Origin: Antitrichia curtipendula
Taxonomy: Eukaryota > Streptophyta > Bryopsida > Hypnales > Leucodontaceae
DNA: 64,000 nt
Assembly: GCA_951230915.1 (NCBI GenBank)
Contig: OX579634.1
Coordinates: 16,518,725-16,582,724, forward strand
Direction of reading: 5' to 3'
Shown one piece after another: positions 1-64,000 of the stretch (positions within the stretch are counted from its first letter, which is position 1; the number at the start of each line of letters is the position of its first letter). The translations under genes and the position numbers were made by a program. The notes below the pieces were generated by a model, which ran no database searches, had not been told where the DNA came from, and was given only the letters and a program-made list of their open reading frames with translations.

Positions 1-2606
1 AACAATCAAGGATAGGTGATTTACAAGAAAAAATTATTATTTAGAAATTTGGTTTAAAAAACCTTAAAATTTGCAATGAATACAGAACATAAACCTAAGA
101 AAATTCAATATTTTATTTAAAAATCTAGAATGTGGGTAAAAAGTACAACTTTTGTGCTTTGTTTTAGCAGCTAAGCCTAGAAACCAAAAACATCAAACCT
201 AAATAGGATTTGAATTACTTTACTAAAGGAGACAACTAATGAGTGACAAAAAATAATTCCAAAGATACTAGAATTATGGACAAAAGAAACATATAATTTC
301 TCTTTGGAAGCTTTTAAAATTTTCAAAAATAGTCCCATCCATTTTGTAGTTTGATTGCAATTATCTTCTTTTTTGTCTATTTTATAATTTTATAATTTTT
401 AAGGGAAAAATTTCTTTAAATTTCTTTATTTTCTGCTTCACAAATTAGAATGGTGCAAAATTTGCTTTGAAAACACTACTTCATGTGGCATCATGTACAA
501 ACCCCATTGCCACCGCAATCATAGAGGTGCAAAGTGCCACCATAAAACAAGCAAAACAAAACACAAAAAGTATAGAGTAGAGTCGGACCACCCATTACCA
601 ACCATGGATGAATCCTTTACTTCTAGGATTACACATTAGAAAAGATTTGAGGGCTTTAGAAGACTACAAGTTCTTGAATTAAGGAAACTCTGTCACATAT
701 GCAGTTTGATGTGGCACAGACTGTGCCACATCAAATATTAATATTTAATTAATAGTTTATATACTTTGATTAAAAAAAATATTATAATATTTTGATTTCT
801 TAATTTAAAAAATTTCTAGTAGTAACATTGTAGTTCTCAATAAGGGGATTAGGCTTAAAACATCCCTCCCTTGTCCTCAAATCTCTCCTAACGCTTTTTC
901 TAGCTAAACAGTTTTTTTTGTGAACTGCTAGTTTTAATGACGTACACAACATGCGAAGCTACGATGAACAATTGCTGAATGCCATGTGTTATTTTGAAAT
1001 TTATACGCATGAGCACAAAGTAGTCTCCCCTATGAGTGGAATTGTAGAATTCTAGATGTCAAACACTAGTTCAGAACACTTTTTGCCTCCTGAAATTCAC
1101 ATAAATTTCAGTTTTGTGAAAAAATTCCAAAAAATTTACAATCGCAATATTTTCTATCTTCCTACACAAGAAAAATTTCCATCGCATACAACTACTCACT
1201 ATTTGTTCCACAAATACTTAAATAATTAGGTATGGGTGGTCTAATCTATAGTATATTTTATGTTAGTTACAACAATTGTACAACTTTTTCATGTATAATG
1301 CCTTCAAAATTTTACCTTTGTTTTATGCTTTTGATATTGAATCCATATAATAAGAACAACAAAATCAATAGCTTTGAAAGAGGATTGAAATTTTCAAAAA
1401 AATAAATTATTTTTATAATTTTGAAATATTCATTAATTACATATCTTGAAATGAACCTAAATCAAGCAAAATATATCCCCTTTTAGGAAGAAAACTTAGT
1501 TTTAAATCCATATTTTTATTCAATTGTGATTTTTTCTTTAAAAATATAAAATTTATATTTATATTTGCAATAAATAAACTAGACATATTTTATTGGTTTA
1601 ATTACCTAATTTAATTGATAATATTTTAAAAAAATAGTTGAATATAAGAGGGTTATAATTTTTGTTTAAATTTGCTACTGATTGCTATATTCATAGGAGA
1701 CCTTAAAAAATACTACAAATAATGAGGTCACAATAATATGAAAAAAACAAATTTAAAAAACATCCTTTAATGATGTTTAAGTTTTGTGAGTGCAAATTCA
1801 ATGAAAGATTGCATTTTTTTAATCACTTCTATTTTTTTAAAGGACACTATTTGTTAAAATTTGTTAATAGGTATTGACCTATGAAGGACTTAAGTCTTTT
1901 TACTTGCTCTTCATACCAATGATTTATGATATTCTCATTTTAAAAAAAATGTGATCATTAGTTTTCTTGCACATTCAATGCAAATAGACTCATATGTATG
2001 CATAAGAGCACTTCTATGTTTTGGTGAATTTGAACAAAGTCTATATGCCATAAAACCTCTATCCTAATTGTTTGGTACAACTCAAATTGAAGGCATATGG
2101 TGGAATTATTTCCTCCCCACCACCTCCATTTGTTATTTTGTCACTTGTTGTTTGACAAAAAGCATAAAAGATTCATGTATCATTATATTACAAAGATAAT
2201 TTAAACCTTTTTCATTTTTGCTTCTAAAATAATTTCAATGGTGTCCTTTCACTATATCTTCTTCATCTTTGGAATGACTTTAATTATGCCTTTTTCATCT
2301 CTAGTATGAGTCAATGCATCAAATTCCTGTGCTTTCTTGCATGGCATTGTTGTCATATTTTCTACAATGTAAGACTTAGTAGCCTTTCTTTTTGTCCTTT
2401 AAAAAATCAATCCCATCAATTGAAACTCTTTTGGGACCCATTCTACCTCAACAAGTGAAACGGCCGTGCATTTTGTTTACTTATTGTTGTTTCTGTGGTG
2501 GCCTTATATTAAAACAAGACCACTTCCCTCTTGACTTGTTCAATAACTAAAGCTCATTATTATAAGGAGATTGCTACAGGTCATGACTTCAAATATATTG
2601 TTAGAA
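1..2606. repeat. Left copy of a diverged segmental duplication (part 1)
   Basis: Base 1 aligns with 44279 and similarity continues, with small indels, to the LINE insertion point at 2606; the rest of the copy resumes after the LINE. Shared landmarks include the opening AACAATCAAG, the run near 2160-2240 matching 48330-48400, and the sequence just before the LINE matching 48745-48790. The copy lacks the two TTAA elements found in the right copy, so it is the empty allele for them near 1870 and 1930. No gene was seen: the DNA is AT-rich with only short chance ORFs. The duplication continues beyond the left edge. Confidence 0.8.
2593..2606. repeat. Target-site duplication, 5' side of the LINE
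   Basis: ATATATTGTTAGAA here is repeated at 9955-9968 directly after the LINE tail. The paralogous uninterrupted site near 48777-48792 contains a single near-identical copy, which shows that this is a true insertion junction. The 3' copy merges into the (TA)n run, so its left boundary is uncertain by a few bases. Confidence 0.8.
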
Positions 2607-3060
2607 GGTGAGTTGTGAGTTGTGACTCTTCCTTGTGGCTCGACCGTAGAATTGAAACCTGCAAGTATCGGGTCTCTGTTCCGTGGAAGGTTTGAGAAAG
2701 CAATCGGCTTTCACGATCTTCCACCTTGGAGATCTTCACAGCAAGCATTGCGGGGTGGGGGGGTGAAAGGTTTGAGAAAGAAAGTTAGTACCATGGCCGG
2801 TTTTGGTAGGCCGGGAGTGGGGAGCACCATGGAGCGCCTGCGCTGTCATCGCTGCTGGGGTCGGGTGCAGAGTGCGTTAGCGATAAGTGGTGCTTAAGCG
2901 TTTTTTGTTGAACTCAATCAGAGCTGTAAACAGATTCTCGATCTGTCTTCGCCTTCAGGGCCGCACGCGCGGAACAAAGGACGGCTCTGGTGGAGCCAGA
3001 ACTTCAGTCTTTTCTATTAGGTTAGGGTTAGGGTTTAGTGTTGCACGGAGCCCTCTGACG
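2607..3060 (+). promoter_or_regulatory. LINE 5' leader / probable internal promoter
   Basis: This GC-rich leader sits between the 5' duplication and the first ATG of ORF1 (3061). At 3017-3038 it has a telomere-like run with two TTAGGG units and a TTTAG end, resembling the telo-box (AAACCCTAA) of plant promoters when read on the other strand. The ORF1 frame is open back to about 2887 but has no earlier ATG that I prefer. A promoter role is inferred from position only. Confidence 0.4.
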
Positions 3061-5451
3061 ATGGTTTCGTACGCTGACTCGGTTCGTTTGGAGCATGCTC
3101 CGACAGCTCCCACAGCCTCGGGCGAGGCAAGGGCGAAAGGCGCAGCGCAGCGGGAAGAGCGTCAAGTCGAACCGGAACTTGTCGCGGCAGTCACTAGTAT
3201 GGGGCGGAATGATACTTTCCACCCCACCATTGCAGTCCCAGGTGAACAACTTCCGGAGGGTTTCTCGAGGAGCTGCGCCGGTTTCCTCCTCAACAACAAT
3301 GTACTCAAAGTCTAGGTGAATCAAAACTTGGTTCGCAAAGAAACTGAATTTTTGACGAAACATTCGATTGTGGCTTATTTTGTCGGCGGCAAGCCTTCTA
3401 GAGAAGCAATTTCGCTCTGGGTTCGTAGTTTGCAAGTGGGAGTCGGAGGATGGGTGGAAATTGGGAGGGATCTCGGCAGAGGTTTCTTTCAAATGTTAAC
3501 AAAGCAGCATGCGGTGACTCAAAAGCTTCTCATGCTCACCCCACACCGATCCAGGTGGGGCACATGCATACTGCAGACATGGACACCCGGTTTCAATGCC
3601 AACAAGCCTACAGGTCTTAAAGTCCCAACTTGGGTGACACTAAAAGATGTCCCCGGAGAATTACTGGGAGTGGCGTCGGAGATAGCCAGTGGGCTCGGTG
3701 AGCTCTTGGGTACTGATAATCGCAACAAATTCACCACTGACCAACGATTTTGTGTTGGCCTTACCTCTGGGTGTGGGTGGAAGACGGAGATTGCAGTAGA
3801 AAACAAATTCGCAGGAGGTGAAACTATCCTCCGGGTAGATTACTGCAATCTCCCGATTCGGTGTAGGGTGTGTCTTGCAACGGACCATCTCGTGAAGGAC
3901 TGCCTGGGGCGGGCAAGCAAATCGAAACATGGCAATGCAGCAGCTGCAGCAGAGGGGGACGCGAGCTCCGATTCGGCAGCAAGGCACGGTGACAACTCGG
4001 CCTCGAAGGAAGGGGCATCGATACTACCCGGTCCACCCCCAATCGGCCCTGGACAACAGCCGACGCGGGTCATGCCTCGTTCGAACAGGGGCGGAATTGG
4101 CAGCACATCAAACTCATCTGCAGGCTCCCATCGAGACCAAGGGATGAGTCCGAAGTCGCAGCGGCAGACCAACGGGCCTCACGGCGGCAATGCAGTTCAC
4201 GGTCATGGTGCAGCGTCGCCCTCCCAGGTCAACAGCGGCCCCAGCTCCAAGCTCACACCGGCATATGAGTGGAACGGTTGGGAGAAGGTGAGCAGGGGAC
4301 CAAAAATCCGCGGTCCAAGTATCGAAAATCAGCGGGTCCGAGCACGAGCAAGGGTTCATGTAGCGGAAGGAGCCACCCCAATGGTCTTCAAAGCCAAGGA
4401 TGGGGCCCAGATCGCCCTACCAGCCGGGTCCCCTCCAACGACGACTAAACGCCGGAATCGTTCACCCGGTACCAGGACCACATCGATCCTGCCCTCCGGC
4501 AAAGGGAAAGCGCCTCGGGTAAATCCCAGGACAACTCCTACGCCGGCGCACCGAACGATTCACCTTGACGGAGCCTCGACAACAGCTGCCAATGCCCCGG
4601 AGGCTGCTAGGCACGACAGGGGCCGCCCGGTGATCGACCCCCTGCCAGGGGTTGAGGCCCGATTGTCTACACGGGATTTAGCATCAGGCGGGATAGGCAG
4701 CGATGACACTCCAATCCCAGGAGTGGAACAAGGGGATGCTGCGCAATCGAGCGACCTCGGGTTGATGGAAATTATACTGACCAGTCATGAGACCGGGCAA
4801 AACATGATGGCAGCGTCCACACACATGGAGGACAGCCTTGCATTCGAGTCACATGGGCCAACAGCTAGAGGGGCTCCGATTGCACATGACGGGGCTATGG
4901 AAATTGAATGTGCAGGGGAGCCAGACGGTATACGTCCAAGTATCGACCTCAATGGCATGGCCCCTGGTCCGTCACTGTCGCAGCCAGGGAATAGTACTGG
5001 AAGAGCGCCAGTTTCAGAGCTAGGACCCATTCGAGTTGAGGAGAGAAACGGTGAGCCCACCCACCCTGCATCTAGTACATCTACTCCAAAGTCCCCTGGG
5101 CTTACTTGGTCTATTAACTCCCTCCCAGACTATCTACGTACGGAGTTTATGGAGTGGTACCGTACAAATTGTGACCCATTAGGCACTGGGGGATTCTTGA
5201 CGCCACAACCGAGGCGGCTTACAGGTCTCCAAATGTTAAGGCGCGAAGAGATTTCTGAGTCAGCTAAACGGCAACGTAATTCTATTCTACAGAGCAGACG
5301 GAATACGCCATCACGGTCAGAGGGTGGTGGGTCAGCTATTAGGAGAAGTTTGGCGGATAGTACAGCCTCTAGGGGGCCCCTCGGGTTTCCAACCCCCCCC
5401 CCTCTACATCATGATAGTTACAATACTATCTCAAAACCTTCAGGGTGCTAA
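3061..5451 (+). pseudogene. LINE ORF1: DUF4283-like RNA-binding protein with CCHC knuckle
   Basis: The frame runs 797 codons from ATG 3061 with a single in-frame TAG at 3313-3315 (codon 85); the stretches on either side are in the same frame, so one base change accounts for the break. The first third resembles the DUF4283 domain of plant LINE ORF1 proteins (LTKHSIVAYFVGGKPS near codons 96-111). A zinc knuckle of the form C-x2-C-x4-H-x4-C begins at codon 268 (CRVCLATDHLVKDC). The C-terminal two-thirds is Pro/Ser/Gly/Arg-rich and low in structure. The product would bind the element RNA in the ribonucleoprotein. Its end overlaps the start of ORF2 by 41 bases in another frame. Confidence 0.85.
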
Positions 5452-8400
5452 TAATCCTTCGAAGGTTGGCATTTTGAAGAATTATTTTTTGACATTGAAA
5501 TCAAGCTTGGACTTTTTATGTTTTCAAGAACACCGTCTGAGGGGAGACAAACTCTTGGCCCTAGGACACGACATATGGCCTAGGGCTAAGTTCTTTTGTT
5601 TAGAGGCTTCCATTGGGTACGGACATGCACTTGGTGAGGTAGGGGCTGGCAAAGGGGGTGTGGGTCTGTGGGTCTCCCCTACCATTCAACATCTAGTCTC
5701 AAGCTCGAGCTTCTCCAGATGTGGAAGAGCACAGTGGGTGAGATTAAGTGGCACACCAGGAGGAGACGTGGCGGTTTTGAATGTTTACACCTCCACCTCT
5801 TCGCGAGAGAGAATTGAACTATGGACCGAACTTTTCTCGGGCTTGGCTAAGGACTGCAAATGGCTTCTCTGTGGCGATTGGAACTTTGTGGAGCATTCCA
5901 AAGACAAGTCTAGTATGTGTGGTAAGCTAATCTCTCCTGCTGAGCACCTTGCCTTCCTCCGATTAATCAATGCTCTCAATGTCGAGGAGGAATTTTCACA
6001 CTCCAACCCCATTAAATTCTCTTGGGACAACAAGAGGAGAGATGGAGCGAGAATTTTAGCTAGACTTGATCGCATTTATTCGTTCCAGCCGGGTGGGGGG
6101 CAACCAAGTCCTATCATGGAATATTTTATTAAGGGGGATAGTAACCATTCGGACCACTTACCAGTGTGGGGCAAATTTTCCTTGCAAGCAACAGCCCCAC
6201 GAAAATCCTCTTATAAGATGAATGGCTGCTACCTCGAGGATGTCGAAGTTCGAGCTAAAATTACTCACCTTTGGGAATCTTGCCGGGGGAGTGGCTTCTT
6301 TAGTAAACTCCGTAAGGTCGTCAAGGCCTATAAGGAGTATTGATTAAAGGCGGCCAAGAAGCAGAGAGAGGAGGAATTGCACTTGAGGGTGCAATTAACT
6401 GAGGCTGTCGAAGCCCTTCAAACCGATCCAGGGAACCTTGAGTTGCAAGGCACCCTCAGTGCTATTGGTGAGAAACTTGGAGTGGTAGAGAAACACCATG
6501 TAGAAGGAGTTAAGGTGAGGAATAGGGTACAATGGAAACGGGTGGGCGATGCGTGTTCCAAGGAATTCTTTCAAGCGCATAGAGATCGGGGGAGCGGAGC
6601 GAAAATCACAGAGTTGGAGGACTCGAACGGTTTGCTACACTTTGACCAGAGTGACCTTGAAAGAATTTGCTCGGAGTACTATTCAAGGCTGTACACAGCC
6701 CCACCTCCATCACAAGTGCAGGTTGATGCTGGCGACATATGCCTCAGTGGGATCACTAATCGGCTTTCAGATTCCATGAAGGCCTCCCTTACTTCCCCCG
6801 TCAGCTTGGAAGAATTAGAGGCGGCCCTCAAGGAAATGGACTCAAGTAAAGCCCCAGGCCCCGATGGTGTTATTACTGATTTTTTCAAGAGCTATTGGAA
6901 TCTTATCAAGAATGACTATCTCCAAATGATTTCTGAAGCAATCCGAAACGACTCCATGCCAACAGGAGTTACACGAGGAGTAATTTCCTTACTTCACAAA
7001 GGGGGCGCCAGGAGTAAGCTAACCAATTGGAGACCCATCACTTTGTTGAATGTGGCTTATAAACTATATGCCAAAGTGTTACAACGTCGTCTCCAGCCAG
7101 TGCTGATGGAGATTATTTCTCCAGATCAGTCAGCATTCTTGCCCCTACGCTTCATCTTGGACAACATTTTTTTAATTCATGAGACGCTCGATTGGGCCGA
7201 CCACTCAGGCCAACCGTTACTTTTTTTGAAGCTTGATTTCAGCAAAGCTTATGACATGGTAGATTTGAGCTTTCTAAGGAAGGCTCTAATCGCGTTTGGC
7301 TTCCCCCCTACCTTTGTGGCCATGACGATGCTGCTCTTTCAAGACGCCCAAGCTTCTGTTAAAGTTAATGGTGTCGAATCCCCTTTGTTTCCCATTCAAA
7401 GAGGAGTTCGTCAAGGTTGTCCACTAGCCCCCTATTTATTTCTTATCATATCAGAGGTCCTAAACTCGATGGTCAAACAAGGGGTTGCGGCGGGGGCAAT
7501 CAAAGGCATCAAACTCCCAGTAGAGGATCGGCAACAGGTCATGGCCCAGTATGCAGACGATGTCTCCCTCACACTCTTAGGTGAGAAAGATTCGGTACTA
7601 GCCACCGTAAGCACGCTAGATACCTTCTATGCAGGTACTGGATTGGTGCTGAATTGGACCAAGTCGTGTGGGTATTGGAGAACAGTCGACCAGCCAATCC
7701 GCCCGGCATGGACTCACCAACTACATATGACCTGGGCAACGGATGGTGACGTATGCAAGCTCTTAGGATCCATCTTTGGGATGTCTTTGAGCTCTAGTGA
7801 CGTTGACTCTTTCTTATTGGAACGCCTGCAGAAGAAGCTGGGATTTTGGTGTACCGCTAAAATCAACACCACTGGCAGAGCTGTTATTGTCAATCATGTG
7901 TTACTATCATCCTTTTATTTCTTCATCTTTATATGGGCAGGGACACGGGCAGGGGTGGCTAAATGTAAAAGCGCAGTTATGAACTTTATGTGGTCAGGGA
8001 CCATGCATCGTTCTAGAGCCAAGGTGGCATGGGCGCATTGTTGCCAAACCAAGGATAAAGGGGGCCTAGGGCTCATCAATCCAACGGACGCTTTGGTTGC
8101 CTTAATGGCCAAGTGGACTGTCAAAGCCTGCGAACCTAACAATTCTAACCTTCACGTTCTTCTACGATATCGCTTATCTTGCTTCCAGCCGTATAGCGGG
8201 GGACGTTGGACTCACAGCATGGAGTTTTTCACCATTTCGAGGTTTCAAGCTCGTCAAGGGTCAAAGACATGGGTTAGAGCGTGTGAGGCATGGCGGAAGC
8301 TGGTAGGTGACGTGACGCCAGTCCCCCCAGACATACCGGAAGAGGTGCAAAGAGAATCCCTCTGGTGGTCCCCTTTCTCCTCCCAGATTGGGCCAGGATT

Positions 8401-9727
8401 CTCTCGTTTAAGGGCTGCCAAACTCCACCAAGCGGGCTTACGCACTGTGGGTGATGCTTGGGTCCATGGGCGGTTCCTATTGGGAGAGGAGGCGTCGGAG
8501 AAATATGGGTTGCTAGCAGAGGAACATGGAGCGTGGGAGGCCACGACTCGAGCCCTCCAACGTACGTGGGGGACCCTGCTCACCGACATCTCTCCCCCTC
8601 CAACCGCAGGGGAATGGTTGGGTTGTTTTGAGGAGGAGGACGCACCATATCCTTTGTGTGTCATCAAGATAAGTACCAACCACTCGGTGCGAATAGGGGG
8701 TCTTGTCCAACCATGGACCTTCTCCAAGGTCGAGAGGCTGCATGAGGTCCGTCGCTCGTCTGGTACCTTAGCCGAGTGGAAGCCTCCAACTGCCCTGTTG
8801 ACAGAAGATGGTCAATGCTTCACCATTCATGGGGTCTTCCATAGGATAAGGGTTACTAAGGTTTTGCGTGGCTCCAGACGGATGACAATTTTCTTATACT
8901 TTGGACGGATTGACAAACTCAAATGGGACCCAAAGAAATTCCAATGGAATGGTAGCCAAGGGCCAATTCCTTTCATGGAGTTTAGCTCTAGACTGGGGAG
9001 AGAAATCCTTAGGGACAAGCAAGTCATCCCTAGTGTAGTGGAGCGAAAGTGGCAAGGGATACTGCCCCTCTCTCACCGTTTACAATGGAAGACAGTGTGG
9101 GTCAAACCTCGTACACCAAAAGAAGCAGGGCTGCTGTGGTTAGTGTGGCACAGAGCGGTTGCGGTGAACGCGTGGAGAGGTCGTATTCACCACACACTTG
9201 ACACTGGCTGCCCCATTTGTCCTCTACGGTCCCACGAGTCAGTCTTACACAGGTTCTGGGAGTGCCCATCAGCGCAACGGGGGTGGCAATGGGGCATTCA
9301 CATCATGAATACCCTTGTATCCACCAGGGAGGCAGTCGGACCATGGCGGCCGCTCACGTGGAAACAGGGTATTTTTTCGACCCGTATTCCTCGCCGGTTT
9401 GATGCTGTGAGTTGTGTTTGGATGCTCCTCCGTTCGGTTATTATGTGGACTATGTGGATTGAGCGGAATGATGCCATCTTCAACGACATTCGTTGGCACC
9501 CTGCCAAGCTGATGCAACGCATTTGGTTAAGTATTGTTGACTATGGACGTATGGAGTGGGACGCAGTGTGTAGGCATCAGGCCAAGTGCCCTATTAGGGG
9601 GGAAGTAGCCCAGACTCGGTTCATCTCGAGGTGGGCTCGTAGCGCGGTCTTTGCTGAGATGATCGATGGCTCCCCTCGTTGGATGCTCGCTGGACCTAGG
9701 GTTGGCTTCGTCTTCCAGCCCCCTTAG
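5411..9727 (+). pseudogene. LINE ORF2: endonuclease / reverse transcriptase, one internal stop
   Basis: The frame from ATG 5411 spans 1439 codons with one in-frame TGA at 6341-6343 (codon 311); the reading frame is otherwise continuous. An apurinic endonuclease domain covers about codons 1-255, with the QN near the start, CFQEH, GDWNF and the SDH signature (HSDHLPV). Reverse transcriptase follows, with SSKAPGPDG, KLDFSKAYD, RGVRQGCPL and the catalytic YADD at codons 714-717. The C-terminus has a zinc-binding domain of the plant RVT type (CPICPLRSHESVLHRFWECP). The stop falls between the endonuclease and the reverse transcriptase, so translation would yield only the nuclease half. In the family this protein nicks DNA and primes reverse transcription at the target. 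Confidence 0.93.
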
Positions 9728-9854
9728 GTTTTTGGCGCCGGAGGGGGCACGCCCCCCCTGTCGCGCCCTTGTTGTATTTTATGTCTGGTCTGTCCTTGTG
9801 TCTTTTCTTGCCCAGGCCGCTTGCGGCTGGGTGCTTGTTTCTTTTTCTCCTTGC

Positions 9855-9872
9855 AGTAAAGTTTCCTTTACT
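9855..9872 (+). other. 3' stem-loop of the LINE RNA
   Basis: AGTAAAG, loop TTTC, CTTTACT forms a perfect 7-bp stem six bases before the poly(A) run. A hairpin close to the tail is common in LINE 3' ends and can be the part recognised by the element's own reverse transcriptase; that role is inferred. Confidence 0.55.
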
Positions 9873-9878
9873 TGTGTC

Positions 9879-9885
9879 AAAAAAA

Positions 9886-9960
<75 letters not shown>
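9879..9960 (+). repeat. LINE poly(A) tail followed by a (TA)n microsatellite
   Basis: About 25 A (9879-9903) run directly into roughly 28 AT units up to 9960. The target duplication itself begins ATATAT, so the TA tract probably grew by slippage at the tail-target junction. Confidence 0.9.
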
Positions 9961-9964
<4 letters not shown>

Positions 9965-9968
9965 AGAA
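9955..9968. repeat. Target-site duplication, 3' side of the LINE
   Basis: ATATATTGTTAGAA repeats the sequence at 2593-2606. The host sequence continues from here, matching 48792 onward. Confidence 0.75.
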
Positions 9969-10370
9969 ATCAAATAGAAATTTGAAGACGAATATTTGAT
10001 GACTTTTGAGACATTATGATACAATAGGAAAGGTGTGTTAATTTGATATTGAAATGAATATAAATACAAATCATTAAATAAATTTCAAAGCACGTAACAC
10101 AAAATGCATCAATGGAAAGCAAAAACATGTTTCTTTCTATGCTTGAATAGTAAAACTGATTCTTTTTTTCTTTTTCAAAGTTACTACACTAGTACTCCGT
10201 AATAGTTACATTGTACTTGGAACGGGTTCAGTTTCAGCCCCAAAGTGAGTATCCAATTCCAAATTTGAAGGATCCACATCACCTTCCACTAGTGCCAAAG
10301 TGCCACGTGGCACTCTTGGACCCCCATGGGTTTCCTTCATTTCTGCCGAATCTGGACTGAATGCTTGTTT
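9969..10370. repeat. Left copy of the segmental duplication (part 2)
   Basis: After the LINE the duplicated sequence resumes and matches 48793-49215. Clear shared stretches are the region around 10095-10170 and the block near 10235-10350 (GCATCCAATTCCAAATT in the right copy, GTATCCAATTCCAAATT here). Similarity fades at about 10370, where GC-rich DNA upstream of the SRS gene begins. Confidence 0.7.
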
Positions 10371-10379
10371 TTTTCCACT

Positions 10380-11956
10380 GGGGGCGTCTTCGGTTAATAC
10401 GATGGGTGGCTTTTCCTGTGGGTTTTACTGAGGTGGGGGTGTCCTGACTCCTGAGGAAAGGCGAGAGAAGAACCCTTCAACCCCCCCCATTTTCCACCCA
10501 CTGGGATCCACACGAGCCCCAGCCGCAGCAGAGAGCAGCTTGCTTGCTGAGTGGGCGGTGAGATGACGAAAGAGCACTCCAAGCAGCGAGGCGAGGGCGA
10601 GGCCCCTGAGCCGGGCCGAGGTGGCGAGGGGGCGAGGGGGCGCTTTATTCTGCGTCGAGAAATTGAGCCCCATGACTAAAGGAGGAAAGAGGCCCAGTTG
10701 CCCCAGTAGCAGCCACACCCGTGCTCCCACAGCCCTCTCTGGGCGGAACCATTCTCATCCATCAGTCAAACGGAAGTCGGAAGGCGCAAAGTCCCAAGTG
10801 GAGTGGACTGGACTGGACTGGAGGCTACCTTACGGGATTCATGAACAGGCAGGCAGGCAGCCAGGCAGGGACGAAGCTTAACGACTGAAGCTTGCTTACT
10901 TAATAACGTCCCAAGCGGAACGGAACGGAACTGCTGGTGAAGGAAGGGCAAGGGAAGGCAAGGGGAGGGGAGGGATTTGGAGCTCCAGCCATGGCAACCT
11001 GCCAAGCCAGCAGCCCAGGCCTCCACCCATACGAGTGAAGGGCCTTTTCGCCGCCGCACTTTGAACTAGCCCAGCCTACTCCTCCTGGCATGCTACTAGT
11101 GGCACTGGGGAAGGCAAGTGCGCCAGGCCCCAAGCTTCCATGCGCGACGAATCCCTTTTCTCTCCTGCTTGCCTGCTCGCTTCTGCTCGCGTCCATGCTC
11201 GCGTCCAAGGAAGCAAGCAAGGCAAGGCAGGGAGTCTCGCCTCGTCTCGCCTCGCCTCGTTTCTTCTCTTCCACCTGCAACCAACAAAGTCACTCGTGAC
11301 ATCTAGTTGTAGCTCACTACGGGGCAGGTTCATCCTCCCCGCGCCTATTCCTATTCTACGCTGCTGCAGCAGGAGCTATCTGGAGCTTTGAGTGCGCCGA
11401 GGACGACGAGTTAGTAGTGAGGCGCAGCCAGCGTCTGTTGTGGGAATATGCAAGCTAACCAACCACCACGGGCTTCTTATTCCGCTAGCTGGTCTACTGT
11501 CTGTCCCCACTTTTAGATTATAAGCCTGCGTCTGGGGTAGCTGCTCATTCTTTTCTCTCGTGGGCCGCGGAATTGCTGGTGCCCGTGATTGCGGGCTCTT
11601 CGTCACGCGCTTGTTGCTGCAGCAGGTGGTGAGGGGATTTGGGTCGGGAGGATTATTCCGAGGGGTGCGTTCCTGGATTCTGGGAGGGGAGGGTATGGTT
11701 GGGCGGACTGTTGTTTGGTATGGGATTTTCTTGATATTTTCGGGGGTGGATCAGTTGGGGGAATTGGTGAGAGGTGTTTGAGGGTGTGGGATTTTGAAGC
11801 GAGGGGATGGTGAGATGGTGTGCATGGTGGGCAGCTAGATTCGTCGTGCGTGCGTGAGTGAGTGAGTGAGTGCGTGGGGGTGGGGCCCGAGAGATTCTGT
11901 CAGTGAGGGAGTGGTTGGGAGAATGCGGGCAATTTGAGAGCGCCGGTGGAAATTGA
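10380..11956 (+). promoter_or_regulatory. GC-rich upstream and probable 5' UTR region of the SRS gene
   Basis: A shift from AT-rich to GC-rich DNA full of CT/GA tracts and short direct repeats (GGACT repeats near 10805-10820, AGGC repeats near 10850-10865, CTCGC repeats near 11240-11262). No ORF here resembles a protein. SRS genes commonly have a long leader, and because the SRS reading frame downstream has no ATG, at least one 5' exon, possibly with the start codon, should lie here. I could not identify it. Confidence 0.5.
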
Positions 11957-13625
11957 GGAAGGGACGGGGTGGGGGAATTGGGGGTGAATTGGGTGAATTG
12001 GAGGCGAGGAAAGGTGGAGAGATTCGGAGACCGAGGGGGCAGTGTGGCGCCGGCAGTGACGACGGGCGGTGGAGTCGGGGTGGAAACAGCAGGCAGGGTG
12101 GAGGGAGGGCCGCTCAAAGACGGGGATCTCTCACTGGGCTTTGGTTACGCGCCGCGCGTATCCGTCAGCCTGAGCGACGCCTCCGTGCCCCCGGGTAGCC
12201 ATGCAGGGCTGTGGGGGCGGCCTACAGCTTACACGTTCCATCATCGCGACGCCGGGGCAGCTCTAGGCGTGGGCCTGGCCGGCACCCAGCACGAAATTTT
12301 CCGCGATATCTTATCTCGACGGGAAGACTTCGGCTCGTCGGCGTACTTGCAGCAGCAGCATCAGCAGCAACACCAGCTGCAGCATCACCACCAACAGCAG
12401 CAGCAGCAGCAACAACAACAACAACACCAGCAACAACACCAGCACCACCATCAACACCAACACCAACACCAGCAGGGCTTGCAAGGTGTGCCAAGGCCAT
12501 TGAATATCGGAGGCGAGGGTCCGAATTATGGAGATGCGGGGCGAGGAGAGGCCGAGAGTAGCAGTAGCGGCAGCGTCGACAAAGGAGGTCACCAGCAGCA
12601 GCCGCCGCCGCCGGGCGGTGCCGGAGCAGCAGCCGGAGCAGGAGTGGAGCCATGGGCGGCTCGTGCTCTGAGGGAGGAGGTCGCGGTGCGGGGGATGGAC
12701 GTGCAGCCGCTCAATGAATCCCGCCAGGCAGCTCCCCAACACAACCCGCAGCAAGCTGTGCTCAATGTTGAACCCGTGCAACAAGCCCCGCCCGCGCCGC
12801 CTCCCCAAGTGGTGGGATCCGTGGGGTCAACCGCTTGTCAGGAGTGTGGGAATCAAGCCAAGAAGGATTGCTCGTTCCAGCGATGCCGCACCTGTTGCAA
12901 GAGCCGCGACTTCGACTGCGCCACGCACATCAAGAGCACCTGGGTGCCCGCCTCCAAGCGCCGCGAGCGTCAAGCTGCGGAGGCCGCCGCCGCCGCCGCG
13001 GGACAGCCCCGGCTCAAGCCGAAACGCGCCCGCGGTCTCGCTCTCGCTGCGCCCACTGCAGGTGCGACCACATCCATGACCACTACGTCTGCCAATTCGC
13101 CGCGAGGCTCTGATATCAACTCGGGCCATCCGTCTCATCCAGGTGTGGCAGGTCATGCCCGAGCTGCTGCTGCTGCTGTCAATTGATCCTCCTCGTCTCC
13201 TCCTCCTTCTCCTATGCGTTTTATGTGCAATTTAGGGTCTGGGTTTTACTTTCTCATAACTCCACCCATGCTGATTGTTCGCAGCTCAAACCAGGGCGGG
13301 TCTGCCCCCGGAAGTGAGAGCGCAGGCGCTATTCAAGTGCGTGCGAGTGACGGGCGTGGAAGACGGCGAGAACGAGTTCGCATACCAAGCCACGGTGAAG
13401 ATCGGAGGCCACATTTTCAAAGGCGTGTTGTATGATCAAGGCCTGGACGTCGCCCAGCCCGCCGTCACGTCCAATCCAAGTGACCTGCAGCTGGGAGCAG
13501 ACGCCGTGCGCGGCGGCAGCACCTTACCATCCTCCTCTCCATTACTGGATCCTTCTGGCATGTACGCACCGAGCAACTCTTTGCTGGGAGGCGAGGACCC
13601 GCGCGCGTCGCCATGGTTTTCGTAG
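11957..13625 (+). CDS. SHI/STYLISH-related (SRS) zinc-finger transcription factor
   Basis: Land-plant-specific SRS proteins bind DNA in the nucleus and promote auxin synthesis and organ development. Exon 1 is open from after a TGA at 11954-11956. It carries a Gln/His-rich tract (12347-12474) and the diagnostic RING-like finger (12835-12945) C-x2-C-x7-C-x4-C-x2-CC-x6-C, beginning [12 protein letters not shown] and followed by [15 protein letters not shown]. The intron is 13143-13284 (CAG/GTGTGG to TTCGCAG, phase 1); a second in-phase donor lies at 13152. Exon 2 (13285-13625) encodes the second family signature, the IGGH domain ([20 protein letters not shown]), and ends with TAG. The first in-frame ATG is at 12695, after the Gln/His tract; upstream only GTG 11969 is available, so the real start is probably on an unrecognised upstream exon. 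Identity is very secure, the N-terminus is not. Confidence 0.95.
12347..12474 (+). repeat. CAG/CAA/CAC trinucleotide tract coding Gln/His
   Basis: About 40 codons of nearly pure CAG, CAA, CAC and CAT inside SRS exon 1 encode a Gln/His run. Such tracts are common in SRS activation regions and are length-variable. Confidence 0.9.
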
Positions 13626-14450
13626 CGTCAAGCAAGTGGCCTGCACGACGATCGAACTAGCGATGCTTCCCTACTGTCGAATGGAATGGATCCGCCGCCA
13701 TGGGGTGAATCCCTGCGTGGTCATCTCCATCGACGGAGGATAGGAGCACATGATCCTGACGGTCTCGGCGATGCTCGATCGCGGTAGACTCATGATGGGC
13801 AAATTTTGTAAGAACTGGGAACACTGGTAGGACGGTTACTCGAGGCTTGGCGATCGATGTACATGGTGTATGATTGAACATGACCTGCATTTAATTTTCC
13901 TTGCTCGATCTCAAGCTGGAGCTGCTGTCTCTCCTCTCTCTCTCTCTCCCTGTCTCTGTCTTTGTCTCTCTCCGTCCATTCCTGCTGTCGATCCAGTCAT
14001 CTACAGTGACGTTACGTTTCGTGGACGCAGCTTGTTCGTTACGCGATCGATTGTGGTGCATGGAAACATCTCACCTCTGTGCATGCTGACTTTCTATTTT
14101 GCTGGACTCGGGTTTAGAAAGTTACTATTGTGCTGTTACTGTATGCTGAGTGCTGTTACATTATGCTACTGTGCTGCATTCTTGCTCTTAAGGTTGATCA
14201 GGTTTGCAACGATGTAATGGTTCTTGAAGCTACCTTAGCCAACTTTTTGAAGAAATGGTCATGGAAAGATGCACAGCGAGCCTGGAGATATTCGTAGAAC
14301 CAGGAGGCTGTCTGTATCAGAGGTTTCAAAGAGATACACCTCGTGAAGCGTACACGTTCATCGCCCTTCTTGCCTTAAATGCAGTAACAGTTTTGCTTCT
14401 TTGTGTGCGAATACAACATGAGACTTACCGTTTGTAAACCCGTACGCTGC
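13626..14450 (+). other. Probable 3' UTR and downstream flank of the SRS gene
   Basis: Sequence of intermediate GC content follows the SRS stop, with a CT-rich microsatellite at about 13930-13970 and no convincing ORF. Composition drops to AT-rich repeat DNA after about 14600. I could not place a polyadenylation site with confidence. Confidence 0.4.
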
Positions 14451-14459
14451 AGCCCTGCT

Positions 14460-16687
14460 TGAGGTTGTTTAGATTCTTGACTGAGTAGAACACATTCAGG
14501 ACCTGACTATGCCGTCATCCCTAGTTAAATTAAGTGAATATATGGGTTGGTAAGCACGTGTAATTTGCGATTTCATTTCCTGTTGGGAAGAGAACTGAAG
14601 AAATTGCTCAATTTACTTCACTAGTGAAAAATCATGCCCTAATTTAGTGAACAGGGAAGGAGTCTACATGGACTTGACTGCAACCACCTAACTTTGCTAG
14701 AATTCGTCACTAGTGAAGCTGCTCCGCTGCTCTCCATGCTACCTATGGTGCCCGATTGGAGGCCCCATTTTTGGGTTGGGAGACCTTGGCAATGGGAATT
14801 TGCACACAAATATTGAAGCCTGAAAAGCATTAGGTTTTGATTGATAATCAATTTATCATTGACATTCTTTGTCTATTCATTTATAATTTTACTTGGAATA
14901 TAGAAAAATTTCTACCAGCAATTCGAAAAAATGAGTTTGCAATCATGAAGAGCTGATTTTCTAATTTTAGAATGACACCAAAAAATAATAATGCACCATG
15001 ATGTTCTACACTATAATATAAACCTACAGAGAGGTTTTCAGATTTTTTGAGCATTTGATATGATTTGTTTCACTTTGGATTCAGAAATTCAAGGAAATTT
15101 CAGATTTTTCCCTTTAAAATGTGAAAATTTTACAACTAATAGAAGCCACATGCAACCAAATCTCTAAAAAATAAACACAAAAAATCACTCATAGTTACTT
15201 GCAAAATGAAGTTTGAAAAAATAATTACTGACTCATCCTTTGAAGGTTAAAAAAGTCTCTCGATTTCAATTGATGTGGAAGTTTTGGAAAATGTGAACTC
15301 ATTAAGGTGCACTTGGGAGTATTTGTTAACCAATAGCCAAGATTGAACTCTATATTTGTTGATACACAAACCCCAACGATTCAGCCCATATGGTTTCAAC
15401 TCTCATATTTTTTCAAATCTAAATTCAAATTCAAATTTTTATGGCTTTTATTTCAAAAATTAATTGAACCTTGGAGGTTCCCATTGGTTCCTTCAAAAAA
15501 CTTTTCAACTTCATCAATTAAAAAGACATTGATTTCTCTATAGATTCAACCTAATGTTTGTAAAGTAGATCCTTTCAACTCTCATATTTTTTCTTTTGAA
15601 ATTCCAAATTCTTTTGACTTTGGCTTGGGAAATTAATTAGATTTCAAAAGTTTCCATTGTTTCCTTCAAAAAACTTTCAACTCCCTTGATTGAAAAGATA
15701 ACTTCTTTGATGACTTCAATTTCATTCATATAACTTCAATTTCATTCATATAACTTCAAAATTCCATTTTTTTTGTTGCAGCTTCAAATTTTCATTGTTT
15801 TCATCTTGACTTCGTTCTACCATTTTTATTTGTGACTTCACATAGGACCCATGGTCACAAAATGAATCCTATATTTGTCAATAGAAAAAAACCAAAGATC
15901 ATCAAAAAAATTGGCTAAACCAACCTAAAGGTCCATCATTGGAATTTTATAGCAATTTGAACTTACTATAGGGTCTATAACCATAAAGTGTTGATTTTCT
16001 AATTTTAGAGTGACATGGTAAAAAAACAATTGGACCATTACATTTATAGAGCCTTGTAAATGAAGTTTGAAAAAGTGGTAATAGGCTCATTTTTTGAAGG
16101 TTATAGACTTTGAGTGATGTGGAACTCTTGGCAATTGTGAACTTGTTATGGTAGACTTTGAAGGTGTATGTTGACCAATAGCCAAGAATAGACCCAATGT
16201 TCGTTAATACAAATCCCTCAAAGACATGAACCTTATTGGTTGCTTTAAAAAACTTTCAACTCTCATTTATAAAAAATTTAATTTCAAATTCTCTCCTTTT
16301 TATTTCTTGATTAATTGGACTCCAAAGGCTCTCACAAGTTCCCTCAAAATCTTTTGACTTCCCTCAATTGAAAAAAGACTATGAGCTTCAATTATAGTCT
16401 TGTGAATTCAAAATTCCATTTATTTTCATTCAGCCATTTTTGTCATGCCTTCATTTCACAAATTTGGTCATGGCTTCAATTTTACTCGTGGCTTGAAAGG
16501 CACTTATGGTCACAAAGTGAACCTTATACATGTCAATACAAAAATCCCAAAGGTCACTCAAAAAAATAGGCTAAACCAGTTCCGACCTAAAGGTTATTAC
16601 TAGAATTAGTGACCAATAAATGACCAAGCAAGTTAATTATATCCACTATGGACCCTTTCCAATTGAGTCCCCTCTCTATACTTATCC
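14460..16687. repeat. AT-rich gene-free DNA with a diverged direct repeat
   Basis: Segment 15221-15420 recurs, diverged, at 16065-16275 in the same orientation; both have a TTTGAAGGTTA block, ACCAATAGCCAAGA and a TTTCAACTCTCAT block in the same order about 840 bases apart. This suggests an old tandem duplication or two copies of one transposon end. No gene was seen. Confidence 0.55.
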
Positions 16688-16900
16688 AAGATTTATGGGT
16701 TGAAATATTGGACTAGTGTAGATAAGGGATGTTGTTAGGAAACTAAGGATTCATAATGGATATATGTACCTTGAGTTAGTGTTGTTTTAACTATGTAACG
16801 AAGATTTATGGGTCAAAGTGTTGGACTACTGTAGATAAGGGATGATGTTAGGAAACTAAAGGGCCATAATGGGTATGTCAACCTCTAGTTAGTGATGTTT
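16688..16900. repeat. Tandem duplication, period about 113 bp
   Basis: Unit 1 (16688-16800) and unit 2 (16801-16900, continuing at 17813-17828) share AAGATTTATGGGT, GTAGATAAGGGATG and TGTTAGGAAACTAA in order. Unit 2 is interrupted by the TTAA element at 16901-17812, while unit 1 shows the uninterrupted TTTTAACTATGTAA site. Confidence 0.75.
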
Positions 16901-17812
16901 TTAACCCCTAAAGGTCCGTTTGTCCCCTCGGGGGACAATTTGGGTCCGGGTAGGTTCCTGTGACCTCAATTTGTAGAGAATTTTTTTGGGATTTTTTAAA
17001 GTTGTGCGGTTCTGCGAGAGCTTTGTGGATATATAATTTTTATTTCAAATGGTGCCCGGGAGAAAAAGTTATGCCAAAAATAGAGTTCCATGGGCAACAC
17101 AAAAAAATCGCAAAAAGTCAAAATAAAATTTTTAAATATTTTTTCCAAAATCTATGTCTTTTATGTACATTTGAAGCTTTGATTCATTCTATTTGGACTA
17201 ATAATGAAAAAGTTATGGACAATCTTAGTTTTTCGGGCAATCTAAGCATCTTCTTGAAAAAATAACTTTTAGGATTCATTTTTGAATGCAATTTTTATAA
17301 TTTTCAGAAAAGAATTGTTAGACAAGGTTTGAATTTGCTTGCTAGAACAATCTCACCGTTGGGATTATGGTATTTCAATTTTGTCTTAGATGCTATTAAC
17401 GATTTAGTTATTCCTTCAATCTTGAACCTACTTCTACTTAACAATTTTTTAATGAGTGAAAATTTAGTGTTTTTTTCCTAGATTCTCAACTGAAGTATTC
17501 AACATATAAACTTAGAAAATCAAAATCAGCAATACAAAAAATTTAAGTTAAATAGGTTCAAAGCCCAAAAATCTAGTCAAGCAAGGTGCAAAAAAACTTG
17601 TTTTCTTCACTTTGAATGCAAATATCTTGCAATCTATTTGGTCAAAGTTTCTGAAATTTCTTGCATACATTCTCATACTAGTCTAATATAAGATCCTACA
17701 GTTAGATATGCAAAAAAAATATTAATTTTTATATTTTTTTGCTCTTTGCAATAGAAGTGGCAGTTTTGAGTGTGTTTTGATGGAGAAAAGGCCTTGGGCC
17801 TTTAGGGGTTAA
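16901..17812. mobile_element. TTAA-flanked non-autonomous element, ends C and B
   Basis: The element begins TTAACCCCTAAAGG and ends with the exact inverse CCTTTAGGGGTTAA (14 bp perfect including the TTAA). It holds no ORF of note. The adjacent tandem unit gives the empty site, so TTAA is the duplicated target. The left part (GGTTCCTGTGACCTCAATTT) matches 46520-46545 and the start of the element at 63947; the right 500 bases match the right ends of 45460-46407 and 46489-48108. The ends resemble piggyBac-type inserts (TTAA target, CCC start), but a TA-duplicating mariner-like origin within TTAA is not excluded. Confidence 0.75.
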
Positions 17813-17828
17813 TCTATGTAATGCTGCG

Positions 17829-19571
17829 ATCTATGTAGTGATGCAGTTGCCTAAATGTGTTCAGTGGATGACTTTCCTGATGATGATGATGACGACTGTA
17901 GACTGAATGGAGCGTACTGCCTATTGGTCCAAAAATCAGATCATTTTTCTCAAGTGACTATCTTGGTCCCAGCCCAGTGTCCTTCCTTCCTTCCAGCAGC
18001 TTCAGTCGTTCAATTTTCCAATGCCTCAGTTGCATGGCTGTACTGGCCACTTGGGAGTGGATGTCAGCCAATCCATGACATGTTATAAGTTGGTTGATCC
18101 CTCTTCTTCTGCTGCTGTGTGACCTAACTTGAAGTTTGGCTGTCAGCCCCCAGGGCTTCCAAAGGGTCCATGTATAATTAAGTAAGAGTCTGTTATTAAA
18201 CTATCTGACCCCAGTGGAACTGAGATTATCCCACAATTCTGCTCCTCCAATCCTCGTTTTGCCATAAATATATAAATTTAAAAATACATTCTCTCTCTCT
18301 CTATCTCTCTCTAAAAGTTTAATACGCCGGTGCATGGCGTACTCCTACGTTAGCTTCCTTGGAAGGGAAGGGAAGGGAAGTGAGTCGAATCTGCATGTCT
18401 GCCTGGGTGAGAGGCTGAGCCCCCCCCCCTCTCCGGACAGTCCGTCCATCCCTCCGTCCTTGAAACCATGAAATATGTGGGATCTGTCAAATCTTCCTTG
18501 GGTCTTTCTTGAGAGCATCTGTCAGCAGCTGCTGCTGAGAGAGAGAGAGAGAGAGGGAAATGGGGACGGAAATGAGGTACGACTGAATGTGGGGGTGGAG
18601 GCTCAAGTTAGCATGGTTCCCGTTGTTATATTGGAAAGCTTTTTTATTTGTTGGGGTCCTGTTGGTAGTGAAAAGGGGATTCTAGATTCTCTTAGAATGC
18701 ATTTTTTGGACCCCGTATGAGTGAGCTACAAATTTCTCAAAGGTGCTGAAAATAGTTGTTTTTGAAAGTGATTCTAGGCTCTCATGAACAGTGGGAGCAC
18801 ATTTTAGGCAGGGATCTGTAGTGTGCGATTTACCTTACACCACTCTCCTCTCCACTCCACTCCCACTCTTTTGAACTTATTAATCTCCGCTCTTTCCAGG
18901 CTCTGGATCTGGTGGAGTTGCCTTCCTGCCCTTACCGTGTCCTCTGACTTGAATGTGGGTAAGTGAGCAACTGGGTGGCCAGGGGCAAAATTAAAACCAA
19001 TAGATAACACAGTGTGTGTCAGATGAAGAATTCGAGTAGCTAGCACTACGGTACTAGTACTTTCCATCGGGTGTACTTGCTCTCTTCGTTTCATGGACAT
19101 GCGCAGTTGCTCACGCTTCAACAATCTAGGGCTGAGGAAAAGTCAAGACACAGATCTGGCAAGCTGGGGCAGGAGACGGTGATTTGGGAGGAGCAGGGAG
19201 GATGGATTTTGGGTTGGGAGGAAACGGATGGCCATCATGGTAAAATTAAAACGGGGCAAAACTTGGCAAAAAAACAAGCACCCCTGCCTTCATCTGGTAA
19301 CTGTTCAAAAGGGTATGGAAGGTGGATATGATTTCTGGAGCTCCAATTTTGAAATTTTACTGGGTTCTTCTGTCAATCCTCCTGCAAACGTAGACCTCCT
19401 CCGCCTGGGAATCCATTATTTTTTTTGTCATGGTCAAAATCACCCTGCTGGGTTGGGATCCCTAGTGGGTCACTCTTGCCAAGTTGTCGTCAAGTGCTCC
19501 AAACTTTCCCATTGAGTTTTTTGGACTCGTATCTAAGTGTGAGTGAAGAGGTGCCCCATGTGGAGAACGTT
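17829..19571. other. Gene-free stretch with microsatellites
   Basis: Intermediate composition with no recognisable coding exon. It holds a (CT)n tract at 18291-18312, GGGAA repeats at 18362-18380 and a (GA)n tract at 18537-18556. ORFs here are short and have no domain I recognise. Confidence 0.5.
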
Positions 19572-19850
19572 CTAAGGTGGGTACACCCAAAACCGCCACT
19601 TTTTGCTACTGAGCCTAGTTACTACTATTAGACTGGTCAAATTTTCATATATTCTTGTTGGCAAGTGAAAGGAGGTTCCAACGCACCAGAGAATGTGGCA
19701 TTTGGACATCGTATGCAAAAGTTATTAAGGGTCAAAGTTTGTTTCTGAAAGCGCTCCATCCAAATAGGTACATAACTGATTTTGGAAATGTACACAACCT
19801 GTAGATGGCACTTTAAGGTCAGGTGCCATTTGGGGGGTGTCTACCTTATG
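19572..19850. repeat. Dispersed repeat, copy 1
   Basis: Matches 62693-62985 in the same orientation. Shared words include TTGGCAAGTGAAAGGAGGTTCC, split here as TTGGCAAGTGAAAG and GAGGTTCC, and GTATGCAAAAGTTAT. No TIR or ORF is visible, so the class is unknown. Confidence 0.7.
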
Positions 19851-19902
19851 TGTCCCTGAGAAATGGAATCCAATGCTTGCTTTGAAGAAGAAAGAATTCA
19901 TG

Positions 19903-20493
19903 GTAACCCCTAAACGACAATGAGGATTTGTAGAAAATTCGAAATGTGAACCTCACTAACAATCTGAGAACAATAAAATTAAAGCCCCTAGATGGGTTTT
20001 TTTTCCTTGTTGAATCCGTTGGTGCAATCCAATCAAGAAATGATCAAGTGTGCGGTTCTAGGTGAATTTTTTTTGATAGTGGAGAAGGTACTCTGGGTAG
20101 TCACTTGATATCCTCAATTCTTTTTTCCATGCCTTGAAATGATTCAAAAAAAATTATACATTGTTATGATGATGATATGTACACGTAGGAAAGAAAAGTC
20201 ATAATTTTTGAAGCAATTTTGAGCATTTTGATTTCAACATTCCAATTGCAACGTATGTACAATGTACCACCAAACCAAACATCTTTCATCAATCTTGTCA
20301 ATAGTGGCATTTTCTCAAAAAATTGTGCAATTTTGTCGATCTTTTGTCATAAGAAAGCTACATAAGTCTTCTTTCATTTCAACGGTGGCGTTCATCAAAA
20401 TTATGCAACACAAATGAGGAATTGTGCTTGTTACAATAGCTAGTCAAAAAAACAAGAGCTATGCTTAAACACCCCCGGTCCTTTAGATGTTAA
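19903..20493. mobile_element. Degenerate TTAA-family element
   Basis: The left end reads GTAACCCCTAAACGAC and the right end GGTCCTTTAGATGTTAA, which is a decayed form of the TTAACCCCTAAAGG inverted termini seen elsewhere in the window. The interior shows no ORF. The call rests on the termini alone. Confidence 0.4.
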
Positions 20494-20826
20494 GGTAGGA
20501 TGACTGTAGATAAACTTTGGTCGTAAAATTTAGAATTATACAAAATCCAAGGCTAATAGTAAAGTTTGTTCCAGGAGAGGCTATTAAATAGGGATATTTC
20601 TAATTATCTAATGAGCCATTGCAATTATAGAAAGTATAAAGATAATTTGTTCCTTAACCGCGTGCATAAATGTTTTTTTTTTTTTTTACACAATAATATC
20701 TAATTACTAAATTTGACACTCCACTCTTAAAGGCCACAAAGGTAAGAATTGCTCCCAATTAATTTTAGTCTTTAATCTTTATTTCTTCTTTCTTTTTATC
20801 TTTTACTTTAAACTCTTTTTATCCTT

Positions 20827-22221
20827 CCAACTTGGTCTCCTTAACCAGCCTCACAGTCTGACTGCCAATTCGGACTTTATCTTTAGTTACAACCTTCTCC
20901 AATTAGGTTCAATCTCATCACAGGCACAACTTGGAATCAATCACTTCTCCGCCAACTTGGTTTCTGTCATCTGATTTAGGAATCAGCATAATCTTCACCA
21001 CCAAATCGGTCTTTTCAACTTCCACACCCCATTTGGATTCTCATCATAAAATCTCATTCACAAATTATAAACCAAGTCGGATAATCAGAAGACAGCATTC
21101 AGGCTTAACCTCACTCCGATTTGGACATATATCACTCTTATATACCGATTTGAATTTTTAACATATATCTAATTTTAATCCAACAAACACATAACCAAGT
21201 GGAACATAAAATATTTGACTGATTTACGATTCAGACTTTCTCAAATAGTACTATAATGACATACACAATCCAATTCAGAATCAATCAAAACACATAAGCA
21301 GAAATAATTCCAACTTGTTCATCCTCAATCTCGATAATATTGCACTCTCAAACATTCATACAATTAAGATTCAGCAAATAAACTCCACATATGCATCACA
21401 CAAATTGGGCTGAAATTGTACTCATATTAATTTCCAATTTGGTGATTAAATCACCATTACAGATTTAACAATTCTGTTCATAAATTGTTCTCAAGATTTA
21501 ACAACTAAACTCCATTCTATTCTTCAAATACTACACTTCATCACAATCACTTTATCAACTCCAAATTGGTTTATCAACTTAAACTTCAACCACCGATTTG
21601 GAAACTCCAAATTGTCACATTCACTTCTCTGCACGAAACACCGCCATACACTGGCACTCCATCATCCCGACTCGGACACAAATCCACTCAACCACACAGA
21701 TCCAACTTGAATTCCAGAACAGACACAGAACTGATTAGGAAATCACACGCATAACATCCCATTCGGACTCAACTCTCTCACACGACAGACAACATACACT
21801 TTCACAGTCACTCACACTCACACACATTCGTAAACACACACAAAAAGAAATTACACAGCTCTAGTTGGCTGGGACACGCATTGGAAATTTGCTCGACAAT
21901 GGGCCCCATCCAAATGAAAAAGATGGACCAAATAGGCACCAAGCCGGCCGACAGTTAGCTAACCGACTAGGAACTTCCTCAGAATCCACACCACTTGAAA
22001 TCTCATAAACTCAACAAGCTCCTAATTGGACTGACCCCTCGGTACGATCAACTATCAAACCAACTCGGACTCAACCATTACCAACTCACTTGACCAGCAA
22101 AAACAGCCCATCACTCCAATTCACCACCAGTCCCTCCTAATTGGGCTAGTCTAAATCAGAACAAACATACAAACTATACTCCTACTTAGTAAAAATATAT
22201 ACAAAAAAATCCAAATTGGAA
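20827..22221. repeat. Block of recurring degenerate CCAA-N-TTGG palindromes
   Basis: At least 20 sites of the form CCAANTNGG or near variants occur in 1.4 kb, for example at 20827, 20865, 20899, 20952, 21001, 21072, 21434, 21561, 21593, 22060 and 22211. The plus strand is strikingly G-poor apart from the GG ending each site. Spacing is irregular (about 25-60 bases in the dense part). There is no long ORF and no inverted termini that I could find. It may be a very degenerate short-unit satellite or an array of binding sites. Confidence 0.6.
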
Positions 22222-22329
22222 TTTAAAACTAACAAAAACATTGCAAACCACCCCAAATGCAACAACTATACACAAAAAAAAACAAAAAAAAACAAAAGTT
22301 TATATACAACTAGGCTGTCTACAATGACC

Positions 22330-24522
22330 AATTATAATCGTCCTTTTTGTTGTTGCACATATTTAGATTGATTGGATGCACAAGTTTTTCGTAGAACAAC
22401 AAATCAAAGAATTTTTCACATGCATTTTGGTCAACTCATTTTTGATGGAGAAGGATGCACAATAGGCGGTCAGAGGAAAAACATATAACTTTCCATTAAT
22501 GTCCATGCCTTGTTCATTTGGATTCTAATGTTCATTTAACTCTATACATGATTGCAATGGTAATCCAAAAGAGTCCCATAAGATTGTAGAATAATGAATA
22601 AACCTTTTGCCATGTGTAGATTTTACATGGTTATGTTCATTGAAGTTATAAAATTGTAACCTTTCAACCCAATTCCAAACCTTCCTTCCTTTCAAACCAA
22701 TTCCTCACTTGAGTTTTCATAATACCAATGCTTTACAATTTATACTATATTAGGATACAACACAAAACAATAAAGGACAAAAGTAGGGGGTGAAATTGGG
22801 TTGGGGACGATTTTGGGTCTCCATACCTTATATGTTGTATTCAAGGCAAGTTGGTCATGTGGAATTTGGACATAATTGCTATTGGGCATCTTTATATGTG
22901 CATTTTTTTGTACAATGGATGGACAAAGATGTTAGGTTACTATTGCCTAAATTCTTCTTGTTGGTACATTTTGCAACTTGTGATTTACGCATACCCTTTG
23001 AAGACCCTCTCCCAATTGCATCCCCTATCTATACCAATCTAGCATTTCAACAAAAAAAAATCTTGGACTAGTATAGAAAGGGGATGCAATTGGGAGAAGG
23101 TCCATTATGAATATGCATACTTTATTGTGTGGGGTGCATGAGAAATGCATATTGTGAAGTCATTGTACTATAGCCAATTAATAGTCTTGTCTTTTTTAAT
23201 CTTAAAATAGATTCTAAAATTTTTGAAAATTTTATGTTTCAATAAAGAAAAATTGTAAAGAAAAATAAAAAGACTTTATAGAATATTCAAAGGTGGAACT
23301 TCATTGAATTATATTGTATGACACTATCTATGACTTGCACAAGTCACATTCAATTTTGCTTTGGATTTATATAAATAAATAAAAATCAGAAACAATCTAG
23401 ACATTGTCACAAAAATTTGCAAGTAAGTCCAAAATGGCACAAGGCCTTTATTGTGGATTGTTTTGCATATAATCTTTGTATATCCTTATCTCCCTAAATA
23501 ATCCTAAACCTACTTCCAAATTCCCTTTTTTCCAAATCCATGTCCTAAAATTTTTACAATAACTTAAAAACTACTATAGCTAGCTTTGACCTAGCATAAA
23601 TGATGAACAATCAATCCAAACATCTTGAAACTTTGCCACAATGTCGATCAACTATTCAAATGCTCGCTTATCAGTTTTCATCCCAATCTAAGATACTTTT
23701 CAACTTTGGTGGACATTTCCCCACTATTGACTTTCTAACCCTTTCCAAGATAGTTTAAAAATTGCCGTTGCTATCTTTGGCTTAGCATAAATAATGGACA
23801 ATCACTCAAATGTCTTAAAACTGTATTTCATTGTAGGTAAGTTATTTCAATATTTACATATCAATTTTTATGTCAATCTACGATATTTTCTATTTTGGTG
23901 GACATTTTCCAAGTACTAACTCTCTAAACCTTCACGGCCTCTACTCCGTGGTTGTATTTTATGCAAAACTCATAGATCCTAAGTCCATTGTAGCCAAGTT
24001 TTTGATACTAGGTAGTAGAAAAGGTACCCTCTAAGTTTCATATCCATATCACAAAAACTCAATAAGATTGAAGCTCCCTAATAATCTTCTCTTGGCTACC
24101 TTGGAATTCAAAAACCTTCACTTTGAAGCCTCATATCTACTTCTTCATAATAGATCTGGATTTGAAAATTGGTATCACGATAGATCAACTATCCTAATAT
24201 TTAGATCCAAAAGTTTTCTTTGATCCAATACTTTATCAAAATACAACCTCAAACTCCTCACATCAATGCTTCCTTCAATGATAAATCACCAACAAACATA
24301 CAATGTAGCATCTAAGTGCATCCTACACCTCAAACTCCACCCAGAACCTAGAAAAAAACAAGGGATCAACCCATACCTCTAAATAGTCAACCACAACCTT
24401 AGGAGGCTAACTGCCGGCTACCTCTATCCTACCCAATCGTAACATCAACTACTAACAAACCAGTTATCAACCAACATCTAACAAGAACAACTCACAAGAA
24501 CTCTCTACACTATACACATTTT
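22330..24522. other. AT-rich gene-free DNA
   Basis: I see no coding exon. Two diverged copies of a block (about 23560-23760 and 23750-23930, sharing CTTAGCATAAAT/CCTAGCATAAAT, then GACATTT and CTTTC words) suggest an old tandem duplication. It also holds the small foldback at 23003-23102. Confidence 0.5.
23003..23102. repeat. Small foldback (33-bp arms)
   Basis: The arm 23003-23035 pairs with 23070-23102 with about three mismatches; the core CCAATTGCATCCCC pairs with GGGGATGCAATTGG. A related block (CCAATTGAGTCCCC) lies near 16650-16672, so it is a dispersed family. Confidence 0.65.
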
Positions 24523-25273
24523 TTAATCCTTAAAGGACCAAACACCATATTTTTTTGGCAACATAGCGATTTTGGGTAGCTCACTATGAATGGAGTTTTT
24601 GGGTTTTTTTCTTTAAAATTTTTATACCACATGTGCCCAAGGAGTAGCTTTAAGGCCCAACAATTTTCATAACTTTTGACTACATGGTTAAAAAATGATT
24701 GCATGATATGTAGTTTTTGTTACTTGGTGGGCAACTCGGGTAGCTCAAAAAACTTCTTAAAAAATAATTTATTTTTAAAATAAAAATTTGAAATTGGTTC
24801 TAAAGATTTATTTATATGTGAAAAAAATTTAAGCCATTTGATTTTGATTATTGAGATGAAAGTTATGAGGAATTCTAGTTTGAAGGTAGGTTAGAGTCTC
24901 TGGATTCCATCTCTACCCACAAATTGGAATTCCTCATAATTTTTATCTTATTAATTAAAATGAAATGATTTAAAGTTTTTCACATGTAAGTAAATCTTTA
25001 GAACTAACTCCAAATTTTTATTTTAAAAATAAATGATTTTTTAAGAAGTTTTTGAGCTGCCTTGATTGCTCGCCGAGTAACAAAAACTACATATCATGCA
25101 ATAACTTTTTAACCATGTAGCCAAAAGTTATGAAAATTGTTGGGCCTTAAAGCTACTCCTTGGGCACATGTGGTGTAAAATTTTCAAAGAAAAAAATAGA
25201 AACTTTGGTCGTAGTAAGCTGCCCAAAATCGCTATGTTGCCAAAAAAATGGTGTTTGATCCTTTAGGGGTTAA
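24523..25273. mobile_element. TTAA-flanked palindromic (foldback) element, two A-type ends
   Basis: The whole 751-bp element is a long inverted repeat: about 370-bp arms meet near 24898 with almost no spacer. The left end is TTAATCCTTAAAGGACC and the right end GGATCAAA-complement ending CCTTTAGGGGTTAA. Shared arm words include TTGGCAACATAGCGATTTTGGG and its inverse, AAGGAGTAGCTTTAAGG and its inverse, and GTTATGAGGAATTC and its inverse near the centre. The left arm also matches the left end of 45460-46407. It carries no ORF. A transcript would form a long hairpin and could feed small-RNA production (inference). Confidence 0.85.
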
Positions 25274-28200
25274 CATATGAAGATGCCTCCTTCAACTAAT
25301 AGATGGTCCATATCACAACAACATTTGCATTTAGTTTAGATAAATTCTATCAGTCATTGTAATTTCTAAAGGTATACTTGGCTTGGAGGTCTCAAAATCT
25401 TGTTACCATAGTCTACCCCCCTAAAAACTAGGCGTTCAAATTTTGAACAATGGATGAATGCAAATCCTTCTAAGCACACTAAAATATATCTTTTCATCCA
25501 TCATTTTTTTAAAGATTCTTGTGTTAGTCCTTTAGCATTTGTATTATAAAAATTATTATAAAAATTGCTTTGCAAATGTTCTATACTTGAAAGGATATTG
25601 ATAGGTTTGGCTTCAAAAAATAACTTTTTCAATTCAAAAAATGATCCTTCAAATATGACTTGAGTGAAAAAATAAAATAAAAATCTTCAAAAATTACGAT
25701 GATTAAAAATTAACAATATTGAAATTAAAAAAAAAATATTCTTGTGTGAATCACAATTATTTAGTCTACAATTTATTGTAGAAGGAATTTTTTAATTTTG
25801 GCTTCAACTTTTATTGAAAAATATTAGTGTTTAACTAATTGGTCTAATTGTATGGATATGATCTATGAATCACATTTTACAATTTTGTTGGAGAATCATC
25901 ATTAGAATTATTATTCTCAATTTTATTTTGTAATAAATTTTTACAATTTAAAGATTTGGACTACCTCGGGCCTTTAAGGGGTTAAGAGAACTTATTAATT
26001 GTAGGAGATGCTCAAAAAATTCTAAATATTTTATATTAAATTATTCTATTGACAACACAATTCTTAATTGTAAAATTGTTGTCTAGAAATCTAGATGAAA
26101 CCACAAATATAGGTCCTTTTTAAATATTATACTCCGTATACAATAAAATTTTGGAATTTTTAAACAAAACTTTAAAAAATAAATGGATAACTTCATAATC
26201 TATTTTTTCCACATTTGAAACCACTAGGCTCAAAAAATTTAGATTTTTAGTGTACAAGCTCACAAATCTATGATCATATTTTTAGTGTACAAGCTTACAT
26301 AATCGTACGGTTATGATTTGAAAACGGTTTTTACAACTTATTAAATATTTGACTTTTATTTGTAGCAGAATATGCTTTTAAAAACTCAAAATGGCCTTGG
26401 CCACAGTGGGATTAACCTCCCAAAACTTAAAGTGGTCTTCTTAGTTCATGGCAAGGATGGATGGCAGTACTTAATTCGCCATAAAAAATAGTTTACATTG
26501 ACAGATTGGAGGCAAAAATGGGCCTTCAACAATACTATTCAGTCTTTTGCCACAAGCTAAAATTTACACTAGAAAATGAGACTTCTACATTTTTACTTTT
26601 CAAAATTAGAAAATATACTTGAAAAAATTATTTTAAAAGTGGCCATTGTTGTCAAATAAGAGCAAATAAGGAAGATCAAAGCTAGAACTAAAAAAATATT
26701 TTTAATTCAACATAAATTCAACCTGAATATAACGCATTCTAGGCCAATGTAAAACACACTTGGAACATGTTTTGGAAATTCCTCTCTTTAGAAGGTGTAT
26801 TTCTATTAGAAGAGCTAGCCTACCCAATTTAATAATGTAACTCTTAAAAACAAAGTTCTCAATAGTACTAAGAACCACCAAAATCATATGTGTACATGTA
26901 TTTGAAATTCAATCTAATCTATTGTATTAATTTTAAAAGAATTTAAACAATTCAAGTACATTTTAAATTGCTACAGAAAGCTAATTTGTGAATTTCATGT
27001 TCATTCAATCATTTTTGCATTACCTATGGCAAAAAACAACTTCTGTAGTGAAAGCATGAGGGAAAATAGGACAAGTGTTTCTTGCAATTGCCTTTATTTA
27101 TAATTTTTGCATGACATGTCTAGAATGGATGCTTAATCATCCAGGTCTAAATGTAAAGCTTTATTTCACCTCATTTTGATAAATATTGCAAAGGTTATTG
27201 TTGTCTTTCTCATTTGAATTTCAAATTGGATAGCTAAAAATACATTCTATAACTAGATTAATTACATTTAACTATTTAATTATATGTATTGATACCTACT
27301 AAAAAACATTGAACTACTCAATATTGAATAATGTGGTGAAACTTATGAAGAATTTTGTTTTGTGCACAGTGAAGGTAGAAAAAACATACAATTGTTTTCT
27401 GAACTCAATTTTGAAAATTTTCAAATAAAAATACACAAATAGTATACAAATTGCTTATTAGAATATTATAACTATTGAAATTAATAATTCTCAATTTTTT
27501 GTAAAAGTTATTAGCAATTTAGTTATTTCTTTCATCATGTATCGTCTTCTACTTATTATTTTCTAAAGAAATTGGTTAAATCTTCTTACATATATTTTCT
27601 ACCTATTAAATTCTAATATATTACCTAAATTATTGCTCAAGGTTTACACTTACGTGTTTTTATCTAAAAATGTTGAAAGACAACTTCATCTTCAAAATAA
27701 GCTAGGAAAACTTATTTTTTCAAGTTTATTTATAATAAACTTGCAATTAGTGAGGATTTTAATTCTAAATTTTTGTAAAGATGTGCAATACATGAACAAG
27801 TTAACTGAAGATTTCCTACAATTGAATTAGTTAAAGAATAAACATAGATGAATATTTTAGACCTACTTTGGATATGAGTACGTTGAAATATGTTTGAGCC
27901 TCAAACCATCGTAATATTCAATATTTTAGAGGCTCATTCAATATACTTCAAAGAGTTAGCTCTATGATGCTATACTATATGTTGGAGTCAGACTCATTAG
28001 GCCCCATACAAAATCAACTTTTTTTGGTTGAATTTGAAAATTTCATTAGATGCCATATTGAATTATTTTTTTAATGAATATGATCCTAGCATATAATAGT
28101 TGTATTAAAATAATTGATTTCTAGGTACTTGTTGAAAATAAAACATATTTTTGCCATGTAAATTTATCATCTCCTCATCAAATTGGAAAAAAGTTAGGGT

Positions 28201-29207
28201 GCTTGAAAACTAGTGACATGATAAATATCACTAGCTTTTAAAATTATACTTAATTTGTCTCTACAATGGCCTAATAAAAAAATGTAAAAATGAAAAATGG
28301 GTATGAGTCCTTTAAGGCTTAAGCCTTTAAAGGATAAAAGGCTAATTTTTGAATTTTAAGAAAAACATTGTTTTGTTTGACAAACTTGTGATTTTCATTT
28401 TAGAATATTAGTTAAGATATTTATGAAAATCCTTAGTGCTCAATTATTTAGCAACCAATGCAAGAATCAAATAAAATTTAGACGTACAAAAATGGTATTG
28501 TTTAGACCAAGATATTGAGTTGATTCTATTATAAGCCAAGATGCATGTTCATGATGTAATAGTTTAAGCAATCTAACAACAATTGTGCAAGAATTATTAT
28601 TAAATTTGAATCTATTATTTATTTATTTATCTATAATAAAATCTAAATTTAATTTTTAATTAAAATTATTTGGATACAATATTGAAAGAAAGGTTGTAGG
28701 CCTTTAAATCTTTTCATTAATAGTTTTATGATTTTTAAATTTATACCACAATTACATATTAAAAAATATATATACTCTTGTAAGAGCATATTTTTTGTTG
28801 ATAGTATTATTTTCATAAAAAAAAAAATTCTTTGATGATCATTTTTACTAAAAGTGCACTTTATGTAAAGTATGTAATAAAAATACAATCGGTCTATTAA
28901 GTTCTAAAATTTACATATAATTTTATATTTTGTATATTTATCTCATATATCATATTAAATTATAACTTTATTCTAAAGTATAACTATATAATTTTTGAAT
29001 CTAATTCTATCAACCAACTTTTAGCCCCTAACCAAGTTGCAAATTCTTTAATTGCAAAGTTATCAAATGAAATGAAGGTGCTACAAAACCCTACAACAAA
29101 TCATATATGAGTAATCAAATAGAAGATGGCGATGACAATATGTTATAAAAGGAGATAACTTGGACAATATATGCTCTAGCCTCCAGGTGGCAATTGCCAG
29201 GATGTAA
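25274..29207. other. AT-rich gene-free DNA with a solo TTAA-element end
   Basis: I found no coding exon. At 25966-25985 GGGCCTTTAAGGGGTTAA looks like an isolated right terminus of the TTAA family whose partner I could not find. At 28313-28337 CCTTTAAGG-CTTAAG-CCTTTAAAGG forms a compact palindrome that looks like two abutting termini. Confidence 0.5.
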
Positions 29208-29217
29208 GCTACACAAG
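29208..29217. repeat. MULE target-site duplication, left
   Basis: GCTACACAAG, repeated exactly at 43807-43816. Mutator-like elements typically duplicate 8-11 bp. Confidence 0.85.
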
Positions 29218-29420
29218 CAACGACGCTAGCGTGTGAGCGTGGAGCGGCGAGCTTGTGAGCTGCGACCGTGGAGCTTGTGAGCCTAGAGCCCCCCCCCCCA
29301 AAATATTTCACTTTTTGAGGCCCAATTTTTCTTTCCAAATTTTTTTACTTTAAAAAGTGGAAATTTTACTATTTATAGTAAAATTCAGGACCTATGACCG
29401 CGGCACCTATAACCGTGCAG
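29218..29420 (+). repeat. MULE left terminal inverted repeat region
   Basis: Degenerate inverse of 43713-43806. It contains GCTAGCGTGTGAGC at 29225-29238, further TGTGAGC copies at 29254 and 29277, a C9-like run, and CCTATGACCGCGG at 29391-29403 followed by the half-repeat CCTATAACCGTG. Subterminal short repeats of this kind commonly serve as transposase binding sites. Confidence 0.75.
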
Positions 29421-30193
29421 GCAGTTTATTTCAAAAGGTTTAGGGTGCCAAAAGTAAAATTTGAATGTGTTTAAAACTTGAACTTCACTCTGCAGTTCAC
29501 CACTAAGTTCACGCACTACAATTGTGCTGAATACTGAATTATTAAATTTTTATGGAACAGAACAAACCTAAATTGAGGTAATCATCACAGTAGCAAAGGT
29601 GAGTATTACGTGGCCTCCACTTTAGCTGTTGTGGATGAACACTTAATACGAGACTTATCATAGAGACCTTGTTCAATAGCTGAATTTGGGGCCTCATTGG
29701 ATTTGGAATATGCACAGTCACATAGAAGTCTCATAGAGCATTCTTCAATGTAATCCAAGGGGAAGGAATGACTATTGGTCAAAAAAAATAAAATGCAGTA
29801 TAGGTGTCCCTCCACCCCCCAAAAGAAGGGGAAAAAAATGGGAAAAAAATAGAAAAGAAAATGAAAAAGAAAATGAAAAAAAAATGGCAAAAAAAATTGG
29901 AAAAAAATGGAAAAAAATGAAAAATAAAAAAATTAAAGATTAAAAAAGTAGGAAACAGGGAAAAAATGGGAAACCGAAATGGTAATGAAAGTATATTTGT
30001 GCATGACAAGTCGCAAATGTACTTCAAGGGTTTAGGTACCTTTTTCATTCAAAACATTTGGCTAATAAGGCATACTCCCATATGTCATGAAAATATAAAT
30101 TTTTTAAATTCCGAATGATTCAAATCATTTCAATCGTATATAATGTAAAATTAATACCATACGAATTAAGTACATAGAAAAATGTACACATCT

Positions 30194-33100
30194 CTACTCT
30201 GGAACGGTGATGATCTCTGCTCGAAGTAGAAGAAGCTTCAATTCGTTGAAGCTATAACTCGGTGCATGAATGAATTTGTCATCGTGGATGTCCATTTTGC
30301 AGAAGTACCTGTACAGGTAGTACAAGTGTTTGCAATTGACATATTGCTGATGACCTCCAATAGCTGACACAACCATATTCGCAAAGTCCGGACATGTACA
30401 GGTGGGGAACATACCCACTATAACTCAATAGACACATCTTTTATGCTCAGCCCCCGTTTCAAGCGACACTATCGCACCTAAGCCCAGGAAAGGAAGCAAG
30501 GTCACTTCTAGTATTTGTCCTTTCACGTTCCCAGCACTCTCCCACTTGTTGCGATGTTCTGGAGTTGGTGCATTTGGAAGTCGGCGTATGGATCGGTTGT
30601 TCCTCACCGTTGGATATACATCTGCATTATGTGGCGGCGTCTGGTCATATAAAACACTCTCGAATATCTTTGACATTTTAAAGAGACGACACGGTGACAA
30701 TGTAGGTCACTCCTGCAGACCGAATCCCGCGTGCTGCAACAACAGAGTCTCCTCCCGACTTAGGTTTGTATCTGTCAAGACAGGCCATACCTCGGGCACC
30801 TCGGGCCAATCAAGAACCCACTTTCGCTTGTTTCCTTTGACACATCGTTCAATGTCATCCCCACAGAACCAAAAGTCCGCGACTACCACCCGCTTACTCC
30901 CGTAATCTTCCTTTCTTCCACGATACGTGGGAGCTGGGGTTCCCTTCCGTCCTCTAGCAATTCTAGCAGTGCACTTCAGATTTGATCCACGTTGTTGCGC
31001 TTGACATTTTGCGTTAGATTTGTGGCTGATTCTGGCAATGTGCCACTTTGATGTGTCGCAGTCACTTTCAAATGCAACCGTAACATGTCGTGATGGCTGT
31101 ACCTCAGGCTGTTTTCCTTTGTCCTCAGAAGACTCTACTGAAACCGCAGTGGACCTTGTTCGAACACGAGGTTGAGAAAAATTGATCTTGTCCGGACGAT
31201 GTGAGTCTCCTTCATCTCCAATGGGGATGTCCAACTTCCTCTTCGTACTTCCAAATATTTCTTCTCCTTCCAAATGTGGTATTCGGGTTCCAACTCCCTC
31301 GGCTCCAGGTAATGTGTTCAGTGCTTCTGCCATTTTTTGGGGGTCTCTGCTTCGTCTTGCAGCTCTCAACTTCAACTCCCCTTTTGATGGACCCGATCCA
31401 CTTGCATGGCCTTTTAAGTAAGCACGATAGTTTGTCATTTGCATCCACGCACGGATACTATCATCGCAGTGGCGTCAAACAAATTGTTTCCTCTATTTCC
31501 GGACATTTGAAGCCACTTGTTGTGAACTGTCTCTGACAAATTGCATGACAGCATGTCCGCCATCTCTTCCAAATTCAAATCCTAATAATTCATCCACAAA
31601 ATGAATATGTCATACGATCATAGAATACCTTATGTAATAATCCCACAAATTTGCATAAGTCATGGTAACTCACAAATCCTTTCATTGAACCAAATCATGT
31701 AGACCATCAAAACAAATTTTACAAAACATTTCTGTCTATTTGAACAAAAATAGACAAAAGGAAATGTAGGAAATTCAAATTGAACATAATCTTACCATTT
31801 GCATGAAGCCCCTCCACTGGCGATACCTGAAATGCCAAAATGCAAGCCAATGGTCTAAGTGATGAAGCGCATCTTCTGTGGCAGCTCCTGATGATAACCA
31901 CCACGACCGAATAGCAAGGTAACGTGTCTCCACCTCGTCCAGAGTCTTTGCATCTTTGTATTGTTTGCATAATGTATTGTGCTGCTGCTGGAATGCTTCC
32001 TTGATATACTTCTGTGTGTGTTTTAGAAGAGAAGTACTCCAATGCAATAAGCATGTCCTCTCCTGATTTTCCATTTTCTTGTCTGCAGAACCACTTCTGT
32101 AGACAATGCGGACCGCATTCCAATTAGCCATGGCGCTATCCGCCATGAATCCCTTGAAATTTGGATGATCTACTCCGTGTTTTGACATGACCGCGTTCAA
32201 GCATCTCCAGAATTGTACTTGGATCTCGGTATCTTCAGATTGCATATCGCACATTGATATGGTCATCACCTTCTTGTACTGCGGGTCGTACACGTGGCAC
32301 GCCATCGTGGTCCACTCCTTCACGCGCTTCACATGGTTGAACATCATCCACGCATTCTCCAGATTCCCTCCGGATTGCATGCGTCTCACCAGGTCCACTC
32401 CACTTCCCGGTCCTTCAGTGAACATCTTGAAAATATACACCTTCTCTTTCCCTTGGCCAGGGAAGACGCTGTCATGTATGAACTCAAACTTCGACTCTTT
32501 CTTCATGGTCATTATGTTGTCGATGACCCCTCCTCGGTTGTTTGATCGAAATGAAGATATGACGTTCCGTATATTAGGACTGCTCAAGTATTGGAAACGG
32601 TCCATGACTTCCTCCAACTCCTCCCCCTTCAACATCTCCTTGTCTCCCTCTCCGTTGTGAAAGAGATAGCTGGTTAGGAACTCTTTGCTTGCGGATAGAG
32701 CAATTGCAGAGTTGGTTGCCTTTGGCGTCTTGGTTACTTGCTCTGCAATAAGTCCACATATTTCCTCTGTGGAATCTCTGTACATGCCCTTTGCAACAGG
32801 ATGAGCATGATTTCCAAAGTGAACTGCGGCTCTACTCATTTTTGGGTTGTCACTATAGCAGTAGTACATCCTACCAGTGCAGGTGTCCAGACATGAAGGT
32901 GCAATCTTGCAGACCTTGCAAACTAGAGTGCAATCTTTAGGTGAAGCGCTCCTAACTGCAAATGGGAAGGTTGTATAACCGCTCCACTCTGTCTCATTGC
33001 GTTTAGAAGACCTCTTCAAATAATCACAATCAGGATTCTCACAGACAAGATGACCCGCGCAATAAGACTTACGGAACCTCAGATTGTCGGAGTTGTGAAT

Positions 33101-33949
33101 GTTCGTGGTCAATACCTTGCACCATGGGTGTCCATCGTACCGCCTGTCCATTCCTTCCAAGTTCCTAGCCGCCGACAAAGACGGACATGAACGACATGCA
33201 GGCAGTTCGAAGATGACATCCCCGTTGAATATCGGTGGCAGAAATTGTACTCGGTGATGCTTTATAGTGTTTAGATCCATTGTCGACAATTCGTTCCTAG
33301 AGCGATGCATACTGGCAAGCCTCCTCAAGCACTCCATTATGCTCACACGGTCGACTACATTTGGATGAAATGGAGGGCGAGTCACTAGTGACTGCGCTGG
33401 ACAATTTGACGGGGTGACAAACACTGACTTCGAAAGTTCAACATCTTCCGATGTAGTTTGGATAGAGCATGTTTGCTTCCGAAGCGTTAAGTCAGGTGAC
33501 TCTCCTTCTGATTCACTAGACAACTCTATGATAGTATCAAGTTTCTCAACCTTAACTTTACGTAGAAGAGCACCTTCTGAAAATCTCGAAATTAAATCCG
33601 GCTGAGGACCAGGTGAAATAGAATGGGTGACATATGGCATATCCACTGTCGACGAATCTGACTGACGACTTCTAATCTCAGTTGAAGCAGCTAGTAAAGA
33701 TAGAGGAAGGCCATACGCTCTGTAGTTTCCAGAAGCAAGGTACCAACAATCACCTTCTGCTGACCTCACGACATGAACGGACTGCTGTAATTCACCTGAA
33801 TCTGACTTCCTCTCTTCTTCAACATAGATGGAAGTTTCCAGAAATCTAAAACGGACGTGAAGTAGGTGACTCATGACACGAGCATGTCCTCCGTCATCCA
33901 CTGGGAAAACCAGGGGAACTTCGTGGCCATCCACTCGAATGGAAGCCAT
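30194..33949 (-). pseudogene. MULE transposase with SWIM zinc finger, frameshifted and with two stops
   Basis: Exon 1 runs from ATG 33949 to 31796 (718 codons, phase 0), the intron is 31795-31582 (GTAAGA to ATTATTAG), and exon 2 runs 31581-30194. The N-terminal half has Cys/His clusters ending HFGNHAHP, like WRKY/GCM/FLYWCH-type zinc folds. A SUMO-interaction-like patch, TIIELSSESEGE, lies at about residue 150. Candidate catalytic acids are D555 (CHVYDPQY), D604 (GFMADSAMANWN) and E735 (SCNLSETVHNKWL, a match to the E-x-x-N pattern of MULE transposases). The C-terminus has a SWIM finger, CTCPDF to NCKHLYYL (near 30300-30395). Exon 2 carries a one-base frameshift near 31466 and in-frame TGA codons at 30707-30709 and 30425-30427; the frame is otherwise continuous. 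It is therefore a recently dead gene, divergent from the cargo gene. D555 is the least certain assignment. Confidence 0.85.
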
Positions 33950-34660
33950 AGTGCAGAGTATGTACAAAGAGAGGAATGGAAGCAAACAAAGTCTCCCCTT
34001 AATGGAAAATGATAAGCAAAGAACTATTGTGAATCAGAGTAGCCTAGAGGATTCCCCTACCGGCAATATAGAAAGAACCTCCCACGATGGAAGCAAATAG
34101 TGGAATATTTACTAATCACTTATAGGAAAGCTGTCACACTGCGTGTCAATCACAAATTTAACGCAGTCATCTGGCAATTAAATAAGTGCATAGTGAATGT
34201 AGGGGCGCGTTTAATAATTCCGCACCGCCTCCATATTCCGGACACTTCATTATTACACTACGATTGACAGGAAAAGCTAATTCAGAGTTTGCTAATGAAG
34301 ATGTTGGTGAACACTATTCAAATTTGACGGCACATTCATGACTGAAATTGATAGCTGTCACTCTTTTCAAATTCAAAAGAGAGCTACAAGAGTGAGCCTA
34401 CTCTGAGCTGTGCCGTCTGTGCTTGTGTGCAAAAGGCTTTCAAAGAGCACAAAAGTCATATGCACTTACCGGGATCGCAGTCTTAGTCCCATTCTAGTTG
34501 TGTACCGTTTGCTTTGCCAAATGAGAGTTAGGGAGAGGTAAGGTTTAACCACATGCACTCAGGCAACCACATCTTTCTTTGTAATGCTTCAGAGCGTCCC
34601 AAGCATCGTATGAGGCGTATATCTTTGTATTTCTCGTCTTCCAAAGCTCTTAGGAGATCT
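33950..34660. promoter_or_regulatory. Divergent intergenic region of the MULE
   Basis: This 0.7-kb spacer lies between the transposase start (minus) and the first plus-strand candidate exon and presumably holds promoters for both directions. I recognise no specific elements; the assignment is positional. Confidence 0.4.
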
Positions 34661-34858
34661 ATGATGACTCGACCCAAGAGAGTAGTGTCTAAAGCGAGTT
34701 AGCATTCAGAAGGGAACTTGAAGAAAGTCCTTTCCTATGGAGGAGGTGATACGGGCCCAGAGGAGGCCGTTGGAACTCAGATGCATGATATTGGGCAAGG
34801 AATATCGGAGGATATCACAAGCATTCAACATCACTCAGAAGATGAGGGAGTTGTACAG
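34661..34858 (+). pseudogene. Candidate alternative first exon of the cargo gene, one stop
   Basis: Tandem ATGs at 34661 and 34664 open a basic start (MTRPKRVVSKAS), then an in-frame TAG at 34700-34702, after which the same frame stays open through an acidic stretch (ITSIQHHSEDEGVVQ) to a CAG/GTTAGC donor at 34858. It ends in phase 0 and would join exon 38336 in frame. The stop makes it non-functional as read; it may be an older or alternative leader exon. Confidence 0.4.
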
Positions 34859-35299
34859 GTTAGCATTTTCAAGTACAATTTGTTCTCATGCATGGAAAGC
34901 CTAAATATCATTTCAATGTAACGTGGAAAGCAGAACAGGGCGGTTGGCAGCTTCAGTTACCAAAGGTCATTCTTCGTCATTTCGCTGATCTTCTAAATCA
35001 TTCTAGAGGGCAGTCCACTTGCAATTTTACAAATCACCTAATGAAACGAGTAATGAGGTAAATCCAAGGCGAATGTATGTTACTGCATGCCCGAAGAAGT
35101 CCAGATTCAGTACTAAAGTCATGACTGTTGGTTTAGCCGCCATTTTTAGCGCTGGGAATTTTGAAATTTTATCGTGACTTCTCGCGAGTACCGGCCATTC
35201 ACTCGGCTAATGAGAAAGGCGGTGATATCTGCTGAACTTGGCGGTATCCCCAAACTAAGCGGAGACAGTTGAGAAACGAAAGTATCCACTGATGTTCCC

Positions 35300-35960
35300 G
35301 CTGCACTCTCTTCCATTTCGGCAATGGGCGAGGGTTTCGGTCATTGGGAGAACTGGTGACAAGCGCAGTGAGTGAATCAGCCACCGAAAGGGCTGTGTCT
35401 TGCTTGCATTCCGGCATTGGCTTGGAGGTTCGGTCATTGAGAGAACTGCTGACGAGTGCGGTGAGTGAATCCGCCAGCGAAAGGGCTGTGTCTTGCTTCC
35501 ATTCCAGCATTGGCTCGGGGTTTTGGTCATTGAGAGAACTGGTGACAGCGCGGTGAGTGAGTCGCCACCCAAAGTCTGTGTCTTGCTTGCATTTCGGCAC
35601 TGGCGAGGGTTTCGGTCATTGAGAGAACTGGTGACAGCGCGGTGAGTGAATCGCCACCCAAAGTCTGTGTCTTGCTTGCATTTCGGCACTGGCTTGGGGG
35701 TTCGGTCATTGAGAGAACTGGTGACGAGCGCCGTGAGTGAATCAGCCAGCGAAAGGTCTGTGTCTTGCTTGCATTTTGGCCCTGGCGAGGATTTCGGTCA
35801 TTGAGAGAACTAGTGACAGCGCGGTGAGTGAATCGCCACCAAAAGGGATGTGTCTTGCTTCCATTTCAGCACTGGCGAGGGGAGCGGTCATTGAAAAAAC
35901 TGGTGACCACCACGGTGAGGGTATCCGCCACCGAAAGGGCTGTTTCTTCGCGTGGTCCGC
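35300..35960. repeat. Tandem array of about 90-bp units, seven copies
   Basis: Units of 88-93 bp begin with TCATTGAGAGAACTGGTGAC and include GTGAGTGAATC, CTGTGTCTTGCTTGCAT and GGCACTGGC. Starts fall near 35338, 35432, 35525, 35615, 35705, 35797 and 35887, with a partial unit before the first. Copies are well conserved, so the array is fairly recent. ORFs across it, including antisense ones, are products of the periodicity. Confidence 0.9.
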
Positions 35961-36057
35961 GTCTGCATCCGCATGGTCTGCGTCGATTTTCTCTTTCAGT
36001 TTAGAGTTTGGGTTTTCTTGTAGTCGGTCTCTAAATCCAGACCCAGTCGTTCCATGG

Positions 36058-36075
36058 TTTAGGGTTTAGGGTTTA
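36058..36075 (+). promoter_or_regulatory. Telo-box-like (TTTAGGG)2 motif
   Basis: Two perfect TTTAGGG units followed by TTTA lie 57 bases before the candidate start ATG at 36132. Telo-boxes (AAACCCTAA) are known elements of plant promoters and 5' leaders. A regulatory role is suggested by position only. Confidence 0.5.
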
Positions 36076-36131
36076 CAAAAGTTCGTAACCGAATCGCCCT
36101 GGCTGTGCAGCAAAACTACAAAATCACAACG

Positions 36132-36230
36132 ATGAGGAAACTCCGGAGCCGAGTTCGAGACGCGACCAGCCCGCCAGGGGAGACCCTCACCCCATTGCGG
36201 CGCCATCCGACATCAGCCACTCAGGAGCAG
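36132..36230 (+). CDS. Probable first coding exon of the ParB/methyltransferase-like gene
   Basis: ATG at 36132 opens 33 codons beginning with a basic stretch (MRKLRSRVRDATSPP) that could act as a nuclear localisation signal, and ends at a strong donor, GAGCAG/GTAAGT, in phase 0. It can join exon 38336 or, skipping that exon, exon 38975 in frame. A telo-box-like motif precedes it. Chosen over 34661 because it has no stop and a near-consensus donor. The following intron (36231-38335) contains repeats and hairpins. Confidence 0.55.
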
Positions 36231-36324
36231 GTAAGTCCAAACGGAAATCCATTTACTCGATTCAACATGGTCATCGGCGTGTGTTCATGGCCACTCTCCC
36301 TTTCAATATGTTCATCGATCCCGC

Positions 36325-36448
36325 AAAAAAAAAATTCAGTCCCGTTGCGGCCTGTCACCCTCCCCGTACCGAAAACGGGGGTAGCTCGCGCCACCCCCGT
36401 TTTCGGTACGGGGAGGGTGACCGCCATAGCGGGACTGAATTTTTTTTC
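36325..36448. repeat. Perfect GC-rich hairpin (29-bp core arms)
   Basis: Arms 36354-36382 and 36393-36421 are perfect inverses around a 10-base loop (AGCTCGCGCC); pairing continues outward imperfectly through TTCAGTCCCG/CGGGACTGAA and A-run/T-run ends to about 124 bp total. It sits at the left edge of the 66-bp tandem array. Confidence 0.95.
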
Positions 36449-37300
36449 TCGGGATGGCTTCGGTTGTCAAGGCAGTTCTGCTTCCGTGACCAAGAGGAAT
36501 CGATTTTTGTTTTCTCGAAACCAATTGAGTGGTCGGGTCTAGCTAGTGGCCGTGACCATGGCAGCAGCAGGTCAGAATTTTGTTTTCTCGAAATGAATTG
36601 ATTGGTCGGGTCTAGCTAGTGGCCGTGACCATGGCAGCAGCGGGTTAGGAATTTGTTTTCTCGAAACCAATTGACTGGTACTGTCATGGCAGTCGCTGTG
36701 ACCAAGACATCAGCGGGACTGAATTTTGTTTCTCGGGATGGATTCTTGTTGTCAAGGCAGTTTCTGCTTTTGTGACAAAGCGGGAAAGAATGTTGTTTTC
36801 CCGAAACCAATTGAATGGTCATGTCTAGGCAGTGGCTAAGTCCATGACAGCAGCGGGACTTATTTTTGTTTTCTCGAAACCAATTCACTGGTCGTGTCTA
36901 GGCAGAGGCTGTGTCCATGACAGTAGCGGGGAAGAATTTTGTTTTCTCGAAACCAATTGAGTGGTCTTGTCTAGGCAGTGGCTGTGTCCATGACAGTAGT
37001 GGGGAAGAATTTGGTTTTCTCGAGACCAATTGAGTGGTCGTGTCTAGGCAGTGGGTGTGTCCATGACGGTAGTGGCACAAAATTCTTCTCTGTCGGGATG
37101 GCTGGAGGCTGTCAAGGCAATTTCTGCTTCCATGACAGCAGTGGGACAGAATTTTCTCAAAACGAATTGAGTGGCACTGTCATGGCAGTCGCTGTGTCCA
37201 AGACAGCAGCGAGACAGAGCTTTTGTCTCTCGGGACCCCTTGTGGCTGTCAAGGCAGATTCTGCTTCCGTGACACAGTGGGACAGATTGATGGTTGCACT
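36440..37300. repeat. Tandem array of about 66-bp units, two interleaved types
   Basis: One type contains TTTTCTCGAAACCAATTGAG and GTCTAGGCAGTGGCTGTG; the other contains CTCGGGATGG and GTCAAGGCAGTTTCTGCTTC. Roughly a dozen units lie between the hairpins at 36325-36448 and 37306-37426, inside the cargo gene's first intron. Confidence 0.85.
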
Positions 37301-37305
37301 AGTCG

Positions 37306-37426
37306 GTCCCTCTCCGTGAACCAGAAAGAGGGGTAGCGTGAGCTACCCCACCAGACCCCCTTTGGACCCGACAAGGGTCTGCGGGGTAGCTCACGCTACC
37401 CCTCTTTCTGGTTCACGGAGAGGGAC
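37306..37426. repeat. Perfect hairpin with 44-bp arms
   Basis: Arms 37306-37349 and 37383-37426 are exact inverses. The inner end is GGGGTAGC-GTGA-GCTACCCC, and the 33-base loop has its own AGACCC/GGGTCT stem. No mismatch over 44 bp implies very recent origin, gene conversion or selection. Confidence 0.97.
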
Positions 37427-37746
37427 TGCCTTCTACAAGGCTGTTTCTTATAATCCTACGGGGTATCTCACCGGATTTCATCCAATTGGGCCATAACCCT
37501 TGCACAATCCCCACTCACTAGATAGAGTTAATACGCATTTGTTATCACATTACATTAAAATGATCATGCTTGTCTCGGGTGTTGAGCAACACCCGTATTG
37601 GATAGCTCACCATAGAGATTTAATCTCTGTGAGGGAAACACAGCTGACAATTTCAACACATCGTTTTTTGGTAAATCCGCATTGCTGCATCTTGTGAAAT
37701 CCATCCGTTTACTGTTCACTTTGCCATTAGAGCATGCAGTACGTGT

Positions 37747-37850
37747 CAGTGAACCAAAAGGAGGGGTAGCGTGAGCTACCCCCAAGACCTTCGTCGGGTC
37801 CGACGGGGGGTACGGGGATTACTCACGCTACTCCTCTTTTTGGTTCACTG
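37747..37850. repeat. Diverged copy of the 44-bp hairpin
   Basis: Arms 37747-37782 and 37814-37850 pair with a few mismatches and share GAACCAAAA, GGGGTAGCGTGAGCTACCCC and the outer CAGTGAACC with the hairpin at 37306. The loop carries TCGTCGGGTCCGACGGGG. Confidence 0.9.
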
Positions 37851-38040
37851 ACAGGGATTGTATGCTTGAAGGCCTTCAAAAAGTGTCGAGTTACTTTTAT
37901 TCTTCCTTTCTTGGTGATGGTCGAAGTGCTTCATCATCCAAGTTGCACGACCATAATTAAGTAATCAAGAGCACACTTTAAGAGAGTTAGCAATTATGGT
38001 TGAAGAATTGAAATGTAGAATCTCTCGTCGTCCCGATTTT

Positions 38041-38090
38041 GAGGGTAGCGTGAGCTACCCTCATGACCCCCGTCAGACCCGACGGGGGTC
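38041..38090. repeat. Two short hairpins of the same family
   Basis: GAGGGTAGC-GTGA-GCTACCCTC (38041-38062) and GACCCCCGTC-AGACCC-GACGGGGGTC (38065-38090). These are the core and loop modules of the larger hairpins, here without the outer arms. Confidence 0.85.
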
Positions 38091-38335
38091 GTAGAACTTG
38101 GTCGTTAAAGCATTCGAAGTAGACATTTCAAATCTGAAAGGGGTATGCTTTTCAAATGTCCATCTATGTTGAATCTAATATGCACTTGTCGTGAATATAA
38201 TCCTAATTGTATTTCTAAGAGTTTTAATTATGATTTTGAATTTCTCTTAAATCATTATTGTGTCCTCCTAATAAGCATTTTCATGTTACTAGTTTCTTGG
38301 TTTTATTGATACAGTTTACATTGTGTGTTGTTTAG

Positions 38336-38806
38336 ATGGAGGTAAATGAAGGTCCCAGAGGTCAGGGATCTTTATCCGATGCTGAGACTTTGACTGTGAC
38401 GGCCCTTGACATGGCAGGACCATCCTTACCATTGACTCCGATGGGTGCTAGCATTGAGGTGCCAGAGGAGTCCATTGCAAATGAGAATTTGGACTTCGTA
38501 AGCCTCGATGACATCTTGGATGCGTGTGACCGTGCCTGTGACTATGTGGAGCAGCCACATGAAAGCCATGTTAGTGGAGAGAGGACCCGAGAGAGGACCC
38601 GGAAGAGGAATCCCGTGTTCTCCTCTAGGAGCTCCAGCACGGAATATAGGTCTAGATGTCACTCTTCAGTCTCAGTTTCTAGTCCTCCTTTTCAGGAGTT
38701 TTGTGACTGTGCTTGCAGTCACAATTTGGGCAAGCACAATGTGGTTATTATTCACCTGAGTTCTGACTCAGATGATGATGTTGATGTTGATGTTGATTCC
38801 ATTTAG
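38336..38806 (+). pseudogene. Second exon of the cargo gene, ending in a stop; SIM-bearing
   Basis: Starts directly after an acceptor-like TTGTTTAG and is open for 156 codons. The region is Ser/Arg-rich in the middle and ends in a hydrophobic patch followed by Ser/Asp (VVIIHLSSDSDDDVDVD), a textbook SUMO-interaction motif layout. The last codon is TAG, immediately followed by GTGGAA; an ancestral CAG there would give a consensus CAG/GT donor in phase 0, joining exon 38975 in frame. The exon is phase 0/0, so skipping it also keeps the frame. Alternatively it is a short independent protein of 156 residues. I favour a decayed exon. Confidence 0.55.
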
Positions 38807-38974
38807 GTGGAATTCATATAATTTGTTAGTGATATCACTTGTACGTTTTGATTTTTTATCTGTGTTTCATTGACATCTGTCATATTTCATACGTGGACTA
38901 GCACAGCATATTCCATGCATTTCATTATGAATTGTCTGACTTTATGATTTTCGTGGACATCCATTATTTCGCAG

Positions 38975-41900
38975 ATGGAAGAGTCACCTATTAGTCGGAC
39001 CCAGGCTGAGAGACATACGGTGACACCACCTACTGATGATTTGACACAACCAGAGATTGGAGGTGACGATGGTGAGGATTTGGCTATGGATGTTGTGGAT
39101 GATGACGAGGAGGCCAAGGAATTGCTTGAGGATGAGCTTTGGAGATGGCAGAAGGTGGACTCGGTGTCCACCATTGCGAGTTTGAGGATGAAGCCAGAGA
39201 AACTCTCCCGACTGCGCATTCCACTATGCAGACTTGTGTCCATGCCAATGGTGAGGCCAACGCTTGCATCCGACCTCGTCAAACTAGAACAGGAGTTCAT
39301 CTTTGGGTACCGAGAAGGCGCAGCGGTGTTCTATGTGTCCATAACCAATGAGGCTGGTGAGAGCTCAGACTTCACGGAGGAGGAGATGAACGGATGGGAT
39401 ACATGGTGGAAGAAAGCGAACCTGGATTTCAAGAAATATCTTGAGTCGGTTCCAAAGCTTCTGTTCATGAAGAACTTGAAGTTCTTCGTCTGCGATGGGA
39501 ATCATCGCCTTCAAGCTTGGATGAATCACATTTCCAGGCTACATACGGCGAACCCGCTATTTCACTTTGCAGTTGACAGTATTATCTTGGATACGAAGGG
39601 GAGAACCGAATTGGTCATGCAGGTGATGCATGATGTGAACAAGTAAGCATTATTGCTTCTTATGTTGTATATATATCCTCTATTGATCTATTATTTAGGA
39701 GTATGTGTTATTACGTACATGATTCACGTCACTAAACTTTTACATTCCATTTCAGATCAACAGAGGACTCTCACGTGAAGTCCAATCTTGTGCACACTCT
39801 TCACTGCGTGCAGAAGTACGGTCTTCTCTCTTTGGAGCGATTTAAGGAGATGTTAAGGCCTTCGGAGAGGCAACGGAGTGTTGCCCAGGCCGCGGGGAGG
39901 AAGACGTGGTATTCTATGCCCGTGGAAGTGTTTACGACATTTCTATTCCGGGTGAGCTTCTCTGATGGTCTGGGATCTAATATTGAGTACTTCCACCTTG
40001 AACTTCTTTACGATAGTGGCCTTTATTTGTTGAAATGGTTGTTGATAACATGTATTTGCAGCAAGAGATTGCACAGGCATCGGATGCTGCAGTGCGAAAA
40101 TACAACGAGGGCACACCGATTGAGGAGAAATCGGTAGAGGGAGTTGCGAATGCCATGAGATTGGGAGCGAAGGAGAGAGCCTCAAAATTGCAGGTGAAAA
40201 TGGAGAAGTTGATTGCGGTTGCAAACCTAGCTCATGGTCCCGGATTTCTAGAGGAGGTGAGAAGTAATTGCTAACCATCAATGTTAACAGTTCTTGTAAT
40301 TGGATTTTATGTTCGGTTGTTCACTTGAGAAGTTTCGATTTCGCAGATTGAGAAGCAGTGGACCACAAATGAGGTCCCCGAAATGACCCTGGAGAAGCTA
40401 CAGATGATTGCAACTTGCAATACAACGGCAGCACAGAAGTTGAAACTTCTGAAGTGGTGGAATTCCTCCATGCCCTCTCGAGATGCGAGACGGTTCCCAA
40501 CAAAGCCTGTTTCAGAGGAGAAACTGTTTCCATTCCTCAACAAGTTTGTCTGGTGGGCGGGGGTAAGTTCATTTATGAGTTTTTATTAAACTATTAGCAT
40601 ATCTGGATTGATTTTTTAATTGATTTGGTTTGCCATTTTCAGTACTTATTTACTTCCAAGGCACTCATATGGAACTTATTTATTGTTGATGCCACAGATT
40701 GAGAATGGTGTGTCGGAGTATTTCGAAAATATTGCCAAGAAAGACAACCTCCAGGTCAACATGGCAACCCCGCTTGAGCCAGAGACACTCGCCGAGTACA
40801 TTGAAGGGTGGAGGAGGAAAATTTGGGATCACAGGTTTGGTCCCATGATGAAGGGAGCAAATGCATTCAAGAAGTCAGACTCCTTCTCGAGTTATGACGG
40901 ATCAAAGCTTGCTATTCAACGAGTTATTTTCCGGTATGACTTTCACAGCCTACATATTCCTCTTACTTTGATCAATGCGAGTGTCACACTAGCAATATGT
41001 TCTAGGTATATGTGACTATTCTCTAATATAGTATCCACATACGTATTTCTTAATTACATGAAGTCGAAAATATATAGAGGGATGACTGGATATTATAATC
41101 CTTTATAATTTAATGTAGGTTGAGTTCCAACTGTATTCTTCATCTCATGCTTATGTAGCAGTATTAAAATGGGAATGGGAATGACTATTTGTTCGGCATG
41201 CCTAATGTTCTGTCTTTGTTTGTGTTTATTGCAGTTACTTGAAGCATGAGCTTCTAGTTAAAGCCGCAATCGCTCGGGAGGATCTTCCTCCGTTCTTGTC
41301 TACTTGGCTGGACCGCAGTTCCGAAGAGTGCATGTACACCCAAAGCCAGCTTCGGACGTTTACGACAGCTCATCTGACAGGAGGAGGGTGGTATTTGGAT
41401 TGTCACGTAACATTCACTCATCCTCTGGAGGCAGACCTTCGGAAGTCACTTGATGGAATTGGAGTGATTGACTTGGAGGTTGCAGAGTTCGCTGACCTCA
41501 GTGACCAAAAGAGGAGGAGGGCCATTGCGAGGAGGATTACTTCAGACAAGAAGAAAGAGACAACTCTGGAAGACATCATAGCAAACAGGGAGAAGAAAGA
41601 GGCGGACCGCTTGGCAAAGTTGGCTGAGAAAGAGAAGGAGGCGGAGTTGGAGGGGAAGGGAAAGAGCAAAGGAAAGAAGAAGGTGGATGGAGGTGGCGAA
41701 GTGCCTGCAACTTCAACGGTGGACCAGGGCTCGGCTATGCAAGCTGGATCTGGTAGACGGCTGAAGAGGAAGGCGGTATTGTCTGAGGTGACGACGGACT
41801 TGGTCACGCAAGGGACGGATGTCATTGTGATTGGTGATGACGCTGAGGTCAACTCCGAGGAGTTGATCTTGAACATCTCCATTGTGGATGTCATGGATAA

Positions 41901-43469
41901 CGTGGATGCAGAAACGGCGACATGCTACAGTGAGGTCATGGAGTTCATTAAGAAGGTAAGGTATTAGTATTTCAAATTTTGTAATTCGGTATTGCAATGA
42001 TGAACTTGAACACTGTATACTTGTACAATTATTGATTGATTATTCATTCATTAATTAGAGGAAATTTGTTTTGTAGTCATCGGCAGGAAAAGCACGCACT
42101 CACGGCGGCATTGTGAGCCGTGCGCCACTAGTGGATCTTATTTTTTTCGACTGCCAAGAGAATTTGCCCGTGCCGGATGTCTCATTTCTAGCGAATGCAG
42201 TGCCTACATGGAACTCAGACTCGGAGTACGATGACATTCAGCAGGCATTTCTTTTTGCAGAGGACCATTTGCAAGACCATGGCTGCATGGTAGTATTCCA
42301 CTCGTACTGCGCAGATTCAAAAGGCGTCATTAAGGGTTTATGTGTCACATACCCGACGCTGGTGGTGAAGAAAGAGTGGCTGGGCATTAACCGTGTGCAC
42401 TTGACCTCCCCATTGGATGAAAGCACTACGGTATGATTTTTGAATTAATGCTCATTTGGTAAGTATTTGGCATTAGTGATGAAACTTCTTAATTTCTGAC
42501 AATTTTTTGGTTTTCGTGATTGCAGACTCTGAAGTTTGGAATCACCCTTTTGGTGAAGGACCTTGGGGCAAATGGAAAATCGAAATTCTCTTACATGCGC
42601 ACAAAGTCTATGCAGAAGGCGAAAGTAGACCTCGCAAGGGACGACATGCTCATTAACTACACGACGGAGGAGACCATGTTGATGAACGAGAAAATACCAT
42701 GGCGGGGGGCTCACGAGAAGGACCCTAGATTCTTTCAGTTCTTGATAGAAGGGACTACCAGTGAAGGAGATTTAGTGGTTGACTGCACAGCATCGACTGG
42801 TAAGTTTTGAATTCAATGATGTTGTAGTTCATTTGTTTATCATATTGTCGAATCATATCATTTACATGATTTCGAATCATTTCATTTACATTCTTCATTG
42901 CAGGTGCATCCATTACAACTTGTCGCGGCACAGGCCGCCACATTGTGGCTTTGGAGGAGGACAAAGATATTTTTAACGTCCTCCTTTTGCCCATGAAGAA
43001 GAGCACTCCGGTTGTAGTGACAGCGGAAGTGACAGAACCGCCAGCACCGGTTGAGGCCTCCCAAGATCCGGACGCCATGACAGTGGTGCCCCAGAAGTTT
43101 GCTCGGAAGAATAGAGCCAGTAAGTAAGTTCTTCATTTATAAATATTTTGTGAATGCATGGTGCTTTTTTCTCTATGAGTCTAACATTGTGTCATTTGTG
43201 TTTGCAGTTGTGAGGGATTGATGCCGACAGTTTCTTTGTTGAAGAAACGTAGACTTCTCATTAGTCCAGAGAAGTCTTTTCATCTTCCGGTGTATGCCGA
43301 GAAGATGGCATTGTCATTTGCGGATTTAGGTTGCTCAATTCCAAAGCCCCGTAAACCTTCTTACGCTAGAAATGTTTTAGAGTTTATTGATGGATCAGCA
43401 TCTGAGGGTAGAGAGACATTAGATTCATCTACGAACGAGGATTCTAAGACTGAGTCCACTGCCACTTAG
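38975..43469 (+). CDS. ParB/Srx-like domain fused to beta-class DNA methyltransferase-like fold
   Basis: Ten exons, all GT-AG and in phase: 38975-39642, 39756-39951, 40062-40256, 40347-40562, 40698-40933, 41235-41955, 42077-42430, 42526-42799, 42904-43123, 43208-43469; total 3342 nt, 1113 residues. Residues 60-215 resemble a ParB/sulfiredoxin-type domain with the signature DGNHR at 174-178. A Lys/Glu-rich segment and a SUMO-interaction-like VIVIGDDAE precede residues 745-975, which follow the beta-class N4/N6 methyltransferase order: motif IV position (DLIFFDCQE, 764-772), a central HGCMVVFHSYC strand, KKEW, then a motif I-like VVDCTASTGAS (946-956) and GRHIVALEED. The catalytic D/N-P-P-Y is replaced by DCQE and the first glycine of motif I by Ser, so enzyme activity is doubtful. 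The donor at 43124 gives this C-terminus; one at 43120 would end the protein at 43221. Bacterial and phage proteins with this two-domain layout are known. Function in the transposon is unknown. Confidence 0.75.
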
Positions 43470-43712
43470 ACTCATGAGATTGACATATCTTATGAGTTGA
43501 ACTATTGTGTATTGATTTTCATTATGATTGGATTTGTGTGTTTTATGGCTACATTTTGGACGTCATTTCTATCCTTTTATTCTTCTGGAATGCGTGATTT
43601 CAATTCAATTGATATGAATTAGTGATTGACATAACTAAATTGAAAAAGATTTCTAAGTAACATAAACTTCCAATATTTTCACTCACATTTATGAGAATTT
43701 CTAATTACCTAC
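43470..43712. other. 3' flank of the cargo gene
   Basis: AT-rich sequence between the stop codon and the right terminal repeat, probably 3' UTR and terminator; no further ORF was seen. Confidence 0.45.
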
Positions 43713-43806
43713 GTCCACGGTCATAGGGCCCGGCAGAAAAATTTCTCCGAAATAAATTCCCACTCACAGGCTCACAGGCTCACAGGCTCACATGCTAGCA
43801 ACCCTG
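43713..43806 (-). repeat. MULE right terminal inverted repeat region
   Basis: Contains CCACGGTCATAGG (43715-43727) and three tandem GCTCACAG units ending GCTCACATGCTAGCAACCCTG at 43806, the inverse of the left terminus. The units match the TGTGAGC repeats at the left end. Confidence 0.75.
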
Positions 43807-43816
43807 GCTACACAAG
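43807..43816. repeat. MULE target-site duplication, right
   Basis: GCTACACAAG, exact copy of 29208-29217. Confidence 0.85.
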
Positions 43817-44278
43817 AGAGGCATCCTTAGCAATAAGATTGTCCTGAAAGCATTGTTTGCAAATATTAACATATATTGTATAATGCATCTAATAAGAATA
43901 GTTTTGAAACTTTTTTATAGAAAAGTTATGCAGCATTGTCATTTATACTACATATCATTTGTGCCACATTTTTGTATTTTTATTACAAACTCTCATACAA
44001 TTTAAAAATAAATATTTTATTTTATATAACCAAAGATATGCCCCCCTCCCCTTATGCTATACTTACGTGATAAAAATATCAAGGATTTCATTTAAAATAT
44101 TAATGTTTGTAACATATCGATTCACTCTATTAATAATAAATGTGCAATATGTTCATAAAATTGCAAAACTAATTGATGTTCCCATCAATAGAAATTTAAG
44201 AAATATGAGGTGCTTATAACTTACAAAGTATGTTTTAAAAGTTCAAAATTTTTAAAATAGGTTCATTTCATAATTGAA
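43817..44278. other. AT-rich DNA between the MULE and the duplication
   Basis: Continues the pre-insertion host sequence of 29207. I see no gene or clear repeat. Confidence 0.4.
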
Positions 44279-45459
44279 AACAATCAAGCATAGGTGATTT
44301 ACAAGAAAATTTCATTATTTAGAAATTTGATTTAAAAAATACAAAATCTGCAATGAATATAGATCATAAGCCTAAAAAAACTCAAATTGTTGAAAAAATC
44401 TAGAACATGGGTAAAAATAACAACTTTTGTGCTTCATTTTAGCAACTCAAACTAGGAACCAAAAACATCAAACCTAAAATAGGATTTGAAGTACTTTACC
44501 AAAGAAGACAAGTAATTAGGGACAATGAATAATCTTAGAGGTACTACAATTATAGGATAAAAGAAACATATCATTTTTCTTTAGAAGCTTTTAATATTTT
44601 CAAAAATGGTCCCATTTACTTTATAGTTTATTTGCAACTATCTCCTTTTTTTGTCTACTTTTTTACTTTTCTACTTTTGAAGGACAATTTTTTTTTTAAA
44701 TTCATTATTTTTTGCTTCACAAATTGGAATGGTGTGAAACTGCTTTGCAAACACCTCTCCATATGGTATCACGTACAAACCATGTTGCCGCCGCAGTCGT
44801 AGAGGTGCAAAGTACCACCACAAAACAAAACAAATCAAACACCAAAAGAATAGAGTATTATGCATTGTATTTGTTACTGCAATTGTAAGAACTTTTTTAT
44901 ATATAATGCCTTCAAAATTTTGCCTATGTTTTATTCTGTTGATATTGAATCCATATAACAAGCACAACAAAATCAATAGATTCTTCATTTTTTATTTTTG
45001 TAATTTTTGTAATATTTATGAACTATTTGAAATTAATTTTATATCTTGAAATGAACCAAAATCAAGCAAGGTATACATCCCTTTTTAGGAAGAAAATTTA
45101 GTTTGAAATCCATATTTTTATTTAATTGTAATTTTTTTCCTTTGAATATAAAATTTATATTTATATTCACAATAAATGAACTAGACATCTTTTATTGGTT
45201 TAGTTTATCTACTTTAATTGATAAAATTTTACAATGTAATTGAATATAAGAGGGTTATAATTTTGTTTTGAATTTGGTATTGATTGTAATATTAATACGA
45301 GACCTTAAAAAATACTATAAATAATAAAGTCATGATAGTATGAAAAAAAAAAATTTAAATACCATAATGATGTTTAAGTTTTGTGAGTGCAAATTCAAGG
45401 AAAGATTGCATTTTTTTTAATGGTTCTATATTTTAAAGTACACTACTTGTTATAATTTG

Positions 45460-46407
45460 TTAACCCCTAAAGCACTAAACTGCATTTTTTGGCAACATAG
45501 ATATTTTGGGTAGCTTACTACGAATGGAGTTTTTGAATTTTTTCTTTGAAATTTTCACACAATATGTACCCAAGGAGTAGCTTTAAGGCCCAACAATTTT
45601 CATAACTTTTGACTACATGGTTAAAAAGTTATGCTATGATTGTTGTTTTCATAGCTCGGTGAGTAGTTCGGGCAGAAAAAAAAACTTCTTGAAAATTCAC
45701 TTTTTCTTAAAACTAAAACTTGAAATTGGTTCTCTAGATCTTTATATACATGGAAAGCTTTGAATAATTCCATTTGGATTAATGAGATAAAAGTTATGGG
45801 AGTTTAAGTTAGCGAGTAGTTTGCGGGTAGTTGTGGAATCTCTACTTTAAGATAAAACTTTGAAGCCCTTTATTTAATTCACTTTTAAATATTTTTGGAA
45901 AGAAACAAAATCAATAGGTGTAGATTGTATATTACAACATTACAACCATTGGGATTGGGATTTATCAATTCCATGAATAAATTGTTAACAATTTAGTGTT
46001 TTGAATCATTTTCTACTTCTTTCTACTTACTATTTTTCCTATATGTTGTACAATTCTAAATGATCTGAAAATTTTCAAGCATGTTGCTAGCTTGCCTTCA
46101 AGAATTAATCCAAAGAGTAACCAACATTTCGGGCATTTTTCATACTCATTTGACCATCTAAAGTGCAGCTGCCCGGTTTTTGCAGTTCCCAATTTTATTC
46201 TTTTTCCATTTCAAATGCAAATATCTTGCAATCTACATGGTGGAAATTCCTAAAAATTTTCCCACATGTTCTCAAACTAGTTTCCTACAAGATCCTATGG
46301 TTACATGTGCTCAAAAAAGTTTTAAGAAAAAAAATTGGTACTTGTCCTAGAAATTGCAGTTTTGGAGCGTTTTGGTAAAAACATAGTCAAAAATCTTTAG
46401 GGGTTAA
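45460..46407. mobile_element. TTAA-flanked element, ends A and B
   Basis: Starts TTAACCCCTAAAG and ends CTTTAGGGGTTAA. The left 380 bases match the left arm of the palindrome at 24523 (GGCAACATAG, AAGGAGTAGCTTTAAGGCCC); the right 400 bases match the right part of 16901-17812 (AATGCAAATATCTTGCAATCTA). The left copy of the duplication shows the empty site TTTGTTAATAGG near 1867. No ORF of note. Confidence 0.8.
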
Positions 46408-46488
46408 TATGCATGGATCTATATGCATGGATCTTTAAGGCTTTTACTTGCTCTTCATACATATATCATGATTTATGATATTTTCATT

Positions 46489-48108
46489 TTAATCACTAGC
46501 AGACGAAATGGATTTTGGGCAAGTTCCTGTGACCTCAATTTTTAATGAAACTTTTTGAAATTTTTTCATAAGATAGAAAAATTTATTATCTTTGTGGGAA
46601 TATAATTTTCATTTCAGTCGATGCTTATGAGCAAAAGCTATGCTATCCTAAACATAGTTTTCAAGTCACTAGGCAGAAAAATAAATTCACCAAAACTTGA
46701 AATTAATTTTGTAGTTTTTTTTCCTTATAGATCATATTTTTTTTACATGTTATATGTGAAGCTTCGATTCATTTCATTTGGATTAGTGATGTGAAAGTTA
46801 CGAACAATCTTGTTTTTTGGGCAATCTGAGCATATTTAAAAAAAAATAACTTATAGGATTCATTTGTGAATGCAATATTCACAATTTTTTCAAAAAAGGT
46901 TGTTTGACAAGGTTAAGTTTATTTTCTAGAGAAATCTCACCATTGGGATTACTGTGTTTCAATTTTGTCTTAGAGCTATTAACAATTTAGTTTTTCTTTT
47001 AGTCTGGGACCTACTTCTACTAAATAATTTTTTAAAGAATGAAAATCAGATGTGTGTTTTTTGAATTTTTTTTCCTAGACTTTCAGCACATTAAATTTTT
47101 AATTCAAAGTCCATGGTGCAAATTATTTTTACAAATGGCGGTCAAAGTTATCTGAAATTGCAGGCTATTGTTTAAAAAAAATTTTGCTTCCAACTTTCAA
47201 TGCTAATATCCCTCAATATGTACGGTCAAGCTTTCATGAAATTTTTATCATATGATTTTAGGCAAGTACTAGTGGTTGGCGCTTGCTATGCTACACATTC
47301 ATCATTAGAATTTTATTAGATTTTTTTTATATTAGATAAAATGCAGAACAAAAATTTCAATAAATCTTCAAATAAAAATTACTAAAATCTTTGTATAAAT
47401 GTGGTTGTAAGTAAGCATATATTGAAATGTACAATAGAAATTTATTGAACGATGAATGAAATATATGCAAAGGTGAATACTGTAAAAGATACACATTTAT
47501 TGTAATGCATTCAAAAGTTGACTCAATTGTTACGAACAATGGCAACCCAAAAATTTGGTGAATTGAAAAGAAAAACTTGTAAATTTCAAAAACTTCATGA
47601 ACAACTTAATTGTTGTGAAATCCAAAATCGCTTCAATTGAATAAATTTTTCAAATCATTAGGTAGTAGCAATAGAATTTTGAAATCATAAAAGCTGTAAA
47701 AGTGATATTACAGAGGTGATTGCAAACTACTACTCTATTTTGTAATATAACATTGTGTGAAAATATTATTTGTATGTATGCATGATTGAAAGTATTTTTA
47801 CAAAATATTAAAATTGATTACTTCAAAGACTTATTGAAATCATTATCATGCATTCTATTCAAATATATCAAAATTTTACTAATATGTGATACAATGAATG
47901 CGTAGCATAGCAAGCATGAGCCCCTATTATTAATGGTAGTATTTGTGATATTATAGAGGGAGTTATGATTTTAGTAGTATGATAGTTCAAGATCCTATAA
48001 TTAGATTCTTAAAAAAAGTGTTTTTTTGTTTTCATTGGTGAACGCAACAGAAAAATGGCGATTTTGAGTGTTTTGAAAGAAAAATGGGTTTGGACTTTTA
48101 AGGGTTAA
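46489..48108. mobile_element. TTAA-flanked element, ends C and B, with a nested insertion
   Basis: Left end TTAATCACTAGCAGACG (decayed terminus) followed by the C-type block TTTTGGGCAAGTTCCTGTGA; right end GGACTTTTAAGGGTTAA with the B-type block GCGATTTTGAGTGTTTTGA. The empty site is CATTTTAAAAAA near 1938-1950 in the left duplication copy. The length is inflated by a TIR element at 47280-47926. Confidence 0.7.
47280..47926. mobile_element. Nested small TIR element (hAT-like ends)
   Basis: Left TAGTGGTTGGCGCTTGCTATGC and right inverse TAGGGGCTCATGCTTGCTATGC match at 16 of 22 positions, followed by a shared TAC-R-CATTCAT. TAGGGG-type ends are typical of hAT elements, but I see no matching 8-bp duplication, so the class is uncertain. 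No ORF. Confidence 0.5.
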
Positions 48109-49215
48109 AAATCATGAGATCATTAGTTTTTTGGCAATGTCAATGCAAATGGGCTCATGTGTATGTATAAGAGCACTTGCACGGTTTGGTAATTAAATCC
48201 ACCCTCAAAATTTGAACAAAGTCATATGCCATAAAATTTATCCCATCTATTTGGTACAATAGAAACTAAAGGAGTCCAGTAGAGTTGTTTCTTTTCCACA
48301 GCCTCTCTTTGTTATTTTGTCACTTGGTGTTTGACAAAAAGTATAAAGATTCATGTAATGATATATTGCATATTTAACTTAAACCTTTTCCATTTTTGCT
48401 TTTAAGATGACTTCAAGAATATCTTTTCACTGTCTATGTCTTTTTTCATTTTGGGAAAAACTTCAACTCTACCTTTCTCATTTCTAATATGGGGCAATGC
48501 ATCAAAATTTTGTGCTTTCTTATGTGGAATTGATGTCATATTTTCTACAATATAAGATTTAGGGTCCTTTCTTTTTGTCCCTTAGAAAATCAAATCCATC
48601 AATTGAATTGTTTTTGAACCCATTCTACTTCAATAATTGAGACAACCATGGACTTTCTATACTTATTGTCATTTATGAGGTAGCCTTATGTTTAAACCAG
48701 GCTATGTCCCTTTTGATTTGTTCAATAACTAAAATTTATGATTATGAAGAGAGATCACTACACATCATGATTTCAAATATATTGTTAAAAATTAAGTAGA
48801 AATTTGAAGACCAATACTTGATGACTTTTGAGATACTAAAGTATGATAGAAAAGATAGTTTAAGATCTATACAATTATACATGTACTTAACTCTTAGCAA
48901 CCCAAACAAGGTAAAAAAAAACACATTTATTGTGATATTTAAAATTTTAAAAGCATGTAACAAAATACATCAATAGAAAGGAAAAACACTTTCTTTCTAT
49001 ATTTGAATAGTAAAATTGAATTTTTCTTTCAAAGTTATTATGCTAGTAATTAATAGTTATATTATTTATGAAGGCTAATTTCAACCCCAAAGTGCCCCTA
49101 ATTGAGCATCCAATTCCAAATTAGAAGGATCCATAATTCTATATCACCTTCCACCACCTATTCCAAGACACTCTTTGACCCCAATGAGCTTCCTTCATTA
49201 TTGCCAAATATGGAA

Positions 49216-52200
49216 GGACTATTCTCTACTAATCGTTTTCCATTAATAATTTTTATTTTACAATATAAATTTACAAAGTTAAAGAAAATATCAAACTTTG
49301 AATATATTTTAATCAAAAGTAGATGCAACTCATAAATTTTTATTTATGGCGATAAACTAATTAAATTTTTTGAAATTATTGTAAAATTGTCAACTATTTT
49401 ATAATTGAACCTTTTTAAGAAATAAATTGATTCCTTCCAAAGATTATACATGCATTGTTGTCAATATTTGAAGTTATTTAAGAAATTATATAACCAAAAA
49501 TATTTAGTGGAGAACTTAAGTTGGGTTTGGTTAATAACTATCTTCTTAAAGTCTTATATTTAAAATTAACCTCTTTAAACTATTAATTTCAAAAGATGGG
49601 TTTGGAATATAAATTGTTTTTTTAAATATTTATTGAGATTTTGGTTACAAAAAAATGTTGCCAAATATTTTTTGAGTTGTTAGACATATTTTTTTTTCAA
49701 GGTTTAAATTATTTAATGATTTTAGAGCTTCAAATCATCATTACATATTATTCAGCCCCTGTGGAGGGCTGCGAGTTCCCCAGGGTTCCTAGACTCTGAA
49801 ACTGTCTGGAACCGTGCCGCAGCAGCTGTGTGACGTGGCCTAGTGACTGCCACGTCAACCAAAAAAAAAAAAATTTAAAAATTTGTTCATCTTGTTTTCC
49901 GATTTTTTTATTTTTCGAATTTTTTTATTTTTTATTTTTTTTCAAAAAAATAAATTCTGACAACGGCCATTCTTTTGCTGCCGGGGGAAGAGCGCCGGGA
50001 ACAGGCCCAAAACAGCCCTCCAGACCCCCCAAAAATCATCTAATGTTTTAAACTCATATACTTAGCAGCATTTAATTGCCTAATAAAATCTGAGTTGTAT
50101 TTAATTAAATTTAAGGTTGATTCATCACGATTCATGTCTCCAAGGCTAGATAGTTGCTCAACTTGTTTACTAGGCAAATAAAGAAGCAAATTGTAGTTGT
50201 GGCTCAATATCCATAGATTCTAGATTTTGATTTCTTGAAAATACCGCTTGAAATAACTAATAAAAATTGATTGGTGACTTTGAAGCATTTGAATATATAT
50301 AATAATATAAAACATTAAAACATTTGAACAATAAATTTATATTATAAATGATTAATTAAACTTTAAAATTAATAAATAAAAGATAAAAGCATAATGAATT
50401 AATGATATAGTAACTTCTTTTTTGTTTTTTACACATAAATATATTACATTCAATCATATTATAAATTTTTTATCTTAAATAAATTAGTGACTACAAATGA
50501 ATACTTAAAAAATAAATTAAAAATGTTAAAATATTAATTAGTCAATTGTTAAATTTTTATAAGTTCTTAATGTGGATTTAGATCTTTTACAGTATTTGAA
50601 GAGTAAGAAAGTCATCAAATATGGTACCAAAATAAAATGCATTTGAAATTTGCAATATAATTAATACCAAATAATTTTATATTTTACATTTAAAAATAAT
50701 ATTATATAATAAAATAGAAATATTCACAAATTTGAAATTTTTTTATATCATTTGAAAAAATAATTTGATTTTTGACATCATTAAATATAGAATACCAAAT
50801 ATTTTAAAATTTAATTTATTATTTTAATATTTCTATTAAAATTTTATAATTCATAAAATCCATCATTCATCAAATTTCATGTCTCTAAATGTCTTGTATA
50901 TATTAGTATTTAAGTTGTTTTTATTATTTTATATAATTATATTTTAAAAGTGATCTATTCCAAATTTTATGATCCTTTAATTACCTAAATGTTGTAGTTC
51001 TTGTGGTATTTGATTTTTTAAAGTTGTATTGTTTTAATATTTTTTATATTAGAATTTTAAGTTTTTCTTAATGTGATTTCATTGGTGTGGTTTATTTCAT
51101 ATTAAAATAATTAAATAATTTCTGTAGATTAAATCTTATAGTTTTATAGAAATAATTTAAAAAATATAAAGCTAAGTATATTTTATTTTGATTTGAATTT
51201 TGAAAACTAAGTTTAAATCAATTTCCATTGTCTAATAAATACTAATGTATTTTATGCATAAACAAAAATGATATTAATTTTTATTAATTTTTATAATTGA
51301 TGTTTTACAATAACCCTTTTTTGTGCTTTTTGTTCTTCCATTTCTTTAACCCTAACTATGCAATTTGTCATTGCTACAATTTACAATTTTAACATTTATT
51401 TTGTTTGAATATTTTTTAATTTCAATTTTCCTATTTTTTGTTGAAAAACTTTTGTGAAATGATGTCTTTTGGTGTATGGCGCATATCTTACCAAGGGCTC
51501 TTTAATGGTACTAAGTAAGCTCCCTTTGGCCTAGTTGTCACAAAGATTTTAACTTATCATCACAAATAAAAAATTTACCTACCTACTTAGTACCCTATAT
51601 ATCTAACAAATACTATAGATGTCTTTGATTTTCTAACTTTTAATAACCCACTCAAATATGTTGTTATCGATGCCTATCTTTGAATCGGAATTCTTGGCAT
51701 CTACAATATTTTTTATTTATAAATTTGTAAATTTATTTAAATGCATAGTGATTTTTTTGGTTTTGCTTAGGTGTATTTACAAATCACTACTGTAGTTTGT
51801 TTTTTTAAATTAGTAAGAATAAATGAATAATACTATTCAAGTGATGAAATTTCACAATTTTAGGAAAGTAAAGATGTTTCAAGATAAAATCTTTGACAAT
51901 TTTTCTTAAAGATCAACATTGGATGAAATTTTAGTCAATCACAAAAAATTTATTTGCCAAAAAAATTGTATATCTAGTAAATTGTTAAAGTAAAATGCTT
52001 TGTAATTGACTAGCTTGACATGTAGAGGTCACTTGCCTTGAAGTTGTTGAAAGTTTGTATAGTGCATAAGGCATTGAAGAATTAGAATGAAAAATAAGAA
52101 ACAAAAATGCAACTCGTATTAAGTCAATAAATAAAAATACAAATCTGACCCTTTACCTTGGAATTGCCTTACTAATCATTTTAAAAATAAAATAAAGTTT

Positions 52201-54610
52201 TGAAAAATGAATTGGAAAAATCTATGTTCACTAAAAAAATACTAATTGTAGGTGTTTCAAGGAGCGGTTCTTTGCAAAACAACCTTGGTAATGACAAGGC
52301 ATTAAAACTCCAAAATAAATCAATTTTGAGGAGAGGATGAATTTGAGTCTTTATGTATAGTTATATATCAAAGTTGATTGTACTGATCATTTTTACATAG
52401 GGCACATAATAGAATTTTCTGTGATGAAACCTTCAAAAAAATTGTGAAATATATTTTATAGCACAAGTGAATTTTGTCCTAGATTGTTAAATATTATATT
52501 TATATTTATATTTTTTAATAATATAAATGATATCTCATTCACTCACTTATTATTTCACAATTTAAATTTTTTTATTTTTTTATTAGTTGCCCCCTCCCTT
52601 TTTCAAAAAATTTAAAGGCTGTTGATTGTTTGTTTTTTAAAAATGTTTACCTTCAAAATTGCCGTTGATTTCTCAGAAAATCACAAGCCATTGATTTTGT
52701 GAGATTTAATTTGAGCTGTCCAAATATTAATACGGATACAAATGCCAAAATGAATATTGGGTATGGATACAATATTGTATATGTATACACAGTAAATACT
52801 GAATGTGAATACGGACACATAAACGGTACAATATTGGATATGAATACAAGTACGGGTACGGATATGGGTACAAGACATGGGTTGTTTATCCCATATTGTT
52901 TGTCAATTGCATTCCTTTCTGAAAATTACAAGAAAGCAGGGGAAGGGGGAGATTATGAAAATTTCAAAAATTTAAAATTAATTTCAAAAAATTCTGGGGG
53001 ATACTGGAGAATTAATAAAATAAATTGGATTTGGGGTGCATTGTGTCACTTTTGTCACAATGCACCCAAAATAGGTAGTGACTAAAAAATTTTGAACATA
53101 GAGAAATGCAAGCCAAAGCAAACCAAAATAACATCAAAGAATTTGAAAATATGTCTTCAAAGTGAAAAATCATCTAAACGGAAGTTGTATGTGGACTTAG
53201 AAAAAGGAGTCTCCAAGTTTCATAATTTGGTTGTTTCTTGGCGATAAGTATGGTGGTTGTGACTATAAATTAAATAATCTTATTCAATTTATTTACATTC
53301 ACCAATATTGCATCATATCCTTACTAAGTGAAAAATATTTATAAAGGCAAGGATGATGCAATCTCACTTCTATTCCAAGGATTGCAATAATCTTGCTATT
53401 CTTGTAATAGAGGCTTCACAACATGTATACATTGCCTTGCTACATCCCTCATATTAAATGCAAATTATGTCATGATTTCATTTGTCACATTGTCATCCAC
53501 ACAATTCTTCATTCATTTGTTCTTGCTAAATCCTAATGGAAAAATGCATAGTACGGTCAATCTACTTTGTCCAAAAGATTCCTCAAATATTAATGGAGTT
53601 TGTGGATTTAGTGCACTTTTGTTAAAAAACTATTTTTTAAATAAATTAAAAAAACAAATTATATTAGTGCCCCCTGTTGCAAATTTTTTTGCAATGGATT
53701 CTTTCTTTAGACTCCAAAACATGAATGAAAAAATGGATGAAAAGGTGAACATCCACATCACAAATGAAATTGTGACATTGTGCATATATTATAGTAGATC
53801 AATTAGGACAATGAAAAATAAATTGAACCATGTGAACCTATCAACAATACATTAACCGTAGAGTCAAATTTATGAATTAAAATCAATTTATTTAAAAGAC
53901 TTTGAATTTCAAAATTTCCATTTTATTATTAAATTTTTTAATTTCTTTCCAAACTTTGATTGTAGATTCGAAAATTTATCAAAATTTGCATCTAAGAAAT
54001 TTCACTTTGATGCATAATGAAAGAATTTTTTTCAAATAACAGAAAAAAAATATTTAAACGACCTTCATTATGAAATTGCATTGTATTTTTTGTATGTGTC
54101 TCTACCATTAGAGAAAAATGGGGCTACCAGATTCTAGACTAGCGCCCCCAAAAGTCCAAATAAAAAATTAATATGTTTTTTTGAAAAAAAATACCAATTT
54201 TTAATTTGGACTAGTGGTTTAACTCAAATGGTCTTGTAGAAGCTCCATTTCTTTTTCTGATGCGTTTTCTTTTAACTATGGCTAAAAAATTATATATGGA
54301 AGAAGGGATCATTTTTAATGTGATGATATAGGGGTCTCTACTCTCATGTTTTCATAGGAGAATCAAATTTTGAATTTCATACTATTAATAGCTAGGACTT
54401 TCCAATGACATCGCTTTGCTTTAAGCTATTTAACTTAGACTAGTCATACAACACTCTTGTTGCATATTTTGTTAGCAAGATGATAGATGAGTGTAATTCT
54501 TTACTTGCAATTACACTCTTTGACATAAGATTCCTCACCAGTTATTTGGTCACAACAGAGATTAGGGTGGATGGCATACTACTTGTAATCACTATAATTT
54601 TTAGGTATAT
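49216..54610. other. Very AT-rich gene-free DNA
   Basis: No coding exon found. It contains a GC-rich MITE-like island at 49751-50030 and a short degenerate array of GGATAC/GAATAC words at about 52725-52880 (period about 20-30), which creates a spurious ORF. A stretch at 53030-53075 has a GGTGCATTGTG/CACAATGCACC inverted repeat. Confidence 0.5.
49751..50030. mobile_element. Possible MITE with GGAGGGCTG termini
   Basis: CCCCTGTGGAGGGCTG at the left and the inverse of GTCTGGAGGGCTG at the right bound an island of GC-rich sequence containing an A/T-rich core. The termini match over about 9-12 bases only; no target duplication was found. Confidence 0.35.
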
Positions 54611-54780
54611 GGGCAATTCCACTAAAATGGTAATATTTTTTTAAAATGGCATGAAAATAGTTCAAAACGTGAAAACGGCCGTTCTAAATCTATACTTGTC
54701 CTAGATGGTTCAGAACGCTCGTTTAGAAATCTATACCTCTCCTAGATGGTGAAAATACTACCATTTCAATGAAATTGCCC
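54611..54780. mobile_element. MITE-like element with internal minisatellite, copy 1
   Basis: The start GGGCAATTCCACTAAAATGG is the inverse of the end CCATTTCAATGAAATTGCCC with 3 mismatches. The interior has two copies of a CTATAC-x-TCCTAGATGGT unit about 43 bases apart. Confidence 0.65.
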
Positions 54781-54997
54781 AAGTATGTACAATACCGTAT
54801 ATCCAGACAAGTGCAACTTCTCTACTTGCAATCACACTCTTTGACACTAGGTTGTTTTTTCATCTATTTTTTGGTCCCAATAGCGATCACTGTGAAACCC
54901 AACACAATCACAGTTGTAACAACTAACAAACTTTCGAGATATGTACAACATTCCACGCATTCCTTGATGAATATGAACATGAATATGAACATAGATG

Positions 54998-55228
54998 GGG
55001 AATTTCCTTAAAATGGCATTCATTTTGTAACTTTGGCACTTTTACAATTTAAACCGTGCAATCTGAAATCTATATCAGTCCTAGATGATTTTGACCCCAC
55101 GGTCTGAAATCTATACCCGTCCTAGATGGTTTGAAACATGCGGTCTGAAATCTATACCTATTCTAGATGGTTTACACCCCGCGGTCTGAAAATGGCATAT
55201 GGAATATTGCCATTTTAATGAAATTCCC
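54998..55228. mobile_element. MITE-like element with internal minisatellite, copy 2
   Basis: The ends GGGAATTTCCTTAAAATGGC and GCCATTTTAATGAAATTCCC are inverses with 2 mismatches. Inside are three units of about 43 bp built on CGGTCTGAAATCTATAC and TCCTAGATGGTTT. It lies about 80 bases downstream of the potassium transporter stop codon, in its 3' UTR or terminator region. Confidence 0.7.
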
Positions 55229-55305
55229 TATAGAAAGTTGTAAGAGGAACCAAGAGTGGCATGTGTATTGATATTGATATTGAGACATTACGACGCGCGC
55301 CCAGT

Positions 55306-58300
55306 TTATACATGGTACACCATGCCCACTTCAATGAGGTTCATATGTGGGATGTGAAGTGCCATGGACGGGTCTCTGCAGTTCCTTTGCACAAACGAGT
55401 AGACAAAGTTTATTGCAAATTTCTTCAGCCAGGAGGAGTTTTTCTTGGCCTTCACATTGGAGTGGCCGATCACATACGCGAAGCCCGTCTCCCTGGCGTC
55501 AATCAGCTCGGCCAGCTCCTGTCGCATCTCCAAGTCGGTCTCCTTGTCACCCTTGGGCATAGCGAAGTGCACCTGCCTGCTGCTGCGACGTGGGAGCGTG
55601 GTCGATGTCACGGCTTCAGTCGAGGACTACAAAATTGCAAGCTCACACAGATCAGTGGATTTGTAACTTCCGTTTGGAGATCATGGACACACACCCAATT
55701 CATATTATAGAAGAAAACTTGGTAGGAATTTGGCGCTTAACACTCTTAGTTTCATGAGTCAGTCTCGATTATATATATACAACCTGGAGAACTTTGGATT
55801 TGCAGGATAGAACTGTGGTTCGATTGCAAGATGAGAAGTGAGAAGACCGTGAATCGACATTAATTGAAAAAAACTACATCTGTAATTTTGAATTGTAAAT
55901 CTATCATTCAATCCTATACAGCTCAAGTTTTGCAGTTGCTGACCAAATATTTAGACTTGGAGGCTAGGGACTCACCTGTAAAGTATCTGTGGTGGTGGTG
56001 GTGGTGCTGCTGCTGCAGTATGCTGGTGATGGCAGCCCAGTCCCTGAAAGCATGTTGGAAGCAAAGTTGCCACCGAAGCTCCCCATGACAGTCATGCGGC
56101 CATCCAGCGACATTTCACTGCTGGATGACACCCAAGGAGCTTGGCCCTCCGTCTGAATGAACTCGGCAAGATTACAGACAAGCTGGTTTTCGAATTCGTT
56201 GTCATCGTTTTGGTAAGCGTCCTTATACCCCATCCTAACCACACATCTGCAGATCGGAAGAAAGAGAGCTTCAGCTAGCTATGCATAAAAGAATTGCATA
56301 AGAGAATCGAATAGCCCAAGGGTAAAGGCTTCCCAGGCGCCCTGTGACTAGTGATAACCCCCTTCCTCTCACACCAAGGCCACACCAGTCATAGCCGCAG
56401 GTTTCGAGCGGACCGATGAGAAGAACGTCAATTTCGTTAAATTGGCGTATTGATTTCCAGTACTTGTGCACTTTCTGAACCGCACTATCCTGGCTTGTAG
56501 AACACTATGTAGATTTGTGCCTCGACATATGGCGCCAAATCGCGTCAACTAACGACATTGAAGTAAAATAAATTCTTGCAAAATGGACAAGAAACTGTAG
56601 GTGCTCAAGGTTCCATAAGCTCAAGGTTGCATATGCTGTTCAACTCAACGCATCCTCTCCTCCGTCTGAGGAATGCACTTTGGAGACAAAGTTGTGAAGA
56701 GACTAAGAACTATCAGCTTATAATGAACCATGAAGTTTGATTATAAAAGCCATTATAAAAGTTTTAGAGCTCCGGTGAGCCAAGGCCTCTAACCGCAGAA
56801 AACTTGACACACCTGCGTTTCAACAGTTCAATAGTGGTAAAGATCTGCACGAAACAGCTGACCGGGCGGGATTCACCTTACCTGTACATTCGATAATCTC
56901 TTGAACCAATACGTCCGATGAGATATCTCTCATGGGACGGAACATACGGCACGGGGACGGATTTCACGCACACGAAGACCAGGATTTGATGGAAAGCGGG
57001 TAAGTTGGCGGCGAAGTGCGAGAAGATGGCTGGCACGCCCGTCACGAGCTCCGTGTAGATCAAGCCGATGCCTGGGACGCGGACAATGCCCAGATCGGCC
57101 CCCAGCGTGAGCAAGCATTTCATGGACACCTTGTTTTGCAGGTCGAAGTCGTGCTTCTTCATGGTGCCGTAGTGCCACACGTACATGATGGACATGAACA
57201 CGCCCGCCAACACCAGAGACACCCACCCTCCCTGCTTCACCTTATACAAAGCTGAAGACAAGTAGAGAGTCTCCACTGAACCGAAAACGAAGAAGAAGAT
57301 GCCGGCCAGGACGATGCTGCGCTCCCACACGATCGCTATTACTAGTGTCGTCAGAAACGTGGTCACCAGCATCACCACAATCACCGCAATTCCTGTCAAT
57401 TGTAAAAATTAAACCCACCTCCTCATGTGTTAGTCACAGCCAGGCTTAACATTCTTGCACTACTTGGACATACATGTCTGGACACATCTCATCCCTGGCA
57501 AATCCTGACATGTAAAAACTGGGCTTGAGAAGGTTTAGGATATAATGCTTGCTAAGTTGTAATCATGAATCAAGAGAGTCAAATATAATTCTGCTTTTTC
57601 GGTTCATCATCGGATCACATGTATTGACCATATATATAATGTCATGAGTTAAAAAACTTCTTTCTCTGAGCTGAATAAAACTTGACACATCTGCATTGAC
57701 GTACAAGAGTCAACTTAGCAATATGAAATCGCATGCTAAGCTAATAAGCTAAGGCCTTAAGTGTTGGTAATTTCAAGCATCTATATATACTGAATATGTG
57801 TCCAGAAACCTACTAATGCTACCAACATCATCAAGTTGCCAACTAGATAGCAGTTTTGATATTATATACTTGATGGGAAGTTTGTAAAGAATTGGACTCA
57901 TCCAGAATTAGATTCAGTTTCAGGGGGATGAATAACACTATTGGGCGACGAACTGTAAATATCGATATGAGACAAGAAATTGCAAACAAGTGAACTCAAT
58001 TTTCTTTCTATTGGAACAATTAAACGCGTCACATCGTAATAGGATTGAAGTAAATGCAAGCTCTTTCACAAAGCTGTGATGGAAGCCTGGTACGTACCGT
58101 AAGCGTTGCCGATTTGGATGGTGTTTTGGAAACCGATTGTAACGCTCAAGCTAAGGATGAACATGATCCAGTTGACCTCTGGAATGTAAATCTGGCCAGG
58201 AATAGTGCTTGACGTGTGCACCACTTTCACCCACGGAACAAATCCCAGTGCGTGGCACTGCTTGACGATTGAGAACGTGGCTGTGATGACGGCTTGGCTC

Positions 58301-61300
58301 CCCACTATCGACACCAGCACCGCTGTGATTGATGACCACAAGCGCATCAAATACATATATATATGACCGCTACAGAAATTATGCAAGAACTGAACTTGAA
58401 TGAAAGTGACTAAATCAAGCCAAGGAGAAAAGAATCTACGCCCAGCTAGTCCTCATTATTAATATGAGACCCTTTCGAAAACGACATTCTCAAATATCCT
58501 GCAATCGTGTCAAACTGTAGCACATTTGTCACACATTCATACTATTTCGTAATCGTTTTGGGTGACCCTATGCAGTCAGATCAAAGACCTTGAGTAGGAC
58601 AGGGTGGGCAAGCTAAGAGAAGAAACTCACCTGTAAGGAAGACCGGCCAGAATACAGGTTCTGCACAGAGTACGAGCCTCCACTGGTTGAGTACTCTTGA
58701 ATGGGGTTCCCAACTAATTAAGTAAGAATTAACCCTGAGCCACAAATTTAGAACCCAAAATTCCAGACCTGGTAGATGCAAAGAGGAATGACTCACGGTT
58801 ATTGATTTGCCTTACTTGGAATCGAACGAAAAAATCCGAAGTCAACGTCGTTAATGTTTTTGGAGAGGTACGCAGCCTGGCCTACATATCCCAACACAAG
58901 ACTTGGGTATATAATGCCTGTGTAGGCAAGCTGCATCACCACAATGACGGATTCAGCGACTGGCTTTCAGCTTTAATATTCTTTGTTGCCAAAATAGATA
59001 AGTTACCTATTGTGTAGGAATGCCAAATTTCAGTCGACCGAATTAAAAATTCATTTTCTTATCAGACACCCATTTTCGTCCATTTCCAGTTGATTGGTTG
59101 TCATCCAATTTGAAACATTGTGATCCGTACGATGACTTTCCATTCAATTTTGACTGCACCATGAAACTAGTACACTCCGACTACACTCCCAAAGTTGTAG
59201 TCTAAAGAATAGCTTTCTTATGACCGCCGAAATACCATAATGTCGGCCCCAGCTTCAGTTCCCGATCAGGACTGAGTTTTCTGATTCTCAAGAATCTTAA
59301 TTCTTTTGGCTTCCTGGAATACCTCTCTGGTGGCTTGGCTGTTGTTCCTTTTAATACTGCAGTGGAATTCCATTGTTTTTCAAAAAATCTAAAAAAAACC
59401 ATTGAATGTTGCCCAACTTAATAAACCAAAATCTTAAAAGCTCTCCTAGGAAATGAATTCTGTATGATGGTTGCTAGACCTTTATGGATCTTGGAGAAAA
59501 ATGACCCAAGTCGGCATACATCGCCTCCGCACCTGAATTCACCGGATCACCATGGTCAAATCAACATCCAATAAAAAGAATTTATGCTTGAATTTTGTAA
59601 ATGTGCAAAGTACGCAAGCTATGAAACCTGCCCAGTGAGGATTGTAAGAAGGGAGGGGTAAGAGGCAAGAAACGAGTACATGACAACACATGCAGCTAGT
59701 AACACAAATTAAATTGCTTGAGATGAATTGAAGTCCTGACCTGTGATACAGAGGAGAACGCCACCCAGAGAAATCCAGCCATCCTTGCCTGACACCCGGA
59801 AAAAGTGGTAGATGTAGTACGGTGACAACGCGCGCAAAATCCCAGGGTTGAATTTAATCAGGTTGTACGCCCCGATGCTGCAATTACAAAAGAGCCAAAA
59901 CAGCACGATCGGGGCAAACAAGAAAGAGATGCGGTGTGTGCCAATGCGCTGCAGGCCGAACAGGATGACCAATATGCAACACGACAGAAGCACCGCCGCA
60001 TCTGCATCACCATTTAATTTCACCCTCAGTCTCATCCATTAAGCACAATAATTCAGCTCGTCGAAATTTACACGGTTCGGTCGGTTATCACCTTCCCAAA
60101 CAACAAAGTTAGTATTATCTTAGGTTCACAACCGAAAGTTAGTATTTCATTCATTTCCTCTGCTCTGGAAGCATCTTCATAATACTCACTCTGGTGCAAT
60201 TGAGGTGCCGCAACCTGGATGCCCGAAGTGGCCGACAAAACTGCCACAATTACAAGCAACCAACAGATTAATTTGGACTCAAGATTGAGAGAAACTGGAT
60301 TCTACTCCAGCTTAAGTTTGCAAGAATATATAATTTCATGGAAGTCCGCCATATCTAGCTAGCTAACTCGGTGAAAGCATGCATCATGTACGTTGTGCAA
60401 TTAAACCTATGTATACATGCTCACAGTCGTTACAATGGTGCATGTGTTTCAGAACTCCAGAATTAATTGTGATTTTCAAGTGCCCAAGGTTTTCAGAACC
60501 AGGAAAGCCTAAAATTTTGTAGTCGAAGAACTTAACTAAGTGTACAGCGCCAATTTTACTGAAACATATCGTCCGTTTTAAGGACTAAGAGGTCAATTAC
60601 CTGCAATAGTAGGCGTCAGGATGCCATCTCCAATCACCATACAACTGCCCAGCAAGACGAGGACCAGAAGCCCAGTTCTCAAGCAGCTGTACTTTTCCAA
60701 GAGCTTCCGCACTTTCTCCCCTCGCGGTGTCGACTCGGGCGGCTGCTCCAACTTGTACGTGGAAAGCTCCGCGTCTGCAGTCTGCTGGTTGAGAATCAAA
60801 CTCAGTTTCGCGTGCCGGCAGAGCAAAGAGTACAGAGCAAACGTACCCCCTGCATCATATAGACAAGTTCCCACACCATCTCCACGTTACCAGAAGTCCA
60901 CAACCATACCCATGCCACAACAACAACTTAACAAGCTTGGTTATAGACTCCTTGTACAGGGTGGACGATAGGACCGTATTTGTTACAACGTCTGGTTTGG
61001 GGAACTGAAATTGTGACGTTAACTTCAAGTGCCCAGAGCTCAAAACACTAGTATAGAGGGGGCCAGGGTGACTGGAACTCTGCCAATTTCACTAAAACCC
61101 TCAATTTGACGTTGCAGTACGTGTTTCCCTACCTTCGCCATTGTCGTCGGCGCTCAGCACGATCATGGCATACTTGATAGTCGGCACCAAAGTGAGCGTC
61201 CAGAAGATTATCGACAGCACGCCATAAATCTCCGCCTCCGTCACATGGTTTCGAAGATCTCCTGAAAACGTGCTGCGGAAGACATACAGCGGCGAGACAG

Positions 61301-61627
61301 CCAAATCTCCATAAACCACGCCAAAGCTTTGATACACGAGCATTAGCACCTTCGCCAGAGATTCCTTAGAGCGAGCTGGAGTGGTACCCTGCAAGCTCAT
61401 ATCAAGACACAGAAACCCAAACAAGCCCATATGATCAGAAAAGCTAGGGTCCTGATCGACATGAAGGACGGACCGTGGTATCAACTTTTAATAGAGCTTG
61501 TATGCACACGTACGATCATACCAGTAACTTGAATATGTCAATATACTCCTTCAAGTGCATGCTAAAATGGAAGTTGATCGACATGAGTGGAAACCTGAGG
61601 AGTTCGTATTCCAGACTCTGTATTCAT
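55306..61627 (-). CDS. KUP/HAK/KT-type high-affinity potassium transporter
   Basis: Multi-pass membrane protein that imports K+, probably coupled to H+. Twelve exons, all GT-AG and phase-consistent: 61627-61595, 61388-61133, 60849-60601, 60240-60190, 60001-59741, 59532-59480, 58930-58816, 58660-58631, 58322-58098, 57392-56882, 56246-55976, 55626-55306; 2376 nt, 791 residues, the usual family length. Family signatures in order: [18 protein letters not shown] (30-47), [110 protein letters not shown] and a C-terminal [13 protein letters not shown]. The usual Gly-Thr of GDLGTSPLY is Ala-Val here. The start ([11 protein letters not shown]) is an 11-codon exon chosen because it joins in phase and is followed by a donor. 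Two tiny exons (53 and 30 nt) complete the core. Confidence 0.95.
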
Positions 61628-62692
61628 GGTGTTGACGCGCGCCTGCAGCTCCGATCTGAGATTATTTCTAGTTCCAGAATCACGATGCGCGCGTTGCTTG
61701 AAATTTTGCAGTGGTGCGAGATTTATGAGATAAATTCAGAAACCCGATGGAGCTGCAGCACTAGCTAGCTAGATTGAAGGCAACTGCTGTATACTATTAA
61801 ATGAATGCTGGAAACTAGCTAGCTAGCTTCGAAGTCAGCTAGTTTATCGAGTCGTCATGAGCACTTGAAGCTCGCTCCCGGAGTTCCCACCGATTGCGAG
61901 GTCCCTGGAACGCAGCATGACATGATTCTTGAACTTCAAGCTAGACAGGGGACGACCCTTACATCGCTTCCCACGAAACGAGTCTCCTTTCATTTAATTA
62001 GCAAATCTTGAATGCGAGCTCGCTAATGAATTGTTCTTGTACATACCAGTGCGCGGATCACGAGTTAGTCTTGTAACGTAGCCGTGACTGTAGAGAAGAC
62101 CCTAGTCGTCTCCCTACTCAAGAAGGTTTTGAAACTTGTCAAAGGCTTTCTCGTCTTTATAAAAATGAGTTCCATGCCAGTCCTAGTCTTGTGATGGTGC
62201 CCCACTCCAAGTGGCATGGGGTCAGCTGTTGGATTAAGTCTCTGTCTGTCTGCCAATCCGACGCTCCTCATTTGAACAACCATATCTGGGATACTTATAT
62301 GTTCGGCTAGCATTCGGTGATGCGCCAACAGCCCAACACGGCAATCTGCCTGGCTGCTTTAAAATATGATAAAAAAAAATGAATAAAAAATGTTAAAGTT
62401 GTACTGGCAAAAGACCCCAAATTGGAGAACATTGCATTGGATTTTGCCACTTGGACTTTCAGCTTTTGTCAGGCCAGTACCGAGCCTTAACTTACTTTAT
62501 AAATTTCAGCTGACTTGGACTTCTTGATGTGACTGACTGCGTGGTTTCAGTTTTTTAGAGCAAATTATTATTTTTTTTAAATAAGTTGACTGCAGCGTAG
62601 GTACTGCACTAACTGGAAGCACTTCCTTTGTATAAAACAACAAATGAATGAGTTCAAGTTGACCAAAGTGTCGGTCAATGAGGCTCACAATA
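61628..62692 (-). promoter_or_regulatory. Upstream region of the potassium transporter gene
   Basis: Intermediate GC content with CTAG-rich runs (61760-61775, 61812-61828), consistent with leader and promoter. No identifiable elements. An 87-codon minus ORF near 62065-62328 has no recognisable domain. Confidence 0.4.
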
Positions 62693-62985
62693 AGGTAACT
62701 GCACCATTTATGACCCCTAAAACCGTCACTAATTGCTACTGTGCCTAACTACTATTAATATAGTGGTCCAATTTTCATATTTCCTTATTGGCAAGTGAAA
62801 GGAGGTTCCTATGCACCAAAGAAAATTATTTGCGACATTTGGATATTGTATGCAAAAGTTATGAAGGAACAAAGTTTGGTTCTAAAAGTGTTTATTTCAC
62901 ATGGATACTTGGAGATGTACATAGAGTGAAGATGGCTATTTGGGGTTAGTGGCACATTTGGAGGTGCTCACCGTAGATTTTTCAG
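62693..62985. repeat. Dispersed repeat, copy 2
   Basis: Same family and orientation as 19572-19850, roughly two-thirds identical by eye, with the block TTGGCAAGTGAAAGGAGG intact in both. Confidence 0.7.
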
Positions 62986-63946
62986 TTGCCTAAAATGTAA
63001 GGCAAGCCTTTGTAACAAAAAAGCCTAACTTTGTGGACAATTCCAATCGTTGACTCATTGTGAACAAGTTTAGGACATATATTTCTTCTATTGTAGTGTC
63101 GATATGGGATTCACAAATATTTGATACTTTGAAAATACATTATTTATTCATGAGGTGTTCCAAAAATACACATCAAGGATTTTTTGAAAAAAACCTTTGG
63201 CTCCCAACAAGATTCAATAGAATTTTGGATTGTTTCAATAGTAGGAACCAAACTCAAATGCTTATTTGGACAATTTTAGATGCAATTACCTTGATACATC
63301 TCATCAAATGGATTTATTGAGAGTAGTTGTACTTTGAGATCCACTTATAGTTATTGAGTAGCTCTCAATGCTCACTAAGTACAGCTGCTCTCAAGGGTAC
63401 TTTATGTTTTTAAACTTCATAAAAGAAATGATTTGCCATTGTCAATGCTTAAAATCAATCAAAAAGGTCAAGACTATAGGATAAGATTAATAAATTGACA
63501 TTAATAAATTGACATAATTAAAAAACTAAAATGAAAGATTGACAAAGAGTTTGAAAAAGATATGAATCATGTAATAACATAATATTGAAACAACTACATT
63601 CTTCTACATACTTAAATTATATATTATTGCATTTATTTAATTAGATGACATCCAAATCCTCTTGTTCCATGGTTCCCAACTCCATTCTTGCATAATTTTA
63701 TGCAACCATCTCTTTTGAAGCCAATGTGAATTAAAAACCTATTGTTTGTTCAAGGGTGATTCGATGAAACACTTGTATTAATGTATAATTGTTTTGATGT
63801 CACACATTCCATGTCCTTCATGGCCTCTACCAAAGTAACTTTTGATTAATAAAGACGGTTGATGGCTTTGAAATTTATAGAAAGGTATATAGTACTTTTT
63901 GTATTATATTTATTATTTTCTAATTTAAAAAAAATCTATTTAAAGT
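62986..63946. other. AT-rich gene-free DNA
   Basis: No coding exon or clear repeat recognised. Confidence 0.45.
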
Positions 63947-64000
63947 TTATCCCTAAAGGACCATTGTCCCTTCGAGAGACAAATGAGATTTTGGGCAGGT
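63947..64000. mobile_element. Left end of another TTAA-family element, cut by the window
   Basis: TTATCCCTAAAGGACCATTGTCCC with the C-type block TGAGATTTTGGGCAGGT matches the left end of 16901-17812; the leading TTAA is mutated to TTAT. Confidence 0.65.

Follow-up and report, generated by a model that had tools for sequence, protein, structure and literature searches.

A two-gene family of Mutator-like elements in a plant genome encodes an accessory protein that joins a ParB/sulfiredoxin-fold domain to a domain derived from N6/N4 methyltransferases

The window, namely the whole 64,000-nucleotide stretch of DNA analysed here (C2:16518725-16582724 of the host assembly), contains a Mutator-like element (MULE) of 14,589 bp at positions 29218-43806. 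The initial annotation had drawn its limits from a direct repeat and inverted termini, and all these features were confirmed. A perfect 10-bp direct repeat, GCTACACAAG, forms the target-site duplication, with the left copy at 29208-29217 and the right copy at 43807-43816 (unstranded), and the distance between GCTAGC and this repeat is exactly 7 bp on each side (7/7 offset). An exact 10-mer arose by chance in random flanks in 42 of 20,000 cases at any offset and in 1 of 20,000 at a symmetrical offset. The inverted termini GCTAGC-R-TGTGAGC correspond to the 14-bp terminal core GCTAGCRTGTGAGC, present as one copy per end, and belong to terminal inverted repeats of 21 bp, which read CAACGACGCTAGCGTGTGAGC on the left (29218-29238, plus strand) and, as the reverse complement, CAGGGTTGCTAGCATGTGAGC on the right (43786-43806, minus strand). 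The additional TGTGAGC copies were found at 29228-29282 on the plus strand and, as CTCACAGG repeats, at 43763-43796 on the minus strand, while the second inverted motif, CCTATGACCGYGG, occurs as one copy inside either end, as CCTATGACCGCGG at 29391-29403 (plus) and as CCTATGACCGTGG at 43715-43727 (minus).

The host assembly (400,189,583 bases in 303 contigs) was searched for the terminal core, resulting in 553 sites genome-wide versus 2 for a reversed control pattern. Pair analysis was carried out on the first 100 listed sites, every one of them on contig C1, and returned 25 convergent neighbour pairs, of which 9 span less than 1 kb and 5 span 14-18 kb; one neighbour pair of ends faces divergently, 126 bp apart, and was counted against the reading. 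Fifteen terminal pairs were checked for duplications, consisting of the window element, the five pairs at 14-18 kb (F1-F5) and the nine below 1 kb. At the 7/7 offset, the flanking 10-mers differed by no more than 3 mismatches in 12 of the 15 pairs, compared with 1 of 210 pairs whose flanks had been swapped between copies, and no recognisable duplication was seen in F4 (7 mismatches), L023 (6) and L026 (5). The window element, F1, F2, F3 and F5 each show a perfect 10-bp duplication (0 mismatches), different in each.

F1, F2, F3 and F5 are near full length, end at the same bases as the window element, contain both of its genes and align with it over most of its length, with 88-98% identity in the main blocks and a lower similarity in the repeat region. 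F4 is a relative, in which the exons of the accessory (cargo) gene are about 49-67% identical and the transposase was matched in fragments only. The nine short pairs (loci L021-L029 on contig C1, 226-916 bp) carry the same ends and look like MITE-like, non-autonomous derivatives. Further copies with the same termini, by which the initial annotation had proposed to judge the element, do therefore exist, sharing its ends and bearing 10-bp duplications of their own. The same ends at different sites, indicative of mobility, the shared inverted repeats and the 10-bp duplications of five copies, a length within the 8-11 bp range given for MULEs in the available part of the survey PMC6446971, are the behaviour of a MULE. 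An origin of the 10-bp repeat from a flanking paralogue was discarded, as the paralogue in the right flank begins about 170 bp from the insertion point and the four further copies bear different duplications.

The initial annotation had described two divergent multi-exon genes inside the element; both are present, and the transposase gene is broken in the window copy. Its exon 1 (31796-33949, minus strand) encodes the DDE core, with N at the first catalytic-type D, and its exon 2 (30194-31581, minus strand), whose limits were set by comparison with other copies, encodes a SWIM-like CxC..CxH finger and contains a frameshift and stops. The fold of the core resembles ISCth4, as expected of an IS256/Mutator-type DDE/RNase H transposase. 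Pfam transposase models gave no match at E 1 among 37 members, and the SWIM model matched at E 1.4, below its cut-off. The CxC..CxH signature is legible in the window, F1, F2 and F5 and not in F3, and the transposase gene carries a lesion in every one of the five copies read. CpG decay was considered as the origin of these lesions and dropped, the observed/expected CpG ratio being 0.72-0.73 in the transposase and 0.63 in both flanks. A second genome-contig scan returned one 4.1-kb contig labelled as a cyanobacterial MAG (L002, CADCWO010000080.1) with a transposase 55% identical, which is probably a contaminant.

The cargo gene lies on the plus strand and comprises 10 exons coding for 1029 amino acids. 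Exon 1 (38975-39642) encodes the ParB/sulfiredoxin-fold domain; exons 2-4 (39756-39951, 40062-40256, 40347-40562) and 5-6 (40698-40933, 41235-41955) follow, and the methyltransferase-derived domain is encoded by exons 7-8 (42077-42430, 42526-42799) and 9-10 (42904-43119, 43208-43221). An upstream frame of 156 amino acids (38336-38806, plus strand) is probably either an upstream exon, possibly the first, or a small third gene; about 300 bp of it could be aligned, at 66-69%, with 8 of 10 distant loci.

The description of the cargo as ParB-like and methyltransferase-like was supported by fold and sequence matches. The first domain was assigned to the ParB/sulfiredoxin fold from a moderate model (mean pLDDT 70.6) with a best Foldseek E of 0.049, no match being obtained at E below 0.001; the ParB-fold repressor KorB was among the fold matches. 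The proposed assignment to PF02195 (ParB/Srx) failed, with no match at E 1 among 60 members of the ParB-exon alignment, whose weak Pfam matches include DUF1015 in 8, DndB in 1 and DUF6551 in 1. The P-motif GNHR retains its arginine in 57 of the 60 rows; according to the accessible part of PMC12704722, this arginine is required for nucleotide binding. In the translated element copies, F1 has C at this position and F5 has H. A query with cargo exon 1 returned 305 proteins at E <=0.1 (best 120 of 305 listed). The spliced full-length cargo found no relative among 7994 scored candidates, probably because the database is made of exon-sized gene calls. No domain reached significance when single frames or the complete cargo were searched against Pfam, nothing in Rfam matched at gathering scores, and no relative was found in viral-contig scans with both alignments or in the genome-contig scan with the ParB alignment.

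The catalytic motif IV of N6/N4 methyltransferases is [DNS]PP[YFW], and their motif I is usually of the DPFxGSG type. The relationship of the second cargo domain to these enzymes was indicated by matches to phrog_18293 (3.4e-6), PADLOC (1.2e-5) and CcrM (6.2e-5). PF01555 (N6_N4_Mtase), the family suggested initially, was matched at E 0.023, which is below the model cut-off, and sequence searches of the PDB returned nothing relevant save the DpnA methyltransferase at E 1.2. Motif IV reads DCQE in the window and F2 and DCPK in F4; among 12 fetched subfamily loci it was unreadable in 5 and reads DCHE, DCLE, DCPD, DCPE (three times) and NCQE in the other 7. A DPPY-type motif is thus absent from the window, F2, F4 and these seven loci, where a DCxE-like motif, DC[PQHL][EDK] or NCQE, stands instead. 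At motif I, the window reads DCTASTG and F4 reads DCSAATS. The suggestion that the cargo acts through DNA modification was not supported, [DNS]PP[YFW] being altered in every readable member; judging from this sequence change, DNA binding therefore seems a likelier function than methylation. An unusual motif IV is no proof of lost catalysis.

The association of the two genes was evaluated on scored matches to cargo exon 1 (150 of 1318 candidates) and to the transposase core (97 of 1656), both lists being lower bounds on copy number. A cargo match was found within 20 kb of 81 of the 97 transposase matches, head to head in 81/81, at gaps of 5.2-13.3 kb (median 6.6), against a chance expectation of about 0.015 per match. 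The divergent pairing anticipated initially was thus borne out for these 81, whereas 16 of the 97 transposase matches had no scored cargo in that range; the same was true of 68 of the 150 cargo matches and a transposase partner, the scoring being partial. A dN/dS of 0.21-0.28 among five copies showed that the cargo is under purifying selection. These data show a two-gene MULE family with an accessory protein composed of a ParB/sulfiredoxin-fold domain and a domain derived from N6/N4 methyltransferases.

The region separating the two genes contains GC-rich tandem arrays together with three hairpins of very high stability, all unstranded. The arrays have units of 93 bp (35310-35948) and 73 bp (36505-37067), and the near-perfect hairpins (-98 to -117 kcal/mol, z-scores -14.7 to -17.2) are located at 36318-36455 (-112 kcal/mol as RNA), 37294-37438 and 37731-37866. 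Four perfect copies of the palindrome GGGTAGCGTGAGCTACCC occur within 37331-38060, at 37331 and 37384 in the second hairpin, at 37764 in the third and, closest to the cargo, at 38043-38060 (unstranded), with two degenerate copies at 36379 and 37816 and none within 4 mismatches elsewhere in the window. Perfect copies number 3 in F1, 3 in F2, 4 in F3 and 2 in F5, and F4, the divergent copy, has zero palindromes.

Within the 1.5 kb that precede cargo exon 1, the palindrome pattern GTAGCNNNNGCTAC was found in 19 of 20 close loci and in 8 of 10 distant loci, where the 5-bp arms are kept and the spacers changed (GTGA, GCAA, TCGC and others); it has 0 occurrences in the 49.4 kb outside the element. 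At E<0.01, the 1.5 kb of the window aligns with the ten distant loci only in the palindrome block and in the conserved part of the 156-aa frame. These ten loci represent about four lineages, six being 92-98% alike and two 99% alike, and the palindrome is present in three of the four, L051 being without it. GTGAGC, which is common to the element ends and the palindromes, occurs 16 times inside the element versus 6.4 in shuffles (2 of 500 shuffles reach 16), and outside the element it is also above shuffles (21 versus 11.8). From its position and conservation, we infer that GTAGCNNNNGCTAC is a candidate binding site of the cargo protein.

We propose, with a probability of roughly 0.45 for the whole, that the cargo is loaded by its ParB domain and uses the methyltransferase domain as a binding or partner module in anti-silencing or end pairing. 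The ParB domain, with its P-motif arginine mostly kept, would load the protein onto the conserved inter-gene palindromes and perhaps also onto the ends, which are rich in GTGAGC; the domain inherited from a methyltransferase would be no base methylase and would bind DNA or a partner. The bound protein might hold the promoters of the element open against host silencing, or join its ends for the transposase, and copies having or borrowing the cargo would spread, so that the gene would be maintained. A more specific form, doubtful as it stands, is a private partition-like system, in which a nucleotide-switched ParB-fold clamp with a dead methyltransferase would load at element-specific, parS-like palindromes between the two genes and spread along the element to exclude silencing chromatin or synapse the ends. 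If true, a eukaryotic transposon would have put the ParB-parS principle of bacteria to a new use, with no DNA methylation involved.

It is unlikely that the cargo is instead an active N4-cytosine/N6-adenine methyltransferase, guided by ParB to mark the element's own DNA and so escape silencing or control transposition. Its ancestry is clear, motif IV retains its first D in 6 of the 7 readable subfamily loci, one P of this motif is found in four of those loci and in F4, and such an activity was proposed by the Ectocarpus authors for a like-built protein (PMC12477816, accessible part); however, the terminal aromatic residue of motif IV is missing from every readable member, and motif I is not of the DPFxGSG type. 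Quite unlikely, in our judgement, is a regulator of transposition that binds the palindromes and ends and represses or times the divergent promoters as a copy-number control. The palindromes do lie between the divergent genes, promoter-proximal sites are as compatible with a repressor as with an activator, and KorB provides a repressor with this fold, but this reading is not separable from anti-silencing on present evidence.

The palindromes inside the hairpins could instead be an RNA feature or transposase sites, and the three hairpins, given their z-scores, are a possible source of small RNAs. That these functions, such as triggering host silencing, account for the palindromes while the cargo acts elsewhere appears decidedly improbable, since the distant loci keep the 5-bp arms with changed spacers and the long hairpin arms are unaligned. 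A captured passenger gene of no use to the element, already disfavoured, is very hard to credit: gene capture is frequent in MULEs (PMC6446971, part available) and some transposase matches have no scored cargo nearby, yet the head-to-head pairing is fixed in all linked cases, in copies 78-100% identical to the query, the dN/dS is low and many relatives occur in other sequence sources. With its conserved candidate site, the purifying selection on the cargo and the dead-looking methylase motif, this family allows binding to be told apart from modification as the selected function.

Other accessory proteins encoded by MULEs are VANC of the VANDAL elements, which counters silencing, and the Ulp1-like cargo of KAONASHI-type elements; they differ from the present cargo in protein architecture. 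The literature search, run on a partial collection, found no MULE with a ParB-methyltransferase partner. The element resembles the Mutator/MULE superfamily, as far as the available part of PMC6446971 describes it, in the 10-bp duplication, inverted ends, SWIM-like finger and ISCth4-like DDE/RNase H core, and departs from it in its 14.6-kb length with 21-bp ends and a core missed by Pfam; a ParB-methyltransferase partner is absent from the examined rows of Table 1 of that survey.

The closest parallel was found in Sola1-1_Ec32 of Ectocarpus, a giant transposon encoding a 1104-aa ParB-like and DNA methyltransferase protein (PMC12477816, here and below from the part accessible to us). As in the MULE family, both domain kinds are joined in one protein of similar size, and the accessory gene of this giant DNA transposon lies on the strand opposite the transposase, a likeness of architecture; the transposase genes of the giant families in that paper are often pseudogenes, and all five copies read here carry a lesion. 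Unlike the MULE, the Ectocarpus element belongs to a brown alga and uses a Sola1 transposase, and its protein is predicted to be active in 4mC or 6mA formation, whereas the methylase motif of the MULE cargo is altered. The same paper cites Iyer et al. 2011 and Petroll et al. 2025 for similar proteins in green and red algal transposons, and reports accessory genes in giant EnSpm elements of red algae. The initial annotation knew of no described plant MULE family with such a partner, but the kind of cargo was already known in algal transposons. What is new is that the cargo sits in a MULE, that its methylase motif is altered and that the palindromes are conserved, none of which was found in the literature searched.

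Fusions of a ParB-fold domain with an N6_N4 methyltransferase are also known from mobile elements of another kind, the phages (PMC12704722, part available); these have bacterial hosts, and the ParB exon was unmatched in 50,697 phage records (tblastn, E 1). Proteins with this pair of domains have been described from a brown algal Sola1 element, with green and red algal parallels cited, and can now be added for a plant MULE family of which a single genome contains at least 150 scored cargo copies. This distribution suggests that such a helper, assisting anti-silencing or transposition, is either of one ancient origin or was recruited more than once.

Finally, the rest of the window was inspected. 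A LINE-like element occupies 3316-9727, its long frames encoding an endonuclease (PF03372) and a reverse transcriptase (PF00078). A DUF702 gene with long Q/H runs, of the SHI/SRS family of land plants, lies at 11957-13186; it is the strongest indication in the window of a land-plant genome and agrees with the plant origin assumed in the initial annotation. Positions 1-2606 and 44279-48790 are a diverged duplicate (76-82%) with different insertions in either copy, the match of the latter extending to about 170 bp from the right end of the element. Positions 24517-25279 form a palindromic repeat (about 760 bp, 85%), half of which recurs at 45455-45810.
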